Position numbers and translations under genes: made by a program. The notes beneath the pieces were generated by a model. It searched no databases and was not told where the DNA came from. It saw only the letters and a list, made by a program, of their open reading frames with translations. Positions 1-64,000 of a stretch of DNA of 64,000 nucleotides are shown piece by piece. The stretch is from Tricholomella constricta (lineage: Eukaryota; Basidiomycota; Agaricomycetes; Agaricales; Lyophyllaceae): positions 372,001 to 436,000 of the forward strand of contig JAACJP010000003.1 of the NCBI GenBank assembly GCA_013368375.1. Reading direction: 5' to 3'. The stretch's first letter is position 1. Each line of letters begins with the position of its first letter.

Positions 1-1217
1 GGTTCAACTTGAACTCAGTCTTCGATGAGCCAGAATGGGTAGGAAAGCTGTATCTTGGAATGGTGTTGCAGCAAGCTGAAGCCGAGGGTATGTCAGCTTT
101 TCCTCTATGTAACGTCTAAACTGAACGTCTTCTAGGTTATTCGGTGTTTGCAGTGACCCAAGCAGACCCATCAGCACCTCTAGCTTTGCCTCGCACAGAG
201 GCCGATGAGATCGCATCAACTCTCCCAGAACCCACATCCGCTGCCCGCTCAGGATTCCACTCATCGTCATACAAACCATCTTCGGTGCCATCTTCTACGG
301 CGCCCAGTGGTCCCACGCAAATCGAAGGTTTCGAAGGCGAAGATTACGAATTACAGGCAGCACTGCAAGCGTCCCTCATGGGCAGTGAATATTCCAGTTA
401 CGATGAAACTCTCGCTCCGGCCCCTTTTTCTCGGGCATTTGCTCCCCTCCCATCCGATCCTGACGATACCGAATCCCCAATCCGTTCGACGTCACGACCT
501 GATACAGGGACACGTACTCTCGTGGATGGAAGCCTGCATCCCACTGCGCCAACAATACCGCCAGCCGAGCCAGATGAGGAGTCAGACCCTGTCCAGGCCA
601 GTCTGCAACGCAACAGGTTGATGCTGCAGCGCATGAGAGCAGAGCAGGAGTTTGCTCAGCGAGAGTTATGGGGAGAAGACCCTTCAGGCCCTGACGCAGC
701 TGCGTTTGAGACAAGAAGGGCGGAAAGGAGGAGGGAGGAGGAGGAAGAGGCGGACCAATTGCGACGCGCGATCGAAGAGAGCGAAGCACTAGCACGGATT
801 GAAGGACCTGTGCCTCGTGACAACGACGAGCAGCTAGACGACACCGGGATGAATATTGTTCAAAGAGCACCCGATGTCCCACCGGGGTTATTCACCCCCG
901 GTGGACATGCTATCGACCACAGGGTGTACGACGACGATGATGCGGAGTTGCAGGCAGCCCTTAAAGCCTCCCTGGAGCAAGTTCCACAGGGATGGGAGTT
1001 CCCAGAACTACAACCTCAACGAACACCTCTTCGTCCTCTCTCTGCTGCTCGGCAGCCTTCTTCGGCAGTCTTGCAGCCAGGCGAAGAGAAGAATGTGGAG
1101 GATACAGAATCCGTATTATCGGCTGAAACGGAAGACCATCCTCGGTCCGATCCAGGTGCAGAGTCAGTTACAGTCGATGAGCTGAGGAGAAGGAGGCTGG
1201 CTAGATTTGGGGCCTGA
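1..1217 (+). CDS. Ataxin-3-like Josephin-domain deubiquitinase, 3' part
   Basis: Only the C-terminal part is in the window; the start lies to the left. Exons run to 87 and 136-1217, with an intron at 88-135. The first exon encodes the end of a Josephin cysteine-protease domain: the FNLNS motif, which carries the catalytic Asn region in ataxin-3, then a helix leading into GYSVFAV, matching the ataxin-3 order. The catalytic Cys and His lie upstream and cannot be checked. Downstream are two ubiquitin-interacting motifs, around EDYELQAALQASL and DDAELQAALKASL, plus an Arg/Glu-rich helix with a third possible UIM (QLRRAIEESEAL). The family trims ubiquitin chains in protein quality control. The remainder is disordered and Ser/Pro-rich. 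Family assignment is firm; the fungal substrate is unknown. Confidence 0.88.
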
Positions 1218-1443
1218 TACTTCGTTTTTCGAGCTCTCAAGTGTGGACGTATCGTGAGGTTAATTGAAGGCACGTACATACTTCGGTTGCGAAATTGGGT
1301 GGATATAAGGAAGGGAGGATCCTACGACATTTTGCCTCGCAGAAGCAAGAGGGCTGTACATATTATAAAAAATACAGTACGGATGATAAGGTGCAATAAA
1401 AGTGCGTTGTCCGAGTGACTGAAAAGAAAGCAGACGTGTTTAC

Positions 1444-3472
1444 TCAGGGTGCCGTGGGCATAGGAGGGTCAGTTGGATCAACATCATCCTCAGGTTGGCG
1501 GCGGCGTCGCTTCGCAAAACGAAGGTAGCGGGAGAAGCGATTACCAGAAGTCGAAAAGGAGGGCTCCTGCATATTTGATTCATGCTCTTCGACGCCCGCA
1601 GTGTGGGATTGGTTAGATTCCCCGGATAGAATGTTTTCCAAAGCAAGAAAATCTGGAATGAGAATGAGTTCGATCCTAATCAAACTTTTCAAAGCTGACC
1701 TTCTCGACAAATGGGGCAGGAACTGGAGAGTTCCAACAACCAAGGATCGACACAACTTTGATGAAAGCGATGTTTACCTTCGCAAGGTAGCAAACGAAGA
1801 TCATCGCCTTCTTCAAAGTCCATGATGCATATTGGACATGTCTCTCGTCCCATGGAAGCAGGAACAACATCGGTTCGGTCAATTTCAGCGCCACGCGACG
1901 ATCCTTCCCCAAGACTAACGGTTTGAATAGAGCGATGAGGCGCAACAGCTCGACGCCATTGTGGCGAGACATGGCTGCATTGTGCGGCAGCTGCATTCTG
2001 AGGGGTTTCCAAAATCGCCAGATTGTTGGCCGGTGAAGGCTTTGGTTGTACGGTATCTCGGCCTTCAATATGAACAATCTCCCATTCCTTCAACTCCATT
2101 GATTGGCTATTGGCAGGACTCGCCTCAATGTCCTTTACAGGCTTTTGCTGCGCTACAGGTTCGGAAGAGGGATCGGTCACATCTGCATCGTTGCCGAATT
2201 TGACGACGGGGAAGGTGTCCAGGATAGCGCGCGTCAAACCCCGAGCACGACTTTGACTAACACCACCTCTGCCGTTGCGAGCCCGAGGACCGTATCGTTC
2301 TGGATGACGAATCGCCCTAATGGCCTAGTCAAGCATCATGATCAAATTCATATAACACGGATATGTGGAAGGAACATACGCCCGAAATAATGACGGCGCA
2401 GAACAAGGCTGAGACACAGCCTGTGATTGCGTAGAGGATGATCCTGTGTAGAATAGAGTCAGGAAGGTGTCCGAACAATTGAGGTGGGAAAGCGATGTAC
2501 ATTGCCAACGCTGTATTTTGTTTTTTATGCGGAGGATTAGAAGCGTTCGTGGAGCCGTTACTACTAGATGGATCGTCGATCTCGCCTGTAGCATTGTAGG
2601 CTTGAAGAATAGCAAACAGGTAGCCAGGCGCTGGGGGCGTGCCGACTTGCAATGTCGTATTCATCATGGCGGCCGAATCATTTAGGCGTTTAGAGTCATA
2701 AACGCCGTAGATGCTCTCATTCATTGGACCGAATTGCCCAAATTGATACTCGATGAGAGACGCACTTGTCAGGCTTTGCGTGGAGAAAATATCGAACACC
2801 TGGTCGAAGGTTGATGGGTCTGCATATTCCGGATTGATTACACAGGCAAGGGAATTGACAGAATATAGGAGCTGAGAAAATTTATTTTCAGAAACGGCTC
2901 TTAAGAAGAATGTACCTCACCGACTGCGGCAACAGCTCCCTTATCACGAGCAAGAGTAAAGACATCCTCTTCCTGCGACGCGTTGGTCGCATTGAAATCG
3001 CAGGAAACCATTGCAATCCATGGTGTATCGGCTGTTGAGAGGGTTTAAGTTGTGAGAACTAGCGTTGAAGCGATTAGACTTACTGGGTGGTGTCTGACTG
3101 CTGACTTTCGCCTCCGAAAAATGGACCAACGCGCCCTAGAACGGATGATTGAATACGGCTGTGCAGGCAGATAAGGCCACATATACCTTGCTAATCCCTT
3201 GACTGCCATAACCAGCGAGTTGGTAGGAGACGTTTTGGGAATAGTAACTGCGAAGAACGGTTGAGGATTAGGCCAATTCATGACATGAAGAGTGCTGACC
3301 CGTTGGAATACCACCTCAGATGCAACTGGGAGATATCGGTGATATTCAGACCACCCGCGATGGCCACATCGGAAGAATTGGTAGGAAGTGCGGGAATATA
3401 CGCGAGAACATGTAAGAAGACGAATAGGAGGACGACGACGAGATCTCGCAAGCCCCTCAGGGCTACGGCCAT
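1444..3472 (-). CDS. PA-TM-RING E3 ubiquitin ligase (Goliath/RNF13-like)
   Basis: The protein is predicted to be membrane-anchored and to ubiquitinate targets at endosomes or vacuole. It starts at 3472 with a signal-anchor segment (MAVALRGLRDLVVVLLFVFL). Several small exons encode a lumenal protease-associated domain with N-glycosylation sequons; GALVHFSEAKV and DKGAVAAV are the PA core. A hydrophobic helix follows near 2430 (IILYAITGCVSALFCAVII). The cytosolic tail has a RING-H2 domain (CPIC x many, HRFHQSCVDPWL, CPIC) at about 1735-1850. The last intron splits the codon after CPICRE, and the final exon ends at 1444 with a basic stretch. Exon joins were judged by eye. Family assignment is strong; the start is the first ATG before the signal segment. 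Confidence 0.82.
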
Positions 3473-3805
3473 CGAGAAGGATGGAAGAAGAGGACGAGAG
3501 ACAGGCCTGGAATTGAAGTCAGCGGGCCGGGAGTGGCTGTTTGCCGTGCGGCGGAAACGTTTTTGCAATGTTTCACATAACCTTGCCCCCAAGTCCCAAA
3601 CAAGTCTCAAACGGCTGCACCGTCGACAATGAACAGGATCCTAGATCTTAGCAGACACTATCGATACTACGCATGGCTTCTCCGAGATCATAACCTTCAT
3701 CTATCCCTGTCCTCCATCAAAGCGTAGTTGCATGTCTGTGCAGCTTATCCGAGTCAATCTTCAACACAACTGAAGAGTTCGCTCGAAGATCTCCGTCTAA
3801 AGATC
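3473..3805. other. Intergenic, promoter of the RING ligase gene
   Basis: 333 bp between the 5' end of the RING ligase gene and the 3' end of the allantoinase gene, both on the minus strand. It must hold the ligase promoter and the allantoinase terminator. No repeat or further gene was seen. Confidence 0.4.
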
Positions 3806-5547
3806 CTACAGCAGCTGTCCCATCCGGGCCAACTCTTCCGAACGGTTGATATCGTAGACTAAGACACCTCGGAGGAAAGTCATCTCCACTTGGCCTTGAA
3901 GCGTCATTCCAACATATGGCGATACTTTGTTCTTAAAGTTCAAAGACTCGCGAGTCACCTGCACAGCAATGAAGAGCATGAATAGTATGAACACGATCGA
4001 AAATGATGGACAGACTGTAAACTCAGCATTGGGGTTCCAAATAACGAAGTCTCCGTCAAGGCCGACTTGTAATTTGCCCTTCAAGTGGCCCAATCCAGCG
4101 TGCTCTGCGCTCTTTGTACTTGTCCAATCGACGATTTGAGCGAGAGATACACCCCGCTTTTGCCCTTCTGTCCACAGCAGACTCAAGCCTAAACCCAAGG
4201 TACTGATCCCACCCCAAGCCCCCATGATATCGCCTTGATCGAGTTTTTTGAGCTCGGCAACACATGGGCTGTGGTCAGATACAACGGAGTCAATCAAGCC
4301 CTCCTTAAGGCCGTCCCACAATGAGTCTTGATTGTGCGCATCCCGGACTGGGGGACAGCACTTAAATTCGGGATGACCATTTGGGATCTCATCTGTCGAC
4401 AGACAAAGGTAATGGAAGCACGTTTCTACCGTCAGATTGAGCCCGGCTGCCCTCGCAGCACGGATGAGTGGCAGGGCAGATGACGCAGATAGATGAACGA
4501 TGTGACATCGCAGAGTTGGATACGTTTTTTGGAGGGAAGTGATGAGGGAGATGGCATCTGTCTCCAGCTTCTCTGGTCGCGACTGGAGGAACGTGGAATA
4601 TAGTGTGGGATCAGAGGTACCCTCGGGCGATTCGGGTATTTCTGTCGTTCCGAGTTCTGCGTGGAACAACAGGACAGTCGAGGTATTCTAACAATGATAG
4701 GTCTATTTCTGAACTAAATGCCAATGGTAAGAGTATCTGTACACACCTGGAGTTCACTCATCGACAGTTCAAGATCATGCTTCTCTACAAACGGAAATTC
4801 CTGTAATAGGCTTCTGGTCAAGAAACATTTATTGATAAGGGCGCAGAACATACATCAACGCCGCTCTCAATCAGAAAGCACTTGAACCCTTTGATTCCTG
4901 CGGCAATGAGAGGCTTAAGGTCCTTCTGTTGCGCATTGGAGCGAATATAGTATGGGTTGTTCAGTTCCTTGGGATGTGATGTCGATGATGGAATGAACAA
5001 GCCTGATTCCCTGGAATGACCCCACCCCAGAAAGCTACATCAGAGTAGCACTGGTGCTGAGCAGCCATCCGTTTAAGCTCCAGGTGTTCAACAGTGGTCG
5101 TTGGTGGGATAGAGTTGAGTGGCATGTCCACGACTGTAGTGACGCCTCCAGATATGGCGGCTTTTGTTCCAGTCCGAAAGCCTTCCCAGTCGATGCGGCC
5201 AGGCTCGTTAAGATGCACATGCGCGCTGATTGTAAATGAATGATCAGGATCAGTGTGGATTACAGCTCAGTAACACACTCGACAAGACCAGGTAGGACAG
5301 TGTTATCACCAGCATCTATCCATTCGATGGCATCGTCATGAGGCTGAGCATCTCTGGGTTGATAAGTTTGGGCGATATCAATGATTTTTCCAGTCAAGAC
5401 ATGGATTGTGATTGTGGCAGGAACGGGTTCGGGATTGCCTGGGAGGAGGACGTTGCGGCCAGTGCAGATGAGAAGCTGTGGCATGGTGGATGACTTGGAG
5501 TAGGATGACTCGCCAACTAAACCCTTTAAGAGCCACGGTCGCATCAA
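3806..5547 (-). CDS. DAL1: Allantoinase
   Basis: Hydrolyses allantoin to allantoate (EC 3.5.2.5), a step of purine-nitrogen salvage in the cytosol. The amidohydrolase fold is clear. The metal-binding HVHLNEPGR motif is rebuilt across an intron (VD|AHVHL) near 5215-5280. The carboxylated-lysine segment is [13 protein letters not shown]; later metal ligands are in [10 protein letters not shown] and ETCFHYL, and the catalytic Asp is in VVSDHSPC. The C-terminal strand ([10 protein letters not shown]) is typical. The start at 5547 gives a 20-residue leader before the conserved region; an internal Met further on is also possible. The 57-nt intron near 3960-4016 is a multiple of three and free of stops. 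It starts 77 bp from the Yippee gene, back to back. Confidence 0.9.
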
Positions 5548-5624
5548 CGAACGGATATCACGTCAGAGTCTCCCCATATAAATCAGCACAGCCAGCAGCC
5601 TCCAGGTGATATCCCCCGCCCACC
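5548..5624. promoter_or_regulatory. Compact divergent promoter, allantoinase / Yippee
   Basis: Only 77 bp separate the two start codons. A TATAAA lies at about 5576-5582, some 45 bp before the Yippee ATG, which has a good Kozak context (CCACCATG). The elements of both genes must overlap here. Confidence 0.5.
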
Positions 5625-6228
5625 ATGCCAACTTTTCACGACGATCCCGCCGCCGGCCAGCAGGACCACGTCCCACGTCGTCTCCCCCCTCTACCCCAAC
5701 CGACATCACGACCTTTGCCTCTAGTCCCACGCTCTCTTGCGTGCAAACGGTGTAAGGCGTGCATTACATCTAGCCACGTCCTTCTACCTCCATCATCTGT
5801 GCGTCCTTAGGATTTTCTTGTGTCTCTATACCCGCTGACGGTCTCATGTCCATAGTACCCGCCTGATTCCCGCCTGTTCAAGGGATTCTCTGGAAAAGCT
5901 TCACTGTTTACTGAAACGTATGTTGGTATATTCTATTGCAATTTCGGTGCATCCCGACGTCTTCTTCAACAGATACAACGTCAGGCTTTCCAGCCCTGCG
6001 GTTCAGCTAATGGCAACGGGTGCCCATACAATGCAAGAGATAACTTGCTCATCCTGTTCTTCGTATCTGGGGTGGAAGATCGTCCGGGCACACGAGAGCT
6101 CTGAGAAATGGAAGGAGGGAAAGTCTTTACTTGAACTCGAAAACCTTTATCACCATGCGGATGATTTTATATCCTTCGTTCGTCCCTCTCACAGCTCATC
6201 GGACTCAGACTCGGACTACAGTTTGTAG
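5625..6228 (+). CDS. Yippee-like zinc-binding protein
   Basis: Three exons (5625-5798, 5856-5917, 5973-6228) with in-phase joins. The Yippee fold binds one zinc through two CxxC pairs. Visible are CKRC in the N-terminal half and CSSC (ITCSSCSSYLGWK) in the C-terminal half, followed by the diagnostic ESSEKWKEGKSLLEL. The middle exon gives the conserved loop FKGFSGKASLFTE. The N-terminal 40 residues are Pro-rich and the tail is an Asp/Ser acidic stretch. Yippee proteins are small, often nuclear or spindle-associated, with poorly known biochemistry. Length of about 160 residues is slightly more than usual because of the leader and tail. Confidence 0.87.
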
Positions 6229-6487
6229 CCACTGTGTATCTGGTGTTCATCGAGGCTTAAACGATGTCGTCAACCTTTAGCTTGTAGTATTAAGACCTCT
6301 AACTTATCAGTCATTTATGCTTTTTAGGAGCACAGCTCCGATGGTGAAGCTCTGAAACTCGAATTGACTGACCCTGACACTCGGTTCCACGTGTCCGCTG
6401 GATGATGGCTCCTTTTTCCATTTAGCAACCAGCCAAGTCCTGTAACTTAGCTTCCTATCCATGCTCTCTTCCTCAGCCCCCTAGGAA

Positions 6488-8918
6488 ATGGCTTCGGCGG
6501 AATATATCTCCAACTCCTTGCCCAAGGACGACCCGTTAGAAGCCTTGCGCTCTCCTGAGGTGCCTGACCTTGCGAGCAAGGAACGCGAGCACGAGTCGAT
6601 CGTCACAGACTCCGAATTCAAGGATATCACTCTCGACGATGACGCTGCTTTCTCTCCCATATCTTTGACAAGAGACCCAAGCCCAGACCCCAACACGCCT
6701 TCCAACGAAGTGGAAGCGCCGGATACGGCACGGCCTCGCAGTGTGTCATCTCTACACACGACCGTTTTCAATCCAACGAGATCAGGTCACAAGAAATCAG
6801 CTTCAACCACGACGATTCGTTCTAGCAACAACCTGCCTTTCATCGTGGCTCGACTGAACCTTCAAGATGAACGTCGTCTGTCGCACCGAGGCAGCGTGGA
6901 TGGCCAGCAAAAGCTTCAGGAGGAGTTCGCTCGCCTTCATGAGGAGGAGGAGAAAGAGCCTAAGGATAATGCTGTCAACGGAACGATTGATTGGGGTGCG
7001 TTGCTTTTGATTACTCCTTTCATGGCCTAATAGACCTTTGAATGCTCCGGTAGACTTCTGGGGAGCGGTAATATCTGGTACGAGGCGCCTCCCACCAAGA
7101 TACGTCTTAACTACATGGTGTCAGCCTAGACTATCAGGGATTTGCGTCCGAAAGACCAGAAGAGCTGGCCACAGCCATTGCAAGGGGCGTTCCGGATACG
7201 CTCCGGGGAATGATGTGGCAGCATATGTGAGGACTACACTACTTCGTACATAGAATGTGTATCTCATCGGTATTCAGGGCCGCCTCAAAGGACCCGGAAC
7301 TCGAGGATGCTTATCTGAAACTGCTCAAAGAGACGAGTATACATGAGAAGGCCATCATTCGAGATCTTGGAAGGTTTATAATTTCCCGCTGCCATAATTT
7401 GTACTTCGCACTGAACATCTGATATCAAAGAACGTTTCCACATCATGATTTCTTCAATGACGGACAAGGGATTGGACAAGAGAACCTGTTCAACGTTTTG
7501 AAAGCCTATTCATTGTGCTTGTCCATCACTACTCCTGCGATTATCTCTAATGCAATTGGCAGATACGATCCACAAGTGGGATATTGTCAAGGCCTTCCAT
7601 TTGTAGTCGCAATCCTCCTCTTGAACGTGAGCAATATCAAAACAAATTCCAACTCAGAGCTAAGTGCATAACAGATGCCGGACGAGGAAGCCTTTTCTCT
7701 TCTCGTCAGGTTGATGTACGTGTATGATCTCCGTGGCCATTTTCTTCCAGAGATGCCCAAACTACAAATGCGTCTTGTAAGTCAAAGAGAAAACTGCCGG
7801 AGTCCTACTCATACGTCTCTTAGTTTCAGGTAGGAATCGACGCAAGATATCTATGATTCCAGTGACATATCTTCACGTCCTAGTTTGACCGCCTGATTGA
7901 GGAACTCTTGCCCGTCCTCCACATACACTTCCTACGACAGGGTATCAAATCGAGTATGTTTTGCTCGCAATGGTTCCTGACGATGTTCAGCTATCGGTGC
8001 GTCCTACGACGAAATGCACTTCATCCACAGACTGACTATTTCCGCAGATTTCCGCTGCCTGTCGTCTTTCGGATATATGATAACTGTCTAGCTAGTGGCA
8101 TTGAAGCCATATTTGGATTCAGCATCATGCTTCTCAAGAAGAATGAGGAGGAGCTGCTGGGACTCAAGTTTGATGAAATTCTCTCATTCCTAAATACCCG
8201 CCTGTTCGATAAGTACAAGGTAAGTACATTTCGGCTGGACCTAATTCGCCTCCTATTCATGCGAACTTCTGGGTCTAGATGGGATTGAAAGTAGAAGAGA
8301 ACGAGGAAAACACAACGTACAATGTCGACGAGTTTGTTCAGGATGCCGTCGCATTGCACATTACACCATTCATGCTTGACTCATACAGGCATGAGTATGA
8401 GGATCACTTGGTACGGAACTGCTCCTGTCTAACGATCAACAGTGGTCTGATTTTCTTCTTAGAGGGAAACAAACAAACATGCAACTGAGATGGATGAACT
8501 TCGAAGCACCAATCGCAGTTTGTCTGCGCAAGTGTGCGTGTTCCTGTCATCGTTGATGTTGCAAAGGACCCTCATACCTTTTGCGCAGGAAAAATCTCGA
8601 AAACAGCCTTGCTCAACTTAATGCGGAACATGTGGAACTCCTGGTACGACTCGCTCACCCATTGAATTATTTAAGTCCACGCCTAAAGCTACAACGCAGA
8701 ACGAGCTTGTCAAGTCTCGACTACGAAACGAGGAAATGGAGGAAGAGCTCGTCCGGTACAAGTTACTGTAAGTCCCACGCGTTAATCCTTATATTATTTT
8801 GCTTGATGCTTTTGTTCGTAGGTATGCGGAAGCAATGCATGAAAACCAAGATGCGCAATCATCACACCGCATATCCATCGCTCAGATGCTGAAGCTGAAA
8901 CGCGGCAGCAATTCCTAG
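6488..8918 (+). CDS. TBC-domain Rab GTPase-activating protein (Gyp5/EVI5-like)
   Basis: About ten exons; the start ATG at 6488 opens a 180-residue disordered Ser/Pro-rich leader. The TBC domain begins around 7060 (DFWGAVIS, then GVPDTLRGMMWQ). The catalytic arginine finger is present in IRDLGRTFP and the glutamine finger in YCQGLPFV, so it should be active in stimulating Rab GTP hydrolysis. Further TBC blocks include MCSQWFLTMFSY and RIYDNCLASGIEAIFG. The last 150 residues form a coiled coil (ENSLAQLNAEHVELL, RLRNEEMEEELVRYKLLY), as in Gyp5 and EVI5, which act on secretory or recycling Rabs. The stop is at 8916-8918. Intron joins were read by eye, so small exon errors are possible. Confidence 0.87.
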
Positions 8919-9284
8919 AAGACCTAGACTCCGTCAACCACGGTTGACACTTTCGTGCCTGCTTACCGACTCCACACAGCATTTTTCTCGAAATCACTGA
9001 CATCGCCATGTATTCTAATCTTACCTACATTGCTATCTAATCCACAAGTGGCTGCGCCTCGTGGAGGTTTACCCTGCAGTCATTGTTAATGAGAACGGTT
9101 GACATGTTGTGTCTCCCGCACGTGGCGTTTGATTGCCGATATGCCACGTGATTGCCTTGTACTTGGATTGACTACGGTTTCTATTTACAAGCTTCGTGGC
9201 CGTCGTCGTTGTCCACGACGCCGACGTCCTCTTGCTCTCTGTTGGCTGCGTCCAGATCAGCTGAAGCCCTTGATACTTCTGCCA
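8919..9284 (+). promoter_or_regulatory. Intergenic / 5' region of the Ser-rich gene
   Basis: No conserved coding sequence is recognised. The reading frame of the next gene stays open back to an ATG at 9099, so part of this stretch could be coding; its composition (Arg-rich) is not like the rest of that protein, so it is treated as upstream region. Confidence 0.35.
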
Positions 9285-12200
9285 ATGCTTTGGTCCAAGC
9301 GTCGCTCTTCCCGCCAGGAATCATACAACTCTATTCCACACAACAAACTTGCCCAACCCGAAGAACAACGCACTCATCCTTCTCGCCGTCAATCGATACC
9401 AACAAATTCAAGCCCGAGATTTCCCTTCTCTCCTCTTGATCCTCTTGATCCTCAAGGCTCCCAGTCTTCGCTTGTTGCCGCAGCCGACGACCTATCATCG
9501 TCAGGTATTCTCCCGGCGTCCGACCCCCATCCCTCTGTCGCAAAGCAGTCCATTGGACATCAGATTATCAATCGTGAGGTCTCTGGTGCAAAAAATACAA
9601 TGTGTGTTTAGAACAGTAGCCAACCATTCTGTTATTTATCTAACTTTGCTCTTCAAGGTCATCAGAGCCGAGACAGACAAAGTCAGACAACAACCGACGA
9701 TCGCCCAAATCCACTACCCAACCCTTTAACGTCAAACCGTCGGACGAAATGCCTGGGAGTCTCACCACAGACTTATACACATACAATTCATTAAATTCTT
9801 TCTCCTTTGGCTCCGTTCAGCCACCGGCGCCCTCCCCGTCATCTCGCCCCGTTCATCCGCTTTCAACTGGCCACGGGGACGCGGACAGCATCGGCGAAGA
9901 CACTTTTCTTGGACCCGATGTTACGCCTCGTCCATCAGTTGTGGCCTACAATCATCTCAGCCAATCTCGTAGTCATCCAGCGCAACCTCCGTCACCGCTT
10001 GAGGGGTCTTCATCAACGCATGCATATCCTCGGGTTCACGACAAAGTCAGCACGGATCGGAACCCTGATCACAATGGAAGAGAATCGGACACCTCCTCCC
10101 ATATAGGAATCTCATCAGCTTCAGCCTCAGTAACATCCCTCTCTAGCACTAGCGCCGACTTCTCACGTACCGGATCTCGAATGAGCCATCGCACGAGCTC
10201 TACAAACCAAACTTCAGCCGACCACTCGTCAATTGAAGATGACGAAGATGATCATCATCACCCCATTCCTCCCCATGCCCTCTCGCGCAGTGCCGAGTCA
10301 AGCGGCACCAACACTGGAAACAACACGGCAGTAGAGTTCAGCTCTGATGAGGAGTACGGCGACTCCGAGTACGATTATTACGACGAAGAAAGTGGGATGC
10401 ACATTGAGATCAGTTCCGCGCGATATGAGGGTAGCGTCGTGACGTATGACTGGGAGCGTAACTTCTATGCCGGCGCAAGTGGTAGCAATGGCAGCATCCG
10501 AGGCCAAGCTGGCTTCGGTCACTCAGAGAGGAGGGGGAGTTTACCTATGGTAATTCCGGGGACAACGCCTCCGCTCGACGTAGGAGAAACCTCCATGTTC
10601 TCGGGTGGACGAAACAGAGAAGATAGCCTCGCGACCCTTCGCAGGCCGAGTCGAAGTCTCGACGATGACACCAAGAAGATGGGACTTGGCCGAGCCATGG
10701 AGTCATCAACTTCCGGCGAGGCAACCTTGGAAGACCCTCTACAATCCTCGCCGGTATCGGTGCCTGGGAGCGATGGTGATTGGAGGCTCTTGCAGGAGAG
10801 AAGTAAATCGAAAGGCAAAGCGAGGGAAATGGACAAAGGTCTTGCATCCACCTCCGACACCGGCGTCACCGATCAGCCATCACAAGTTTCTCCTGTTCCT
10901 ATGGACGAATTTGACCGCGATTGGCTGCAAATGCGGGGAGGGATCACGGCTTTTGATCCAAGTGCGCTCGGGGACATCATCGGGAGTTCCAACTCAGCAT
11001 CGAGCTCTAACGACCGCAGGCCATCCGCTACAAGCACACGTTGGGTGATGAATTTCAGCAGAGATGCGAGGCGGCCAAGCACAGTTTCGATCTACGGCGG
11101 CGATTCCTTTGGTAAGGCCATCCGTAATTGGGAGGGGCCTCGCTATAAAGCTCAACAACGAGACTGGAGCTTCAAACGGGAGAAGGCAGATAGGCAACCT
11201 GATGCCTCCATTCGAAGGCCGAGTACAACAGGATTTTTAACTCCAAGGGGAAGCATGATGACAGAGAGAGTCGGCACTCCCTCTGGAACTGTCCAGGAAC
11301 AGGAGAGGGAGGTGCACAAGGATTCAGAGAAGGACACAGGACCGTCTTCCTCCTCCGCTTGGAAAGGGATGCGACTCAATGCACAGGAATTTTGGAGGAA
11401 TGACCTTGTGGGAAGATTTAGAGTAGACAGACGCGCAACAAGACGTATGTTCGCCTTATCTAGGCTTTGAACCTGCCTAACCTCATTGCCTATCTAGCTA
11501 CTGACGAGTCCAAAGGCCCACAACAACGCCTTGTGGTGCAGCCCATTCGAGATCCCTACATTGAAGTTCCCGCCTATGGACCGCCTGTTACGATCCACAA
11601 ACACTCCAAGGCAATCGCCTTCTCCATCAGCCGACACTACCGATTACCTCGAAAACGTGGCGATATTCCTCCCACGTCGTCGCGGACAACAGATGCGACC
11701 CTCAACGCCATTAATTCCGGGAGTTCTGTTGTTCCCGCCACAAAAAGAAGTTCAAGCATGATCCTCCTGGCACCTCGGCGTGTCCAGGAGGCGTACACGA
11801 GCACGAACACTACTCGGAAGCTGGAATCACACGGGTTGTTGGACGACGGAGCTGCCACAAGTTCTCTCGAGGTTCGAGATAAGGAGAGGCATAGGCGGAA
11901 TAAGGAGCGAGAGAGGCAACGGCAGTCACAAAAGGAGAAGCCAAAGGAAAAAGAACGCTCGAAGAGTAATAGCGTGGAAGTCAAAGGCAAAGGCAAGGGA
12001 AAGCAGCAAGCCAAGGACGATAGACATGTTCCCAGCGGTTCGAGCCCTATTGCGCAACCATTACCGCCACCTCCTGCGTCAGCGCCTTCGTTGCACACTT
12101 ACCCTCCGGGTTCCACTGCCTCATCAAGCAGCTTTGTGGCTCGGGAGGCGCATAATGCCGACAGGGCAGTTTCCAGGAATTCGTCCCATCAATCGCGCCG

Positions 12201-13278
12201 CAGACGTCGTGTTCGTGACCCTCTTGAAGACGACGACGACGAAAACGAAAATGGCCCCCCTACCCGCACACCGCATAGCGAGGCATTTGGGACTATGGAT
12301 GCCACCCTGATCGAGCAACTGCGCCAGGAAAAGTTCCATAACAGTGATTCAGACAGAGGTGGTTTGTGGAATCGATTTTTGGGACGCAGCGCACACTCCG
12401 TCACGTCATCCCCAGCTCAACTCCATGCTCCATTCGTACCACCTTGGCTCGGACTACAGCCAAGGAACAAGCAGGAGAGCCAACAAGGCGTCATCGACAA
12501 TCTGAACGATTCGTTCAAGGATGTTGGGTTACTGCCTTCGAACTATAACACGTCACGACATGCCGCTCCTACGTCCCACAGGCAGAGAAAGATTGCGAGC
12601 GGTAATGACAGTAATGACCCCTTCCGCGAGATACCGCCGGACTCCTTGTATATGCTTCTACCCTTGTGGCCTGGCGATACAGACCCGAGATCCGAAATCG
12701 CAGTAGCATCCTTCGAAAGGCCCTTTATCCGCAATGACCAACGGCAATACCTCCTGGTTTACTACAAACCCGATGCCACCGATGAGGAGCAGCGGAAGAC
12801 TAGGGGCGAAAAAGAAACTAGAAAACGATCTAGGCCATCCCCCACCTCGTCTTACGATTCCATCACAAAGCGAGACGACCGAGCGTCTGTCCTGCTTTCG
12901 ACTTTCCACATCACCGCCCGCCTTGTCCAGTACAAGGAGCTTCAAGGCACTGGAGTACGTGTTCCGGACGAGGGTTTGACCGTCACAGGTCCTCTGGGCG
13001 ACGCATTCAATCAAATGCCGCCTCCCGTCACGGAAACCTCACCTTACGAGTGGGTCCTGGGCATGTGCCATTCGCGCGAAGGAGGGATTGAATTCTATCC
13101 GGAAGGTCTCATCAAGATGGGATTGTGTTTACAAACTTCGGCCCCAAGAGAGGCTCCCACCTCCGAAGAAGAGGAGTTCCCTGAACCAGACGTCAAGCTG
13201 ACGCCGGTTGGAAGGGCCGTTTTGGAAATGGCGTGGTTGGGAGCCTTGGCGCTCACGAGTTTTGGTCCTGGAGCGTAG
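9285..13278 (+). CDS. Large Ser-rich, mostly disordered protein of unknown function
   Basis: Not recognised. The exon chain is an open stretch ending at 9601, then 9658-11444, then 11498-13278; both joins keep phase with gt-ag introns. The 5' end is uncertain; ATGs at 9285 and 9099 are both possible. Residues up to about 700 are low-complexity, with His/Asp/Glu clusters (DDEDDHHHP) and an acidic Tyr/Asp run (DSEYDYYDEE). A Lys/Arg/Glu-rich charged helix lies at about 11880-12030. The last 220 residues (from DPFREIPPDSLYMLLPLWPGD to TPVGRAVLEMAWLGALAL) look folded and are probably the conserved part of the family. No membrane segment or catalytic motif was found. Confidence 0.68.
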
Positions 13279-13642
13279 GTTTATTCAGCCTCTCGACCGA
13301 ACCGTTCCTTGCCTACAATATCCTTCATTGTATACTAATATTCGCTATGCGTTATCTTGTCCATTGCGGACTATGGCGGTTACGGATCGTGGAGGGGTCA
13401 CCCAAACTTTGCTGTACATCTCGCAAATGTATGTATCTTGATTGCGTAGCTAGTTCCGACTCAAGAAAATGAATAAAGCATTTCGGTATCGAGGTTTTGC
13501 CATCGATGTAGAATAATGGTCATATAACGAACGACATGGATACATTCAACAATTTCCGCCAAACGGAGAACTCTGGGCCTGGAAAGTATTGCTTCTCCGT
13601 TCTCTCGTCCTCCTTCAAGGAGACGCGGGCGTTGAGTGCCCG
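13279..13642. other. Convergent 3' intergenic region
   Basis: 364 bp between the stops of the Ser-rich gene (plus) and UVE1 (minus). An AATAAA at about 13472 could serve polyadenylation of the plus-strand gene. Nothing else was seen. Confidence 0.4.
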
Positions 13643-15353
13643 TTAAACCCCAGCATCTGTGCCCAACGCCAGCCTTGTCGCCTCGTACTCCCCAGTTAAC
13701 GCGATGGTCGTCTCTTCATCAGCCTCAAGTCGTAGCTTCTCAGCCTTCATGCGTGCCCTCTTACTGGATTTCCTTCCCTTAGTTTCTTTCGTCTGATTTT
13801 CGTCGGGTGGTCGAAGAGATGCTATACCGATCGGGAAAGTTCGGTAATATGTTGGAATAAGGGTAATTTCAGATACTCACCGTAATTTACAGGATGCAAG
13901 TTATACATCCGATACAAATGAAGTACAGCTTGTTCTTTGTCTTTCGCCTAGCACAAAGTAAGTCTGGTTGGTGGCTTTAAGGATCGAGAGGCACCTCAAT
14001 CATTAGATCTACTCCGGGGATAAGGTGAATCAAAGCGAGAGCCATGCATCGCAATGAAACGCGTACCCATATTATCTGGCAGGTCGACTGGAAGACTCTC
14101 GCAACGATCCGCATGTGCTCTCTTTTCCATCAGTGTCGCAGCCCCAGGTCTCGGTTCACTTAAATGCTGTTTTGGCTTGATACCTCGTCGGGCGAAGATA
14201 GCGTTTGCACGTTCAATAATGACGCTAGGTGGGATGGTTGAAGGGTTCAGAGCATCGTGGTGGTAATCTAAGCGAAACGGATCAGACATAGTCAGAATGA
14301 AGTTCGTCATTGATCGCCTACCAAAGACAAGAGGAACATCTAGTTCTTCACATAGCGGCAAAAGGTCTTCGGCGTTGTAACAAATCTGAAGCAGGTTCTC
14401 TTAGTGGAATCCACATCCTAAAGAAGATGAATACCTCATCGTTTTCCAGCACCAGTCGATTTCGAACATTCTGAGGGAGAAACTCGGTGATGGTTTTTTT
14501 GATCCTCGCAAGTGTAGCGGGCTTATCGTCGTACACTCCACCGCCCTTGAAGTAAATGAATTCTGGCATTTACAAGAGAGAGAAAAACTCGGAACACCAA
14601 CATGCACGATCATAACACCGTCGACGCCTACACCCATTCTGTCCAGCATCTCGCAATGATAAATTAACTCCCTGATTGCGGACTGGACGACATCAGACTT
14701 AGGGCTTCCGAGCTGAGTGTATTGCCCAGGGTGGGTGGTTAGTCTGTGCCCATATTTATCGGCGAGCGAGCCGGCGCCCGCCAGCAGAGAGTCGCAGTAT
14801 TCCAGGGAGTAGCCGTAAACGGCATGAGATGCAAAGGGGAACATCTCTGATGAGACCCTCAGAAATCGGATATGCTGCAGTAAGAGTGAAGTCAGAAATG
14901 AAAAGGAAGAGGAGAATATGGATTGGCCGACATTATCTTCGTTCCACTGTATCATTGTAAAGAGATCCTCTACGTTTTTCTTACCCAACTCTTTGACCCA
15001 TTCTATTCCATTCTTCTTGAGAGAGTCGAGCCTAAAAGCGAGTGTTAACCGCGCAGCACAAAAACTACTACAACCAAAGAGGAACCTGCAGGTTCTCGAA
15101 CAAAATACTGATTCGCTAGCAGGCTTACGGTTACGCAGGACCGTGTTTAAACACGCGTAACCTATTGATTGACTTTGTGATTTGCGGCAGGTTGTGTATA
15201 ATCTGGAGACTCACCTAAACGTCCCTTAAAGGTCGTGGTTTTGCTGGTGACGTCTGGTATATTATACAGTGGCGCAGGCCTCTTGTTTGGAGTTTGAGTC
15301 AGTTCCTCGTTGCGAGAAGATGATGCACGGAAAGCGCTGCGGGTGGTGGGCAT
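13643..15353 (-). CDS. uve1: UV-damage endonuclease (UVDE/Uve1)
   Basis: Cuts 5' of UV photoproducts and other helix distortions, the light-damage repair route of many fungi; nuclear and mitochondrial forms are known. The TIM-barrel core is evident: RLGYACLNTVLR, built across an intron (RL-G|YACL), then VKELGKKN, HLTTHPGQYTQLGSP-type block (here RLTTHPGQYTQLGSP), MIVHVG, RLVLENDE, VPLVFDYHHDALNP and the HLSEPRPGA segment. These carry the conserved His/Glu/Asp metal ligands. The start at 15353 opens a short basic leader (MPTTRSAFRAS), which could be a nuclear or mitochondrial signal. The last exon encodes a Lys/Arg-rich tail and ends at 13643. It lacks the long N-terminal extension of the S. 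pombe enzyme. Several introns were placed by eye. Confidence 0.9.
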
Positions 15354-15509
15354 GATGAAGAACAGGGCGTGGTTGAATTTATAGCGGCGGGAAAGATGAG
15401 CGCAAGTCGCAAACATGAAAATGACTTTCACTCCATGTTTCGATCGCGGCCTGCGTCGACGCTCATCGGTGACGATGTCATGTGATTCAAACAATCATAA
15501 ACACACATT

Positions 15510-16948
15510 CTAGTCCTCCTCCCAACCACGATCCCCAAGCGAACATTCGGAACCGGCGTCAGAACAACTTTCCTCAAATTCATCGCTGCCCGAGGAGCTA
15601 TCCGAATCACCAGGAATATAGTCTTTATCGTCGCTGTCTTCTCCGTCTTCACTGTCTCCGTAAACCGAGTCGACGTCGACTTGATGTTCGCATAGAATGT
15701 AACCGAGATCGTGTCGAATATATATTCCGGGAAACTCGAGCTCGAAGGCATCTTCCCATGTTAAGACCGTATCTGGCGGTAAAAGCATTGAGATGTCCGA
15801 GAGCAGTGCTAGACTCCCAGACAAATCGCGGACATGTTGTAGCTTCGGGAAAGCAGTCTTTGTCAACGACTCCCGAAGAGTATGTCCAGCCTTATATTCT
15901 CCACCCGGAGTCGATATATCCACCCATTTCACATTAGGATGCGAGACCACTTGAGAGTTGTGGTGGAGCACCAGATGCTCAAGCACCGGACATGCGTCCA
16001 GCAGCCCTTGCGACAAAAGCGTGTAACATCTCGTCCACCAACAAAGGCTGTAGACATCGAGAAACTGTACGCCGCGTCCATGCATTTTGCAGAACGCACT
16101 GAAGGTTGCCATATCCAGCGTTCCCGGCCCAGACGCATCATAATGATGGAACTTGAACGTTAAGCGCTCCAGAGAGGGCATGGAAAGAATCTGGCCAAGG
16201 GGAGACAGGTAGTCTCTGCAAGGGGATATGTCAATGAGGAGGTGTTTTAGTTTCGGAAGCGCGTAAACCTTGTTCAGATCCTCAATTACGGGTGGATGAA
16301 GAAGCTGTATCGAGAGCCATAACAGATTATCGCGAACGCCATCCAGAATGGAGAGCATATCCGGAGAAGTGACTGACGCGTTGAGTTGGAGGTGTGTGAT
16401 AGATGCCGCTAGTGCCGGAATTCTTGCAGTGGTGGGCAGCTCGCATGGAGAGGCAAAAGAGAATCGTGATGTGCGAGGGCACATGTCAAGGATGCGCTGA
16501 ATATATTCGATGAAAGAGTTGCCATAGTTCGAAGGAACGAATGCGTATGTGGTAATCCCTTCTACAAGTTGACCGAAATTTCCGGGCGATGCCTCGAGGG
16601 TTTGGAGGAGAGCAGGGATTTGATCGAGTCGGCGAAATACGACATCCTCGTACAAAAACTTGATACCGGCTGTGTACCATTCCCAGCAAACCAGCGGAAT
16701 AGACCGTTTCATCGACATGGCCAGATGCCATGGGGAATCAGGACCTGCAGCCAAAGACGAATCAAGAAGATAATTGGGCGGTATTGTGCGTAGGAAAATC
16801 ATGATCAAAATTTCCTGTGGAAGATATGGGGATGGTATCACCGGAGTTGGAGGCGCCTGTTGCAGATGAGGTCACAGATGACTGTTCAATAAAATACAAG
16901 ACTCACCGGCAAGGCCGACGAAGCCTCTGCGCAGCCGTTGTCGCTCAT
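15510..16948 (-). CDS. F-box-like / leucine-rich protein 1
   Basis: Two exons: 16907-16948 (14 codons, MSDNGCAEASSALP) and 15510-16856, with a 50-nt intron joined in phase. The N-terminus has an F-box-like helix (YLPQEILIMIFLRTIPP), which in this family docks to Skp1 of SCF ubiquitin ligases. A variable leucine-rich region follows, with the repeating pattern of agaric F-box families (LPKLKHLLIDIS, MPSLERLTFKF, PVLEHLVLHHN). The C-terminal 60 residues are very acidic (Asp/Glu/Ser). It is a close paralogue of the next gene, in tandem on the same strand. Substrate unknown. Confidence 0.75.
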
Positions 16949-17207
16949 GGCAGACTGCAAGTGCGATGGGCCGTAGTGACAGTGTCAATCGTTCTCGGCA
17001 ACCGTGACCATCAAAGGCTCAATAGCTTCTAGACTCAACTAAGCCACCCACACCACGCGTGGACGGTCTTCGTATGAGACTACAATAGCTTCAACTTGAC
17101 ATGGATCCACAAATACTCAAAGTCTACACATGGCATGAGGACTACATCCAGTAAACGAAACATGAAAATTGCGATCCCATACAGTATACAATCTATGATT
17201 CGTTATT

Positions 17208-18777
17208 CTACGTTGGACTAGACACACTGCCTCGGTGGAGATCGCCCAAAGAATATTCAGAGCCGGCGAAGGAGCCGTCATGAAATACATCGTTTGATGA
17301 GGAATAATTGGATGAATATTCCGAGTCATCGGATGAATGTTCAGAGTCACTGGACAAATATTCCGAGTCCAACGTCGGGACAGAGACGCTGTCTTGGTAG
17401 AGATCGTCCATGGAATGTTCAGAGATCGTTATGGTGGAGCCGTTGCGGATTCCATTGCTCGACGAGGAATCATCGGAATAGTCTTCCTCTTCACCGTCCC
17501 CATAAACCGGGTCAACATCGATGGGACGTTGGCACCGCAGGAAGTCCATATCGCAGCGAGCTTCGATCCCAGCAAAGCATAATTCAAATGCATCATCCTT
17601 TGTGTCGATGGCATTTGGGGGCATTAAAGTCGGAACATCATAGAAGAGTGCTAAGCCTGAAGACATCTGGCGAACACGCTGAAGCTTTGGGAACGCCGCC
17701 TTCGTCAAGGACTGTCGAAGCGGTATCCATGATTTTGCGGCTGCAGGATGCGGAGACCAAATATCCACCCACTTCACATTCGGATGTGTAACGGGTCCGG
17801 CGCAGGGATGGAGAACAAGATGCTCCAGCATGGGACATACATCCAGCAGCCCCTGCAACATAATTGTATACCTCCTCATCGTCCAGGAGAAGTTCGGATG
17901 AAGGTGGAGGAACTGGAGATGATGACCGTGCATCCTACAGAAAGAGGTGAAATTTTCCATGCTCAGCGTTTCAAACCCTGGCTGCGCAAAAAAATCGATC
18001 TTGAAAGTCAAACGCTGGAGACTGGGCATGGAAAGAATCCGCCCCATGGGAAACAAATTTTCATTGCCAACGGGAGTTGTTTCGATGAGGAGGTCTTCCA
18101 GGTGCGCAAGGTAGTAGACCTTGGTTGTGCAGTATTGGTTAAACGAAGCGGGAACATGTATCAAGAGTCGAAGTAGGCTCTCGCCAACTATGTCGAGAAT
18201 GTTGAGAACGTCGACAAGGGGTACCGATGCGTGTAACTGGAGGTGTGTGATGGATGCCCTCAATACTGGAAGCCTTGCAGTCGTAGGCAGGTGACAGCGG
18301 GAGGCAAATGTGAATTTCGCGATGCGCGGACAAAGATCGATGACGCGCTGAATGTATTTGACGAAAGACGAGCCATGACTAGCAGGAATGAATGCATGTA
18401 GAGTGAGCTCCTTAATAAACGGTTCGAATTTTCCCGGTGACGCCTCCAGGGTTTGAAGGAAAGCAGGTATCTGGGCAATTCGGCGAAATACGACTTCTTG
18501 ATAAAGCAATTCGATGCTAGCCGTGTACCATTCCTGGCAAACCAAAAGGATTGACTTCCTCGTGGCCATTGCGTTGAACCAAGGGGACCCGGGGCCGGCT
18601 GATAAAGAGGAATCGAGGAGAAAGCTGGGCGGTATGGCGCGTAGAAAAATCAAGGAGAGGATTTCTGGGGGCAGATAATGGTATGGTATAGGGGCCTGGC
18701 ATATCTGAATTGGGAGCGTCAAAACAATCAGACGCTCGTTATAATTTCCTACTCACTCGCAACTTGTCCTCTTCCAT
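17208..18777 (-). CDS. F-box-like / leucine-rich protein 2
   Basis: Two exons: 18757-18777 (MEEDKLR) and 17208-18704, around a 52-nt intron at the same relative place as in the neighbouring paralogue. The F-box-like helix is YLPPEILSLIFLRAIPPSF. Shared blocks include LLDSSLSAGPGSPW, VVFRRIAQIPAFLQTLEASPG and RLPVLRASITHLQLHASV. The acidic/Ser-rich tail is longer than in paralogue 1 and contains short repeats of the type SEHSSDDSEYSS. Both genes probably arose by tandem duplication. An alternative single-exon start at 18722 is possible, but the two-exon model matches its sister better. Confidence 0.75.
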
Positions 18778-18854
18778 CCTGGCAGTGGTGGCGGTGCTGA
18801 TAATCAAACTGGAATTGGAATTGACTTACATAAGTACTCTCAGATAGTACGACC
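18778..18854. promoter_or_regulatory. Compact divergent promoter, F-box 2 / BAR gene
   Basis: 77 bp lie between the start codons of the F-box paralogue (minus) and the Hob3-like gene (plus). No clear TATA box was seen. Confidence 0.4.
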
Positions 18855-20125
18855 ATGAGCTGGGCAGGGTAATTTTTCTGCAATCGCGGCTTGTATTGAA
18901 GTTGCTGCTGACCACTTATTCAGATTCAAGAAGTCTGTGAACAGGGCTGGGACCACAGCGAGTCACTATTTGTGTTGAATGGCACAGATCAATTGACTCC
19001 CATCTCCAGCTTCTCCAGAAGACCGGTCAAATCGAACGGACAGTCGATCGGGAGTTCACAGAGGAGGAGGCAAAGTACAGGACGTACGCATGCTGCGGTT
19101 TTATTCTTTGATGTATAGCAATTCTGACAGTTGTACCAGATTCGAGAAGGAATGCCAGGCCCTCCAGAAAGATAGCAAGGCCTACTGGGATGCAATGCGT
19201 GGTATGTCTCATTCCGATTGCCAGGCCAGCAACTTTGACAAAAGTGGTTGATAGCGATGACCTCGGCGCAGAGTCGACTTGCAGAAACCTTAGAAATATT
19301 CTACGGTGCTGCCGATCGCGCGTCCGAAGGCGCCATGGCTGGTCATGCCTACAAACGGTCCGTTGACGACCTGGATGCTGGATTTGGGAGGGAACTCGTG
19401 CGTGTATATAACTCTCCTAGATCAACTAGAGTTAATTATACCAACAGGATGTTCCTTACCGGACCGCAATATCGGAACCTCTGGGAAAAATGTGCGCGTA
19501 TTTCCCAGTAGTGAATGAGCACATTTCGAAACGGAACAAGAAGGTAAATCAAGTGCGCGCACAATCGAGTTGTTTTTACGCGCCATTTTACTTTCACAGT
19601 TACTTGATTACGATTCCGCTCGCAGCAAGATGCGAAAGTTGGTCGACAAGCCGAGTGAAGACCCCACGAAGCTACCAAGGGTATATCTCAACTGTCACGC
19701 TTTGTGGCCTAACGCTGAGTAGCGCATCGACAGGCTCAACAAGAACACGACGAAGCCAAGGAAGTCTTCGATATCCTCAACGATCAGCTTATTGCAGAGT
19801 TACCTCAACTCCTCGACCTCCGAGTGCCATATTTTGACCCAAGTTTCGAGGCTATGATCCGGATGCAAGCCAAGTTCGCTGAAGAGGGCTACGAGAAACT
19901 CAGCGGAGTGCAACGGTATGATACATATCACTCGCGCTGTTGGCCTTACTCACCGGATCATAAGGTACTTTGCTGATAATGTTCGTGATGATTATGCGGC
20001 TGGTCAGCTTGACGCACAAGTAGGCTATCTCTCTGCCCCCTCTAGATCCAATTGACTCTTGTTCGCACTAGGTGGAAGGTGTCCTTCAGGAGATGAAGGA
20101 ACTGTCCATTTGCGGAGGAAACTAA
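18855..20125 (+). CDS. hob3: BAR-domain adaptor, Rvs161/Hob3 family
   Basis: Binds and curves membranes at endocytic sites and works with actin, usually as a heterodimer with Rvs167/Hob1. Ten exons rebuild a single-domain protein of usual length: 18855-18868, 18924-18957, 19010-19083, 19140-19201, 19255-19397, 19448-19543, 19600-19680, 19734-19915, 19975-20019 and 20072-20125. Conserved blocks appear in order: MSWAGFKKSVNRAGTT, LLQKTGQIERTVDREF, CAYFPVVNEHISKRNKK, LLDYDSARSKMRKLVDKP, LPQLLDLRVPYFDPSFEAM and the tail GQLDAQVEGVLQEMKEL. No SH3 domain follows, which separates it from Rvs167. The second intron (18958-19009) only fits as a GC-AG intron. High intron density is typical of conserved basidiomycete genes. 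Confidence 0.92.
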
Positions 20126-20399
20126 GTCTCTCTTCATATCCCCTAGTTTACTGCAGTCTAGCACCCCTATACAACAAATGACAGCTCCAGATTCACGTGC
20201 GACGTGGCAAAGAGCCCCTTCTGCAAGATAGGCTTTTCTTTTATATGGCCGCATCTCAAGATGGGTGTTATGCATTAGCCCCAAGTTAAAAAGTACAAGT
20301 ATGTGACAAAAGATGTGTTTCAACTTTATCAACTTCCAGGACAGGGACATCGAATCAATGAGCACGGGAAGGAGTATTGAAGACGAGAGGGACTTACAA

Positions 20400-23300
20400 T
20401 TAGTATTTGCGAGGAGGGCTTTCAAGGCGGTGCATTAACGTCAAAGGCTTCTGGGATGAAATACGCTGCTCCAGATTCAACGGCCGACTTCCTCCACGGC
20501 CACCCCGGGCCCTGATGGCACCGCGAGTTGCGTTGTTGTAATTATCCCTCCCACGACTTGAAGAAGGTACACGCTCGATTCGAGAGTTCATGACCTGGTG
20601 ACGTCCAAGATAATATCGTTCGCCTGGTGGCGTACGGGGAGAGGTACCATAGCCAAAGCATTCAGATCCTCCAGCTGGCTGGTAGCTATCATCTAGATTC
20701 CGGGATGGTGACCCACTGTACGAATTCGATGCATAGAGAGGTCGATAGCTCTCACCACCGCCAATAGAAAATACGGCGGGGTCTCGGACCCCAATCCGCG
20801 CTTGGAGGGCAGGACGCTCCAGGGAGGGTGATCGCCATTCACGCGCTGGAGGAGGCCGTACTGAACGTGACAGGTACATCTCATTACGGTCACTTTCACG
20901 TTCGTCATTTTGCTGCCATTGTCGGTGGGGTGGGGGACCATCTAATGGATCGTCGCGGAACCGCCTCTTGCCAAGGATGGGAGAACGTGGCGGTGGTGGT
21001 AGGGGTGGGGTGCGGGAAGGCGGAGGGATAACTTTGGATTGACAAGCACCTCCCATAGACCTACCCTCCTGAGATGGCAAGGATCGAATAGGAGCATATG
21101 TCGGGCTGGGGGACTGAGGTGCTGATAGATATGGATCACGTGAGCGACGACACCAGCGGCTAGGAGCAAGTGGTTCTTCGTATCGAAGAGTTGATCCATC
21201 CACCTCTTCATCCACTGGCCGGTCCCAGCCACCGTTAGAATGGAACTCGGGGGCAATCTGAGACTGATCCTCGAATTGCTTTGGATCGTTTACCCGAGAC
21301 GTATCAGGAAGTATTATTGCAGACTTTTGAGTATCAGGCTGGGTGTTGGATGACACCAACAGATGCGGCAATGGAGGGTGATGTGCTTTGGTTCTAGGAG
21401 GAAGTGTCGTATCGCCGCGAAAAACGTTGGAAAGTGCCTGAGTGCCACCGGAAGGGCTTGTAGGCGGCCGCTTGAGGTTCACGGATTTCTTTGTCAACGG
21501 GGGGTCAAAAGATGAGGGGGCATTGACTGCGGGTGAAAAAGCCTTCGGTGACTGAGGAGGGTTGGGCAGCCTTGCGGCGGAAGCGGTCTGTATAGACGGT
21601 GCCCTGGATGGCTGTTCGGACGTAGCGTTGGCCTCATCTTTCTTCTGAGGATTGGTGGGTTTTATTTTAACGGGAGGTAGGGGATAAGGTTTCTGTGGCA
21701 AGCAGAATTTCGGGGGAGAGATATCAGACGACTCTTGCTCTGCATCAACCCATTTTCCGCTTGTAATGAGGGACCTCGCAATCAAATTTTCAGGTGTTGC
21801 TGCAACATTCCCCTCTTCCTTTGGAGAAGAGAGGCGCTCGTTTGCGGTTACCTCTCGTTTGATATTCCCAGGGTGGACGTCAGGCTTGAGATAGGTGTCC
21901 CACAAAACAGCGTTTTTGTCCCTGACGAATCGTAAATTGGCGGCCTGAGCTTCTGGTGACGCAGGCGGCATTAGCGCCGGTGGGACTACACATATATTAC
22001 CTGGATCCTCGCTGCGACGGTGGACATGGAAATCCTCTCTGTCTTCCGAAGTAATTTTCGGGGTGGGATAAGGTGGTACCAGACGCGTTGTAGTAGAGGA
22101 AGCGTTTGACTGAGGCTTTCGTGGTAGGGACCTGTTGGTAGAGACTGGATCTGTGGAGCCATCGGCACTTGCTTTGGAGGTAGGGGCAACACTTTTACGC
22201 TCCGTCGCCCGAGACTTCGACGGAAGAACCGCCTCTGAGTAGGGTCTGGCCTTAGTAACCCTTAAGCCGAGAGCTGTTGAACGAGCCAGTGTAGGCGAAG
22301 GGGGTAGGGAGTCTGGTGTCGAATGATTAGCCCGCTCGGTTGGTCCTAGCTTGACACCACCAGAAAGCAAGCGTGGTTCCTTGGAAGTCCCTGCTGTCAT
22401 TGTTTTCTTGGCGACAAGATTGCCATATTCCGTCAAAGGGTCTGGAATCGGTGATTGTACATGGGAGGCTGGTGGTCCTGGAGAAGTCGATGGAGCAACC
22501 GAAGCGTTCTTTTCTTTCTCTCTGGCCCTCTCCGCATTTATCCTTGCAGCAGTTTCCGCAGTCGCACGCTGTTTCTGTAACATGACTTCTTGACGCCGTC
22601 GCCCTTGCTCCGCAAGCAATTCAAGTTCCTTCGCTTCGGCCTCGCGTTCGAGCTCAGCTGCCTTTTCTGCTTCTTTCCGCTTCAACTCTGCGAGTTCTCG
22701 TTGCTTTCTTTCCTCAAGGAGGCGCCGATCCTCAGCTCGCTTGGCTAATTCTGCTAACGCTCGTTCCTTCCCTTTGTAGGCTTCCAATGCGTGCTTTGCA
22801 TCCTCCACGACCGCAGAACTTTTCGCTCGAGGATTTCGGAGTTCCTTGACCTCGTCATTTGCGCGCGATGGTCCAGCGTCTCTTTTCAACTTGAGCCGTG
22901 ACTCTTCGACCGCGCGTATGGGACGATCTCCCGTCTCGATGCGCTCTCGCTCCATCACTTGGAACCTGGCAATCTCGAGTTTCTTCTCGTGCAATTCACG
23001 CATTCGGCTGTCCTCCTCGCGCTGAGTTTGCAGGTGCTCCACCTTTTCTCGCTGCGATGACTCTTCCAGACGATGATCACTAGACCCTTCTGAAGTTACT
23101 AGGCTTCTAAAATCGACTCCGAGCTCAGCTCGTGGCATGTCGGCAGTTGTAGGGGGAGTCGGGAAGTGCTTAGGAGGATGGCCGTGTTCTGTACTCCACG
23201 CTCGCATAGCAGCATCTGCCTCGAGTTCGGCAGATATCTGGCGTTCTCTACCTCGACTGAGAGGTGGAGCCGGGGCGGTCTGGGGACGAGGTAATGATGC

Positions 23301-24557
23301 GCGGTTCTCCCTGGCGTTTTCTCTGGCTTCCTCCGCAGAGGCCCTTTGAGCGACCTCTAAAGCCATTTCCTGAACGATGTACGGATCAAGGCCTCTGGTT
23401 TTTGTCATGCCCAGGGCAGCTCCCATAGACTCCTCGTCCTTGTTTTTCTTTTCCAACCGGTCTGCCTCTCGCCTTCTCAAAGCCTCCTCCCCTTCCCTTT
23501 CACTTACCCATTCCGCTAAAGCACGTAAATCATCCTGGAGTTGGTTAACGATAGACTTCCATTGCCACTCGACGTTTCCTCCAACTCCCGGCCCCATGGT
23601 TCCAGAGCTAAGCCGTTCGACGGCAGTCACGGCGTCGGTCGCGTGCGCCTTGGCCTGTTCTGCAGCAACAAGGCATTCCTGGGCAGCCGTGACTGCTTCT
23701 CGAGCCGAAGCCAATGATTGTTGGGCAAGTGTGTGTGAGCGGTGAGCGGTCGATAAGGCATTGGTGGAGTGAGAATTAGCCGCCTGGACCAGAAGAGAAG
23801 CTTCCGTCGTGTTTGGAGGGGTAAAGATAGAAAGCGAGGATACAAGCCGGGCTTGCAGGGCGCGGAGACCTGTATATGATGATTCTGCCTCGCGTATTGG
23901 CAAAGTTTCTTCCATTGGTACTGAAGTACGATCTTCCAATGCGACCGAGGGCACTACGATCGCGGGCTTGAGCACATGAATAGGAGTCTTGACGAATTCG
24001 GAAGATGATATCGACATTGAACTTGGTTCTGTCTGCTGGGAAGATGGAGTAGAGGATAAAAGCATCCCTTCAACGATCATGCTAGGCGACTGTTGAGAGG
24101 AACTCGGACAATCGGATGTCCAACTCGTGGGTGCTTGCGAAGGGGGCGGTACACAAGCCTTGGGAGCCGGAAGTTGCTCAGTTGGTTGTGCATTCTGCAC
24201 GCCAGCAGAATCCTGCTGATGTGTTGAATAATTGTCAACCGCTATTTCGTTATCGTGCATAGTAACATCCGTAGAGGAGGCTGGCGTTGTCAAAGACTGC
24301 AAAAGGGATGGCCGGGTAAGAGGCTTGGGAGAAACGGGGAGGGAGGGATATTGGAGTTCTGTCGTTATGGACGGCGAAGGAGAGGAGCGGTCGTAGTATT
24401 GAAAGTCTGGTGTCGGGGCAGAAATGCGTTTTAGGAGCTGAGGTTCCTGCCCGATTGTCGTAAACTTGAGCTCGGCGAAAGAAGGTGGTGGTTTGGTAGC
24501 TCCTCCAATAGATCCAGTTTGATGAGGCTCAGATTGACTGAGAAAAAAGTTGGCCAT
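20400..24557 (-). CDS. 1385-residue low-complexity coiled-coil protein, unknown function
   Basis: A single long exon; not recognised. Residues 1-250 are Ser/Thr/Pro-rich. Residues about 250-330 form an Ala-rich helix (ANSHSTNALSTAHRSHTLAQ and VTAAQECLVAAEQAKAHATD). A charged helix of Glu/Lys/Arg repeats lies around residues 590-710 (ELAKRAEDRRLLEERKQREL, LKRKEAEKAAELEREAEAKE), probably a single alpha-helix or coiled coil. The rest is disordered and Pro-rich. The C-terminus is Arg/Gly/Tyr-rich with RGG-like elements (AIRARGGRGGSRP), hinting at RNA contact; this is inference from composition only. The start at 24557 (MANFFLSQSE) is the first ATG of the frame. Confidence 0.7.
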   Translation of the reverse strand: MANFFLSQSEPHQTGSIGGATKPPPSFAELKFTTIGQEPQLLKRISAPTPDFQYYDRSSPSPSITTELQYPSLPVSPKPLTRPSLLQSLTTPASSTDVTMHDNEIAVDNYSTHQQDSAGVQNAQPTEQLPAPKACVPPPSQAPTSWTSDCPSSSQQSPSMIVEGMLLSSTPSSQQTEPSSMSISSSEFVKTPIHVLKPAIVVPSVALEDRTSVPMEETLPIREAESSYTGLRALQARLVSSLSIFTPPNTTEASLLVQAANSHSTNALSTAHRSHTLAQQSLASAREAVTAAQECLVAAEQAKAHATDAVTAVERLSSGTMGPGVGGNVEWQWKSIVNQLQDDLRALAEWVSEREGEEALRRREADRLEKKNKDEESMGAALGMTKTRGLDPYIVQEMALEVAQRASAEEARENARENRASLPRPQTAPAPPLSRGRERQISAELEADAAMRAWSTEHGHPPKHFPTPPTTADMPRAELGVDFRSLVTSEGSSDHRLEESSQREKVEHLQTQREEDSRMRELHEKKLEIARFQVMERERIETGDRPIRAVEESRLKLKRDAGPSRANDEVKELRNPRAKSSAVVEDAKHALEAYKGKERALAELAKRAEDRRLLEERKQRELAELKRKEAEKAAELEREAEAKELELLAEQGRRRQEVMLQKQRATAETAARINAERAREKEKNASVAPSTSPGPPASHVQSPIPDPLTEYGNLVAKKTMTAGTSKEPRLLSGGVKLGPTERANHSTPDSLPPSPTLARSTALGLRVTKARPYSEAVLPSKSRATERKSVAPTSKASADGSTDPVSTNRSLPRKPQSNASSTTTRLVPPYPTPKITSEDREDFHVHRRSEDPGNICVVPPALMPPASPEAQAANLRFVRDKNAVLWDTYLKPDVHPGNIKREVTANERLSSPKEEGNVAATPENLIARSLITSGKWVDAEQESSDISPPKFCLPQKPYPLPPVKIKPTNPQKKDEANATSEQPSRAPSIQTASAARLPNPPQSPKAFSPAVNAPSSFDPPLTKKSVNLKRPPTSPSGGTQALSNVFRGDTTLPPRTKAHHPPLPHLLVSSNTQPDTQKSAIILPDTSRVNDPKQFEDQSQIAPEFHSNGGWDRPVDEEVDGSTLRYEEPLAPSRWCRRSRDPYLSAPQSPSPTYAPIRSLPSQEGRSMGGACQSKVIPPPSRTPPLPPPPRSPILGKRRFRDDPLDGPPPHRQWQQNDERESDRNEMYLSRSVRPPPAREWRSPSLERPALQARIGVRDPAVFSIGGGESYRPLYASNSYSGSPSRNLDDSYQPAGGSECFGYGTSPRTPPGERYYLGRHQVMNSRIERVPSSSRGRDNYNNATRGAIRARGGRGGSRPLNLEQRISSQKPLTLMHRLESPPRKY

Positions 24558-25221
24558 GATGATGGAGAGTATGTAGGGCTAGGAGACAAGTCAAAACTTT
24601 GAAAGGAAAAAAGGAGACGAAAAAGCAGGCAGACATGTTTGGAAACAAGCTGAAAGACTGCTTCACACTTGGAATGCCGAATAGGTTGCTTCTAGAGTAG
24701 AGTAGAGTCAGATTAGAGAGTGTCAAGTAGTTTACTGGATGAAAGGAGGACTGAAGAGGGGTTTCACTTGATTTCATCTTGTGACCGCGTGACTGTATGG
24801 ACTGATTTCTACCCTACGGAAACCGTGCCGTGATTCCCCAAGCCTCCCACCCTCATCGTCAAACATCCGGCGATAGTCTCCCCCGCTTGCCGAGTCGCAA
24901 ACTCCTCCTTGAGGAGTGTACGCGCTGTTGCTGGCCCTGGTGTCGTGCTACTGTCCACTCCATGCACTTATGGCGGACACCTAACCTCCACTATTTCTCT
25001 CCTCGATTGGCTTGTGTGCGATCGTCGTTGCGCGTGAGCAGCACTTAAAAATGTATGCGTCGACCCTGGCGAAGTGACCTGGTTTGAAGGGAAGGAAGGC
25101 ATCAATCAGGACCCACATTAATATTACTATCCATACTTACCCAACTTTTATATATTCTTGGACCCCCATACCAATGCCCTCAGTATGCTTGACCTTGAAG
25201 AATCGGCGATGCGACTTGCGC
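24558..25221. other. Intergenic, leader/promoter of the 1385-residue gene
   Basis: 664 bp between two minus-strand genes. It contains a short AGAGT tandem at about 24692-24710 (tagagtagagtagagt) in what is probably the 5' leader. The rest shows no conserved ORF, repeat or RNA gene that I can recognise. Confidence 0.4.
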
Positions 25222-27668
25222 TCAGATCGCCGGGCCAAAATGCGCGATATCATACCCTGAGAGGCCACTTTTGTACGCGTCCTTGAGGTGCTGCGAGATG
25301 GGGTTGACAGCGTTCCGCAGGGCAGATATGACAGCGCTGGCGGTCATCTGCAAACTCCAAAGGCTAACGGTTCTGATGCGTTGCCGGTTCATCGTCGACT
25401 GTGAGACGTGGTAAGCCAGGGCTTCATAGCTCTGTTGCGAGTGTAAGTTGAAACTATTCTGGGCCGCACAGAGTACATGTACCTTGAGGGATATTGCATC
25501 CATCATTCCAGCTAGAAGGACGCATCAGTGCATCAGAATCACGAAAGCAGAGTATCTGCCTTACTTTCCCACATCTGGAAAGCCGGTGTCAGAGAATGTT
25601 TAGCAAATGAAAAAACGAGGCAGCTTACGGTCCAAGCTCCATCAAAGTCGTTGAGATCCATAACCACACGACAATGTATAGGAACCAGCGTCCGATTCGC
25701 GCTAGGAAAAGACTCAGCATTTACGTTGACACACTTCAGCAAAATAAACTCACTTCATAAATGCCACAATGGGTCTGATGAGCGCATTATTCACGTACGA
25801 CAAGTCTTCGGTGAAGATTGGCACAGCAGCCTTCAGATCTCGAAATCGCAAATCGATATCAACAACCACCTTCAACTTATCTTCCTCGCGATCGTCCTCG
25901 TCCTCGGAGTCCTGGGGCGCGCTGAGTGCAGGCTTGATAAGCTCGCGCTGACCTGGGATGCGAGCCAGCTCCGGGTTTGCGGTGGCCAGGGATGTGGAGA
26001 TGGAGTCCACGATCTCGCCGAGGATGGCGTTAAAGGGAAGATCATCATGCGGGTCGCGCGGGAATTTGATGTCCAGGACGGCGTCGACTTTACCCGAGGT
26101 GATCCAGGAAATGGGGCCGGCCTCTGTGGTTGATCCTTGCAGGTGGTCGATGTTGACGCCGTCGATACGGATACGGGACTGTAAGAGCCCGGCCATTAGA
26201 TTCAGTCGAAGTTGAAAGGCAATTTTATGTGCGAACCATTCGACCCCACTCGCCATCCTTCAAGTCCATCTCTGTCGTCCTGCCGATACTCTGCGGCTTG
26301 TGCAAACTGAACAAGCAGTTGTCGAATTGACCGACGATGTTTTCTGCACACAAGAAGTCGTAGAACAGCCAACGTTTCCTGAATTGGTGGATGTCGGCGC
26401 GGAAGATGGATGCGGTATAGGGTCGGAAACCACCTGGTTGGTGGACGGTGACGAGGACATCTTGCAGTTGCAGGGACTCTAGCTCGAAATCACCCGGCTG
26501 CGATTTGTGCCGAAAGTGAGCGGGATCGAGGGGGTTATCCGGGTCCCAATACACCCCACGACGGTCTGAGGCATAAATGTTAGCACTTGGCAAGGAGTAA
26601 GCAAGGAGATATGTACCCAGGACGCCGCGAACACCCTTGATGACGGCATCTTCGACGAGCCCTTTCCCATCTAACCATCTCCACAATGAAAGTGTAACGT
26701 CCACCGAGTCAATATTGAGGTCGAACAAGGACATATTCCAGTCCTCGTCTGCCGTCGATGGCGCATCGACTTCGTCATCGTCTTCGCCGAAGTGGTGATA
26801 CGCAGGATGATTGCTGACATCATATCCAACAGTAGCGAGATGGTCGACGCGTTTGCGTGTTTCAGCAGCAGTAGATGCAGTGGGCCTGCGGGAGACATAT
26901 ACATTTTTGAAAGATATACGAGAGTCCTTCCATTTCGGGACGATGGCGGATTCGAAGATGATTGTAACGCCAGTTTCAGAGGTGAGATAGTCGCTGATGC
27001 CGCGAGCAACATAATCTGAAAAAGGGCGCAATTGAGCGTGGAGTCTATTCCTAGATTAACAGGACGCACTTTGGAGGCGGAGACTGTTAACTATGGCAAA
27101 AATGACTGAAAAGAAGGTGGTGCTAACAAAAGGTATTGAGCAACAATCTGGACTTTCAAAGTACTTTCACCCACGTTCCAATTAATATCCAGATTGTCTG
27201 ACTCATGAGAAACCAAGTGAAGAATGCCGACATGTCATCAGCATTGAACTTGCGAAAGGACTTGATGGTGAACCATTTGAAGCGAATACGAGTGCGCTGC
27301 CAGAAACCAGTAGCGACGTTCAAAAGGTCGTCCCGCGTGGGTGTATGAGGATGGGGAACGGACAAGGCAAGACGGCGAAAGAAGCGCGAATAGTTGTCGA
27401 GGTTGTGATTTGGATGTGAGTCTTGGGGAATGGTTCTTTTCTCGTGGTGATGGGATTCGGGCGTCGCGCCAGATGTCGCGCGCTGGTCAGACTCTGGAGG
27501 TTTTTTTGGTACGGCATTATTGCGAGGCAAGTGGGTATGAAGCAGGCGTATATGAAACTGTAGATGCGGTGAGCGAATGGGGCTGTAGTAGCGCTGGAGA
27601 GCAATACGGGGACGGGAGCAGTACAGCGCAGACCGCGCAGCTTGTCTGGACAACGACGCGAGCGCCAT
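25222..27668 (-). CDS. Mitochondrial inner-membrane distribution/morphology protein, Mdm31/Mdm32 family
   Basis: These inner-membrane proteins keep tubular mitochondrial shape and nucleoid inheritance in yeast. The first exon (start 27668) encodes an Arg/Ser-rich mitochondrial presequence (MALASLSRQAARSALYCSRP), then the family segment FNADDMSAFFTWFLMSQ with a membrane helix (TIWILIGTW). Further exons give the conserved middle (TIIFESAIVPKWKDSRISFK, NMSLFDLNIDSVDVTLSLWR, GVRGVLG, DFELESLQLQDVLVTVHQPG, FDNCLFSLHKPQSIG). The intermembrane-space part continues with RIDGVNIDHLQG and KVDAVLDIKFP. The C-terminal exon ends at 25222. Basidiomycetes often have one gene where yeast has two, so no number is assigned. 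Some intron borders are approximate. Confidence 0.87.
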
Positions 27669-27778
27669 CGTGACCGTCGGACGAAACCTGCAAACTTCGG
27701 ATTACGTACCGCGCAAACAAATTGCACGCTAGCTACCAGCTCCTCGACAAAGTGCGCTCTCTTCCTCTTTCATCACTC

Positions 27779-29469
27779 ATGTACGACGACCTCCTCTATG
27801 ACAGGGGCTCGTTCCCCACTTCATTATTCGTCATGTCATCCGTGCTCTTTTGCGCCACAGAGACTCCGTGAAATTGACTATGGGCCCTTTGAGGCCAACC
27901 ATGCTGCAAAAATGCGCTGGATTGAGGAGCTTTGCGCGAGAGATACGATCGCCGAGGTACCTGAGAAAGCTAACGAGCAACACTTCCAAGTAACCCCGCC
28001 GATCTCAAGAAATTTCCATGCCTGACGCGGACATTTAGGTCCCCACCGAACTCATTATTTCCGCCTTGGGTCCTTATGCCAAGTACTCGTCGTGTTTGTA
28101 CCCGACCGGGAAAGAAACCCTTGCAGAGGCTGAAAGCCTTATGCTGGAAAGCTACTGCGAGAAAGCCCAACTGAGAGATAATCAGGAAATATTGGACCTG
28201 TGCGGTTCTCGTGTTCAATGAAACTGTAGTCTTTCGCTATTCCTTGCTCAGGTACTTATATATTCTTGACTCCCTTTGACACGCGGTCTCATGTGTTGCG
28301 ATTGGCACCCCAACGCATGTATCACCGGGCTATCCAACTCAGCCACCCAGAAGGCTTATATCGACGCAATTGCAAAGCTTCGGGGTCTCACTCTTATAGT
28401 GGTCAGTATCCTGACATCATGTTGTGCCAGTCAGTGCTTGGGAAAAATAAACCCTTTTCCACAGATCATCACAGCCGACATCATTACATCCAACTTACTT
28501 TGGTAGTGAAGAATAGTGGGTATTATCTGCCTCTCATCATGTATCAACTCACCCGGCACCACCGCCTGCAGCTTTGACAGAATCATATCCATCGAGGTTC
28601 TTAGCGCCGAAGCCCCAAAATTTGACTCAATGTAACCCTGACCGTTCTTTAGATGTTTGAGCACATGAAGAACTACCAGGTCATGTTCCAAAAGGTGTCC
28701 ACCTGGCTACGGCCAAAATTGTCTCCGGCGGCCAGAGCAGACGATGCTCTGCTCTTTATCCAGGTCTTCTGCCACCGCTCAATGCCCTATCACTTCGAGG
28801 AAGGCGACGGCTGGATGGCCCAGAACTTCTTCTCAGGTCAGCGCTGCTTGTTTCAACGGCACCCCGAATTCTGATCAGAACGATTCACAGGGGGCACGAT
28901 GCCGTCGCACGATCTTTTCTATTTTTCCCCCTTGAGTTATAATGTGTCGCTTGCTTCTTACACCCTGCGGGATCACCCACAGACGTACTTCCAGTCTGAC
29001 TTAACGCTCACCCGGAGCTGGTACATCAACGGCATGCACTACTCCCGTACCCTCGAAGACTGGCTCAAACTCCAGGACAAGAATGGCAAGGGCATAACCC
29101 ATCCTTTCGGGTATCGGAAATGGATGTGCAGTACTGATGCAGCTCTGCATCTTACACGCGACAGAAGGCCTCGCGGAACTGCGAAATGATGCGGTAGCGA
29201 ACGGAAAGCCTCCGACGGATGCTACCAAGACTTTCTACCGGTCCGTGTCAAAGTTCTCGACAGCTTTTCAGGCGTTGAACTGCGTTGCAACGTTCCGAAG
29301 GTTCCGCGTGTTCTATATGGCATGCACTGAGTTGTTCAATATGGATTGTGGTCAGTAGTGAGTTCATCGCTGTCCTAGGTAGCTTCTTGCCTCCTGGATG
29401 TCGATCAAGTTTTCGTTTGCTGGTAGGTGGGGTATTGGACATTATCTCTTCGAGGCGAAAAACAGCTAG
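27779..29469 (+). pseudogene. Broken CFA-synthase-like SAM methyltransferase
   Basis: Exons match the fungal SAM-dependent methyltransferases related to cyclopropane-fatty-acid synthase and coclaurine N-methyltransferase. Recognisable blocks in order: DLLYDRG, LVPHFIIRHVIRALL, REIDYGPFEANHAAKMRW, RDTIAEVPEKANEQHF, EILDL (motif I start), ITGLSNSATQKAYIDAIA, ITADII, DRIISIEMFEHMKNYQ, PYHFEEGDGWMAQNFFS, SWYINGMHYSRTLEDWL, TFYRFRVFYMACTELF and GIGHYLFEAK. These lie in conflicting frames. The frame changes twice between 27800 and 27860. The glycine-rich SAM loop after EILDL cannot be read: an in-frame TGA lies at 28267-28269. The final join is also out of phase. The introns remain recognisable, so it was inactivated fairly recently, unless these are assembly errors. 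Confidence 0.72.
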
Positions 29470-29642
29470 TCTTCACTCTATGACGACTAGGAATGGCATC
29501 AAAACGTGGTATTGAAGTAGACTTTCCCTACTAGAAATATATATACCTCGAGTAGAGGAAGGGAATAGTATACAACACAAGGGAAAGAAGATAGACATGG
29601 AGCGTCGTCCCTTCAGTATGAAAATTAAAGAACCCGTTTTCT

Positions 29643-30988
29643 TCAGCGGTCTTCAATGTTGTTGAGGAGACGGAGAATGTTGAGGACTGTTGGCACAAGA
29701 AAAATCAGTAACGGTCCAAGTGCAGATGGTAATCTGGAAACCATACACAGGTTAATGAAGCTGCCAACCCAAAACATGAGAAGGTCTTCAAAAAATGACA
29801 ACAAACAAGACGCACTCGAGGTAGAGCGAAATGGCACCCATGATGAACTCATCGGGCGAGAGCTTCGCGTTGATCATATAGGTATCATACACGATGTACC
29901 CGCTGAACAGGAGGCATCCGCCGATGGCGAACAACAGGTCCATGGTCTTTCCAAACGGAATGAAGATACCGACGAATCCGGTCATCACTGAACATTACTT
30001 GTCAGACAGCAGGTCCCACAAGAGATAGAAAACGGGTGGTCATACCCATGGCAATAAGCGCACCAAAAAGGAACGGCCCCATCCCAGAGAAGTCATACTG
30101 ACGGAGGCAGAGCGTGAGTAGAAGCGGGGGACGCATGAGAGACAACCCGAACCTTCGATTGGAAAGTGAACAGCGTGAGGCCAATGAATACACCTAAGGT
30201 GATCAGCCTGCATCGGAAGGTCAAAGTTGCCCGTTGTGACAAAAAGCTTCAGACGCACAGTGCTTGGAGAACAATAACATTGTCGTAGAACGCGATGACT
30301 ATCCCGAGTGTGAAGGCCTCCATGAGCGTAAACGTAGTGAGCAGGACGAAATTGAGGGGATGGCTGTGACGCTTCCAGTACAGAGCCCCAAGGTTGATGA
30401 GAGTGCCGATGAGGGGAACATAGAATGCCCAGATACTGAGGTTCCGTTCAATTTCGGGGCTCTCTATGTATGAGGCGACGCACTGTGTTTGGACCCAGAA
30501 GAGCGTTGACGGCGACTGCGAGATGGCTCCGCCGACAACGACAGTTGCGAGCTGAAGAAGGCGTCAGAGAGAGCTTGGCTTACATAGCGGAAATGAGTTA
30601 CAATCTGGCAGACTAAACCACGGTGGAACGTTAGTTCAGCGACTGGAGGATAAAGAGCGTCTAAGCTTACGCAGTATGGTGTACACCTTGCGAATGAAGG
30701 CGTTCCTGATCTCTGGAGCGCTATCTGACACTGTCGTGCCATACTAAAACAAAGACGATGGCATTAGACAGTAGAAAACAGCACCACAAGAGATGCAGGT
30801 CAGCGCACCTTGAAATCATCAGGAAGGTCACCTTGGGCAGGTTGGTTGTAGATTCCGGCGCTGTTCGAGCTTGAGCCACCGAGGAGCGGCTCCTGTGCTT
30901 GGTTGTCACGGAAGTAGTTGCCGTTGTTGGGCTTGGAGTTGGGGCCTGCAGCCCCGTAGGAGGGTGGAGGGACGGGATATTGGCTCAT
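29643..30988 (-). CDS. Bax inhibitor-1 / LFG (TMBIM) family membrane protein
   Basis: Seven-helix channel-like protein of ER, Golgi or vacuole membranes, linked to calcium leak and cell-death control. The start at 30988 (MSQYPVPPPSYGAAGPNS) opens a Pro/Tyr/Gly-rich cytosolic leader, as in LFG and yeast Bxi1. Several exons then encode the membrane part: EIRNAFIRKVYTILFCQIV, WSLYIPTFGALINLG, HPLNFVLLTTFTLMEAFTLG, a segment ending YDFSGMGPFLFGAL, FGKTMDLLFAIGGCLLFSGY, and the diagnostic YIVYDTYMI. The acidic di-Asp-type C-terminal region is partly seen in LSPDEFI. The protein ends at 29643 (LLNNIEDR). Introns are short and some borders were inferred. Confidence 0.87.
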
Positions 30989-31102
30989 AATGGTCGGTGG
31001 AACACTTTGTCTAAGCGGAGACAAAAGCTGTCAGTCATCGACGGCAAGCTCCGGGCCGACGTCGAACTACGCACTATAAAGTGATATCTGCACTACTAAG
31101 GT

Positions 31103-31160
31103 CAGTCTAGTCTCTCCTAAACAAACACCATCAGTCTAGTCTCTCCTAGACAGACACCAT
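31103..31160. repeat. Two tandem 29-bp units in a divergent promoter
   Basis: Two head-to-tail copies (31103-31131 and 31132-31160) starting CAGTCTAGTCTCTCCTA differ at two positions and are followed by the first bases of a third copy. They lie in the 271-bp region between the BI-1 family gene (minus) and the coiled-coil gene (plus). Confidence 0.8.
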
Positions 31161-31259
31161 CAGTCGTTTCTCCGTTCTGTACTGTCAGCCCATAACTTCA
31201 GCCCGGGAACGTCCAAAGTTTATGTTTTTAATTCGTCAGCCACCACATCTTGGTATTTC

Positions 31260-33180
31260 ATGCCGACGCTAGTACTCTCAGGCTCCGAACCTCATTCGAG
31301 GATGCATTTCTCGATTCGGAAAACGTTTTCTCGTCTCCATGCTCATCGCAGGACAGTCTCGGAGGCTTTTCCGGTTGATTTTGTGACCCAGCCAGTGGCA
31401 GCTCAAGTACACCGACCCTCTTCGATGACAAACCTCGAGGGACTCCTCGATCTTGCCTATGCTCCTCCGGGCCCAGCTTCGCTTCGCACTTCTCCGGAAT
31501 CTGCTCTACTGGTCCCCAAGACAGTCTTGAAAGCTTCCAAGCCCCCATCTATCTCGACGCCTGCTTTGCCAGATCACATATCCTCGGACATCACGAGACT
31601 TGAGCGCCTTGAGACTGAGAATAGGTGTCTCCGGGAAAGGGTCGAGTATCTCAAGCTAGAGGTCCAGGTTCGGGAAGAGGAGCTCAACAGGTTCAGGAGT
31701 GACTACTACGCCGAACGTTTCAAGGCCAACGTCCGCAAACGCCTCGCGAAATCGTCCGAGAATTGCCACGAAGTTCAGCTGGAGCAAGCCGATAAGTTCA
31801 TTTCGTCGATGGTGGAGGCTGGGCTTCATCAGCGCGTTCTGTCCGAGGCATGGACGACCATTGCAGCGGGAGCTACGGCTGACGATGCCCTGGTCGACGC
31901 CATCAAGAAGGCGGCCGCGACACCTGGGACATCATGGTCTAGGATCATACCCAATGTGGTCGGCCCTTGGACTCCAGACAATTATCTCGCTGCGATTGAT
32001 ATGGCTGTCAACGTCACGAAGGAGCTCAAAAACGCTAATAAATTTGCAAAGTTCTGGAAAACCAGGGTCAGGCAGGATTCCGGCCTGAAGGAACTTTCAA
32101 CACCATCTCCGTCCGACCTTTCTGATACTTCTGTCATGAACGATCTCTTGGGACACGATGAGCTTGTTGTTGATGACTTGCTCCAGCAATTGCAATCCGG
32201 AGGATTCCAACCCAGAATCGACGTCGCACACCCGGTTGCAGTACCTGGCCAGACCCTCATCGCAACCCCCGGTTGTGCTTGTGTTCATGTGCCTGTCACG
32301 CCACATCATGATGCTCGCAATCGTGCTCTGGCACCCCTCGCAAGTCAGGGTTTAAAAGACGAGATCATGCTCCCTACCTCTCCAGGGAAACGGTCCAAGT
32401 TATCTCCGACCAAGAAATTGCGATCGATCCTGAAGGGCATCGACATAAATACCGAGTCTCAACCCCCTTTAATGGCAGTCGAGAAACAAGGCACAAAATC
32501 TTCTGCGAAGGCGCTCGGAAAACGAAAGGCGATTCTTGTGGAACGTGCCCAGCCTGGACCCACGGTACGTGACTGGCATCGTACTTTTTCTTTTTCCTTG
32601 CTCAGAAAACTGACAAAGTAATGTACGTCGTCGATAGCTTGTGGTGCGCAGCTCCAAGGAGGTGTTCCGTGGCCTTCATTCAATGGACAATGTTCCGTTT
32701 GATCTGGACTGTCCCCCCTTGCCCTCGTCTCTGTCTTCACAATCTGGGACCCACCTTCGCGGTGACAGTGGCATCCTTTCCGCTGAGAAAGCACTTCAGT
32801 CTTTGGAGCGAATATGCGCAGGATTTAGCAGCGGGAGCTTGGGCTCGCTTGACTCCATCAGCGAGGTTGTGGCGACGAAGGACTTTCGACGTGTTCCTTA
32901 TCCTGCCATGGAAGCAGTCGCCAATGATACGCATGCCTCACGAAAATCATCAGCTCAGCCCATATCCCCGTCCTTTACGCATTCTATCATCAAGACCTCC
33001 ACTCCCTTGGCATCCAAGTCCCGCCAACCGCGTTCGCTGCCGAAGCCATCGTCGTTTCTTGCAAATCAATTTCAACCATCGACAACCTTATCTACCAAGC
33101 CAACATTGAGTCCCATAAGGAAGACTCTACGCAAGCATACATCGCCATTGCGTATCGCGAAGAAGGCGAGGGACTTATGA
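31260..33180 (+). CDS. Coiled-coil protein of unknown function
   Basis: Not recognised. Two exons, 31260-32564 and 32638-33180, joined in phase around a 73-nt intron. A Leu-heptad coiled coil lies at about residues 105-150 (RLERLETENRCLRERVEYLK, EVQVREEELNRFRSDY), preceded by a disordered leader. A helical region follows (DKFISSMVEAGLHQRVLSEA, TPDNYLAAIDMAVNVTKELK), then Ser/Pro/Lys-rich sequence with several S/T-P sites (LPTSPGKRSKLSPTKKLRSI). The C-terminal exon is basic and Ser/Pro-rich (STKPTLSPIRKTLRKHTSPL), possibly a nuclear localisation region. No catalytic motif was found. Confidence 0.7.
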
Positions 33181-33363
33181 GTTTTAAACTGTTCAGATCG
33201 AGACTGGGATAGATTCTCCTTCTGGTTTTTACTTCTGCGTAGCATGCGCACGTATCTGTGTATAGGTATACCACGTATGTATCGCCCTCAAGATTTCCTT
33301 CATTCCTCGATAAGTCTATGTAAACCGGTCTGAGGCCATCCTCTGTGGTATCCATTCAAAATC

Positions 33364-34362
33364 CTACGAAGTATACGGAGGAAGACCCCAATCTTCTGGA
33401 ACGAAAGCCTCTATTGATTTGAGGATTTGATCAGCCTTTTCTAGGCCAGTATATTCGACATCGAGGAGATTAGCGTCCGGTACCCAGATGACTGTAAGGT
33501 GTCCACGAACGATCATTGATGCCCAACCGTAAAAAATAAAAAAATAAATCATGGACAGACCTGACATCCCAGCCCGCTTCCCTGCTTGCATTCCCAGCAC
33601 GCTGTCTTCAAAGATCAAGCCTTTTACCCGTTCAGTTTTCTGGCCAGCACTGCATGATTCTACGTTGCCCACGTCTCTACCCAGCATCTCCCTCGCGGCC
33701 ACGAGAAAAATGTCCGGAGCTGGCTTGCCCCGCATGCCATATTGTGCGTCGTCCGCGCAGACGACGTTTCGATCAAAACAATCAAAAACTTCACCCAGAT
33801 GGCCTGCCTTCAGTTCAAAATTACGGCGCCGCGACCCAGTGGCGACTGCGATCGGGATCTTGTGTGCCTTCAAATGATGGATAAATTTCCGAATCCCCGG
33901 GAGCAATTGTACTGTGAGCCAAAGAGCGTCTTGCAGTGCGTTCCGCTGGGCGAGGTATGACTCGAGAGTAAGAGGTATGTCAGGGAAGAAAGAAAGCAGG
34001 TGCTCCGCGGCCTGGCGTTCAGCTGGCCGTTGCGATTGATTGTCTATGCTGCCTCGATAGTGCGATTCTTCCACTCACGTTTACCCATCATACCAGCTTT
34101 CATGTCCCAGGTCATCTCTTTGCCATATTGGCTTAAGATTTCGTCTATCAAGTTGTTCCGATGTCATGATCTAAAACAGTGTCGTCTTGATGAAGTATGG
34201 AATCGGGACTGACTGGTCACGTCGGTGTAGACTTTCTCGGAGTCAATCATGAGGCCTAGGAAGAATTGAGCGCCATTCGTGGAGATCCACGGGATGCTTA
34301 CCGTCCATGTCGAAGATGACATACTCAATTTTGGGGCGAACTGAATTTGTGCCATCGGCCAT
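33364..34362 (-). CDS. HAD-superfamily phosphatase, pseudouridine-5'-phosphatase (HDHD1)-like
   Basis: Small-molecule phosphatase of the beta-phosphoglucomutase-like HAD branch. The start at 34362 gives MADGTNSVRPKIEYVIFDMD. The nucleophile motif DMDG-LMIDSE is split by an intron at the glycine codon. Motif II is VATGSRRRNFELK, and the conserved Lys is in GMRGKPAPDIF. The acidic motif IV is IFEDSVLGMQAGKRAGM. The helical cap between motifs I and II is of the C1 type. The C-terminal exon (VIWVPDANLLDVEY to PYTS) ends at 33364. The best family match I know is the HDHD1 / yeast YKL033W-A group, but substrate prediction in HAD enzymes is weak. Confidence 0.82.
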
Positions 34363-34497
34363 CTTGATGAGGAGAGGGAGAGGGAGAAGGGGTTTGGGCT
34401 TGTCACTGTAATGATGATCTCTTCCCAGGTGCCAACAGTGCCCGTGTCAAAAACCCGAGACCGCTGACTCGACAAACGCTCTTTCTTCCCGATCCAC
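34363..34497. promoter_or_regulatory. Divergent promoter, HAD phosphatase / glutaredoxin
   Basis: 135 bp between the two start codons; pyrimidine/purine-biased (GGAGAGGGAGAGGGAG-like at about 34371-34388). No TATA box recognised. Confidence 0.4.
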
Positions 34498-35346
34498 ATG
34501 TCGACTGCAGCGCCGACCTCGAGGACTTCCATTCGACCCCGCCGTATCCTCATCTTCCTCGCCATACTCATTGGATTCCTCTTCTTTTTTGGTGTTCCAT
34601 GGGAATTACCTCCTTCTCTCAGAGATGCGGGTATGTCGGCCTTGTCGCGCGCCAATATCGCACACCTCGCCAAGTCTAGGGAGGAGCCCGCGCCGCTGCC
34701 CAAGGTTGACGAGATCTTTGGCTTGCTCCATATGGTCACTGAAGACGTCGTCGACCGCGCCTTGAGCGAGGTTGAGGACTTGGACCCGTCGCAGCCCATC
34801 GATATGACTGTTTATGCTGGATATGAGAAGGTCGACTGGACTAAGACGGTCAAGAAGTTGAATGAAATTTATCCTGTCGTTGTGTTCAGCAAGGTACGCC
34901 AAGCGATGTGCATCTCGTAGCATAGCGCTTGCTTACCGGGTCATGAATTCTCTAGTCGTACTGCCCGTATGTGTTTCCACTTTTTCTGGCTTCGCTTTAC
35001 GTCGGACTTCGACTTTGCTCCATAGATTTTCGCGGCGTGCAAAGAAACTTCTCGAGACTTACAATATCCGACCTCCTCCCAAGATCATCGAGGTCGACTT
35101 GCGCAGTATGTCATTCTCATTTTCCTTGCACACTTTTTTTCGACGACCCACTCTCCAGGAGATTCTGTTATCATCAAGAGTATATTGAGTCGCCTGACCC
35201 AACACCATACATTCCCCAACATACTTATTCGGGGACAGTCTATCGGTGGTTCTGACGAACTTCAAGCGCTTCACGCCCAGAGACATCTAACTAAGGTCCT
35301 TGAAAAGGCTGGAGCTGTTGTGCAGAAGGATGGGTCTGGAAAATGA
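34498..35346 (+). CDS. Membrane-anchored monothiol glutaredoxin (Grx6/Grx7-like)
   Basis: Secretory-pathway glutaredoxin that handles glutathione mixed disulfides. The start at 34498 is followed by a basic N-terminus and a signal-anchor helix (ILIFLAILIGFLFFFGVPW). A lumenal stem of about 80 residues leads to the thioredoxin fold (YPVVVFSK). The active site, rebuilt across an intron, is SYCPFS, i.e. a CxxS monothiol site. The TFPNILIRGQSIGGSDEL segment holds the cis-Pro-type glutathione-binding loop and the GGSD motif. The stop is at 35344-35346. Yeast Grx6 and Grx7 share this layout (signal anchor plus monothiol domain). The first exon runs to about 34893; two later introns are clear. Confidence 0.88.
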
Positions 35347-35530
35347 TACCGTCACTTTCCCCTCCTTTTATGTAGTAGTAGCAGTATTGCCTTGCAGACC
35401 TCTCTTGCAGTCTCATGTAAATTATCAACGTAGAAGCGACTCGTTTGACATCGCCAAGTTTTCGTGCATTGATAGAGAATCTCGACTACTGCTACTGCAG
35501 TACACAGCAAGCCTTGACCTCCCACTGGTA

Positions 35531-36809
35531 TCATAGGCACTGTGGCAACAGTCAGAAGAGGAAGAGTGATATTCAAAAGATAATACCTGTGAATACCATG
35601 GGTTATTAACGACGCAGTTATAAGGAGCGACGCATGTCGTCGGGCCAGTCCATCCAATTCTATATTCGAGGAAGTTAAGGTGAGCCGGCGGAACCTGACA
35701 CCTTGTGTCGTCACTTACCCGCCACACTGTCCCCACTGAGTTTGCTGTGCCGGATTAGCGGTTGTGGTTGACGTAGGGGGGGTAGTAGTCGGTCCAGTGG
35801 TCGGCGCGCTTGTAGTGCTGCCGCCTCCAATGATTCCGAACCACTTCAGAACTTCGGTATCCTGGAGCGGTATATTGTGCGGGACGCCGGCAGCACTGAT
35901 TGCTTGGAAGTTCGGTCCATAAGTGTAACGCGACCACCCCGAGAGGGGAGAGTTCTGTTGGGTAGAGGTTGGAGTGGTACTGTAACCGAAAACATTGGTC
36001 CACTGCTTGATTGCTTCATTGAAGTTGTTGTAGTTCAAAACTTCGTCCCTTCATGATATCATGCGCAATATGCATTAGATAGAGCGAAAGAATGACTAAC
36101 TGTGTTCCGTGCCAGATTTGCATCCTGGGTCTTCCTCCAGTATAACCTGGATAGCCGTTTCGAACTAGGTCACCCTACGCCAGATATCGAATCTTAATTA
36201 AAAGGAAGGGTCGCGAAGACGCACCCATTGTTGCGCGGTCTTGGTGAGGGTTCCCGTAGAGCAGGCGCTATTCCACATATCGGGACCGGAGAAACAGGCG
36301 TAAGGGACTCCAGCATTCGCGGACCCAGCCTTAAAGAGATCTGGGTACGCGCCGACCAGAACCTCGGTCATCATCGCTCCAGAAGACGTTCCAACCGCGA
36401 AAACACGGTTGGGGTCAACCTTGTAGTTGGCGATCGCATAGCGTACCATGGACGCAATTCCCAATGAGTCACCGCCAGCATCGTGCTTCAGGGTGGCGGC
36501 GGAGTGTACGTCCCAGCATCCTCCGCTGTCTGGAGCGTGGGGATAGATGACGATATATCCGTACTGGTCTGCAAAGTTCGCAAATTGCGTGCCCTGGTAG
36601 AACGCCTGAGCAGTGCCCGAGCACCAGTGTATACCGACTACAAGGGCCGGGGATGCTGCTACATTCGGGGGACGGTAGACATACATCCCCACATTGGTCG
36701 GATTGGTACCAAAGTTGATGACCTGCTGGTAGGTTCCTGCGGCGGCACTCGCGCCCAACACGGCAAACGTGGACACGATAAGGCATCTTAGGAACGATCC
36801 AAGCGCCAT
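35531..36809 (-). CDS. Acetylxylan esterase 1, CE1 with C-terminal CBM1
   Basis: Secreted carbohydrate esterase that removes acetyl groups from xylan. The signal peptide is [20 protein letters not shown] (cut near ASA). The CE1 alpha/beta-hydrolase domain shows the oxyanion region GIHWCSGTA, the nucleophile elbow VGTSSGAMM and the later His segment VPHNIPLQ. A Thr/Pro/Ser linker ([19 protein letters not shown]) leads to a family 1 cellulose-binding module with its aromatic face ([19 protein letters not shown]). The last two codons before the stop are in a separate exon, giving an end at 35531. A tandem paralogue with the same exon layout begins near 52011 but is interrupted. Confidence 0.88.
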
Positions 36810-37578
36810 GGCTAATTGGAAGGGTGGTTGGCGGATTGGGTTTCTTTTTCAAGTCGTCTATTTCCATGGTCTCAACTACCACAGTTAATGCCGACAGAAT
36901 GCCGTTGAATAGCTGCATGCGCCGAGCATAGCCCGAACTTTTCCCCAAGATAATGCCTAGCGAGGGCAATGACGACTGGCTCGGTCTCGAAAGCGGAATG
37001 TCGACGGAAAAACATGCAAAATCATGCTTCTTTTTTGCTTTGCCCGCAATGACTAGAAGAAGCTTTCGACCAAAGGACTGGCGTAGCCGAGAAGCTCCAA
37101 GGACTCGGTCAATTGAAAGGTATTCAAATTCCGCCCTGGTTCCGTCGTTCCGACTTGTAAATCGCAACGTCTCCAGGAGGTCGTCCGACGTGGTGTGATT
37201 CGTTTGCAACACAAATTTGAGATGCACGAACGACGCTGATGATGATGATGATGATGAATTCAGTTTTTACTGCCGGACAAGCTACACAGTAGAGCTAAGA
37301 GGCAGGGCGTAGCCAAATAATAGTAAAGTAAAGGTCGTGGGTATAGTAGGTCTGTGGATCTAGAAGTCTCCGTGTGTGGGTGATGTCAGTCGTTGGGACG
37401 AACGACGCTGATGAATACGCCGTAACTCAGATGAGCTCAAGATGTTCGGTGAATCTGATGGTCCAGTGATGGATAACATGCATCTTTCCGGGACTTCGGG
37501 AATCTGCAACACGAGCCACAATTTCACACGTGCATCGTGGCGGAGCGACAGAGTGCCGCCAAATTGCGGTGGTGCCGC
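36810..37578. other. Gene-free region upstream of esterase 1
   Basis: Holds the esterase 1 promoter. A GAT microsatellite lies at 37238-37257 (six and two-thirds units). Open frames here show no conserved domain. It leads into the transposon-rich half of the window. Confidence 0.45.
37238..37257. repeat. GAT microsatellite
   Basis: Six full GAT units and part of a seventh, uninterrupted. Confidence 0.85.
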
Positions 37579-37586
37579 CTCTGTCC

Positions 37587-38002
37587 AGGCCCCGGGAAGC
37601 TTCCATATATGTTTGTCGGAAAAATAGCGTATTTGAGGGCCCAAATATAGCCATTTTCCTGTCGGAACATAGCGTATTTGAGGGCCAGCGGCAAATTTTT
37701 TTACCAGGGCCAAGGTTCGCGATCCTGTTTGGCAGATGCTGGTGTTGCCTGGTGGCCCCAAACTCGGTATATGTACTCCCGGGGGGAAATTAAGCAAGTA
37801 GTTCATTGGTAGATGCAGATACTGTATTTGATGACCGTTCGATGTGTCGCGTTTCCTTTTTGAGACGTGATACTCAGCACGTGATACATCTCACATGAAA
37901 ACCCTGTCGGACATTGCATATTTTACGCCAAAAATATTGCATATTTCAGGCCAATTTTAGGTGATTTGGCCGACAAACATATATGGGAGCTTCCCAGGGC
38001 CT
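37587..38002. mobile_element. 416-bp MITE with 8-bp target duplication (hAT-like)
   Basis: Terminal inverted repeats of about 34 bp: 37587-37620 and 37968-38002 (inverted) share AGGCCC-y-GGGAAGC and CATATATGTTTGTCGG with few mismatches. The element is flanked by a perfect 8-bp direct repeat, CTCTGTCC, at 37579-37586 and 38003-38010. An 8-bp duplication with short TIRs and no ORF points to a non-autonomous hAT-superfamily element. Inside, the phrase around AATAGCGTATTTGAGGGCC or ATAGCGTATTTGAGGGCC occurs twice (near 37622 and 37668), and a related TTGCATATTT phrase recurs near 37914 and 37936. The autonomous partner is not in the window. Confidence 0.8.
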
Positions 38003-38143
38003 CTCTGTCCATTAGCAAATTTCCTGGATGGGACACAGCTCACTGCAGCGAAAACAGGAATCTTTGATACATAGCCCAGATATATCATAGAGTGTATAAG
38101 CAGTGTCATTTAAGTTTCAGCCTCGAAGACATACCATTTCGTG

Positions 38144-38192
38144 AATGTGTAAGGTAGACGACATCCATACTCCACCAACGTCACGTGACAGC
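38144..38192 (-). repeat. Unoccupied copy of the target sequence of the 765-bp element
   Basis: On the minus strand this stretch reads through TCACGTGACGTTGGTGGAGTAT into GGATGTCGTCTACCTT. The same sequence, with minor changes, flanks the inverted-repeat element at 38956-39720 on both sides, up to and from the TAT target. Weaker similarity extends about 25 bp further on the left. Confidence 0.75.
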
Positions 38193-38433
38193 GTGACACT
38201 CGCCCAAAATGGGTCTCGGTAATAAGAATTGCCTGTAGACCTCGCCTGCTTGCATTTTTTGGCAATCGGACTCGGTCATTCTGTGTATATGATAGATACA
38301 GACCTGCCTCAAGCACGGGGTTTGAGAAAAAATGTACCACAAAAAAGAAGATAGAGAAATACTGGCTCAACGTGAGAAAACACGCTCATTTATTTGACGC
38401 GACGCGGCGGCATTGCTATACACGGCCCTTAGC

Positions 38434-38726
38434 TATGCCAAAGGGCAAAGGATACATCATATCTCGATCAGCTCGAAAAAAAATGCCCTCGAATGTTTGG
38501 ATACGGTCCCGCTGGAATCAATGCGCCGGTGAGCATTTTTCCGTGTCATTTTGTCCCTTGATTGATGTATTTGATCAGATTTGCAATGCGCTCGCGTCAG
38601 TTCATGGTCGCGTATCAAATGGGACTCAACGGAAGGCAAGCTGCCTGGGCTGCAAGGAAATACAAGGGCCATAGAGTCTTGCCTGAGAGCATTCTGCGCG
38701 AATTGCAGGCTGCCGGGGTGCAGTAG
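38434..38726 (+). pseudogene. Relic of a DDE transposase C-terminus
   Basis: An open chain of two exons, 38434-38528 and 38579-38726, joined in phase by a 50-nt gt-ag intron. It encodes about 80 residues including VPLESMRRFAMRSRQFM, AYQMGLNGRQAAWAARKYKG and HRVLPESIL. This Arg/aromatic, (A/G)-aromatic-Gly-Leu-then-AAWA-KKY-GHR style tail resembles what I know at the C-terminus of DDE transposases common in agaric genomes. No upstream DDE core is present, so it is a fragment. The identification is from pattern memory only. Confidence 0.35.
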
Positions 38727-38955
38727 GCAAGCATCTTACTGATTCTACTAATAATGTTGCAAAAACTTTCTCAATTGTTGTCAGCCTTCTTAATCCTTGT
38801 AGCACACTATTAATGGTACACATAGCTATACTTTGACCATCTTACATTTGCTTCAATATAGTCCTATGTTCTGCAGCAACCGAATCTCTTGACTTTCACC
38901 CGATTTGGAGGTGAGCGTCACGGAAAAGTAACATCACATGACATTGGTGGAGTAT

Positions 38956-39720
38956 CACAAGAGGCAAACAACGAGGCGGTTTGATCTCAACCGCCCCTAA
39001 GGCGGTTGACTTATGTATGACTTGTGCTTGACTAGTGGTCGACTTTATTATGTAATTGATGTAACTGATGTGACTGATGTGACCTAACAAGTGACTGACG
39101 CGATCGCGGTTCAACGCGCATCGGCCGCCCACCACGCGTCTCACCATCTCTCACCGTTTCCGGTGCCATCGAGCACCCGGCCGCTACCCGACCCACCCCC
39201 CAGCTGCCTACCACCCAACACCACCCACTACCAGTTCCCCATCGTCATTGACACCGCTTCCGAACCCCTCCACCCTAATGCAGAATGTGAGCGCGCTGTC
39301 GGGCAGTGTGTTTGGTGTTTCCGGTGTGGAGGCCTCCCTCATTGCCAGTTATCTTATTAGAATGTTTAGTATACTACTAATAAATTTTATTGCTTCAAAA
39401 ATCTCGGCTGATGGCTTTCAGAGCCAATTTCAAGTTACCACTCAAGTTTACATTATATATATGAAACATATGTGATTCTGAAGAGCAGTCAATGGTGATC
39501 TCAGTTTAGAGCTCAGCAGATTCGATTTAGCAATACTGTATGACCTGCCTTCCAGTGGAGAGGACATTTGGAGGACATTGCCAAATGATGAATGCTATTT
39601 TGGGACATTACATAAGTGTCACGTCCTACAGGCTACATACAACTCAAACACAACTCAACCGAGTCACCAACCGCCTTAGGGGCGGTTGAAATTCAACCGA
39701 CCCATTGTTTGCCCCTTGTG
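38956..39720. mobile_element. 765-bp non-autonomous DNA element with about 50-bp TIRs and TAT target duplication
   Basis: Both ends start CACAAG-r-GGCAAACAA when read inwards (38956 onward, and 39720 backwards) and continue to a shared block with AACCGCCCCTAAGGCGGTT, itself a 7-bp-stem hairpin. The TIRs extend to about 39008 and 39666 with scattered mismatches. TAT flanks both sides (38953-38955 and 39721-39723). An unoccupied homologous site at 38144-38192 joins the same flanks with a single TAT, which fixes the borders. The interior has no usable ORF. A 3-bp duplication is compatible with PIF/Harbinger- or CACTA-type transposases; the terminal CACAAG does not settle which. Confidence 0.85.
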
Positions 39721-39838
39721 TATGGATGTCGTCTACCTTAGAAATGCTTTTCGTACTATCCTCTTGTTCGTGATGATGTGCGGAGCCCTTGTAAAAAATA
39801 AACATCCTGGAGTGCCATGTGAGCTCAATTGATCTTAT

Positions 39839-40091
39839 TGAAAGGGCCAGCACATTGTGCACAGCGGAAAGGCTATTAGCTTACCTAGAGTGTTTAGCTT
39901 GTAGCTAAGGTTGAGGCTGTGAGTGATACTAGATACTAGGAATGTAATTCCACACCGATATACGACATATTGGTGTGCTATTTATACTACTGGGATGGTG
40001 CACAGACCATCGGAGATAGGGGATAAAATGTAGTGCACAGACCATTGATAAGAATCTCATGTGATGGGTCACATGAATATGGTAAGTTTCA
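39839..40091 (-). repeat. 3' LTR of the copia element
   Basis: 253 bp; differs from the other LTR by a handful of substitutions and a 2-bp indel (TC-ATGTG versus TATCATGTG region). Confidence 0.85.
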
Positions 40092-40128
40092 ACACTCCCC
40101 CTCGCTTAGTGCAGCTCTAATAGCACAT

Positions 40129-41759
40129 CTAGGCAGATGGCGAATAGAATTCAAGCCCGAGATGTTCTTGGAAAGTCGAGAATTTTTCCTTAGCTAAGTT
40201 CTTTGTGAACATATCAGCAGGATTCTTGCTTCCTTCGATGAAGTAGACTTGTACATGTCCATCTTCAATGCATTCGCGTACAAAGTGGTAGCGAATATCA
40301 ATGTGTTTTGTGCGTCGTTCTTGGACAGGGTTAGATCCAATAAAGATTGATCCTTGATTGTCGGCATATATAGAAATTGCACCAATGTCATATCCAAGTT
40401 CAAACATCACATTCTTAATCCACATGATTTGTCGACTAGCGTCGGACATAGCCATATATTCGGCTTCAGTGGATGACAGCGCTACAGTCTTTTGGCGTCG
40501 TGAGGCCCAAGCAACTGTTCCAGCAGCTAATGTCATGAAGAACCTTGTTTGGGATCTTCGTTTGATAGGGTCAGCAGCCCAATCAGAATCTGTGTATGCC
40601 AAGAGTCCTTCTCCATTGTCTCCATCGTAAGTGAGAGCGTAATTGGGAGTTCCGACAAGATAGCGGCAGATATACAGCGCTTTGTCAAGGTGCCCTTGTG
40701 AAGGGTTTGCAGCAAACTGCGACAGTTTAATGACTGCATAAGCATGTCAGGACGAGTCCCAATCATCAGATACATCAGAGATCCTATGACTTGCTGAAAT
40801 TTAGATCGCAGTGTGGGAGTTGCAGGTGTTCTGTTCTCATCAGGTATATACCCTGCAGGCAAAGGTGTGGTGGCGACTCTAGCATTTGACATACCAAAGC
40901 GCTCTACTACCCTTTTGAGGTAGGGAATTTGGTCAAGCATGATTTTGCGACCATTGCGTCTAATGCGCATTCCCAGGAATTCTTTTGCGTTGCCAAGATC
41001 GTGACTTTCCCAACACTGCATGAATTCAGCTTTCTTCTTCATTGTGAGAGCCCTGTTAGGTCCCATGAAGATCCCGTCATCAACATAGATGATAGCAATA
41101 ACAAGTGTGCCATCGTGATGTCTGTAGACAAAGATACCAGCATCCGACTGGGTGCGGTGAAAGCCCAATTCAAGCATGGATGCAACAGGTTCCTTCCACC
41201 AGGAAAGAGCTGCCTGTTTTAATCCATAGAGTGCTCGATTTAAGCGCAGCACTTTGCGCTCTTGGCCTTTGACTTTGAAGCCTTCGGGATGTTCCATATA
41301 TATGACAACTTGGAGTTTGCCATATAGGAAAGCGCTAACAACGTCAAGTGCTAAACAGCACCAGTTCTCGAGAGAAGCTAATGCAAGCATAAGGCGTACA
41401 GTTTCGTACCGGACAACAGGTGAGAAGATCTCATCGAAGTCAATGCCTTCTACTTGGGTAAACCCTTTGGCGACAAGTCTAGCCTTTTTACGACCATCAG
41501 ATTTGATCGCAAATACCCATTGGTTTTTAATGGTTTTATGACCAGGTGGTAGGTCCACAAGGTCAAACACGCTGCGCTTTTTCAGGGCCTCGAGTTCCTG
41601 TTTGCAAGCAGCTTTCCACTCCTTCTGTAATGCAGCAGGCATTTGCACAATATCTCGAAAGTTTGTTGGAAGTTCATTGTGAGGTGAAACTGCTTGAGAA
41701 AGCAAGAAGTTCATGAAATCTACTCCCCCTTCCCGGGCCATTTTTATTATATAGCCCAC
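40129..41759 (-). pseudogene. Copia reverse transcriptase / RNase H (frameshifted)
   Basis: The RT part (41759 to about 40745) has the copia blocks WVFAIKSDGRKKARLVAKGF, DVVSAFLYG and YVDDGIFM, so the YVDD catalytic pair is kept. Just after GTRPDM, at about 40745, one base is missing and the frame moves. RNase H continues in the other frame from 40602 to 40129, with YTDSDWAAD, SSTEAEYMA and YADNQGSIFI, and ends LGLEFYSPSA. A second one-base loss at about 41760 separates this ORF from the integrase ORF upstream. Confidence 0.85.
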
Positions 41760-41764
41760 ATCGT

Positions 41765-44159
41765 CTATTCCATAGGAGTCATGTCACTCGACGTATTGGG
41801 TGGTGGTGGTGGTGCTGTACTCGGTCCGGGAACCGGAAGTTGCACACGAACTGGTCGTTTGTAAGAAACTTTGTCCCTTTCACCAACTAGTTGTTTCCAA
41901 TACCGCTGACTCGCTTGTTGTTGGATAATATCTGATGGTGCTGGTTTGTCACCATAGACATTTCCAGGACGATTGGTAGGGTTCCTCATGCGCACTGGGC
42001 GTCTGGGTAGTTCAGCCCATTCATGTTGGTCCTCACGGCGCGGTTCAAAGTCTTTGTGTATAGGTCCTTCGTGTTCCGCAGGCGCTTGAGGAGCATCTTC
42101 TGCAGCATCGTCATGCGCATCAGATGTCTCAGGAGAGTCAGGTCGATTGATGGGTTTTTCATCATCGTTATCTGCTTCCGAAAGAGTGTGTTCATCTCCA
42201 TTATTTGATGGTTGATCCACATCGGGATCTTGTCCTAGAGGGGTATATCCCTTTTGTTTTGTGTCAGGACACTTTGGAAACATTGTCTCATCAAAGATTG
42301 CTGTAGTGGCAACAAAGACCGTGTTGTTGTGGAGTCGCATAAAGCGATGTCCCTTGATCCCGTCAGGAATGCCAATGTAAATCATTAGCTCAGATTTCAG
42401 TGCAAGTTTATTTGCACGTCTTTCCTCAGGGAGGTAAACATAAGCTCCACATCCGAATACTCGGAGATGCTCGACAGAAGGTTTCTTCTTTGTCAGAGAT
42501 TCAACTGGAGTTGTCCACCCTAACCGACGCATAGGAGTACGGTTGTAAAGGTGAACCGCGTGTTCAACGCAAAATTCCCACCATGACTCTGGTAGACAGG
42601 CAGTGAAGCAAATAGCCTGTGCCTTGTCCATCAAGGTCCGATTTAGGCGTTCAGCACGCCCATTTTGTTGTGGTGTGTAAGGAGCGCTCTGCTCAATTTT
42701 GATTCCCAAATTGCGCAATTCATCAAGGAACTCTTCCGATTTGAATTCTCCCCCTGCATTGGAGCGCCATCGTTCGATATTGGCTCCATACTGGTTTTTC
42801 ACCATCGCAATGAATTGTCTCAATGCTTTGATAGCATCAGACTTTGCGCGTAGGCTCATTGTCCAGGCATGAGAATTATAGTCATCAAGGAATGTCATGA
42901 TGTACTTGTACTTGTGGTACGAAGTGACAGGGAAGCTCTTTAAGTCTGAATGGATTAATTCGAACAGCTTTGATGCACGCAATTGGGATTGTGGGTAAGA
43001 TTTCGAAGGCATCTTCCCAAGAGCACATCCAGGACATGTGGGTGATTTCGCAGGAATCTGGAGATTCCGCGGTATCCCAGTGACATTGTCCGGAGCATTT
43101 CGGATCATGTCTTTGGAAGGATGTCCTAAGCGTTTATGCCATGTGTCATAAGATACATTGTGGATAGTAGTGGTGGCATAATTGCTATTCTCAGCAAGCT
43201 TTGTGCGAGAATCTACCCAATAGAGATTTTGCCCTGGCAAGTGTGGTGTACACGTTAGGACAGGTTTTCCATGTTTCTTGAACGTTAATTTATTGGCTTT
43301 TCCAGTAACAGAAAGTTCATTGTTCAGAAATTCTCCCATGGAAAGGAGTCGTGTATCCAACGCGGGGATGTAGAAGATGGGGTGTAGGCGAGATGTAATA
43401 TCTCGAGCCGTACCGTCTTTGTTCTCTACTTTGTGTGTTATGAAGACTGTACCAGAGCCTTTTACCATAATAGGTGCAGCATCGGCACTTGCTGTTTTGA
43501 CCGTGATAGGATTCTTCGCAGGTGTGTAATCAGCAAAGTCTTCAATTCTGCTCGTGCAGTGAAGAGATGCGTCTGAATCCATGATCCAGTTTGCCCTGTC
43601 TACTTCTATTTCTTTCCCTTTTCCTTTGCATTTCGCACATTTCGCATAAAGTTTGTTAATTTGGCGTATAACGCCGAGAGATACATGTGATACAGATGCA
43701 GGTATTAAAGTATGTGTTTTACAGTCCGCCGCTAAATTTCGAAGAGCGCGCTGTGTACTTGCATCAGTAACTGGCGATATGTGGAGCAAAGAAGGTACTT
43801 GCCTGTCCTCGCGGTGTCCAGTGACAGGGTCCATGTCCATGCCATCATCAGAACCCCAGTCTAAAGCTTCCTTCTCTACTTCCTCAATTCACGGCCGTTT
43901 GGGGGCGCGTTCAGGGGTGGGCTCGCGTCTTTCATACATTTCCTCAAGTGGTTTGAGGTTGCGGGCGGTCCTTGGAATCTCGAGATGTTCTGCTAGAGCG
44001 CATGCCAGGTGCTAGCGCCAGCAAAGTGCTGGGCAGCAAAGGGAGAGGGAGGGGGGTTGTGCAGGCACTGTAGGAGTGCAGCGACGGTTGGAGTGTCTCC
44101 ATCGATTTCAATCGAGGAGGTGGCATGAGAATGGCCATGGCTGGAGAGATCCTGTTTAT
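41765..44159 (-). pseudogene. Copia protease / integrase and end of gag (inactivated)
   Basis: The main ORF runs 43840-41765. The protease motif, normally DSGAS, reads WIMDSDASLHC, losing the Gly. The integrase has the HHCC-type HKRLGHPS...CPGCALGK block and HSDLKSF for the first Asp. The second Asp motif, normally SDNGGEF or similar, reads SNAGGEF, and the Glu motif is NGRAERLNRTL. Upstream, 43841-44159 holds the end of gag (HLEIPRTARNLKPLEEMYER) with a frame change near 44005 and an in-frame TGA near 43892. Gypsy-1 begins at 44160. Confidence 0.82.
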
Positions 44160-44656
44160 TGTTAGGGGAACACCTGTTTGGTGATCACGTGACCATCCGA
44201 TTCCTCGGACGAGCACGTGACCGACCGCTCCCCAGATGATCGCGATCCCGACCCCGACGCTCCGCCCCAAGCATCGGTGTACATACTTATAACTTCCTGT
44301 CGTTACTTCCCCTTCCAGCGCGCGCCCGATCCCGATTCCCGACATCCCGACGTCGGTCACCCGACCTCGTGCGCCTGCACCCTGAGCCACGAGGATCGGA
44401 CAGCGTCGGGAACGTGTACATACACGCGCCGCTGCCCATCCGTTATCATTTACGTACCATACACCCCAGAGAGCCGGCCCTCAAGTAGTTACTCGTATAT
44501 AGTCATCCTCCTGACATGGGGGAATCCTTTACTCTATTCTCATTGGATTCCCCTCTGCCAGGTAGGTCTACTTACGTTCTCTCTAATCGTACATAATATA
44601 ACATTGGATTCCCCTCTGCCAGCACGACTAAGCTCTGCGCTGAGGTCGCCCTAACA
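44160..44656 (+). repeat. 5' LTR of gypsy-1
   Basis: Starts TGTTAG and ends CTAACA (inverted termini). A TATATAG at 44496-44502 is a likely TATA box; a start about 30 bp downstream falls near 44525-44530. A GGATTCCCCTCTGCCAG phrase occurs twice (about 44546 and 44606). Confidence 0.9.
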
Positions 44657-44658
44657 GC

Positions 44659-44670
44659 AGAATAGAGTAA
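44659..44670 (+). promoter_or_regulatory. Putative self-priming primer-binding site of gypsy-1
   Basis: AGAATAGAGTAA starts 3 nt after the LTR end. It is a perfect 12-nt complement of TTACTCTATTCT at 44529-44540 inside the LTR, where the transcript is expected to begin. No tRNA 3' end match was apparent. Confidence 0.6.
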
Positions 44671-44783
44671 CTCTAGAAACCCGACGAAGCCGACCGATCC
44701 GCTTCCGCGCCGAAACACGCGTCTGCTACACGCGACCGTCCAACGCGCGCTCGCCCCGATCGCCCGTCCAGTCCCGTTTCGAG

Positions 44784-46004
44784 ATGTCCGAATTTGGTGA
44801 CATGTCGCAGCGACCGTTCTCTCCCTTCCTCACGACGGAGGAGCGGTTGGCGAATATGGAAGCCACAATTTCGGCTCTCTCTGCCTCCAATACCTCCAAC
44901 TCGGCCTCTATGGACCGCCTCTCCGCTCTTTTCGAAAAATTCATGTCGGGGACACCCCCCAATCCCACCCCCGCTGCTCCCGAAGCAGACACGACCCCCC
45001 CGCCGCCTGAGACGACCACCCCGCTGCCAGGCTCTCCGCGATCGGGATCGCACCACCTCCGACCGTCGCCCCCTCCCATTTACGACGGCGCCCGATCGGG
45101 CGGTCGCGCGTTCTTGAACGCCTGCAAGCTCTACTTCTCCTTGTGCGGGGGAAGTTTCGCCGACGACCACGCCCGAATAGTATGGGTGCTGTCGTACATG
45201 CAGCACGGGCGAGCCGCCGACTTCGTCAGTCGGGTGTTCCAGTTCGGAACCGCCAAGGACGTCTTTCCCGCCTGGAAGGACTTCGAAGACACCTTCCGTG
45301 GCGAGTTCTTCCTCTTCGACGAGGTCGCCGATGCCGCGCTCATCCTGGAGTCGACGGCGTACTTCCAGAACGGTCGATCGATCGACGAGTACATCGACTC
45401 GTTCCGATCCCTGTGGGTCAAGGCGGGCTACCCAGATGGGCGTCACCTGGTCCTCAAATTCCGTCGGGGAATGGACCCGAAGCTCTCGAGGCGACTCGGA
45501 AGCATCACCACGGGTCGCCCGCACGATGAGAAGATTGAGGAGTGGCTGAGGATCGCTCGTTCTCAAGACTTCATCATGAGGTCGGAGGACGACTTCCACC
45601 GTCGGATGGTCCCGACAAAGGCGCCCGACAGCCGCCCGCCCACCAACGCAGCTGCACGATGGGCGTTCGCTACTGCCCCCGCTCCCGCTCCCGCTCCCGC
45701 TCCCGCTCCCCCCGCCCCCCGCGCTCCGGCCGCACCAGCCCCCAGGCCGATCCCCCAGGGCATCCCAATGGACGTAGATCGGATGCGCGATCGAGTCGCG
45801 CCTGCCGACGACCACTGTTTTCGGTGCAAGAAAAAGGGTCACTACTCTCGTGACTGCCCTTTGCGCTGGGACGTGCGCCACATGCTCGATGATGAGCTGG
45901 AGGCGCTTATCATGGAACGTCTAGCTCGCAAGGACGCAGTCCCCGCCGACCCGACTCCATCGTCGGCCGACGCGACCGCCTCCGACGCCGAGGAGGGTTT
46001 TTAA
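44784..46004 (+). CDS. gag: Gypsy-1 Gag
   Basis: 406 codons. The N-terminal helix and Pro-rich stretch (TPPPPETTTPLPG) lead to a capsid-like region (FLNACKLYFSLCGGSFADDH, QYFQNGRSIDEY-type block reading TAYFQNGRSIDEYIDSFRSL). An Ala/Pro repeat (GCTCCC units near 45680-45715) precedes one zinc knuckle, CFRCKKKGHYSRDC, at about residue 345. The frame ends at TAA 46002-46004. It packages RNA and forms the virus-like particle. The start at 44784 is the first ATG of the frame after the leader (MSEFGDMSQR). Confidence 0.9.
   Translation: MSEFGDMSQRPFSPFLTTEERLANMEATISALSASNTSNSASMDRLSALFEKFMSGTPPNPTPAAPEADTTPPPPETTTPLPGSPRSGSHHLRPSPPPIYDGARSGGRAFLNACKLYFSLCGGSFADDHARIVWVLSYMQHGRAADFVSRVFQFGTAKDVFPAWKDFEDTFRGEFFLFDEVADAALILESTAYFQNGRSIDEYIDSFRSLWVKAGYPDGRHLVLKFRRGMDPKLSRRLGSITTGRPHDEKIEEWLRIARSQDFIMRSEDDFHRRMVPTKAPDSRPPTNAAARWAFATAPAPAPAPAPAPPAPRAPAAPAPRPIPQGIPMDVDRMRDRVAPADDHCFRCKKKGHYSRDCPLRWDVRHMLDDELEALIMERLARKDAVPADPTPSSADATASDAEEGF
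45995..46001 (+). promoter_or_regulatory. Putative -1 frameshift site, GGGTTTT
   Basis: In the gag frame the codons are GGT-TTT-TAA, so G-GGT-TTT fits the X-XXY-YYZ slippery pattern and directly precedes the gag stop. Shifting back one base enters the pol frame, which is open from here to 50035. Confidence 0.65.
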
Positions 46005-49000
46005 TTACACAACGGGTGGAACGTACGCCCCCGTTGTCTAGTCGTAATCGGTTCGCTCCTTTATCCATAGAATATGCCAATACACCTAATATTGCTGCTA
46101 TTCCGACGAGTGAACCGACCGACAAAGACGTACAAAACCCCTCCGACCCGACGACACCAATCGCAGTCGCAAAGCCGATCGCCCCGCCGCGTCGTGGCCT
46201 ACCCCGCTGGGAAAAGCAACTCCCTAGTCGCTTCATCGCCGCTGCCTCCCCCTGCCCCAGATCCCTGTGGCTCAACGTCGAACTGGAGACCACCGACACC
46301 CAGGAGTCGCATGCCGTCACTGCCCTAGTGGACAGCGGAGCGACTGGCAGTTTTCTCAATGTTGCTTTCGTCGAGAAACACAAGCTCACAACCAAGGTGC
46401 TTAGTCGGCCATCCCCGGTTTACAATGTGGACGGCACTCTCAACGAAGGCGGTTCGGTCTCTTGCATCGTAGAAGCTGTCTTGCGATACAACGGTCATAC
46501 CGAACGAGCCGTCTTCGGGGTCACCCAGTTAGGCAAGCAAGACATGATCCTCGGGTTCAACTGGCTTAAAAACCATAACCCCGAGATCGACTGGGAGACC
46601 AAGGAGGTGAAGATGAGTCGCTGTCCGACGCAGTGCGGCACCTGCAAGGACGAGGTCAAAGCCGATCGGCGCACACGCACCAAAGTGCGCGCAGCGATCT
46701 GCGCCTGTCGAGCCGACGGTATACCGATGACTGAGCCCGACCTGCGAGCCCCGACCAACCCGTATGTTGAGGACGACTCTGATGAGGAGGAGTTCCTCCC
46801 CTACACCCCGGTCCTGGAGGAACCTGATCCAGAGTCTGACGACTTCCTGGTGGAAACCTTCCTGAGTGGCGATCGCATCTTCGCGACCGCGATCCATCCG
46901 ACTCCGACCGCCGAACATAGTCGGGCCAGCCAAACGACATCGCAGCGACTTGCGGAAGCGCACGCTGCTAACTCCGTGCCCAGAACTTTCCGCGACGCAG
47001 TACCGACCCACCTCCACGACTTTGAAGATGTCTTCTCCAAAGTCGCATTCGATGAGCTTCCAGAGCGCAAGCAATGGGACCATGCCATCGAACTGGAGCC
47101 GGGCGCGTCGCCGACGGGCACGAAGGTCTACCCGCTCTCACCGGCAGAACAGGTCGAACTCGACGCGTTCCTCAAGGAGAACCTCGAGACAGGTCGCATC
47201 CGACCGTCCAAGTCGCCCATGGCGTCGCCGGTCTTCTTCATCAAGAAGAAGGACGGGTCGCTCCGACTGGTTCAGGACTATCGGACGCTCAATGCGCTCA
47301 CGGTGAAGAACCGATACCCGCTGCCCCTCATTAGCGAACTGGTGAATAACCTTCGCGGCGCGCGGTACTTCACCAAGTTGGACGTCCGATGGGGGTACAA
47401 CAACGTGCGGATCAAGGAAGGCGACGAGTGGAAGGCAGCGTTTCGGACGAATCGCGGCCTCTTCGAGCCGCTCGTCATGTTCTTCGGCCTCACGAACAGC
47501 CCCGCCACATTTCAGACCATGATGAATGATATCTTCCGCGATCTGATCGCTGAAGGTGTTGTTTGCGTGTACCTCGATGACATCTTGATTTATACAAAGA
47601 CGCTAGAGGAACACCATCGGGTCACGCGACTGGTACTGGACCGACTCTGCGAACATCAGCTGTTCTTAAAGCCCGAGAAATGCGAATTTGAGCAGACTAA
47701 GATCGAGTATCTCGGGCTGATCATCTCGCAAGGGCAAGCGGAAATGGATCCGGTTAAAGTCGCTGGAGTGTTGGAATGGCCGGCGCCGAAGAACAAGAAG
47801 GAGGTGCAAGCGTTCCTAGGCTTCACCAATTTCTACCGACGGTTCATCCAGGACTTCTCGCACCACGCCCGACCCCTGTTCGATCTGACAGGCAAGGACG
47901 TCGCCTGGCGATGGGGAGAGTCGGAGCAGTCGGCCTTTGCCCTTCTGAAGTCTGCGATCACATCGGGGCCAGTCCTCATGTTCCCCGACGACGATCGACC
48001 GTACCGCATCGAAGCCGACTCGTCCGACTTCGCAACGGGCGCAGTCCTGTCGCAAGAGTCGCCGTCCGATGGCAAGTGGCACCCGGTCGCGTTCTACTCG
48101 AAGAGCTTGAACGCCGTCGAGCGGAACTACGAGATCCATGACAAAGAGATGCTGGCGATCATCCGGTCTCTGGAGGAATGGCGACACTTCGTAGAAGGCG
48201 CAAAGCACAAGGTGGAGATCTGGACCGACCACAAGAACCTCGAGTACTTCCTCACCGCGAAGAAACTCAATCGGCGTCAAGCCCGATGGTCGCTTTACCT
48301 CGCTAACTTCGACTTCGCCCTCCACCACCGTCCTGGCCGTAGCATGGGCAAACCCGACGCGTTATCGCGTCGCCCCGACCATGGCGACGGAAGCACCGAC
48401 AACGCCAACATCGTGCTGCTCAAACCAGAATTCTTCGCCGTTCGTGCAACTGAAGGCCTTGCACTGGTCGGAGAGGAGGATGATGTGCTGAAAGCGATCC
48501 GCAAGGGCAATCGCGATGGGGCTCAGGAGGATGCGGTCGCGAAAGCGGCGCAACTGGTCAAAGCATCCAAGATCGCCGGCCGCTCCCTTCGCTTTGGCGA
48601 GTGGGGAGAGGAAGGCGGTTTGCTCACGTTCCGTGGACGGATCTATGTCCCGAACGTCCCAGACCTTCGCCGACGCATTGTGGAGCAGCACCACGACTCC
48701 AAGGTCGCCGGTCACCCCGGTCGCTGGAAGACGCTCGAACTGGTGTCGCGCAACTACTGGTGGCCCCAGATGTCGCGCTTCATCGGTTCGTACACCAGCA
48801 CCTGTGACATGTGTCTGCGCACGAAACCTCGCCGCCAACTCCCCGTCGGACAGCTGCAGCCGCTTCCCATCCCCGAAGGCCGATGGAATGTCGTATCGGT
48901 CGACTTCATCACCGAACTTCCAGAGTCCAACGGCCACGACGCGATCATGAATGTCGTGGATTCAGTTGGAAAGCGCGCGCACTTCATCGCGTCGCACACG

Positions 49001-50035
49001 ACTTGTTCGGCCCTGGGAGCTGCGAACCTCTACCGTCGCCACGTCTGGAAGCTGCACGGTCTCCCCGACGCATTCGTCTCCGATCGAGGTCCACAGTTCG
49101 TCGCCGAGTTCACGCGCGAACTGTACAGACTCCTGGGTATCAAGCTGTCGGCCTCGACGGCGTACCACCCACAGACCGACGGACAGACAGAGCGTGTCAA
49201 CCAGGAACTGGAACAGTTCTTGCGAGTCTTCTGCAATGAGCGCCAGAACGATTGGGAGGACCTCCTGCCCGACGCCGAATTCAGTTACAACAACCATGTA
49301 CATTCGGCGACGCAGCAGACCCCCTTCCTGCTTGACACTGGTCGGCATCCGCGCATGGGCTTTGAGCCGCGTCGGGGCGCTTCCAAGAACGAGTCAGCAG
49401 ACGAGTTCGTGGAGCGCATGAAGGAAGCACAGGAGGAAGCCAAGGCAGCGCTTTCAAAGGCCAAAGACGACATGGAGCGGTATTACAACCAGCGGCACGC
49501 CCCAACGCCCGACTACCAGCCTGGCGACAAGGTATACTTGGACGCGACCGACATTTCTACGACCCGACCGTCTAAGAAGTTGTCGCATCGCTACCTTGGC
49601 CCTTTCGTCGTGCAAAGGCGAGTCGGCCCGCTGGCATACCGCCTCCTGCTGCCTCAGTCCATGAAGCGCATCCACCCAGTCTTCCACGTCGTGAAGCTCA
49701 TCCCCGCCATTGCTGATCCGATCGAAGGTCGTCGATCCGATCCCCCTCCGCCCCCCGACATAATCAACGACGAACCCCATTACGAAGTTGAAAAGATCCT
49801 CGATAGCCGAACCTTCCGCAAAAAACTACAGTACAAGGTCCTGTGGAAGGGCTATGGTTACGAAGAAGCTTCTTGGGAACCTCGCGAAAATGTCGCCGCC
49901 CCTGATCTGGTACGAAAGTTCCACCGTGACAACCCCGACGCCCCACGCCACATTCGTGGCATCTTCACTCTATCCCCCGCCATCTTCGCCACCGTCACCC
50001 CGCACCGAGTCGTTGCGATTCAAAAGGGGGGGTGA
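46001..50035 (+). CDS. pol: Gypsy-1 Pol polyprotein with chromodomain
   Basis: Probably made as a Gag-Pol fusion by -1 frameshifting; no ATG is available near the start. Domains in order: aspartic protease (ALVDSGATGSFLN, about residue 105); reverse transcriptase with KKDGSLRLVQDYRTLN and the catalytic YLDDILIY (about 520); RNase H (IEADSSDFATGAVLS, NYEIHDKEMLAI); integrase with an HHCC zinc finger (HHDSKVAGHPGR, CDMCLRTK), and the DDE triad in VSVDFITEL, VSDRGPQF and TDGQTERVNQEL. A C-terminal chromodomain (HYEVEKILDSR, VLWKGYGYEEASWEP) completes it. All catalytic residues I could check are kept. The stop abuts the 3' LTR and overlaps the polypurine tract. Confidence 0.93.
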   Translation, partial: LITQRVERTPPLSSRNRFAPLSIEYANTPNIAAIPTSEPTDKDVQNPSDPTTPIAVAKPIAPPRRGLPRWEKQLPSRFIAAASPCPRSLWLNVELETTDTQESHAVTALVDSGATGSFLNVAFVEKHKLTTKVLSRPSPVYNVDGTLNEGGSVSCIVEAVLRYNGHTERAVFGVTQLGKQDMILGFNWLKNHNPEIDWETKEVKMSRCPTQCGTCKDEVKADRRTRTKVRAAICACRADGIPMTEPDLRAPTNPYVEDDSDEEEFLPYTPVLEEPDPESDDFLVETFLSGDRIFATAIHPTPTAEHSRASQTTSQRLAEAHAANSVPRTFRDAVPTHLHDFEDVFSKVAFDELPERKQWDHAIELEPGASPTGTKVYPLSPAEQVELDAFLKENLETGRIRPSKSPMASPVFFIKKKDGSLRLVQDYRTLNALTVKNRYPLPLISELVNNLRGARYFTKLDVRWGYNNVRIKEGDEWKAAFRTNRGLFEPLVMFFGLTNSPATFQTMMNDIFRDLIAEGVVCVYLDDILIYTKTLEEHHRVTRLVLDRLCEHQLFLKPEKCEFEQTKIEYLGLIISQGQAEMDPVKVAGVLEWPAPKNKKEVQAFLGFTNFYRRFIQDFSHHARPLFDLTGKDVAWRWGESEQSAFALLKSAITSGPVLMFPDDDRPYRIEADSSDFATGAVLSQESPSDGKWHPVAFYSKSLNAVERNYEIHDKEMLAIIRSLEEWRHFVEGAKHKVEIWTDHKNLEYFLTAKKLNRRQARWSLYLANFDFALHHRPGRSMGKPDALSRRPDHGDGSTDNANIVLLKPEFFAVRATEGLALVGEEDDVLKAIRKGNRDGAQEDAVAKAAQLVKASKIAGRSLRFGEWGEEGGLLTFRGRIYVPNVPDLRRRIVEQHHDSKVAGHPGRWKTLELVSRNYWWPQMSRFIGSYTSTCDMCLRTKPRRQLPVGQLQPLPIPEGRWNVVSVDFITELPESNGHDAIMNVVDSVGKRAHFIASHTTCSALGAANLYRRHVWKLHGLPDAFVSDRGPQFVAEFTRELYRLLGIKLSASTAYHPQTDGQTERVNQELEQFLRVFCNERQNDWEDLLPDAEFSYNNHVHSATQQTPFLLDTGRHPRMGFEPRRGASKNESADEFVERMKEAQEEAKAALSKAKDDMERYYNQRHAPTPDYQPGDKVYLDATDISTTRPSKKLSHRYLGPFVVQRRVGPLAYRLLLPQSMKRIHPVFHVVKLIPAIADPIEGRRSDPPPPPDIINDEPHYEVEKILDSRTFRKKLQYKVLWKGYGYEEASWEPRENVAAPDLVRKFHRDNPDAPRHIRGIFTLSPAIFATVTPHRVVAIQKGG
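50022..50035 (+). promoter_or_regulatory. Polypurine tract of gypsy-1
   Basis: AAAAGGGGGGGTGA directly before the 3' LTR; the usual plus-strand DNA primer. Its last three bases are the pol stop codon. Confidence 0.8.
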
Positions 50036-50532
50036 TGTTAGGGGAACACCTGTTTGGTGATCACGTGACCATCCGATTCCTCGGACGAGCACGTGACCGA
50101 CCGCTCCCCAGATGATCGCGATCCCGACCCCGACGCTCCGCCCCAAGCATCGGTGTACATACTTATAACTTCCTGTCGTTACTTCCCCTTCCAGCGCGCG
50201 CCCGATCCCGATTCCCGACATCCCGACGTCGGTCACCCGACCTCGTGCGCCTGCACCCTGAGCCACGAGGATCGGACAGCGTCGGGAACGTGTACATACA
50301 CGCGCCGCTGCCCATCCGTTATCATTTACGTACCATACACCCCAGAGAGCCGGCCCTCAAGTAGTTACTCGTATATAGTCATCCTCCTGACATGGGGGAA
50401 TCCTTTACTCTATTCTCATTGGATTCCCCTCTGCCAGGTAGGTCTACTTACGTTCTCTCTAATCGTACATAATATAACATTGGATTCCCCTCTGCCAGCA
50501 CGACTAAGCTCTGCGCTGAGGTCGCCCTAACA
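50036..50532 (+). repeat. 3' LTR of gypsy-1
   Basis: 497 bp, same sequence as 44160-44656 as far as I can compare by eye. Confidence 0.9.
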
Positions 50533-50620
50533 GTTTATCCTGCTTTTCTTTAACCGATTTGCCACCGCGCTTGCCTCGTTTGCCCTTCTTGTCTTTATTC
50601 TCGGTGTTACCACCAGAAGT

Positions 50621-51337
50621 TTAACCTTTCCAGGCAGGGTTCTTCCCTTTGTGTTTGACAGCTGACATCTTGTTAGCCATCTGGGAATTACCCGGGGCAG
50701 AGTTGCGCTGGTTAAACTCCGTCACGATAGCAGCCTTTATTGCGCTAAACGTGAGTTTGTCCTTCTCTGTGGTTTGGAGAAGGGTGGCAGATATGGTGTC
50801 CCATTTCTGGGGAATTGCGGACATGAGAATCATCGCTTTCACAAACTCAAGGAGATCAACCTGATTGGCCCTAAGGCGCTCCAACAAAAGGTTGAGCTTG
50901 CCTATCTCCGGTTCAGGGTTGGAAGACCCTGAGAGTCTGAACGATATGGCCTTCTGGAAATCTCCAAAGAGTAACGAAGCACCATGCTTCGAATACGCAT
51001 TCTCAAGAGCTTCCCAGAACTCCTCAGAGGTGTCACCACTGATCTGGTTTTTGATCTCTGGAGATACCCTGAGGCAAATAATGCCAAGGGCCTGGTCATC
51101 CTTGTTGTCCCATTCACGATGTTCCTTAGTTTCGGGGAGGTTTTTACCATCAGACCCGGTTTGTACTTTAGGACGTGGGTTGCCACCTTTGACAAGTTGC
51201 CAAAGGGCTTGGGAACGAAGGTAGTCCTGCACAGCAGAAGACCATTCAGCCCAGTTGGTGCCGTTGAAAACGGGGACGAGGGTAGCGAAGTTGGCGGACA
51301 TGTTTGATGCGGTTTGGAGTGCTGCAAGGAAGCGCAA
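50621..51337 (-). pseudogene. Copia gag, N-terminal part
   Basis: The retrotransposon gag (UBN2/Retrotran-gag type) fold is seen in LVPVFNGTNWAEWSSAVQDY, DDQALGIICLRVSPEIKNQI and EFWEALENAYS. The frame ends in TAA after KHKGKNPAWKG at 50621. The same frame stays open beyond that stop to the gypsy-1 insertion (Lys/Gly-rich, GGNTENKDKKGKRGKRGGKS), so the stop is probably a nonsense mutation. The zinc-knuckle part is not recognisable. Confidence 0.78.
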
Positions 51338-51526
51338 TCAGCATCATGTCCATCCAATAGAAGTGAGACATTGAGCAGATAGCTCATGCACATCGAGCAA
51401 CACAACATAGAGAATATCTAAGAATTTTCTCAGCCATAGGGCGAGAGCATTCAGAGATTTTACTCTAGTGGTAAGCCGGCAAGCCTGTCAAGTCTGCAGC
51501 CACAGAGGGCGCTGACGACGGCTATC

Positions 51527-51542
51527 GGGGCCCATAACCTAT
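51527..51542 (-). promoter_or_regulatory. Primer-binding site of the copia element (half-tRNA type)
   Basis: The plus strand reads GGGGCCCATAACCTAT directly before the 5' LTR. This resembles the anticodon stem-loop of initiator Met tRNA (GGGCTCATAACCCTGAT in yeast), the primer used as a half-molecule by copia and Ty5. Confidence 0.65.
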
Positions 51543-51797
51543 TGAAAGCGCCAGCACATTGTGCACAGCAGAAAGGCTATTAGCTTACCTAGAGTGTTTA
51601 GCTTGTAGCTAAGGTTGAGGCTGTGAGTGATACTAGATACTAGGAATGTAATTCCACACCGATATACGACATATTGGTGTGCTATTTATACTACTAGAAT
51701 GGTGCACAGACCATCGGAGATAGGGTATAAAATGTAGTGCACAGACCATTGATAAGAATCTATCATGTGATGGGTCACATGAATATGGTAAGTTTCA
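51543..51797 (-). repeat. 5' LTR of the copia element
   Basis: 255 bp, ends TGAAAC...CTTTCA on the minus strand. Confidence 0.85.
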
Positions 51798-52010
51798 ATA
51801 GGTCTGGAGTGATTTCAGTCTATCTCACTTACAAGGAATTCAGAGGGAGTTTGATTTGAATGATCATCGGAAAGCAGCTAGAATTACTGAAATTTACTGA
51901 CAAGAAAATTGAGATATCGGGGTGGGCACTGATGTTAAACAATTGCACATTGAAATCAACGCTCAAACTATCATCCCCGGTGAAACCTCTCCATGCTACT
52001 TCACAAACAC

Positions 52011-52308
52011 TACGAAACAGAATTACTCTCATATCAGAAGAAAGGGATGCAACAACGGACCTGAAAATAATATGCATTTGCAGCGACGCATGTGTAAGGA
52101 GGAGCACAGGCAGTCGGTCCCGCCCAGCTGATACTATAGAAGTAGATGATGGGTAAACCATTCATGATAGAGTAATGAGAGACTTACCTACCGCACTGGC
52201 CCCAGTGAGTTTGCTGCGCTCCGTTAGCAGTGGTCATGGTAGTCAGAGGTGTGGTGGTCAGTGTAGTGATTAGCGCACTGGTTGTTCCACCACCTCCGCC
52301 AGGGATGC
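52011..52308 (-). pseudogene. Acetylxylan esterase 2, 3' fragment (linker and CBM1)
   Basis: On the minus strand, a Gly/Thr linker (PGGGGTTSALITTLTTT) leads to a family 1 cellulose-binding module read across two introns: THWGQCGS, then SWAGPTACAPPYTC, then YYFQ|CL and a stop at 52011-52013. The second CBM glycine (GG in esterase 1) is Ser here. Exon layout, including the last tiny Cys-Leu exon, equals that of esterase 1. It is separated from its catalytic domain by gypsy-2, whose GATGC target duplication (52304-52308) interrupts the linker. Confidence 0.85.
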
Positions 52309-52529
52309 TGTAACGGGGTTACAAGATTGGGGACCTTGCTGTGCACGCTAGACGTAAGCTTGACAAGTCTGTCGATTGCTACGTATAGGTGTACAAGGTC
52401 TACTATTTAATTATGTAATGTAAAGGATTAAATAGGCAACACCGGAAGGTGTTGCCAAACAATAGCATAATCGTGTCGATAAGATACGATTAGATCAGAT
52501 TAGTCGATAAGATAGTAAGCGCCCTTACA
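52309..52529 (-). repeat. 3' LTR of gypsy-2
   Basis: 221 bp, starts TGTAAC and ends CTTACA on the plus strand. Contains a 9-bp-stem hairpin, GGCAACACC then GGTGTTGCC with a 4-nt loop, and a 6-bp one at its very edge (TGTAAC, loop GGG, GTTACA). Confidence 0.93.
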
Positions 52530-52904
52530 TACCCCCCTTTAAGATCGCTAGTAGCGATCTTCACCAGGGAGTAATGCAATAAGTAATAATAAATTAAGGC
52601 AAGAGGGAGGGTGTAGGTCCCGGCGACCTACACCCAATATCGCCTGCACAGAAATACGTATTACTGGTACGTATTCATGACCGAATACATAGTGGAGACA
52701 ATAGTTCCACTACACGGCCTCCAAGTGCCGCTCGAGGTGGCCTGGGATTGAGGACATCCGGTGTTGCGTATATTTGAGTACGCGACCTGCGGTTTGCTCC
52801 TCGGGAGTAAGGTGGTCTACACCTGACAATGGCGGTCGTCCCGACGATACCTCCTGCGTGTCGAGGTCGGTTCGTTGACGGGGGGATTAAGTTGTCTCCC
52901 CGAC
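52530..52904 (-). other. Non-coding 3' region of gypsy-2 with hairpins
   Basis: Between ORF3 and the 3' LTR. No ORF. Inverted repeats are as dense as in the coding part: AAGATCGCT/AGCGATCTT at about 52542-52562, GTAGGTC/GACCTAC at about 52613-52631, AATACGTA/TACGTATT at about 52653-52677 and TAGTGGA/TCCACTA at about 52689-52713. Confidence 0.75.
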
Positions 52905-55877
52905 CTATGACTCCATCACTGTGTCGGGGTCGGTGGGGTTGGATTCCACCGGACCCTGGCTAGTGGTAATCACTGCCAGTGATAGAGGCCCTGTGAGGGC
53001 CGACACGGGGTCCACTTGGGTTTCGGTAGCTCCTATTGGAGCTGCCACGACTGTGGAGGGTGTCGCGGGGGCAGGTGTGAGTGCCGCCGGGTCCGCCATT
53101 TCGACGTTGGTAGACGTCGATCCCGATGGAGCAGGAATGTGCAGGTCCGGAGGGGGAAACTCCCCTCTCCGAACACGGAGTTCTCGGAAATGTGGGTCTT
53201 CACCCACAAACATCCATTCCACGCTGGATAAACAATCCAGCCCCTCGTTCTGAAACTCCAAGCGCATTAACGTTTGAATGCGCGTGATGTCGTCGGTAGT
53301 GGGATGGTACCACCCGTCCCATTCCGGAATGGCGGGTGGCACGCCCAATTGATCGAGTCGACGAACGCGATCGTCGTCAACATTGTGGAACAGGTCCTTA
53401 TGAGGACCTGCAGTAGAGTAGTTATGGTCTAAATAGTGTAGACCATAAGTATAGCTGTGGTTTATCCAACTAATTGGAATACCACTGTTAATAAGGTGTT
53501 GTAGGACACCTTGTTCCGTCAACCGCCCTTCGGGAGCGGTAGGTTGGATCCGAGGGATAATAACCTCGGGTCCGGTAATCGGCGTGAACGGCCGATCAGG
53601 GTTGGCCTCGTTATGGGCCGCCACCGCTTCTGCATAGAAGTATGGCCGTGCGGTAATGGTTGCGAAAATTCGCATAAACCATGCCCGCATACTATGAGTT
53701 ACTGGCGACAATACGTTCGCCAGTAAGTAGCCCCAGGTCCCGCGACGATGAACGCGGAACCGGTAGTCCATTACGATACCTCCATATTGGTTCTTAGAAC
53801 CAATACGCCCATGGTGAATCATATGTCGACACCAATGTTCGACATCCAATGCATGAGCTGGGCCGGGTTGGGGGAGACCAGCTCCTCGTGTCGGCTTGTC
53901 ATGCCGATATTCGAATGCTTTACCCGGCCTTCTAATGACCGGGGCATTCCAGATGGGTGACCGTTCACTGAACGGTCGTGAGACGCTGCGGAATTCGTCC
54001 ATGGCTGCACGAGCCATGGCTCGGTCGCGCAAGTGAGGCGCAACCGATAGGGTGATCCGACGGAATTCTCTGAAGAGCATAAAGGCCTCGGCCCGCTCTT
54101 CATCCCTCACCCCATGGCGTCGGTTATTGATCAGCTCATAGAGCTGATCAACTTCACGGGGGTTCATTGGGAACCCTCGTGGTGCGACGGCATACAGCCG
54201 TCCATCTGAGGGACGGGAGTTTTGTCCCGTCCCTAGCTCGCTCTCTGAGACGCGAGCTGCTGTGCCTAGCGCAAAGGCACGATTCTGGGCGGACGACACA
54301 TATACCGTCCGCGACACCATATCCCAGAAGCGGTTGTCCCGCTCGTGGCGGCCGTTGATAAAGACCACCCCAAGCTCTTCAGGGATCCGTCCCGGCGCCT
54401 CCTTCTCAGCTTTGCGAGCCATATTCTCGCGATGCTGCTTTTGCCCGGCAGCCTTCTTCTTGCTGACGGGTTTCTCGTCGTCGGAGGACTCGCCGTAGTC
54501 CGACTCGTCCATAAATTCGGCGTACGGGTCAGACGCCTTTTGTTTGCCTTTGCCCTTTGGCGGAGGCGATGGGGGCTGCACCATCGTAGTGGGTGGTGCA
54601 GGCGATGGTGCCGGCAAGGTATACTTGCCAACAGGTTCCTTCTTTTGGGAACCTCTCTCTGGGTTCCGTACCCGGCTTTCTCCCGGGGTCGGTAGTGGGA
54701 GTAATGCTCCCGCTGTCTGTTGCTGTTGCGGTGCCTGCACCGCGGATGTCGACGATGTCGACGCCCTTCGTTCGACTTCTCGAGCCGGTAAGGGACGCAC
54801 TTCGCGCGTCCCTCGGTCCTCGCGACGCTCCTCTCGTTGAGGACCATAATCAAGTGGGCGCTCATCACGCCACACTTCTTGGTCGGGATGGCGGTCGAAC
54901 CGCCGATACTCTTGTTCCGGGCGTCGTTCCTGACGCCTGGGTTCATATAAGGTGCGTTCTTCTCGCCGCACCTCGGTCTGCTGTCTTTTCATGGGTCGGG
55001 ACGATGGTCCCTCCCCGCGATCTGGCGACGCCACTGCCGGTCGCTTTTTTGCCAGGCTGAGTTGCTCAGCCATGGCCGACTCTCTCGCCTTCACGCGTCT
55101 CAAGTCCGCGCGAACTCCATCGTACGCATCAAGCAGCTGGGTTACAACCAGCTGCGCCATTCCGTCGTCCAAGAAATCACAAAACTCGCGGTGAATACCC
55201 GCGTCTTCCAATCGGTCCAAGATAGACGAAAGGAGACCATCATCTGCGAATGGTCTCCTCGAACTTGACGCAGACGACGCTGCGCGATCGTCTGCCGGCC
55301 TCCGCGAACTCGACGCAAACGAACCTCTTTGTTCGTCTGCATATGGCGCGGCATATTGCCGCGCCGGTTCGCTGCGCGCCACTTGCGCCGGTGGAGTAGG
55401 TGTTTTTTGACGACTTTGGTCGTCCACCTCCATTTTCTCTGACTCGTTGTACCGCGTATTTTGCGGTACGATTGGGGCGGGCATTTGGGGGTACCACGTC
55501 GGTGGTGGGTACCCCATGAAGCTCTGCATTGATGGCATATGTTGATATGCCATCGACGGTGGGTAGAACCCACCCGTCTGTGGTTGTTGCCCCTGCTGGG
55601 GCGGTTGGCTCATGTGGCCAACCATAGGGTATAGTTGTTGCCCCTGATGGGGCGGTTGCCCCTGGTGGGGCAGTTGGCTCATGTGGCCAACCGATGGGTA
55701 TTGAAATGTTTGGGGCTGCACGCCCATATAGGTTGGGGGCGGGGGCGCGCTTTCCGCGCGTCCCTGCACCTCCTCCCCTTTTGGACTCGATCCCGAGGCC
55801 ATATTTTGATAGTCGGTGCGGCTGTCGCCGCCCCGAGTCGCGTCGTTGCTTGAGTTTGCTCCTGCGGTTGGGTACAT
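52905..55877 (-). CDS. Gypsy-2 extra ORF (ORF3), 990 codons, unknown function
   Basis: Lies 124 nt downstream of pol on the same strand, in another frame, where envelope genes sit in some elements; it shows no signal peptide or membrane helix and is not env-like. Residues 1-150 are Pro/Gln/Gly-rich with repeated GHMSQ-PPHQGQ-type units. Residues 200-280 form a helix with coiled-coil character (ILDRLEDAGIHREFCDFLDD, LLDAYDGVRADLRRVKARES). An Arg/Glu-rich part follows, then Pro/Lys-rich sequence with a possible nuclear signal (KPVSKKKAAGQKQ). Residues about 480-900 look globular, with ARRIPEELGVVFINGR-like start, HALDVEHWCRHMIHHGRIG, YRFRVHRRGTWGYLLANVL and NHSYTYGLHYLDHNY. I recognise no known domain. 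It is intact over 2973 nt, so it was kept under selection until recently. Confidence 0.8.
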   Translation of the reverse strand: MYPTAGANSSNDATRGGDSRTDYQNMASGSSPKGEEVQGRAESAPPPPTYMGVQPQTFQYPSVGHMSQLPHQGQPPHQGQQLYPMVGHMSQPPQQGQQPQTGGFYPPSMAYQHMPSMQSFMGYPPPTWYPQMPAPIVPQNTRYNESEKMEVDDQSRQKTPTPPAQVARSEPARQYAAPYADEQRGSFASSSRRPADDRAASSASSSRRPFADDGLLSSILDRLEDAGIHREFCDFLDDGMAQLVVTQLLDAYDGVRADLRRVKARESAMAEQLSLAKKRPAVASPDRGEGPSSRPMKRQQTEVRREERTLYEPRRQERRPEQEYRRFDRHPDQEVWRDERPLDYGPQREERREDRGTREVRPLPAREVERRASTSSTSAVQAPQQQQTAGALLPLPTPGESRVRNPERGSQKKEPVGKYTLPAPSPAPPTTMVQPPSPPPKGKGKQKASDPYAEFMDESDYGESSDDEKPVSKKKAAGQKQHRENMARKAEKEAPGRIPEELGVVFINGRHERDNRFWDMVSRTVYVSSAQNRAFALGTAARVSESELGTGQNSRPSDGRLYAVAPRGFPMNPREVDQLYELINNRRHGVRDEERAEAFMLFREFRRITLSVAPHLRDRAMARAAMDEFRSVSRPFSERSPIWNAPVIRRPGKAFEYRHDKPTRGAGLPQPGPAHALDVEHWCRHMIHHGRIGSKNQYGGIVMDYRFRVHRRGTWGYLLANVLSPVTHSMRAWFMRIFATITARPYFYAEAVAAHNEANPDRPFTPITGPEVIIPRIQPTAPEGRLTEQGVLQHLINSGIPISWINHSYTYGLHYLDHNYSTAGPHKDLFHNVDDDRVRRLDQLGVPPAIPEWDGWYHPTTDDITRIQTLMRLEFQNEGLDCLSSVEWMFVGEDPHFRELRVRRGEFPPPDLHIPAPSGSTSTNVEMADPAALTPAPATPSTVVAAPIGATETQVDPVSALTGPLSLAVITTSQGPVESNPTDPDTVMES

Positions 55878-56001
55878 GTTGTGGTTGTTGGTTGAAAATT
55901 TGGTTCACGTCCTAGCGCCAAAACATATTTAACCTTCTGTCATAACTTTTGATGGTTATGTAATTTTTCTGATCGCCGTGATCACATGACCGCGCCACAT
56001 T

Positions 56002-59000
56002 CTAGGTTTGTCGCGGCAACCTCGATGCGCTGCCCACCCCTTGCAATTCCAAGTAGCGGTCCAATGCCGCTAACTTGTTACAATTGTTGTGCGATTCCCA
56101 GGTGGTGTCACCTAGACTCCACCTAACTTGGTATTCCACTTTATTATTTTGGGTCCATCTATGGCCCAAAATCTCTTCGACAAACCATTCGTGATCGTCC
56201 GGCGCCCCAAAATCATAGGGCTCCGGGTGAGTTCTATTCGGGAACATTGCATCGTTTGTTGCGTAGTATGGGCGCAGCAGCGATATGTGAAATGTTGGAT
56301 GTATTCGACGCTCCATAAGCGCCGTAGGTAATTCCAGCGTATAGTTCGACGTGTCTGGCATGGCCTTCAATACTTTGTAGGGCCCGACGAATTTCGGACA
56401 TAATTTCCGGGCGCGTCCCTTGGGGAGGTTCAAGTTCTTGGTAGATAAATATACCAAGTCACCCCCCTTTATTTCCGGACCAGTGGATCGACGCCTGTTT
56501 GCCTCGCGCGTTTGAAATACGCGCGTTTCGATTATAGCGTCATGCGCCTCCGCTATGTTCTGCAATGCGCGTTCAGCGTATTCCCGAATTCCCTTTGGTA
56601 TTACGCTGTCTGAGCGTATCTCTTTCAACATGGATGGCATGTATCCACCATTCAACTCAAATGGAGCGAACTTGGTGGTAGCCGATACGCTCGCATTTAT
56701 CGCAAACTCGGCCATGGGTATACGATCTACCCAATCCTTTTGGTCATGCCGTACAACGGCGCGAAATATCTGGCCAATACTACGATTGGCGCGCTCCGTC
56801 TGTCCATCCGTCTGAGGGTGGAAAGATGTCGACATTAGAAGCTTAGCTCCTAATAATTTATGTAGTTCGCGCCACCAGCGCGAGGTAAACTTAGAGTCTC
56901 GGTCGCTTACGATCGAGCTTGGAAGGCCATGTAACCTGACGATTTCCCGTAGGTATACCCATGATAATTGGGCTGCCGTCATCGTCGTATGTATGGGTAT
57001 CATATGCACCATACTCGTCATACGACAAATTACTACCCATAGGTAGTTATATCCCTTTGATTCTGGAAATGGACCGATAAAGTCCATTCCGATAGAATCC
57101 CAAGGCTTAGTGGGTACTGGCAGGGAATGTAGTTTCCCTAACGGTTTCTGATTTGACGTCTTGATCTGTTGGCAATACTCGCACGTTTTACAAAACGTAC
57201 GAACAGTCGTGGCTAGTGATGGCCACCAATACCATCGTCGAATATATTCAGTAGTCCGTTCGGCACCGAAATGGCCCATAGTTTTATGGGCTTGCTCAAC
57301 AATTGACGTGATGATCTCGGGTTCTCGCGGTATGCATAGAACGCTATCATTTATAGCGTTCGTGGTCCAAATCAGATTGTCTTTCGTAGTGAACGTACGA
57401 AAGTCCGTTGGGTTAGTGAGAATCACTGAAAAAAGTTTGTCCTTTGGGTATCCCAGGATAACGTCGTTACGAATCTTTTCGTCCGTTTTGTCTGGGGGAG
57501 GGGCAACTGTGTCCCTTCCGAGGACCATATCTCCAACCGTACGTTCCTGTTCGGTTGGCCTCTGGCTTTTTTGAAGGTGTGACGATGGTCCGGATGCGAT
57601 ACTTGGTGCCGCAGCCTCCATTATCTGGGCTTCTACATCTCGATCCTCCTGGCGTTCTTGAAGACGCTTGCTTCGACGTATTTCTACGTCCTTCATCGCT
57701 CGAATTTCAACTACTTTTTCCACGATTTCATGGTATCGTGGTACTGGTAAATCTTCACCAGTAGGATCGATTCTAGCATCGGCAGCTACGAAGTCGTGGA
57801 CGTCGTAACGATCGTGATGGTTATCGCTCTCGAAATATCGCGATAGGCAGTCGGCGACTTTATTCAGTTCGCCTTTCACATAGGTAATGTCGAAGTTAAA
57901 TCGCGACCTGTATTCCATCCATCGACGCTGCCTAGGTGATAAATTCACCTGGGTCTTAAAGAATTCGAGGGCTTTGTGGTCGGTAATGATGTGGATTTTA
58001 TAGCCCACAAGTTTATCCTCCCACTTAAGTAATGCTTCGAGGATAGCTAAGGTTTCGAGTTCATGCACGGCGTAATTCTGCTGTGCATTCGTGAATTTTT
58101 TGGACATGAATCCAGCCGGCTGAGCTTGGATCCACGTAGGTCCTTGACCATACATCGCGCCGACGCCTGACTTGGAGGCGTCACATATAATCCAAATTGG
58201 TTCGTCTGTCTTCGGTTGAATAGGCCGAATAATTGGCGTCGTGCAACATATATGCTTTATCATTTCAAAGCATCGTTGATGAATTGGTCTCCAATAGAAT
58301 GGCGACCCATTCTCGGTCATCGCCATTAGTGGCCCAGTGTACGCGGATATATCTGGGAGGAATTGACCCAGATAATTAACCAGTCCAACGAATCGCTGTA
58401 TATCGTTGTAATTCCGTGGAACCCTCCAATCGCGAATCCGTGCCAATTTATCGGCGTCAGGGTGAATTCCTTGGTCGTCGATTATATGACCAAGGCAATC
58501 GACGCGATCCGAATATAGTTCGCATTTCTTCCACTTCAAATAAAGGGACTGTTCGCGTAATCGTTCGAACACTACTCGAAGATGATCTTCATGTTCTTCG
58601 ATGGAGTTCGAAAATATGAATATGTCGTCCAAGTACACATGCATAAATTTCCCAATGACGTCCCGAAAAATTGACGTCATTAATCGTTGAAATGTTGCGG
58701 GGGCGTTACAGTCCCCGATCTGCATTATGTTGCTAACGTACGTTCCCGCTATCGTTGCAAAGGCGGTCTTGTGTACGTCCTTCTCGAGGATGCGTACTTG
58801 TTCGTACGCATCCGTTAAGTCAATTTTGGACCGTATTTTTCCCCTAGCGACATCTTCGCGAATAACTTCCTGGTCTGGCAAGGGCGTAACGTCCTTGATC
58901 GTGTTATCGTTACGCTGGCGTGCGTCCAAGGGTGTTCTCAGGGAGCCGTCTTTTTTCGGGATACATAGCAGCGGCGCTGCTTGCTTCACCGAACGAGGCT

Positions 59001-59901
59001 CCCACCATTTAGAATCCGTATACCGATTGACCTTCGCGTAGAATTCCTCGCGAAGGGACATTGGGCACCTCGGCGCGTGGTACTGGTACTGTTTCTCATC
59101 GTCGACGAGAGTAATCTCGTGATTGACTTCCCGCCAGGGTGGTAGCTGTTGTTTCGTACCACCCACCATATCTTCGAATTCGTCATGCCATTGCTGTCGA
59201 AGTCGTGGATAATCTTCCGCGGTAAGGCCTCCATTGGGTGCCTTACCTTTTCCGTTCACCGTTCTTGCAGCGCGAATGTGCGCTGTGTCTTTATTGCTGG
59301 GTTTAACATCAAACCTAGCTCGTAGTTTTACGAGAGCAAAGTCACTCTCATCCTTCACTGGTAACCGATACAACGGCCGTTTAGCCCGTTGTATATTCAC
59401 CGGAAAATTCATTTCCGTTGGCTCCGATACTTCCTCAGGCCGTGGATTTCGGTACGCTTGTCCTCGCGTGCCTACATTTCTTCCTTCGTGAGCCCGCATT
59501 GACGCTATTACTGCGTTCCATTCTTGCGGCATCCGTGGGTCGAACATCCACTCATATTGTGGATGTGGGTTTGGTCTATCCCAAAATGATCGATTACTCG
59601 CATTCGTATACGGCTCTGATTCCGTATCCTTATCGGCCCCGCTCGTCTTACGCGCTTCATTATCGCGCTGGCGTTCTTCGCATGGCTCGTGAGTCCGTGC
59701 TCGTTCGTTCGAAGGCTCGTGTTGTGCCTTCTGCTGTTGTCGTTGGGGTTTTCTCTTCTTCGGAGGTGGCTTATCCCCCTCCTTAAGAGTTTCTTGAAAC
59801 TCTTCATCGGATAATAGAAGTGCTGGGTGATCCTTTGGTAGGCTGTTTATCGGCCTACCCTCGTTATCAGGATCATCATCATCTTCTACTGTGACTTTTA
59901 G
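56002..59901 (-). CDS. pol: Gypsy-2 Pol (RT, RNase H, integrase, chromo-like domain)
   Basis: The frame is open from the codon after the TGA (CTA, 59899-59901) to the stop at 56002, 1299 residues; the first Met is at 59547, so it is probably made by read-through from gag-pro. After a charged spacer come RT (CIPKKDGSLRTPLDARQRN, catalytic YLDDIFIF), RNase H (WIICDASKSGVGAMYGQG, YAVHELETLAILEAL, ITDHKALEFF), and integrase with zinc finger (HKTMGHFGAERT, CKTCEYCQQIK) and DDE blocks (IGMDFIGPFPES, VSDRDSKFTS, TDGQTERANRSIGQ). The C-terminus carries a divergent chromodomain (EWFVEEILGHRW, EYQVRWSLGDTTWESH). Catalytic residues are kept. Confidence 0.9.
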   Translation of the reverse strand, partial: LKVTVEDDDDPDNEGRPINSLPKDHPALLLSDEEFQETLKEGDKPPPKKRKPQRQQQKAQHEPSNERARTHEPCEERQRDNEARKTSGADKDTESEPYTNASNRSFWDRPNPHPQYEWMFDPRMPQEWNAVIASMRAHEGRNVGTRGQAYRNPRPEEVSEPTEMNFPVNIQRAKRPLYRLPVKDESDFALVKLRARFDVKPSNKDTAHIRAARTVNGKGKAPNGGLTAEDYPRLRQQWHDEFEDMVGGTKQQLPPWREVNHEITLVDDEKQYQYHAPRCPMSLREEFYAKVNRYTDSKWWEPRSVKQAAPLLCIPKKDGSLRTPLDARQRNDNTIKDVTPLPDQEVIREDVARGKIRSKIDLTDAYEQVRILEKDVHKTAFATIAGTYVSNIMQIGDCNAPATFQRLMTSIFRDVIGKFMHVYLDDIFIFSNSIEEHEDHLRVVFERLREQSLYLKWKKCELYSDRVDCLGHIIDDQGIHPDADKLARIRDWRVPRNYNDIQRFVGLVNYLGQFLPDISAYTGPLMAMTENGSPFYWRPIHQRCFEMIKHICCTTPIIRPIQPKTDEPIWIICDASKSGVGAMYGQGPTWIQAQPAGFMSKKFTNAQQNYAVHELETLAILEALLKWEDKLVGYKIHIITDHKALEFFKTQVNLSPRQRRWMEYRSRFNFDITYVKGELNKVADCLSRYFESDNHHDRYDVHDFVAADARIDPTGEDLPVPRYHEIVEKVVEIRAMKDVEIRRSKRLQERQEDRDVEAQIMEAAAPSIASGPSSHLQKSQRPTEQERTVGDMVLGRDTVAPPPDKTDEKIRNDVILGYPKDKLFSVILTNPTDFRTFTTKDNLIWTTNAINDSVLCIPREPEIITSIVEQAHKTMGHFGAERTTEYIRRWYWWPSLATTVRTFCKTCEYCQQIKTSNQKPLGKLHSLPVPTKPWDSIGMDFIGPFPESKGYNYLWVVICRMTSMVHMIPIHTTMTAAQLSWVYLREIVRLHGLPSSIVSDRDSKFTSRWWRELHKLLGAKLLMSTSFHPQTDGQTERANRSIGQIFRAVVRHDQKDWVDRIPMAEFAINASVSATTKFAPFELNGGYMPSMLKEIRSDSVIPKGIREYAERALQNIAEAHDAIIETRVFQTREANRRRSTGPEIKGGDLVYLSTKNLNLPKGRARKLCPKFVGPYKVLKAMPDTSNYTLELPTALMERRIHPTFHISLLRPYYATNDAMFPNRTHPEPYDFGAPDDHEWFVEEILGHRWTQNNKVEYQVRWSLGDTTWESHNNCNKLAALDRYLELQGVGSASRLPRQT

Positions 59902-60276
59902 TCATTCTCTTCGTTTCTCCAATGACCGATGGCGTCTAACTCGGCCATCGGTATCATCCATTTTTACTTTAGTCGCTGGTGTAGCGACTCCATTGACGAC
60001 AACTTCGTCACGGTTAAAGTCCAGCACGACGTTGTTTGCGCGCATAAACGGCGTGCCTATAATCACGTCGTATCGATCAAAGTTAGCAAGGTCCATGTAA
60101 ACCTTGCCTTTAAACCCTGGAAGAACGGCTTCCACCGTCGTGCCAAAATTTACTGTGGCCCGACTTCCTTTAGTTCCGAGCTGGAGGATTAATGGATCCT
60201 CCAACGGAAACACTCGAATATCGGCCACTTGAGCGAATGACGGCGTAAGTCCGGTAGTCGTACTCCCGGAATCCTA
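59902..60276 (-). CDS. pro: Gypsy-2 protease, between two in-frame stops
   Basis: In the gag frame, directly after TAG (60274-60276), the codons give DSGSTTTG, the aspartic-protease active site, so the stop sits one codon before the catalytic Asp. The flap and second strand follow (LQLGTKGSRATVNFG, YDVIIGTPFMRANNV). The 123-codon stretch ends at TGA (59902-59904) followed by CTA, after which the pol frame continues in the same phase. It can be made only if the TAG is read through or if the true codon was sense. Confidence 0.8.
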
Positions 60277-62988
60277 GAGGGTCCAAGCCTCATGTCCACC
60301 TACATTCATGTAGGTGACCAGGCACTCCTTGTCCTTTATCGGTACTACGGGACGAGCAATCTTGTCCCTACCCGTCCGCACTTTCACTTTACGACTTGGT
60401 GGTTTATCATTGCGTTCTTCTGACGCAATGACTTCTGTCATTGCAAACATACGCTCGGTCTCATCGTCCCGAGCATAGTATTCATTTTCGTAGACCTCCA
60501 TATCTACGAACTCATCGCCTTCGTCTTCATTGTCCGCCTCGGTCTCAGGGCGTCCATTGTCTCGCCCGTCCGGGTCCTCGGGAGAAGTATCTTCGTCGTC
60601 CGCCTCACTTGCTGCGTCAGGTGCCGCTGTACGTGCGGCCCGTAGGAACGCTCGCTGTTTCTTGGGCTGTTTGCAATCTTTTGCAAAATGCCCTAGTTTC
60701 CCACAATTAAAGCACACTTCCCCCGGGGGGTGGTTGTGATGACCGTGGTTTTTGGTTTGATCGTAATGCGGACGATCTCCCGTCTTCATCGCTGGTTTCT
60801 CGACGTGGAGCTTTTGCTCTCCACGTCCCGGTTGATCCTGATACGCTAGCTTGGCGTATGGTTTTTCATTAAGTGCGCCAGACACACGTCGAGTCCTGTT
60901 GAAATTGTTTTGTGGGGTGTTCACTCGCCCCCCATCTGGTTTCCGCGGTTGACTCGGTTGATTTCGCTGAGCGGTTATGTTCCGCTCAAAGTAATCAGCC
61001 GTCTTCTGGGTGGCTTGGTGTGCTAAGCCCACCGCTAGGAACTCTTGGACCGTGTTGATTTCGGGTGATAGCCCGTCATCGAATAATGCCTTCCGCATCT
61101 CACGCGGAAGTGTCTTGAGGAATTTCTCCAGGAACGTCCAATCGTCCGTTCTTGCTGCCATATTCATGGCATGGTCCACAAGGTCATCATATAAACCTTG
61201 TATTCCTTTGCTCGCCGAGTAAGTAACGGCATTAAAGTCGTTACGAGCATCTTGCATGGTTGAGGGTAGCACGAACCGGTCATACAATCCAAGTACGACG
61301 TCTTCAAACGTCCAGAACTGCTTCTCGCGGTTTACATGTATAACGTGGCGATTGTACCACTTTCGAGCTTCGCCATCGAGAAACTCGGATGTTATCAGAA
61401 CGCGCTCTTGGTCGCGTTCTTCTCCTCCAAACTGGCTTACTGCCAGCATCACGACGAGGCTCGACAGCCATTCTTCAAGGTCGCCGAACTTTGCACTTCC
61501 ACTATAAGTGCCTACGGACTTTGAGTCCGCACGCCGAGATTTCATCCCGTCCGGAAGCGACAGTCGTACCGACAAACGCTCGTGCATTAATTGATGCAAT
61601 CGCTCATGCATCTTAGTTTTATGCTGCTCTCCGGCAGCATGTATTCCGTCCGCAATTGATTGACTCCGGCGGATCGGAGCAGGCATTGAATAGCCTCGAG
61701 TCTGAGCTCGAGGCTGCGCATATTCCGCGGGTTCACTTATTCGAACCCGCATGTCTCGACGACCGTTAGCTATCGCCGTCGACTTATTCTTTTCGACGGC
61801 TTCCAATCCAGTTACTAACCCACCATCCGACCCTTGAGTTTGCGAGGCCCATTGCCTCGCCATCTCATCCACAGGCATATGTCCTTCAAAGACGACTCCT
61901 TGGTCGTCATAATTCGTGAACTTGCTCCGTGATAGATCAGCATTTCTCAGACGCTGGTAAGCGATCCGGTTGTTCCACTCTTTCGCTAATGGAACACGGC
62001 CATCCTTAGCCTCCGGAGGTACTTGAATAGCTGGCACGCTTTCAGTGCCAGCTAGTTGCGAATTCGTGTCCTTACGCTCAGTGGGTGGGTCTAATGTAGA
62101 CTCACTAACAGGGGCCCATCGGGAACCTTGTGGTTGCGCAAGGTGCTCTTCGCGAGTCATTCTTTCGCGTTTCGCTGCCGCGGCCCGACGACGATAATCG
62201 TCGTCAGATTCTCCTAACTGGCGCGCTTGGTGCAGCGCAGATACTGCCATAGCAGCCTCATCAAGAGGCTGGTTCGATCCCGAGGCCACTGCTTGCGGGG
62301 TGAAAAGGTCATCCCAACGACCTTTTCCTTTGTTGAGCGGAGCTTTCTTAGGTATAGGAGTCCCAGCGATCGAGCTGACTGCTGAATTCGAAGTTCCCTT
62401 AGGGTACTTCTTCCTGTATTCCGTAACTACTACGGACAGCGCTTCCAAGTATCGGTCGGCATACTCCTGTACGACCATTTCTGCAACGGACTGTGCTCCG
62501 GTTGATCGTAGAACGAGCCTATCCGCTCGTTCCTCTAGTCGTCTTCGTCGATGTTCGCTAACAACATCAGTGGTATCCCAGAATTGCTTCACTTTTAGCG
62601 CCAGCAATTCCCTATCGCTGGCTTCTTCTTCATTGGCCTCGGGGTCGGACAAGTCGTCTTCGTCCGACTCCATCTTGACTATGCTCAGGGTGGACGCCCC
62701 GAACGCTCTACTTGACAGACGGCTGTCTGGCCATCTGCTTCCTGCCGTGGGGCCAGGTCGATATGACCTGGCCAATTCGTCGGCCAAGCTCCCCGGCACA
62801 TTGGTGCTTGCTATCGGCCAAGGTTCCTCCGATTCTAATCCTAGTGTATTCTGCGCTGGTGGACTTTGTCCACCAGCGACTGATCCGACTTCCACTGGTT
62901 GCAGTGGAAGTTGTGATGGAGGATGCGCTGCGAGCGCATCCTCGAGGACCGGAGTTCGGCTCTTTCCGGATGTGGGAGTTGGTGTCAT
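60274..62988 (-). CDS. gag: Gypsy-2 Gag
   Basis: 904 codons, long for a gypsy Gag. Start at 62988 (MTPTPTSGKSRTPVLEDALA). A disordered, charged first half (ESDEDDLSDPEANEEEASDR) precedes the capsid-like region with FGDLEEWLSSLVVMLAVSQF and YSASKGIQGLYDDLVDHAMN. One zinc knuckle, CFNCGKLGHFAKDC, lies at about residues 752-770, followed by an acidic C-terminus. The frame stops at TAG (60274-60276), one codon before the protease DSG. Confidence 0.9.
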   Translation of the reverse strand: MTPTPTSGKSRTPVLEDALAAHPPSQLPLQPVEVGSVAGGQSPPAQNTLGLESEEPWPIASTNVPGSLADELARSYRPGPTAGSRWPDSRLSSRAFGASTLSIVKMESDEDDLSDPEANEEEASDRELLALKVKQFWDTTDVVSEHRRRRLEERADRLVLRSTGAQSVAEMVVQEYADRYLEALSVVVTEYRKKYPKGTSNSAVSSIAGTPIPKKAPLNKGKGRWDDLFTPQAVASGSNQPLDEAAMAVSALHQARQLGESDDDYRRRAAAAKRERMTREEHLAQPQGSRWAPVSESTLDPPTERKDTNSQLAGTESVPAIQVPPEAKDGRVPLAKEWNNRIAYQRLRNADLSRSKFTNYDDQGVVFEGHMPVDEMARQWASQTQGSDGGLVTGLEAVEKNKSTAIANGRRDMRVRISEPAEYAQPRAQTRGYSMPAPIRRSQSIADGIHAAGEQHKTKMHERLHQLMHERLSVRLSLPDGMKSRRADSKSVGTYSGSAKFGDLEEWLSSLVVMLAVSQFGGEERDQERVLITSEFLDGEARKWYNRHVIHVNREKQFWTFEDVVLGLYDRFVLPSTMQDARNDFNAVTYSASKGIQGLYDDLVDHAMNMAARTDDWTFLEKFLKTLPREMRKALFDDGLSPEINTVQEFLAVGLAHQATQKTADYFERNITAQRNQPSQPRKPDGGRVNTPQNNFNRTRRVSGALNEKPYAKLAYQDQPGRGEQKLHVEKPAMKTGDRPHYDQTKNHGHHNHPPGEVCFNCGKLGHFAKDCKQPKKQRAFLRAARTAAPDAASEADDEDTSPEDPDGRDNGRPETEADNEDEGDEFVDMEVYENEYYARDDETERMFAMTEVIASEERNDKPPSRKVKVRTGRDKIARPVVPIKDKECLVTYMNVGGHEAWTL

Positions 62989-63095
62989 CGGGTCTGGGTC
63001 TCGTGGGTTCTTTTGATGATGGTTGTTCTAAATGGAATGTGATTCTGCGTATGTCGTGGGTACGCAGCAATAGAAAGCAAGGTAGCTTAAAAAAA

Positions 63096-63316
63096 TGTAA
63101 CGGGGTTACAAGATTGGGGACCTTGCTGTGCACGCTAGACGTAAGCTTGACAAGTCTGTCGATTGCTACGTATAGGTGTACAAGGTCTACTATTTAATTA
63201 TGTAATGTAAAGGATTAAATAGGCAACACCGGAAGGTGTTGCCAAACAATAGCATAATCGTGTCGATAAGATACGATTAGATCAGATTAGTCGATAAGAT
63301 AGTAAGCGCCCTTACA
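63096..63316 (-). repeat. 5' LTR of gypsy-2
   Basis: 221 bp, identical to 52309-52529. Minus-strand transcription starts within it. Confidence 0.93.
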
Positions 63317-63321
63317 GATGC

Positions 63322-64000
63322 TGAACCATGCAAGGACATTGTTAGCCTGGACAGGAATATTGTGATCAACGTTATTGGCGATAATGGCTTGGAAGTTGGG
63401 TCCATAGCTGGAGCGCGTCCAACCAGAGAGAGGAGAGTTTTGTTGAGTCAAGGTAGGGGAAGTGCTGTACCCAAAGATGTTGGTCCATTGCTTAATGCCT
63501 TCGGCAAAGTTCTTGTAGTTGAGAGTCATATCGCTGGATGGTGATGATGATGATGACGATAAGAGACTATTCGTTGCTGTACAACGAGAACATATTTACA
63601 GGGTTCCTTGCCAAATCTGCATTTTAGGGTGAGCACCAGCATATCCAGGGTATCCGCTTCGAACAAGATCGCCCTATGGATAACTTTTAGGTGAAATAAA
63701 ATGGGCAAGTTTGCCGACTCACCCATTCCTGTGGAGATTTAACTATGGTTCCTGCAGCGCAGGCATTATTCCAAAGGTTGGGGCCAGCGAAGCAGCCATA
63801 AGGAACTCCAGCAAAGGCAGCACCAGCCTTGAAGAGGTCCAGATATATTCCAGCAAGGACATTAGTCATCATGGCTCCAGACGAGGTTCCAGTCATAAAG
63901 ACACGGCTGGGGTCGACCCTGTAGTTGGAAATTGCGTAGCGAACCATTGACGCAATACCCAAAGAGTCACCCCCAGCATTGTGCTTGAGAGCGGCATTGG
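63322..64000 (-). pseudogene. Acetylxylan esterase 2, 5' part (CE1 domain), continues past the window
   Basis: Minus-strand exons encode the CE1 core: [20 protein letters not shown], the nucleophile elbow [53 protein letters not shown] and TLNYKNFAEGIKQWTNIFGY. Two introns fall at the same places as in esterase 1. The exon breaks off at VLAWFS, where gypsy-2 inserted. The rest (linker and CBM1) is at 52011-52308 with the frame otherwise kept. The signal peptide lies beyond position 64000. No other lesion was seen, so the gene was functional until the insertion. Confidence 0.87.

What the first reader, a model, noticed from the sequence alone, without database searches (positions are those of the whole stretch)
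52309..63316. A retrotransposon built almost entirely of short perfect hairpins
Seen directly: gypsy-2 carries perfect inverted repeats at very high density through LTRs, gag, protease, pol, ORF3 and non-coding DNA. Base-checked examples with stem length/loop: 62854-62878 (11/3), 54127-54151 (11/3), 62921-62941 (9/3), 62889-62910 (9/4), 62751-62773 (9/5), 62302-62327 (9/8), 62028-62054 (10/7), 60802-60827 (9/8), 60407-60431 (9/7), 59368-59394 (9/9), 58788-58813 (10/6), 57339-57361 (9/5), 55531-55554 (10/4), 55345-55365 (9/3), 55231-55259 (10/9), 54209-54234 (10/6), 53699-53726 (10/8), 53422-53448 (10/7), plus a 9/4 hairpin in each LTR. Many more of 6-8 bp lie between them. With equal base use, about 0.4 perfect stems of 9 bp with loops of 3-11 nt are expected by chance in 11 kb. 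I did not see this pattern in gypsy-1, copia or host genes. The protein domains are conserved, so synonymous sites and loosely constrained residues seem to have been fitted to the stems. Possible causes (inference): selected RNA structure over the whole genome, as in some RNA viruses, for RNAi evasion or packaging; repeated Gag or ORF3 binding sites; or a template-switch mutation process that copies short stretches in reverse.
Basis: partly seen in the sequence, partly recalled or inferred. Interest (0 to 1): 0.95.

Follow-up and report, generated by a model that had tools for sequence, protein, structure and literature searches.

The report
Retrotransposon filled with selected short hairpins
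A jumping gene of a mushroom carries short, perfectly self-pairing stretches all along its 11,000 bases, denser than in several well-known folded RNA viruses of bacteria, and comparison of its relatives suggests that natural selection keeps the pairing while individual hairpins come and go.

Summary
Of 28 perfect stems of 9 bp or more (loop 3-11) in the window, 26 lie in this LTR retrotransposon. Gag, pol and ORF3 hold 9, 4 and 8, against 0.1-0.2 in synonymous-codon shuffles; gypsy-1 pol has none. The host is Tricholomella constricta. Four subfamilies share the density (7-11 stems of 7 bp or more per kb); two related families have 5.1 and 2.5-2.9, six ssRNA phages 1.2-3.3.

With stems chosen in a third sequence, arms diverge at 0.5-0.7 of background at third codon positions; loops do not slow. 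Compensatory changes are about four times expectation. Single-copy mutations affect hairpins randomly; fixed subfamily differences avoid breaking them and favour making them. This fits selection, or an equivalent bias, on pairing.

Most stems are not conserved between families: density persists, positions turn over. G-U pairs are tolerated no better than A-C mismatches, hinting that both strands matter. A dsRNA-avoiding, RNAi-evading role is my best, unproven guess; mismatch correction during reverse transcription and plain sense-RNA structure are the main rivals.

The parts
52309..63316 (-). LTR retrotransposon ('gypsy-2', subfamily A), 11,008 bp, 5-bp target-site duplication GATGC
   Evidence: identical 221-nt direct repeats; TG...CA ends and GATGC on both flanks; 26 of 28 stems >=9 bp of the window
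63096..63316 (-). 5' LTR (221 bp)
   Evidence: hairpin 63222-63243
52309..52529 (-). 3' LTR (221 bp), identical to the 5' LTR
   Evidence: hairpin 52435-52456
60274..62988 (-). gag ORF (904 aa), CCHC zinc knuckle; the frame is interrupted by a stop at codon 905 in this copy, open further in many other copies
   Evidence: Pfam zf-CCHC
56002..59901 (-). pol frame (about 1,299 aa): RT, RNase H, integrase with H2C2 and SH3-like domain
   Evidence: Pfam on 56002-59547; open frame
52905..55877 (-). ORF3 (990 aa), no Pfam match; three database homologues, all from Lyophyllum
52435..52456 (.). hairpin 9/4 (LTR)
52541..52561 (.). hairpin 9/3
52609..52635 (.). hairpin 11/5
53422..53448 (.). hairpin 10/7
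53699..53726 (.). hairpin 10/8
53785..53805 (.). hairpin 9/3
54127..54151 (.). hairpin 11/3
54209..54234 (.). hairpin 10/6; outer pair changed on both sides and still paired in subfamilies B and C
55231..55259 (.). hairpin 10/9
55345..55365 (.). hairpin 9/3
55531..55554 (.). hairpin 10/4
57339..57361 (.). hairpin 9/5; one clean compensatory pair in copy L019
58654..58681 (.). hairpin 9/10
58788..58813 (.). hairpin 10/6
59368..59394 (.). hairpin 9/9
59925..59952 (.). hairpin 9/10
60407..60431 (.). hairpin 9/7
60802..60827 (.). hairpin 9/8
61692..61715 (.). hairpin 9/6
62028..62054 (.). hairpin 10/7
62302..62327 (.). hairpin 9/8
62751..62773 (.). hairpin 9/5
62854..62878 (.). hairpin 11/3
62888..62911 (.). 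hairpin 10/4
62919..62943 (.). hairpin 11/3
63222..63243 (.). hairpin 9/4 (LTR)

Best explanation
A clade of Ty3/gypsy-type elements in the mushroom Tricholomella constricta is under weak but element-wide selection (or an equivalent bias that acts only in its active lineages) for short, isolated Watson-Crick hairpins (5-12 bp, loops about 3-12 nt) at whatever sites the proteins allow. Shown: the excess, its spread in the clade, slower change and covariation of arms, and fixed differences that favour pairing while single-copy mutations do not. Inferred: what the hairpins are for. Density persists while most positions turn over, loops show no constraint, and every kind of mismatch (G-U, A-C, transversion) is about equally disfavoured. 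So I think the selected property is global self-structure of both complementary strands, which keeps the element's RNA from annealing to complementary RNA. That would avoid long dsRNA and RNAi in a host that has RdRP- and Argonaute-type genes.
For: Excess over synonymous shuffles in gag, pol and ORF3 of A, strongly in family E, moderately in F, not in gypsy-1 pol. Density 8.5 stems of 7 bp or more per kb vs 1.2-3.3 in six ssRNA phages. Stems chosen in A, divergence measured between C and D at third codon positions: arms 0.152, loops 0.311, background 0.269; non-coding arms also low (small numbers). Polarised single breaks, stems of 7 bp or more: G-U 33 vs 71.7 expected, A-C 32 vs 60.8, transversions 33 vs 57.8; compensatory pairs 8 vs 1.8. 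232 singletons in 16 copies: gain 11 vs 10.2, loss 46 vs 50.2; 476 A-B fixed differences: gain 37 vs 21.4, loss 42 vs 98.4. Isolated fixed changes alone (109): gain 13 vs 5.1, loss 9 vs 23.0. Fitted 2Ns per bp 0.49 (0.33-0.65), 17.8 log units over neutral. RdRP and Piwi domain matches in the genome; Dicer was not searched.
Against: Selection and a biased correction process are formally alike. The steep drop with mismatches (9-bp frames with 0, 1, 2, 3 mismatches enriched about 140, 6.4, 1.9, 1.0-fold) and type-blind depletion would also suit correction. The static slope per bp (0.88) exceeds the fitted dynamic value (0.49). Summed two-strand RNA (-834.6) fits hardly better than sense RNA (-835.1); only the 'larger of both strands' form does (-832.8). 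Mismatch types vary by pair of subfamilies without explanation: at A stems, C has 13 G-U and 36 A-C; at D stems, B has 25 and 12. Family F is closer in pol (71-74%) than E (58%) yet has weaker hairpins. No expression, antisense or small-RNA data exist here. Singletons are mostly C>T/G>A (160 of 232), probably host-side mutations, so they test errors of reverse transcription poorly; the 72 others also look random (gain 5 vs 3.2, loss 12 vs 14.5).
Confidence: 0.4

Rival explanations
1. Mutational origin: during reverse transcription the enzyme switches template within quasi-palindromes and copies one arm from the other, making and repairing perfect hairpins without any function (similar to what is proposed for coding palindromes of Nematomorpha mitochondria).
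For: Linked to one pol clade; mismatch types equally depleted; strong preference for perfect stems; compensatory pairs in excess; density without positional conservation between families; template switching is a published proposal for hairpin origin (PMC8794818, significance read; PMC6649704, discussion read).
Against: Of 475 differing loops 469 are closer to the direct than the inverted form and none is a clear inversion; stems with two or more derived changes in one arm 3 of 286 vs about 22 in random segments (partly due to slower arms). Unbiased correction that removes some 40% of breaks should leave roughly 30 compensatory pairs (my own rough arithmetic, allowing for protein constraint); 11 were seen. 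Stems with one mismatch are in 6.4-fold excess, whereas the Nematomorpha paper reports no excess of imperfect repeats. Non-coding arms are also conserved (small numbers).
Confidence: 0.22
2. Selection on the sense genomic RNA alone: compaction, packaging into particles, protection from nucleases or slowed translation, i.e. ordinary genome-scale ordered RNA structure.
For: RNA folding energy of the sense strand far below synonymous shuffles; precedent in RNA viruses (GORS); G-U enriched at outer stem ends in subfamily A (22 G-U vs 11 A-C, p 0.004); fits nearly as well as the summed two-strand RNA model.
Against: Mean cost of a G-U change in sense RNA is 1.45 kcal/mol vs 4.5 for A-C, yet both are depleted alike (33/71.7 vs 32/60.8); sense-RNA model 4.1 log units below a type-blind one, predicting 87 G-U against 58 seen. 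Outer-end G-U bias absent in B, C and D. Internal single mismatches: G-T 7 vs 10.8 expected, A-C 19 vs 14.7.
Confidence: 0.25
3. Selection on DNA hairpins: single-stranded cDNA during reverse transcription, or cruciforms in the integrated copy.
For: DNA nearest-neighbour costs summed over both strands are nearly equal for G-T, A-C and transversions (5.73, 5.76, 5.79), matching the type-blind depletion; DNA sense-strand and both-strand models lie 1.4 and 2.3 log units below the type-blind one.
Against: The one obligate long single-stranded DNA (recalled), the minus strand, fits worst of the DNA models (6 log units below type-blind). 7-11 bp arms are short for cruciform extrusion (recalled).
Confidence: 0.1
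4. Chance or base composition.
For: None found.
Against: Synonymous shuffles (60) and local shuffles (5 and 60); same-genome gypsy-1 without excess.
Confidence: 0.01

Closest known systems
[quoted passage not shown]
   Same: Pervasive structure through coding sequence, detected as folding energy below shuffles (definition recalled); PMC3950689 (abstract read) reports that structured transcripts evade cellular RNA sensing.
   Different: Here it is an LTR retrotransposon of a fungus; structure is isolated perfect Watson-Crick hairpins, type-blind to mismatches. GORS viruses themselves were not measured here.
ssRNA phages (MS2, Qbeta, GA, SP, AP205, PP7)
   Same: Excess of local perfect hairpins. 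That they fold both strands to prevent annealing is recalled.
   Different: 1.2-3.3 stems of 7 bp or more per kb, enrichment 1.7-5.2, vs 8.5 and about 20 here (five of the six phage stretches lack a short 3' end).
Coding palindromes of Nematomorpha mitochondria (PMC6649704; abstract opening, passages and discussion read)
   Same: Perfect inverted repeats embedded in functional coding genes, gained and lost over time.
   Different: [quoted passage not shown] here 5-12 bp, one-mismatch stems in excess, arms slower than background.
Ty1/Ty3 genomic RNA structure (PMC11381356; abstract and one results section read)
   Same: LTR-retrotransposon RNA with folded regions.
   Different: Stable regions are reported for up to 30% of Ty1/Ty3 RNA in a mosaic; no element-wide hairpin excess is described in what I read.

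Membership tests
Ty3/gypsy LTR retrotransposon | LTRs with TG..CA, short target-site duplication | tested here: met
Ty3/gypsy LTR retrotransposon | RT and RNase H followed by integrase in pol; gag with zinc knuckle | tested here: met
Genome-scale ordered RNA structure | Folding energy below codon-preserving shuffles along the whole sequence | tested here: met
   gag, pol and ORF3 z -8.7 to -16.6 on sense and antisense; LTRs and non-coding parts not tested by energy
Genome-scale ordered RNA structure | Structure of the single-stranded RNA, with G-U wobble acceptable | tested here: inconclusive
   G-U depleted as much as A-C, sense-RNA model 4.1 log units below type-blind but not excluded
Genome-scale ordered RNA structure | RNA folds in cells and affects host sensing | not testable with these tools
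   needs probing and expression data
Template-switch / converted palindromes | Multi-nucleotide changes in one arm | tested here: not met
   3 of 286 stems vs about 22 in random segments
Template-switch / converted palindromes | Spacer inversions | tested here: not met
   0 clear of 475 differing loops
Template-switch / converted palindromes | Arms evolve in concert | tested here: inconclusive
   compensatory pairs 11 vs 2.7 expected, but 162 one-sided breaks remain
Dispersed packaging signals | Conserved loop motif | tested here: not met
   loops diverge faster than background in 9 of 11 comparisons; no motif search was made

The most novel reading that the evidence does not exclude
A retrotransposon lineage has evolved 'two-strand' self-structure: every part of the element is fitted with perfect hairpins so that neither its RNA nor a complementary RNA can readily pair with the other, denying the fungal RNAi system its dsRNA trigger. 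The trait is carried by the clade as a density, not as fixed sites.
Probability: 0.3. Interest if true: 0.93.

Novelty: new variant of a known kind. Interest (0 to 1): 0.85.

Why it matters
Pervasive selected structure is known from some RNA viruses. I saw no report of it for an LTR retrotransposon in the listings (open-access library only; for the longer result lists only the top rows were seen). The element offers a natural series (A-D, E, F, gypsy-1) in one genome with hairpin density from about 8 per kb down to chance. So the question whether pervasive structure evades RNA silencing, or whether reverse transcription itself makes hairpins, becomes directly testable by small-RNA and insertion sequencing. 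It also shows protein-coding sequence carrying a second, dispersed constraint.

Tried and rejected
DNA of relatives in other species: two viral-contig scans gave none; metagenome contigs has cap 0 and was not tried; genome contigs was not tried (prokaryotes). ORF3 fold: mean pLDDT 38.6, unusable, no fold search made. Rfam, 52000-63600: no match. Long-range pairing: no clear excess above loop 20. Bulged or extended helices: chance level. Arm conservation ascertained in one of the two compared sequences was set aside as biased (part of 31) and replaced by third-sequence and polarised tests. A first coding map that treated the gag-pol junction as non-coding was corrected. Rows dropped: 4 of 20 A copies (L013, L014, L018, L019; 91-96% identity over the stretch); piece p5, which D lacks, in tests needing A-D together; double changes. 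B loci L026 and L027 were used only for density, L022 only.
Full report
WHAT IS THERE. Window 52309-63316 is an LTR retrotransposon on the minus strand: identical 221-bp LTRs, TG..CA ends and a 5-bp duplication GATGC, gag with a zinc knuckle, pol with RT, RNase H and integrase, and a third ORF of 990 aa without Pfam match. Eight of nine gag relatives found (79-99% identity) are named Tricholomella constricta, and the contig length given with P0124 (1,019,865) equals that of contig C11 of the window's assembly, so that is the host (Agaricales, Lyophyllaceae). ORF3 found three database proteins, all from Lyophyllum. The genome holds dozens of copies: at least 40 places by pol DNA, 46 by ORF3, about 50 by gag; these are lower bounds.

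THE OBSERVATION. Searches confirm it as set out under the observation check. The excess is present in LTR, leader, gag, junction, pol, ORF3 and 3' non-coding DNA (6-11 stems of 7 bp or more per kb). The rest of the window has 0-7 such stems per 4 kb. Arms are richer in G+C (58%) and loops richer in A and T.

FAMILY MEMBERS. Four subfamilies were read: A (window), B (L025, L029), C (L024, L030), D (L028), 77-95% identical in DNA by piece. All have 7-11 stems of 7 bp or more per kb. Of 51 A stems of 8 bp or more, 28 are intact in B and 14 in C; 16 and 24 have one broken pair. Two further families of the same pol clade were found in the genome: E (L037, pol 57.6% identical) with 5.1 per kb and F (L038, L039; 71-74%) with 2.5-2.9 per kb. 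Against 40 synonymous shuffles, stems of 7 bp or more: E pol 19 vs 1.9 (shuffle maximum 5), E gag part 13 vs 1.5 (6), E ORF3 11 vs 2.4 (7), F pol 6 vs 1.9 (7, so within range at this length; at 6 bp 16 vs 8.0, maximum 14), F2 pol 7 vs 1.5 (4), gypsy-1 pol 5 vs 3.3 (6). The trait therefore belongs to a clade and varies in strength, not simply with relatedness. Between A and E individual stems are mostly not conserved: 0.40 of pairs are Watson-Crick against 0.38 expected from site identity, and 1 of 21 stems has at most one break. A stems in F: 0.49 vs 0.44, 3 of 23. F stems in A, 0.65 vs 0.43, 3 of 6, are a small exception. Density persists and positions turn over.

SELECTION OR MUTATION. (i) With stems found in A, C and D differ at third codon positions by 0.152 in arms, 0.311 in loops and 0.269 elsewhere. 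The three other comparisons with an ascertaining sequence from the opposite pair agree: 0.144 vs 0.275 (stems from B, C-D), 0.115 vs 0.210 (from C, A-B), 0.128 vs 0.191 (from D, A-B). First and second positions hardly differed between arms and background in C-D but did in A-B. (ii) Polarised changes (target against three agreeing relatives), stems of 6 bp or more: one-sided breaks 162 vs 277.8 expected, compensatory pairs 11 vs 2.7. (iii) A test in the manner of McDonald and Kreitman: singletons in 16 A copies gain or lose hairpin score as random substitutions of the same type do (11 vs 10.2; 46 vs 50.2); fixed A-B differences lose far less (42 vs 98.4) and gain more (37 vs 21.4) (gain/loss contrast p = 0.001). 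Variants shared by two or more copies lie between (gain 14 vs 7.2, loss 28 vs 36.5). Isolated single fixed changes show the same, so gains do not need multi-base events. (iv) No clear spacer inversions and few one-arm bursts. Against a clean win for selection: the effect may act at reverse transcription, which post-insertion singletons test poorly; mismatch types are equally depleted; enrichment falls very steeply with the first mismatch; and the fitted strength (0.49 per bp) is below the static slope (0.88). A correction bias and weak selection are mathematically close; I give selection about 0.75.

WHICH MOLECULE. In sense RNA a change to G-U costs 1.45 kcal/mol and one to A-C 4.5, so sense-RNA selection should spare G-U. 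It does not: G-U 33/71.7, A-C 32/60.8, transversions 33/57.8 (stems of 7 bp or more). In a point-process fit (162 changes among 17,136 possible) log-likelihoods were: type-blind -830.9, DNA sense strand -832.3, RNA larger of both strands -832.8, DNA both -833.2, RNA both summed -834.6, RNA sense -835.1, DNA minus -837.2, RNA antisense -846.8; neutral -886.3. Antisense-only RNA is strongly disfavoured. Sense-only RNA is mildly disfavoured and hardly worse than summed two-strand RNA, so the data hint at, but do not prove, a two-strand or DNA demand. A G-U excess at outer stem ends in A is not seen in B, C or D. The 12 directed comparisons total 252 G-U and 277 A-C but vary widely (13 and 36 for A stems in C; 25 and 12 for D stems in B), which I cannot explain. 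Counts of 8-bp stems with one G-U (35, shuffles 3.5) and one A-C (33, shuffles 4.2) are similar.

HOW IT MAY WORK. Selection of a density rather than of sites, absence of constraint on loops, and disfavour of every mismatch type together suggest that each strand is to stay folded on itself. Recalled knowledge: ssRNA phages need this because their plus and minus strands must not anneal. For a multicopy element inserted in both orientations in a host with RdRP and Piwi domain genes (Dicer not searched), antisense RNA and RdRP products are the likely partners, and evading dsRNA the likely gain. This last step is inference without expression data.

COMPARISON. Density is 2.6 to 7 times that of six ssRNA phages. 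PMC3950689 (abstract) reports that structured viral RNAs escape cellular sensing. PMC6649704 (passages and discussion) describes coding palindromes for which conversion is proposed. PMC8794818 (significance statement) and PMC8604942 (abstract) describe template switching as a source of hairpins or arm changes. PMC11381356 (abstract, one section) describes mosaic structure in Ty1 and Ty3. The listings of searches showed nothing equivalent for LTR elements; only the open-access library was searched, and for the longer result lists only the top rows were seen.

LIMITS. Four subfamilies and three further sequences from one genome; alignments by MAFFT; background rates from non-stem sites, which may hold shorter stems; lineage tests share stems and are not fully independent; B is represented by two pieces of one element plus partial copies; D bears a stop in pol and is truncated, so part of its changes may be decay.

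Noticed in passing
60274-62988: The gag-protease frame of the window copy stops at codon 905 just before the protease region, while many other copies have a frame of about 1,041 codons: this copy looks defective in gag-protease although its LTRs are identical.
   Followed up: partly
L037 (G000:C20:74000-83000), L038, L039: Two related element families with their own third open frames (776 and 359 aa). F's ORF3 is weakly similar to that of gypsy-2 (29% over 237 aa), E's gave no match; hairpin density falls in the order A, E, F.
   Followed up: partly
L001-L020, pol region: 160 of 232 single-copy variants are C>T or G>A, and some copies bear TGA stops: perhaps cytosine deamination or a RIP-like process on inserted copies.
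   Followed up: no
55579-55701: Short imperfect direct repeats (54-nt unit, 3 copies) inside ORF3, in a Gln/Pro-rich stretch.
   Followed up: no
36000-40000: One of two non-element tiles with 7 stems of 7 bp or more (the other is 48000-52000), and the one with most stems of 6 bp or more (19), one of 9 bp at 38987-39009.
   Followed up: no
P0002 (Lyophyllum shimeji): An annotated 'tannase and feruloyl esterase' of 1,318 aa whose N-terminal part is an ORF3 homologue of this element: probably a chimeric gene model or an element inserted beside a gene.
   Followed up: no
44160-50335: Gypsy-1 (chromodomain type) has identical 300-nt terminal repeats, so it is also recent, yet shows no hairpin excess.
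   Followed up: partly
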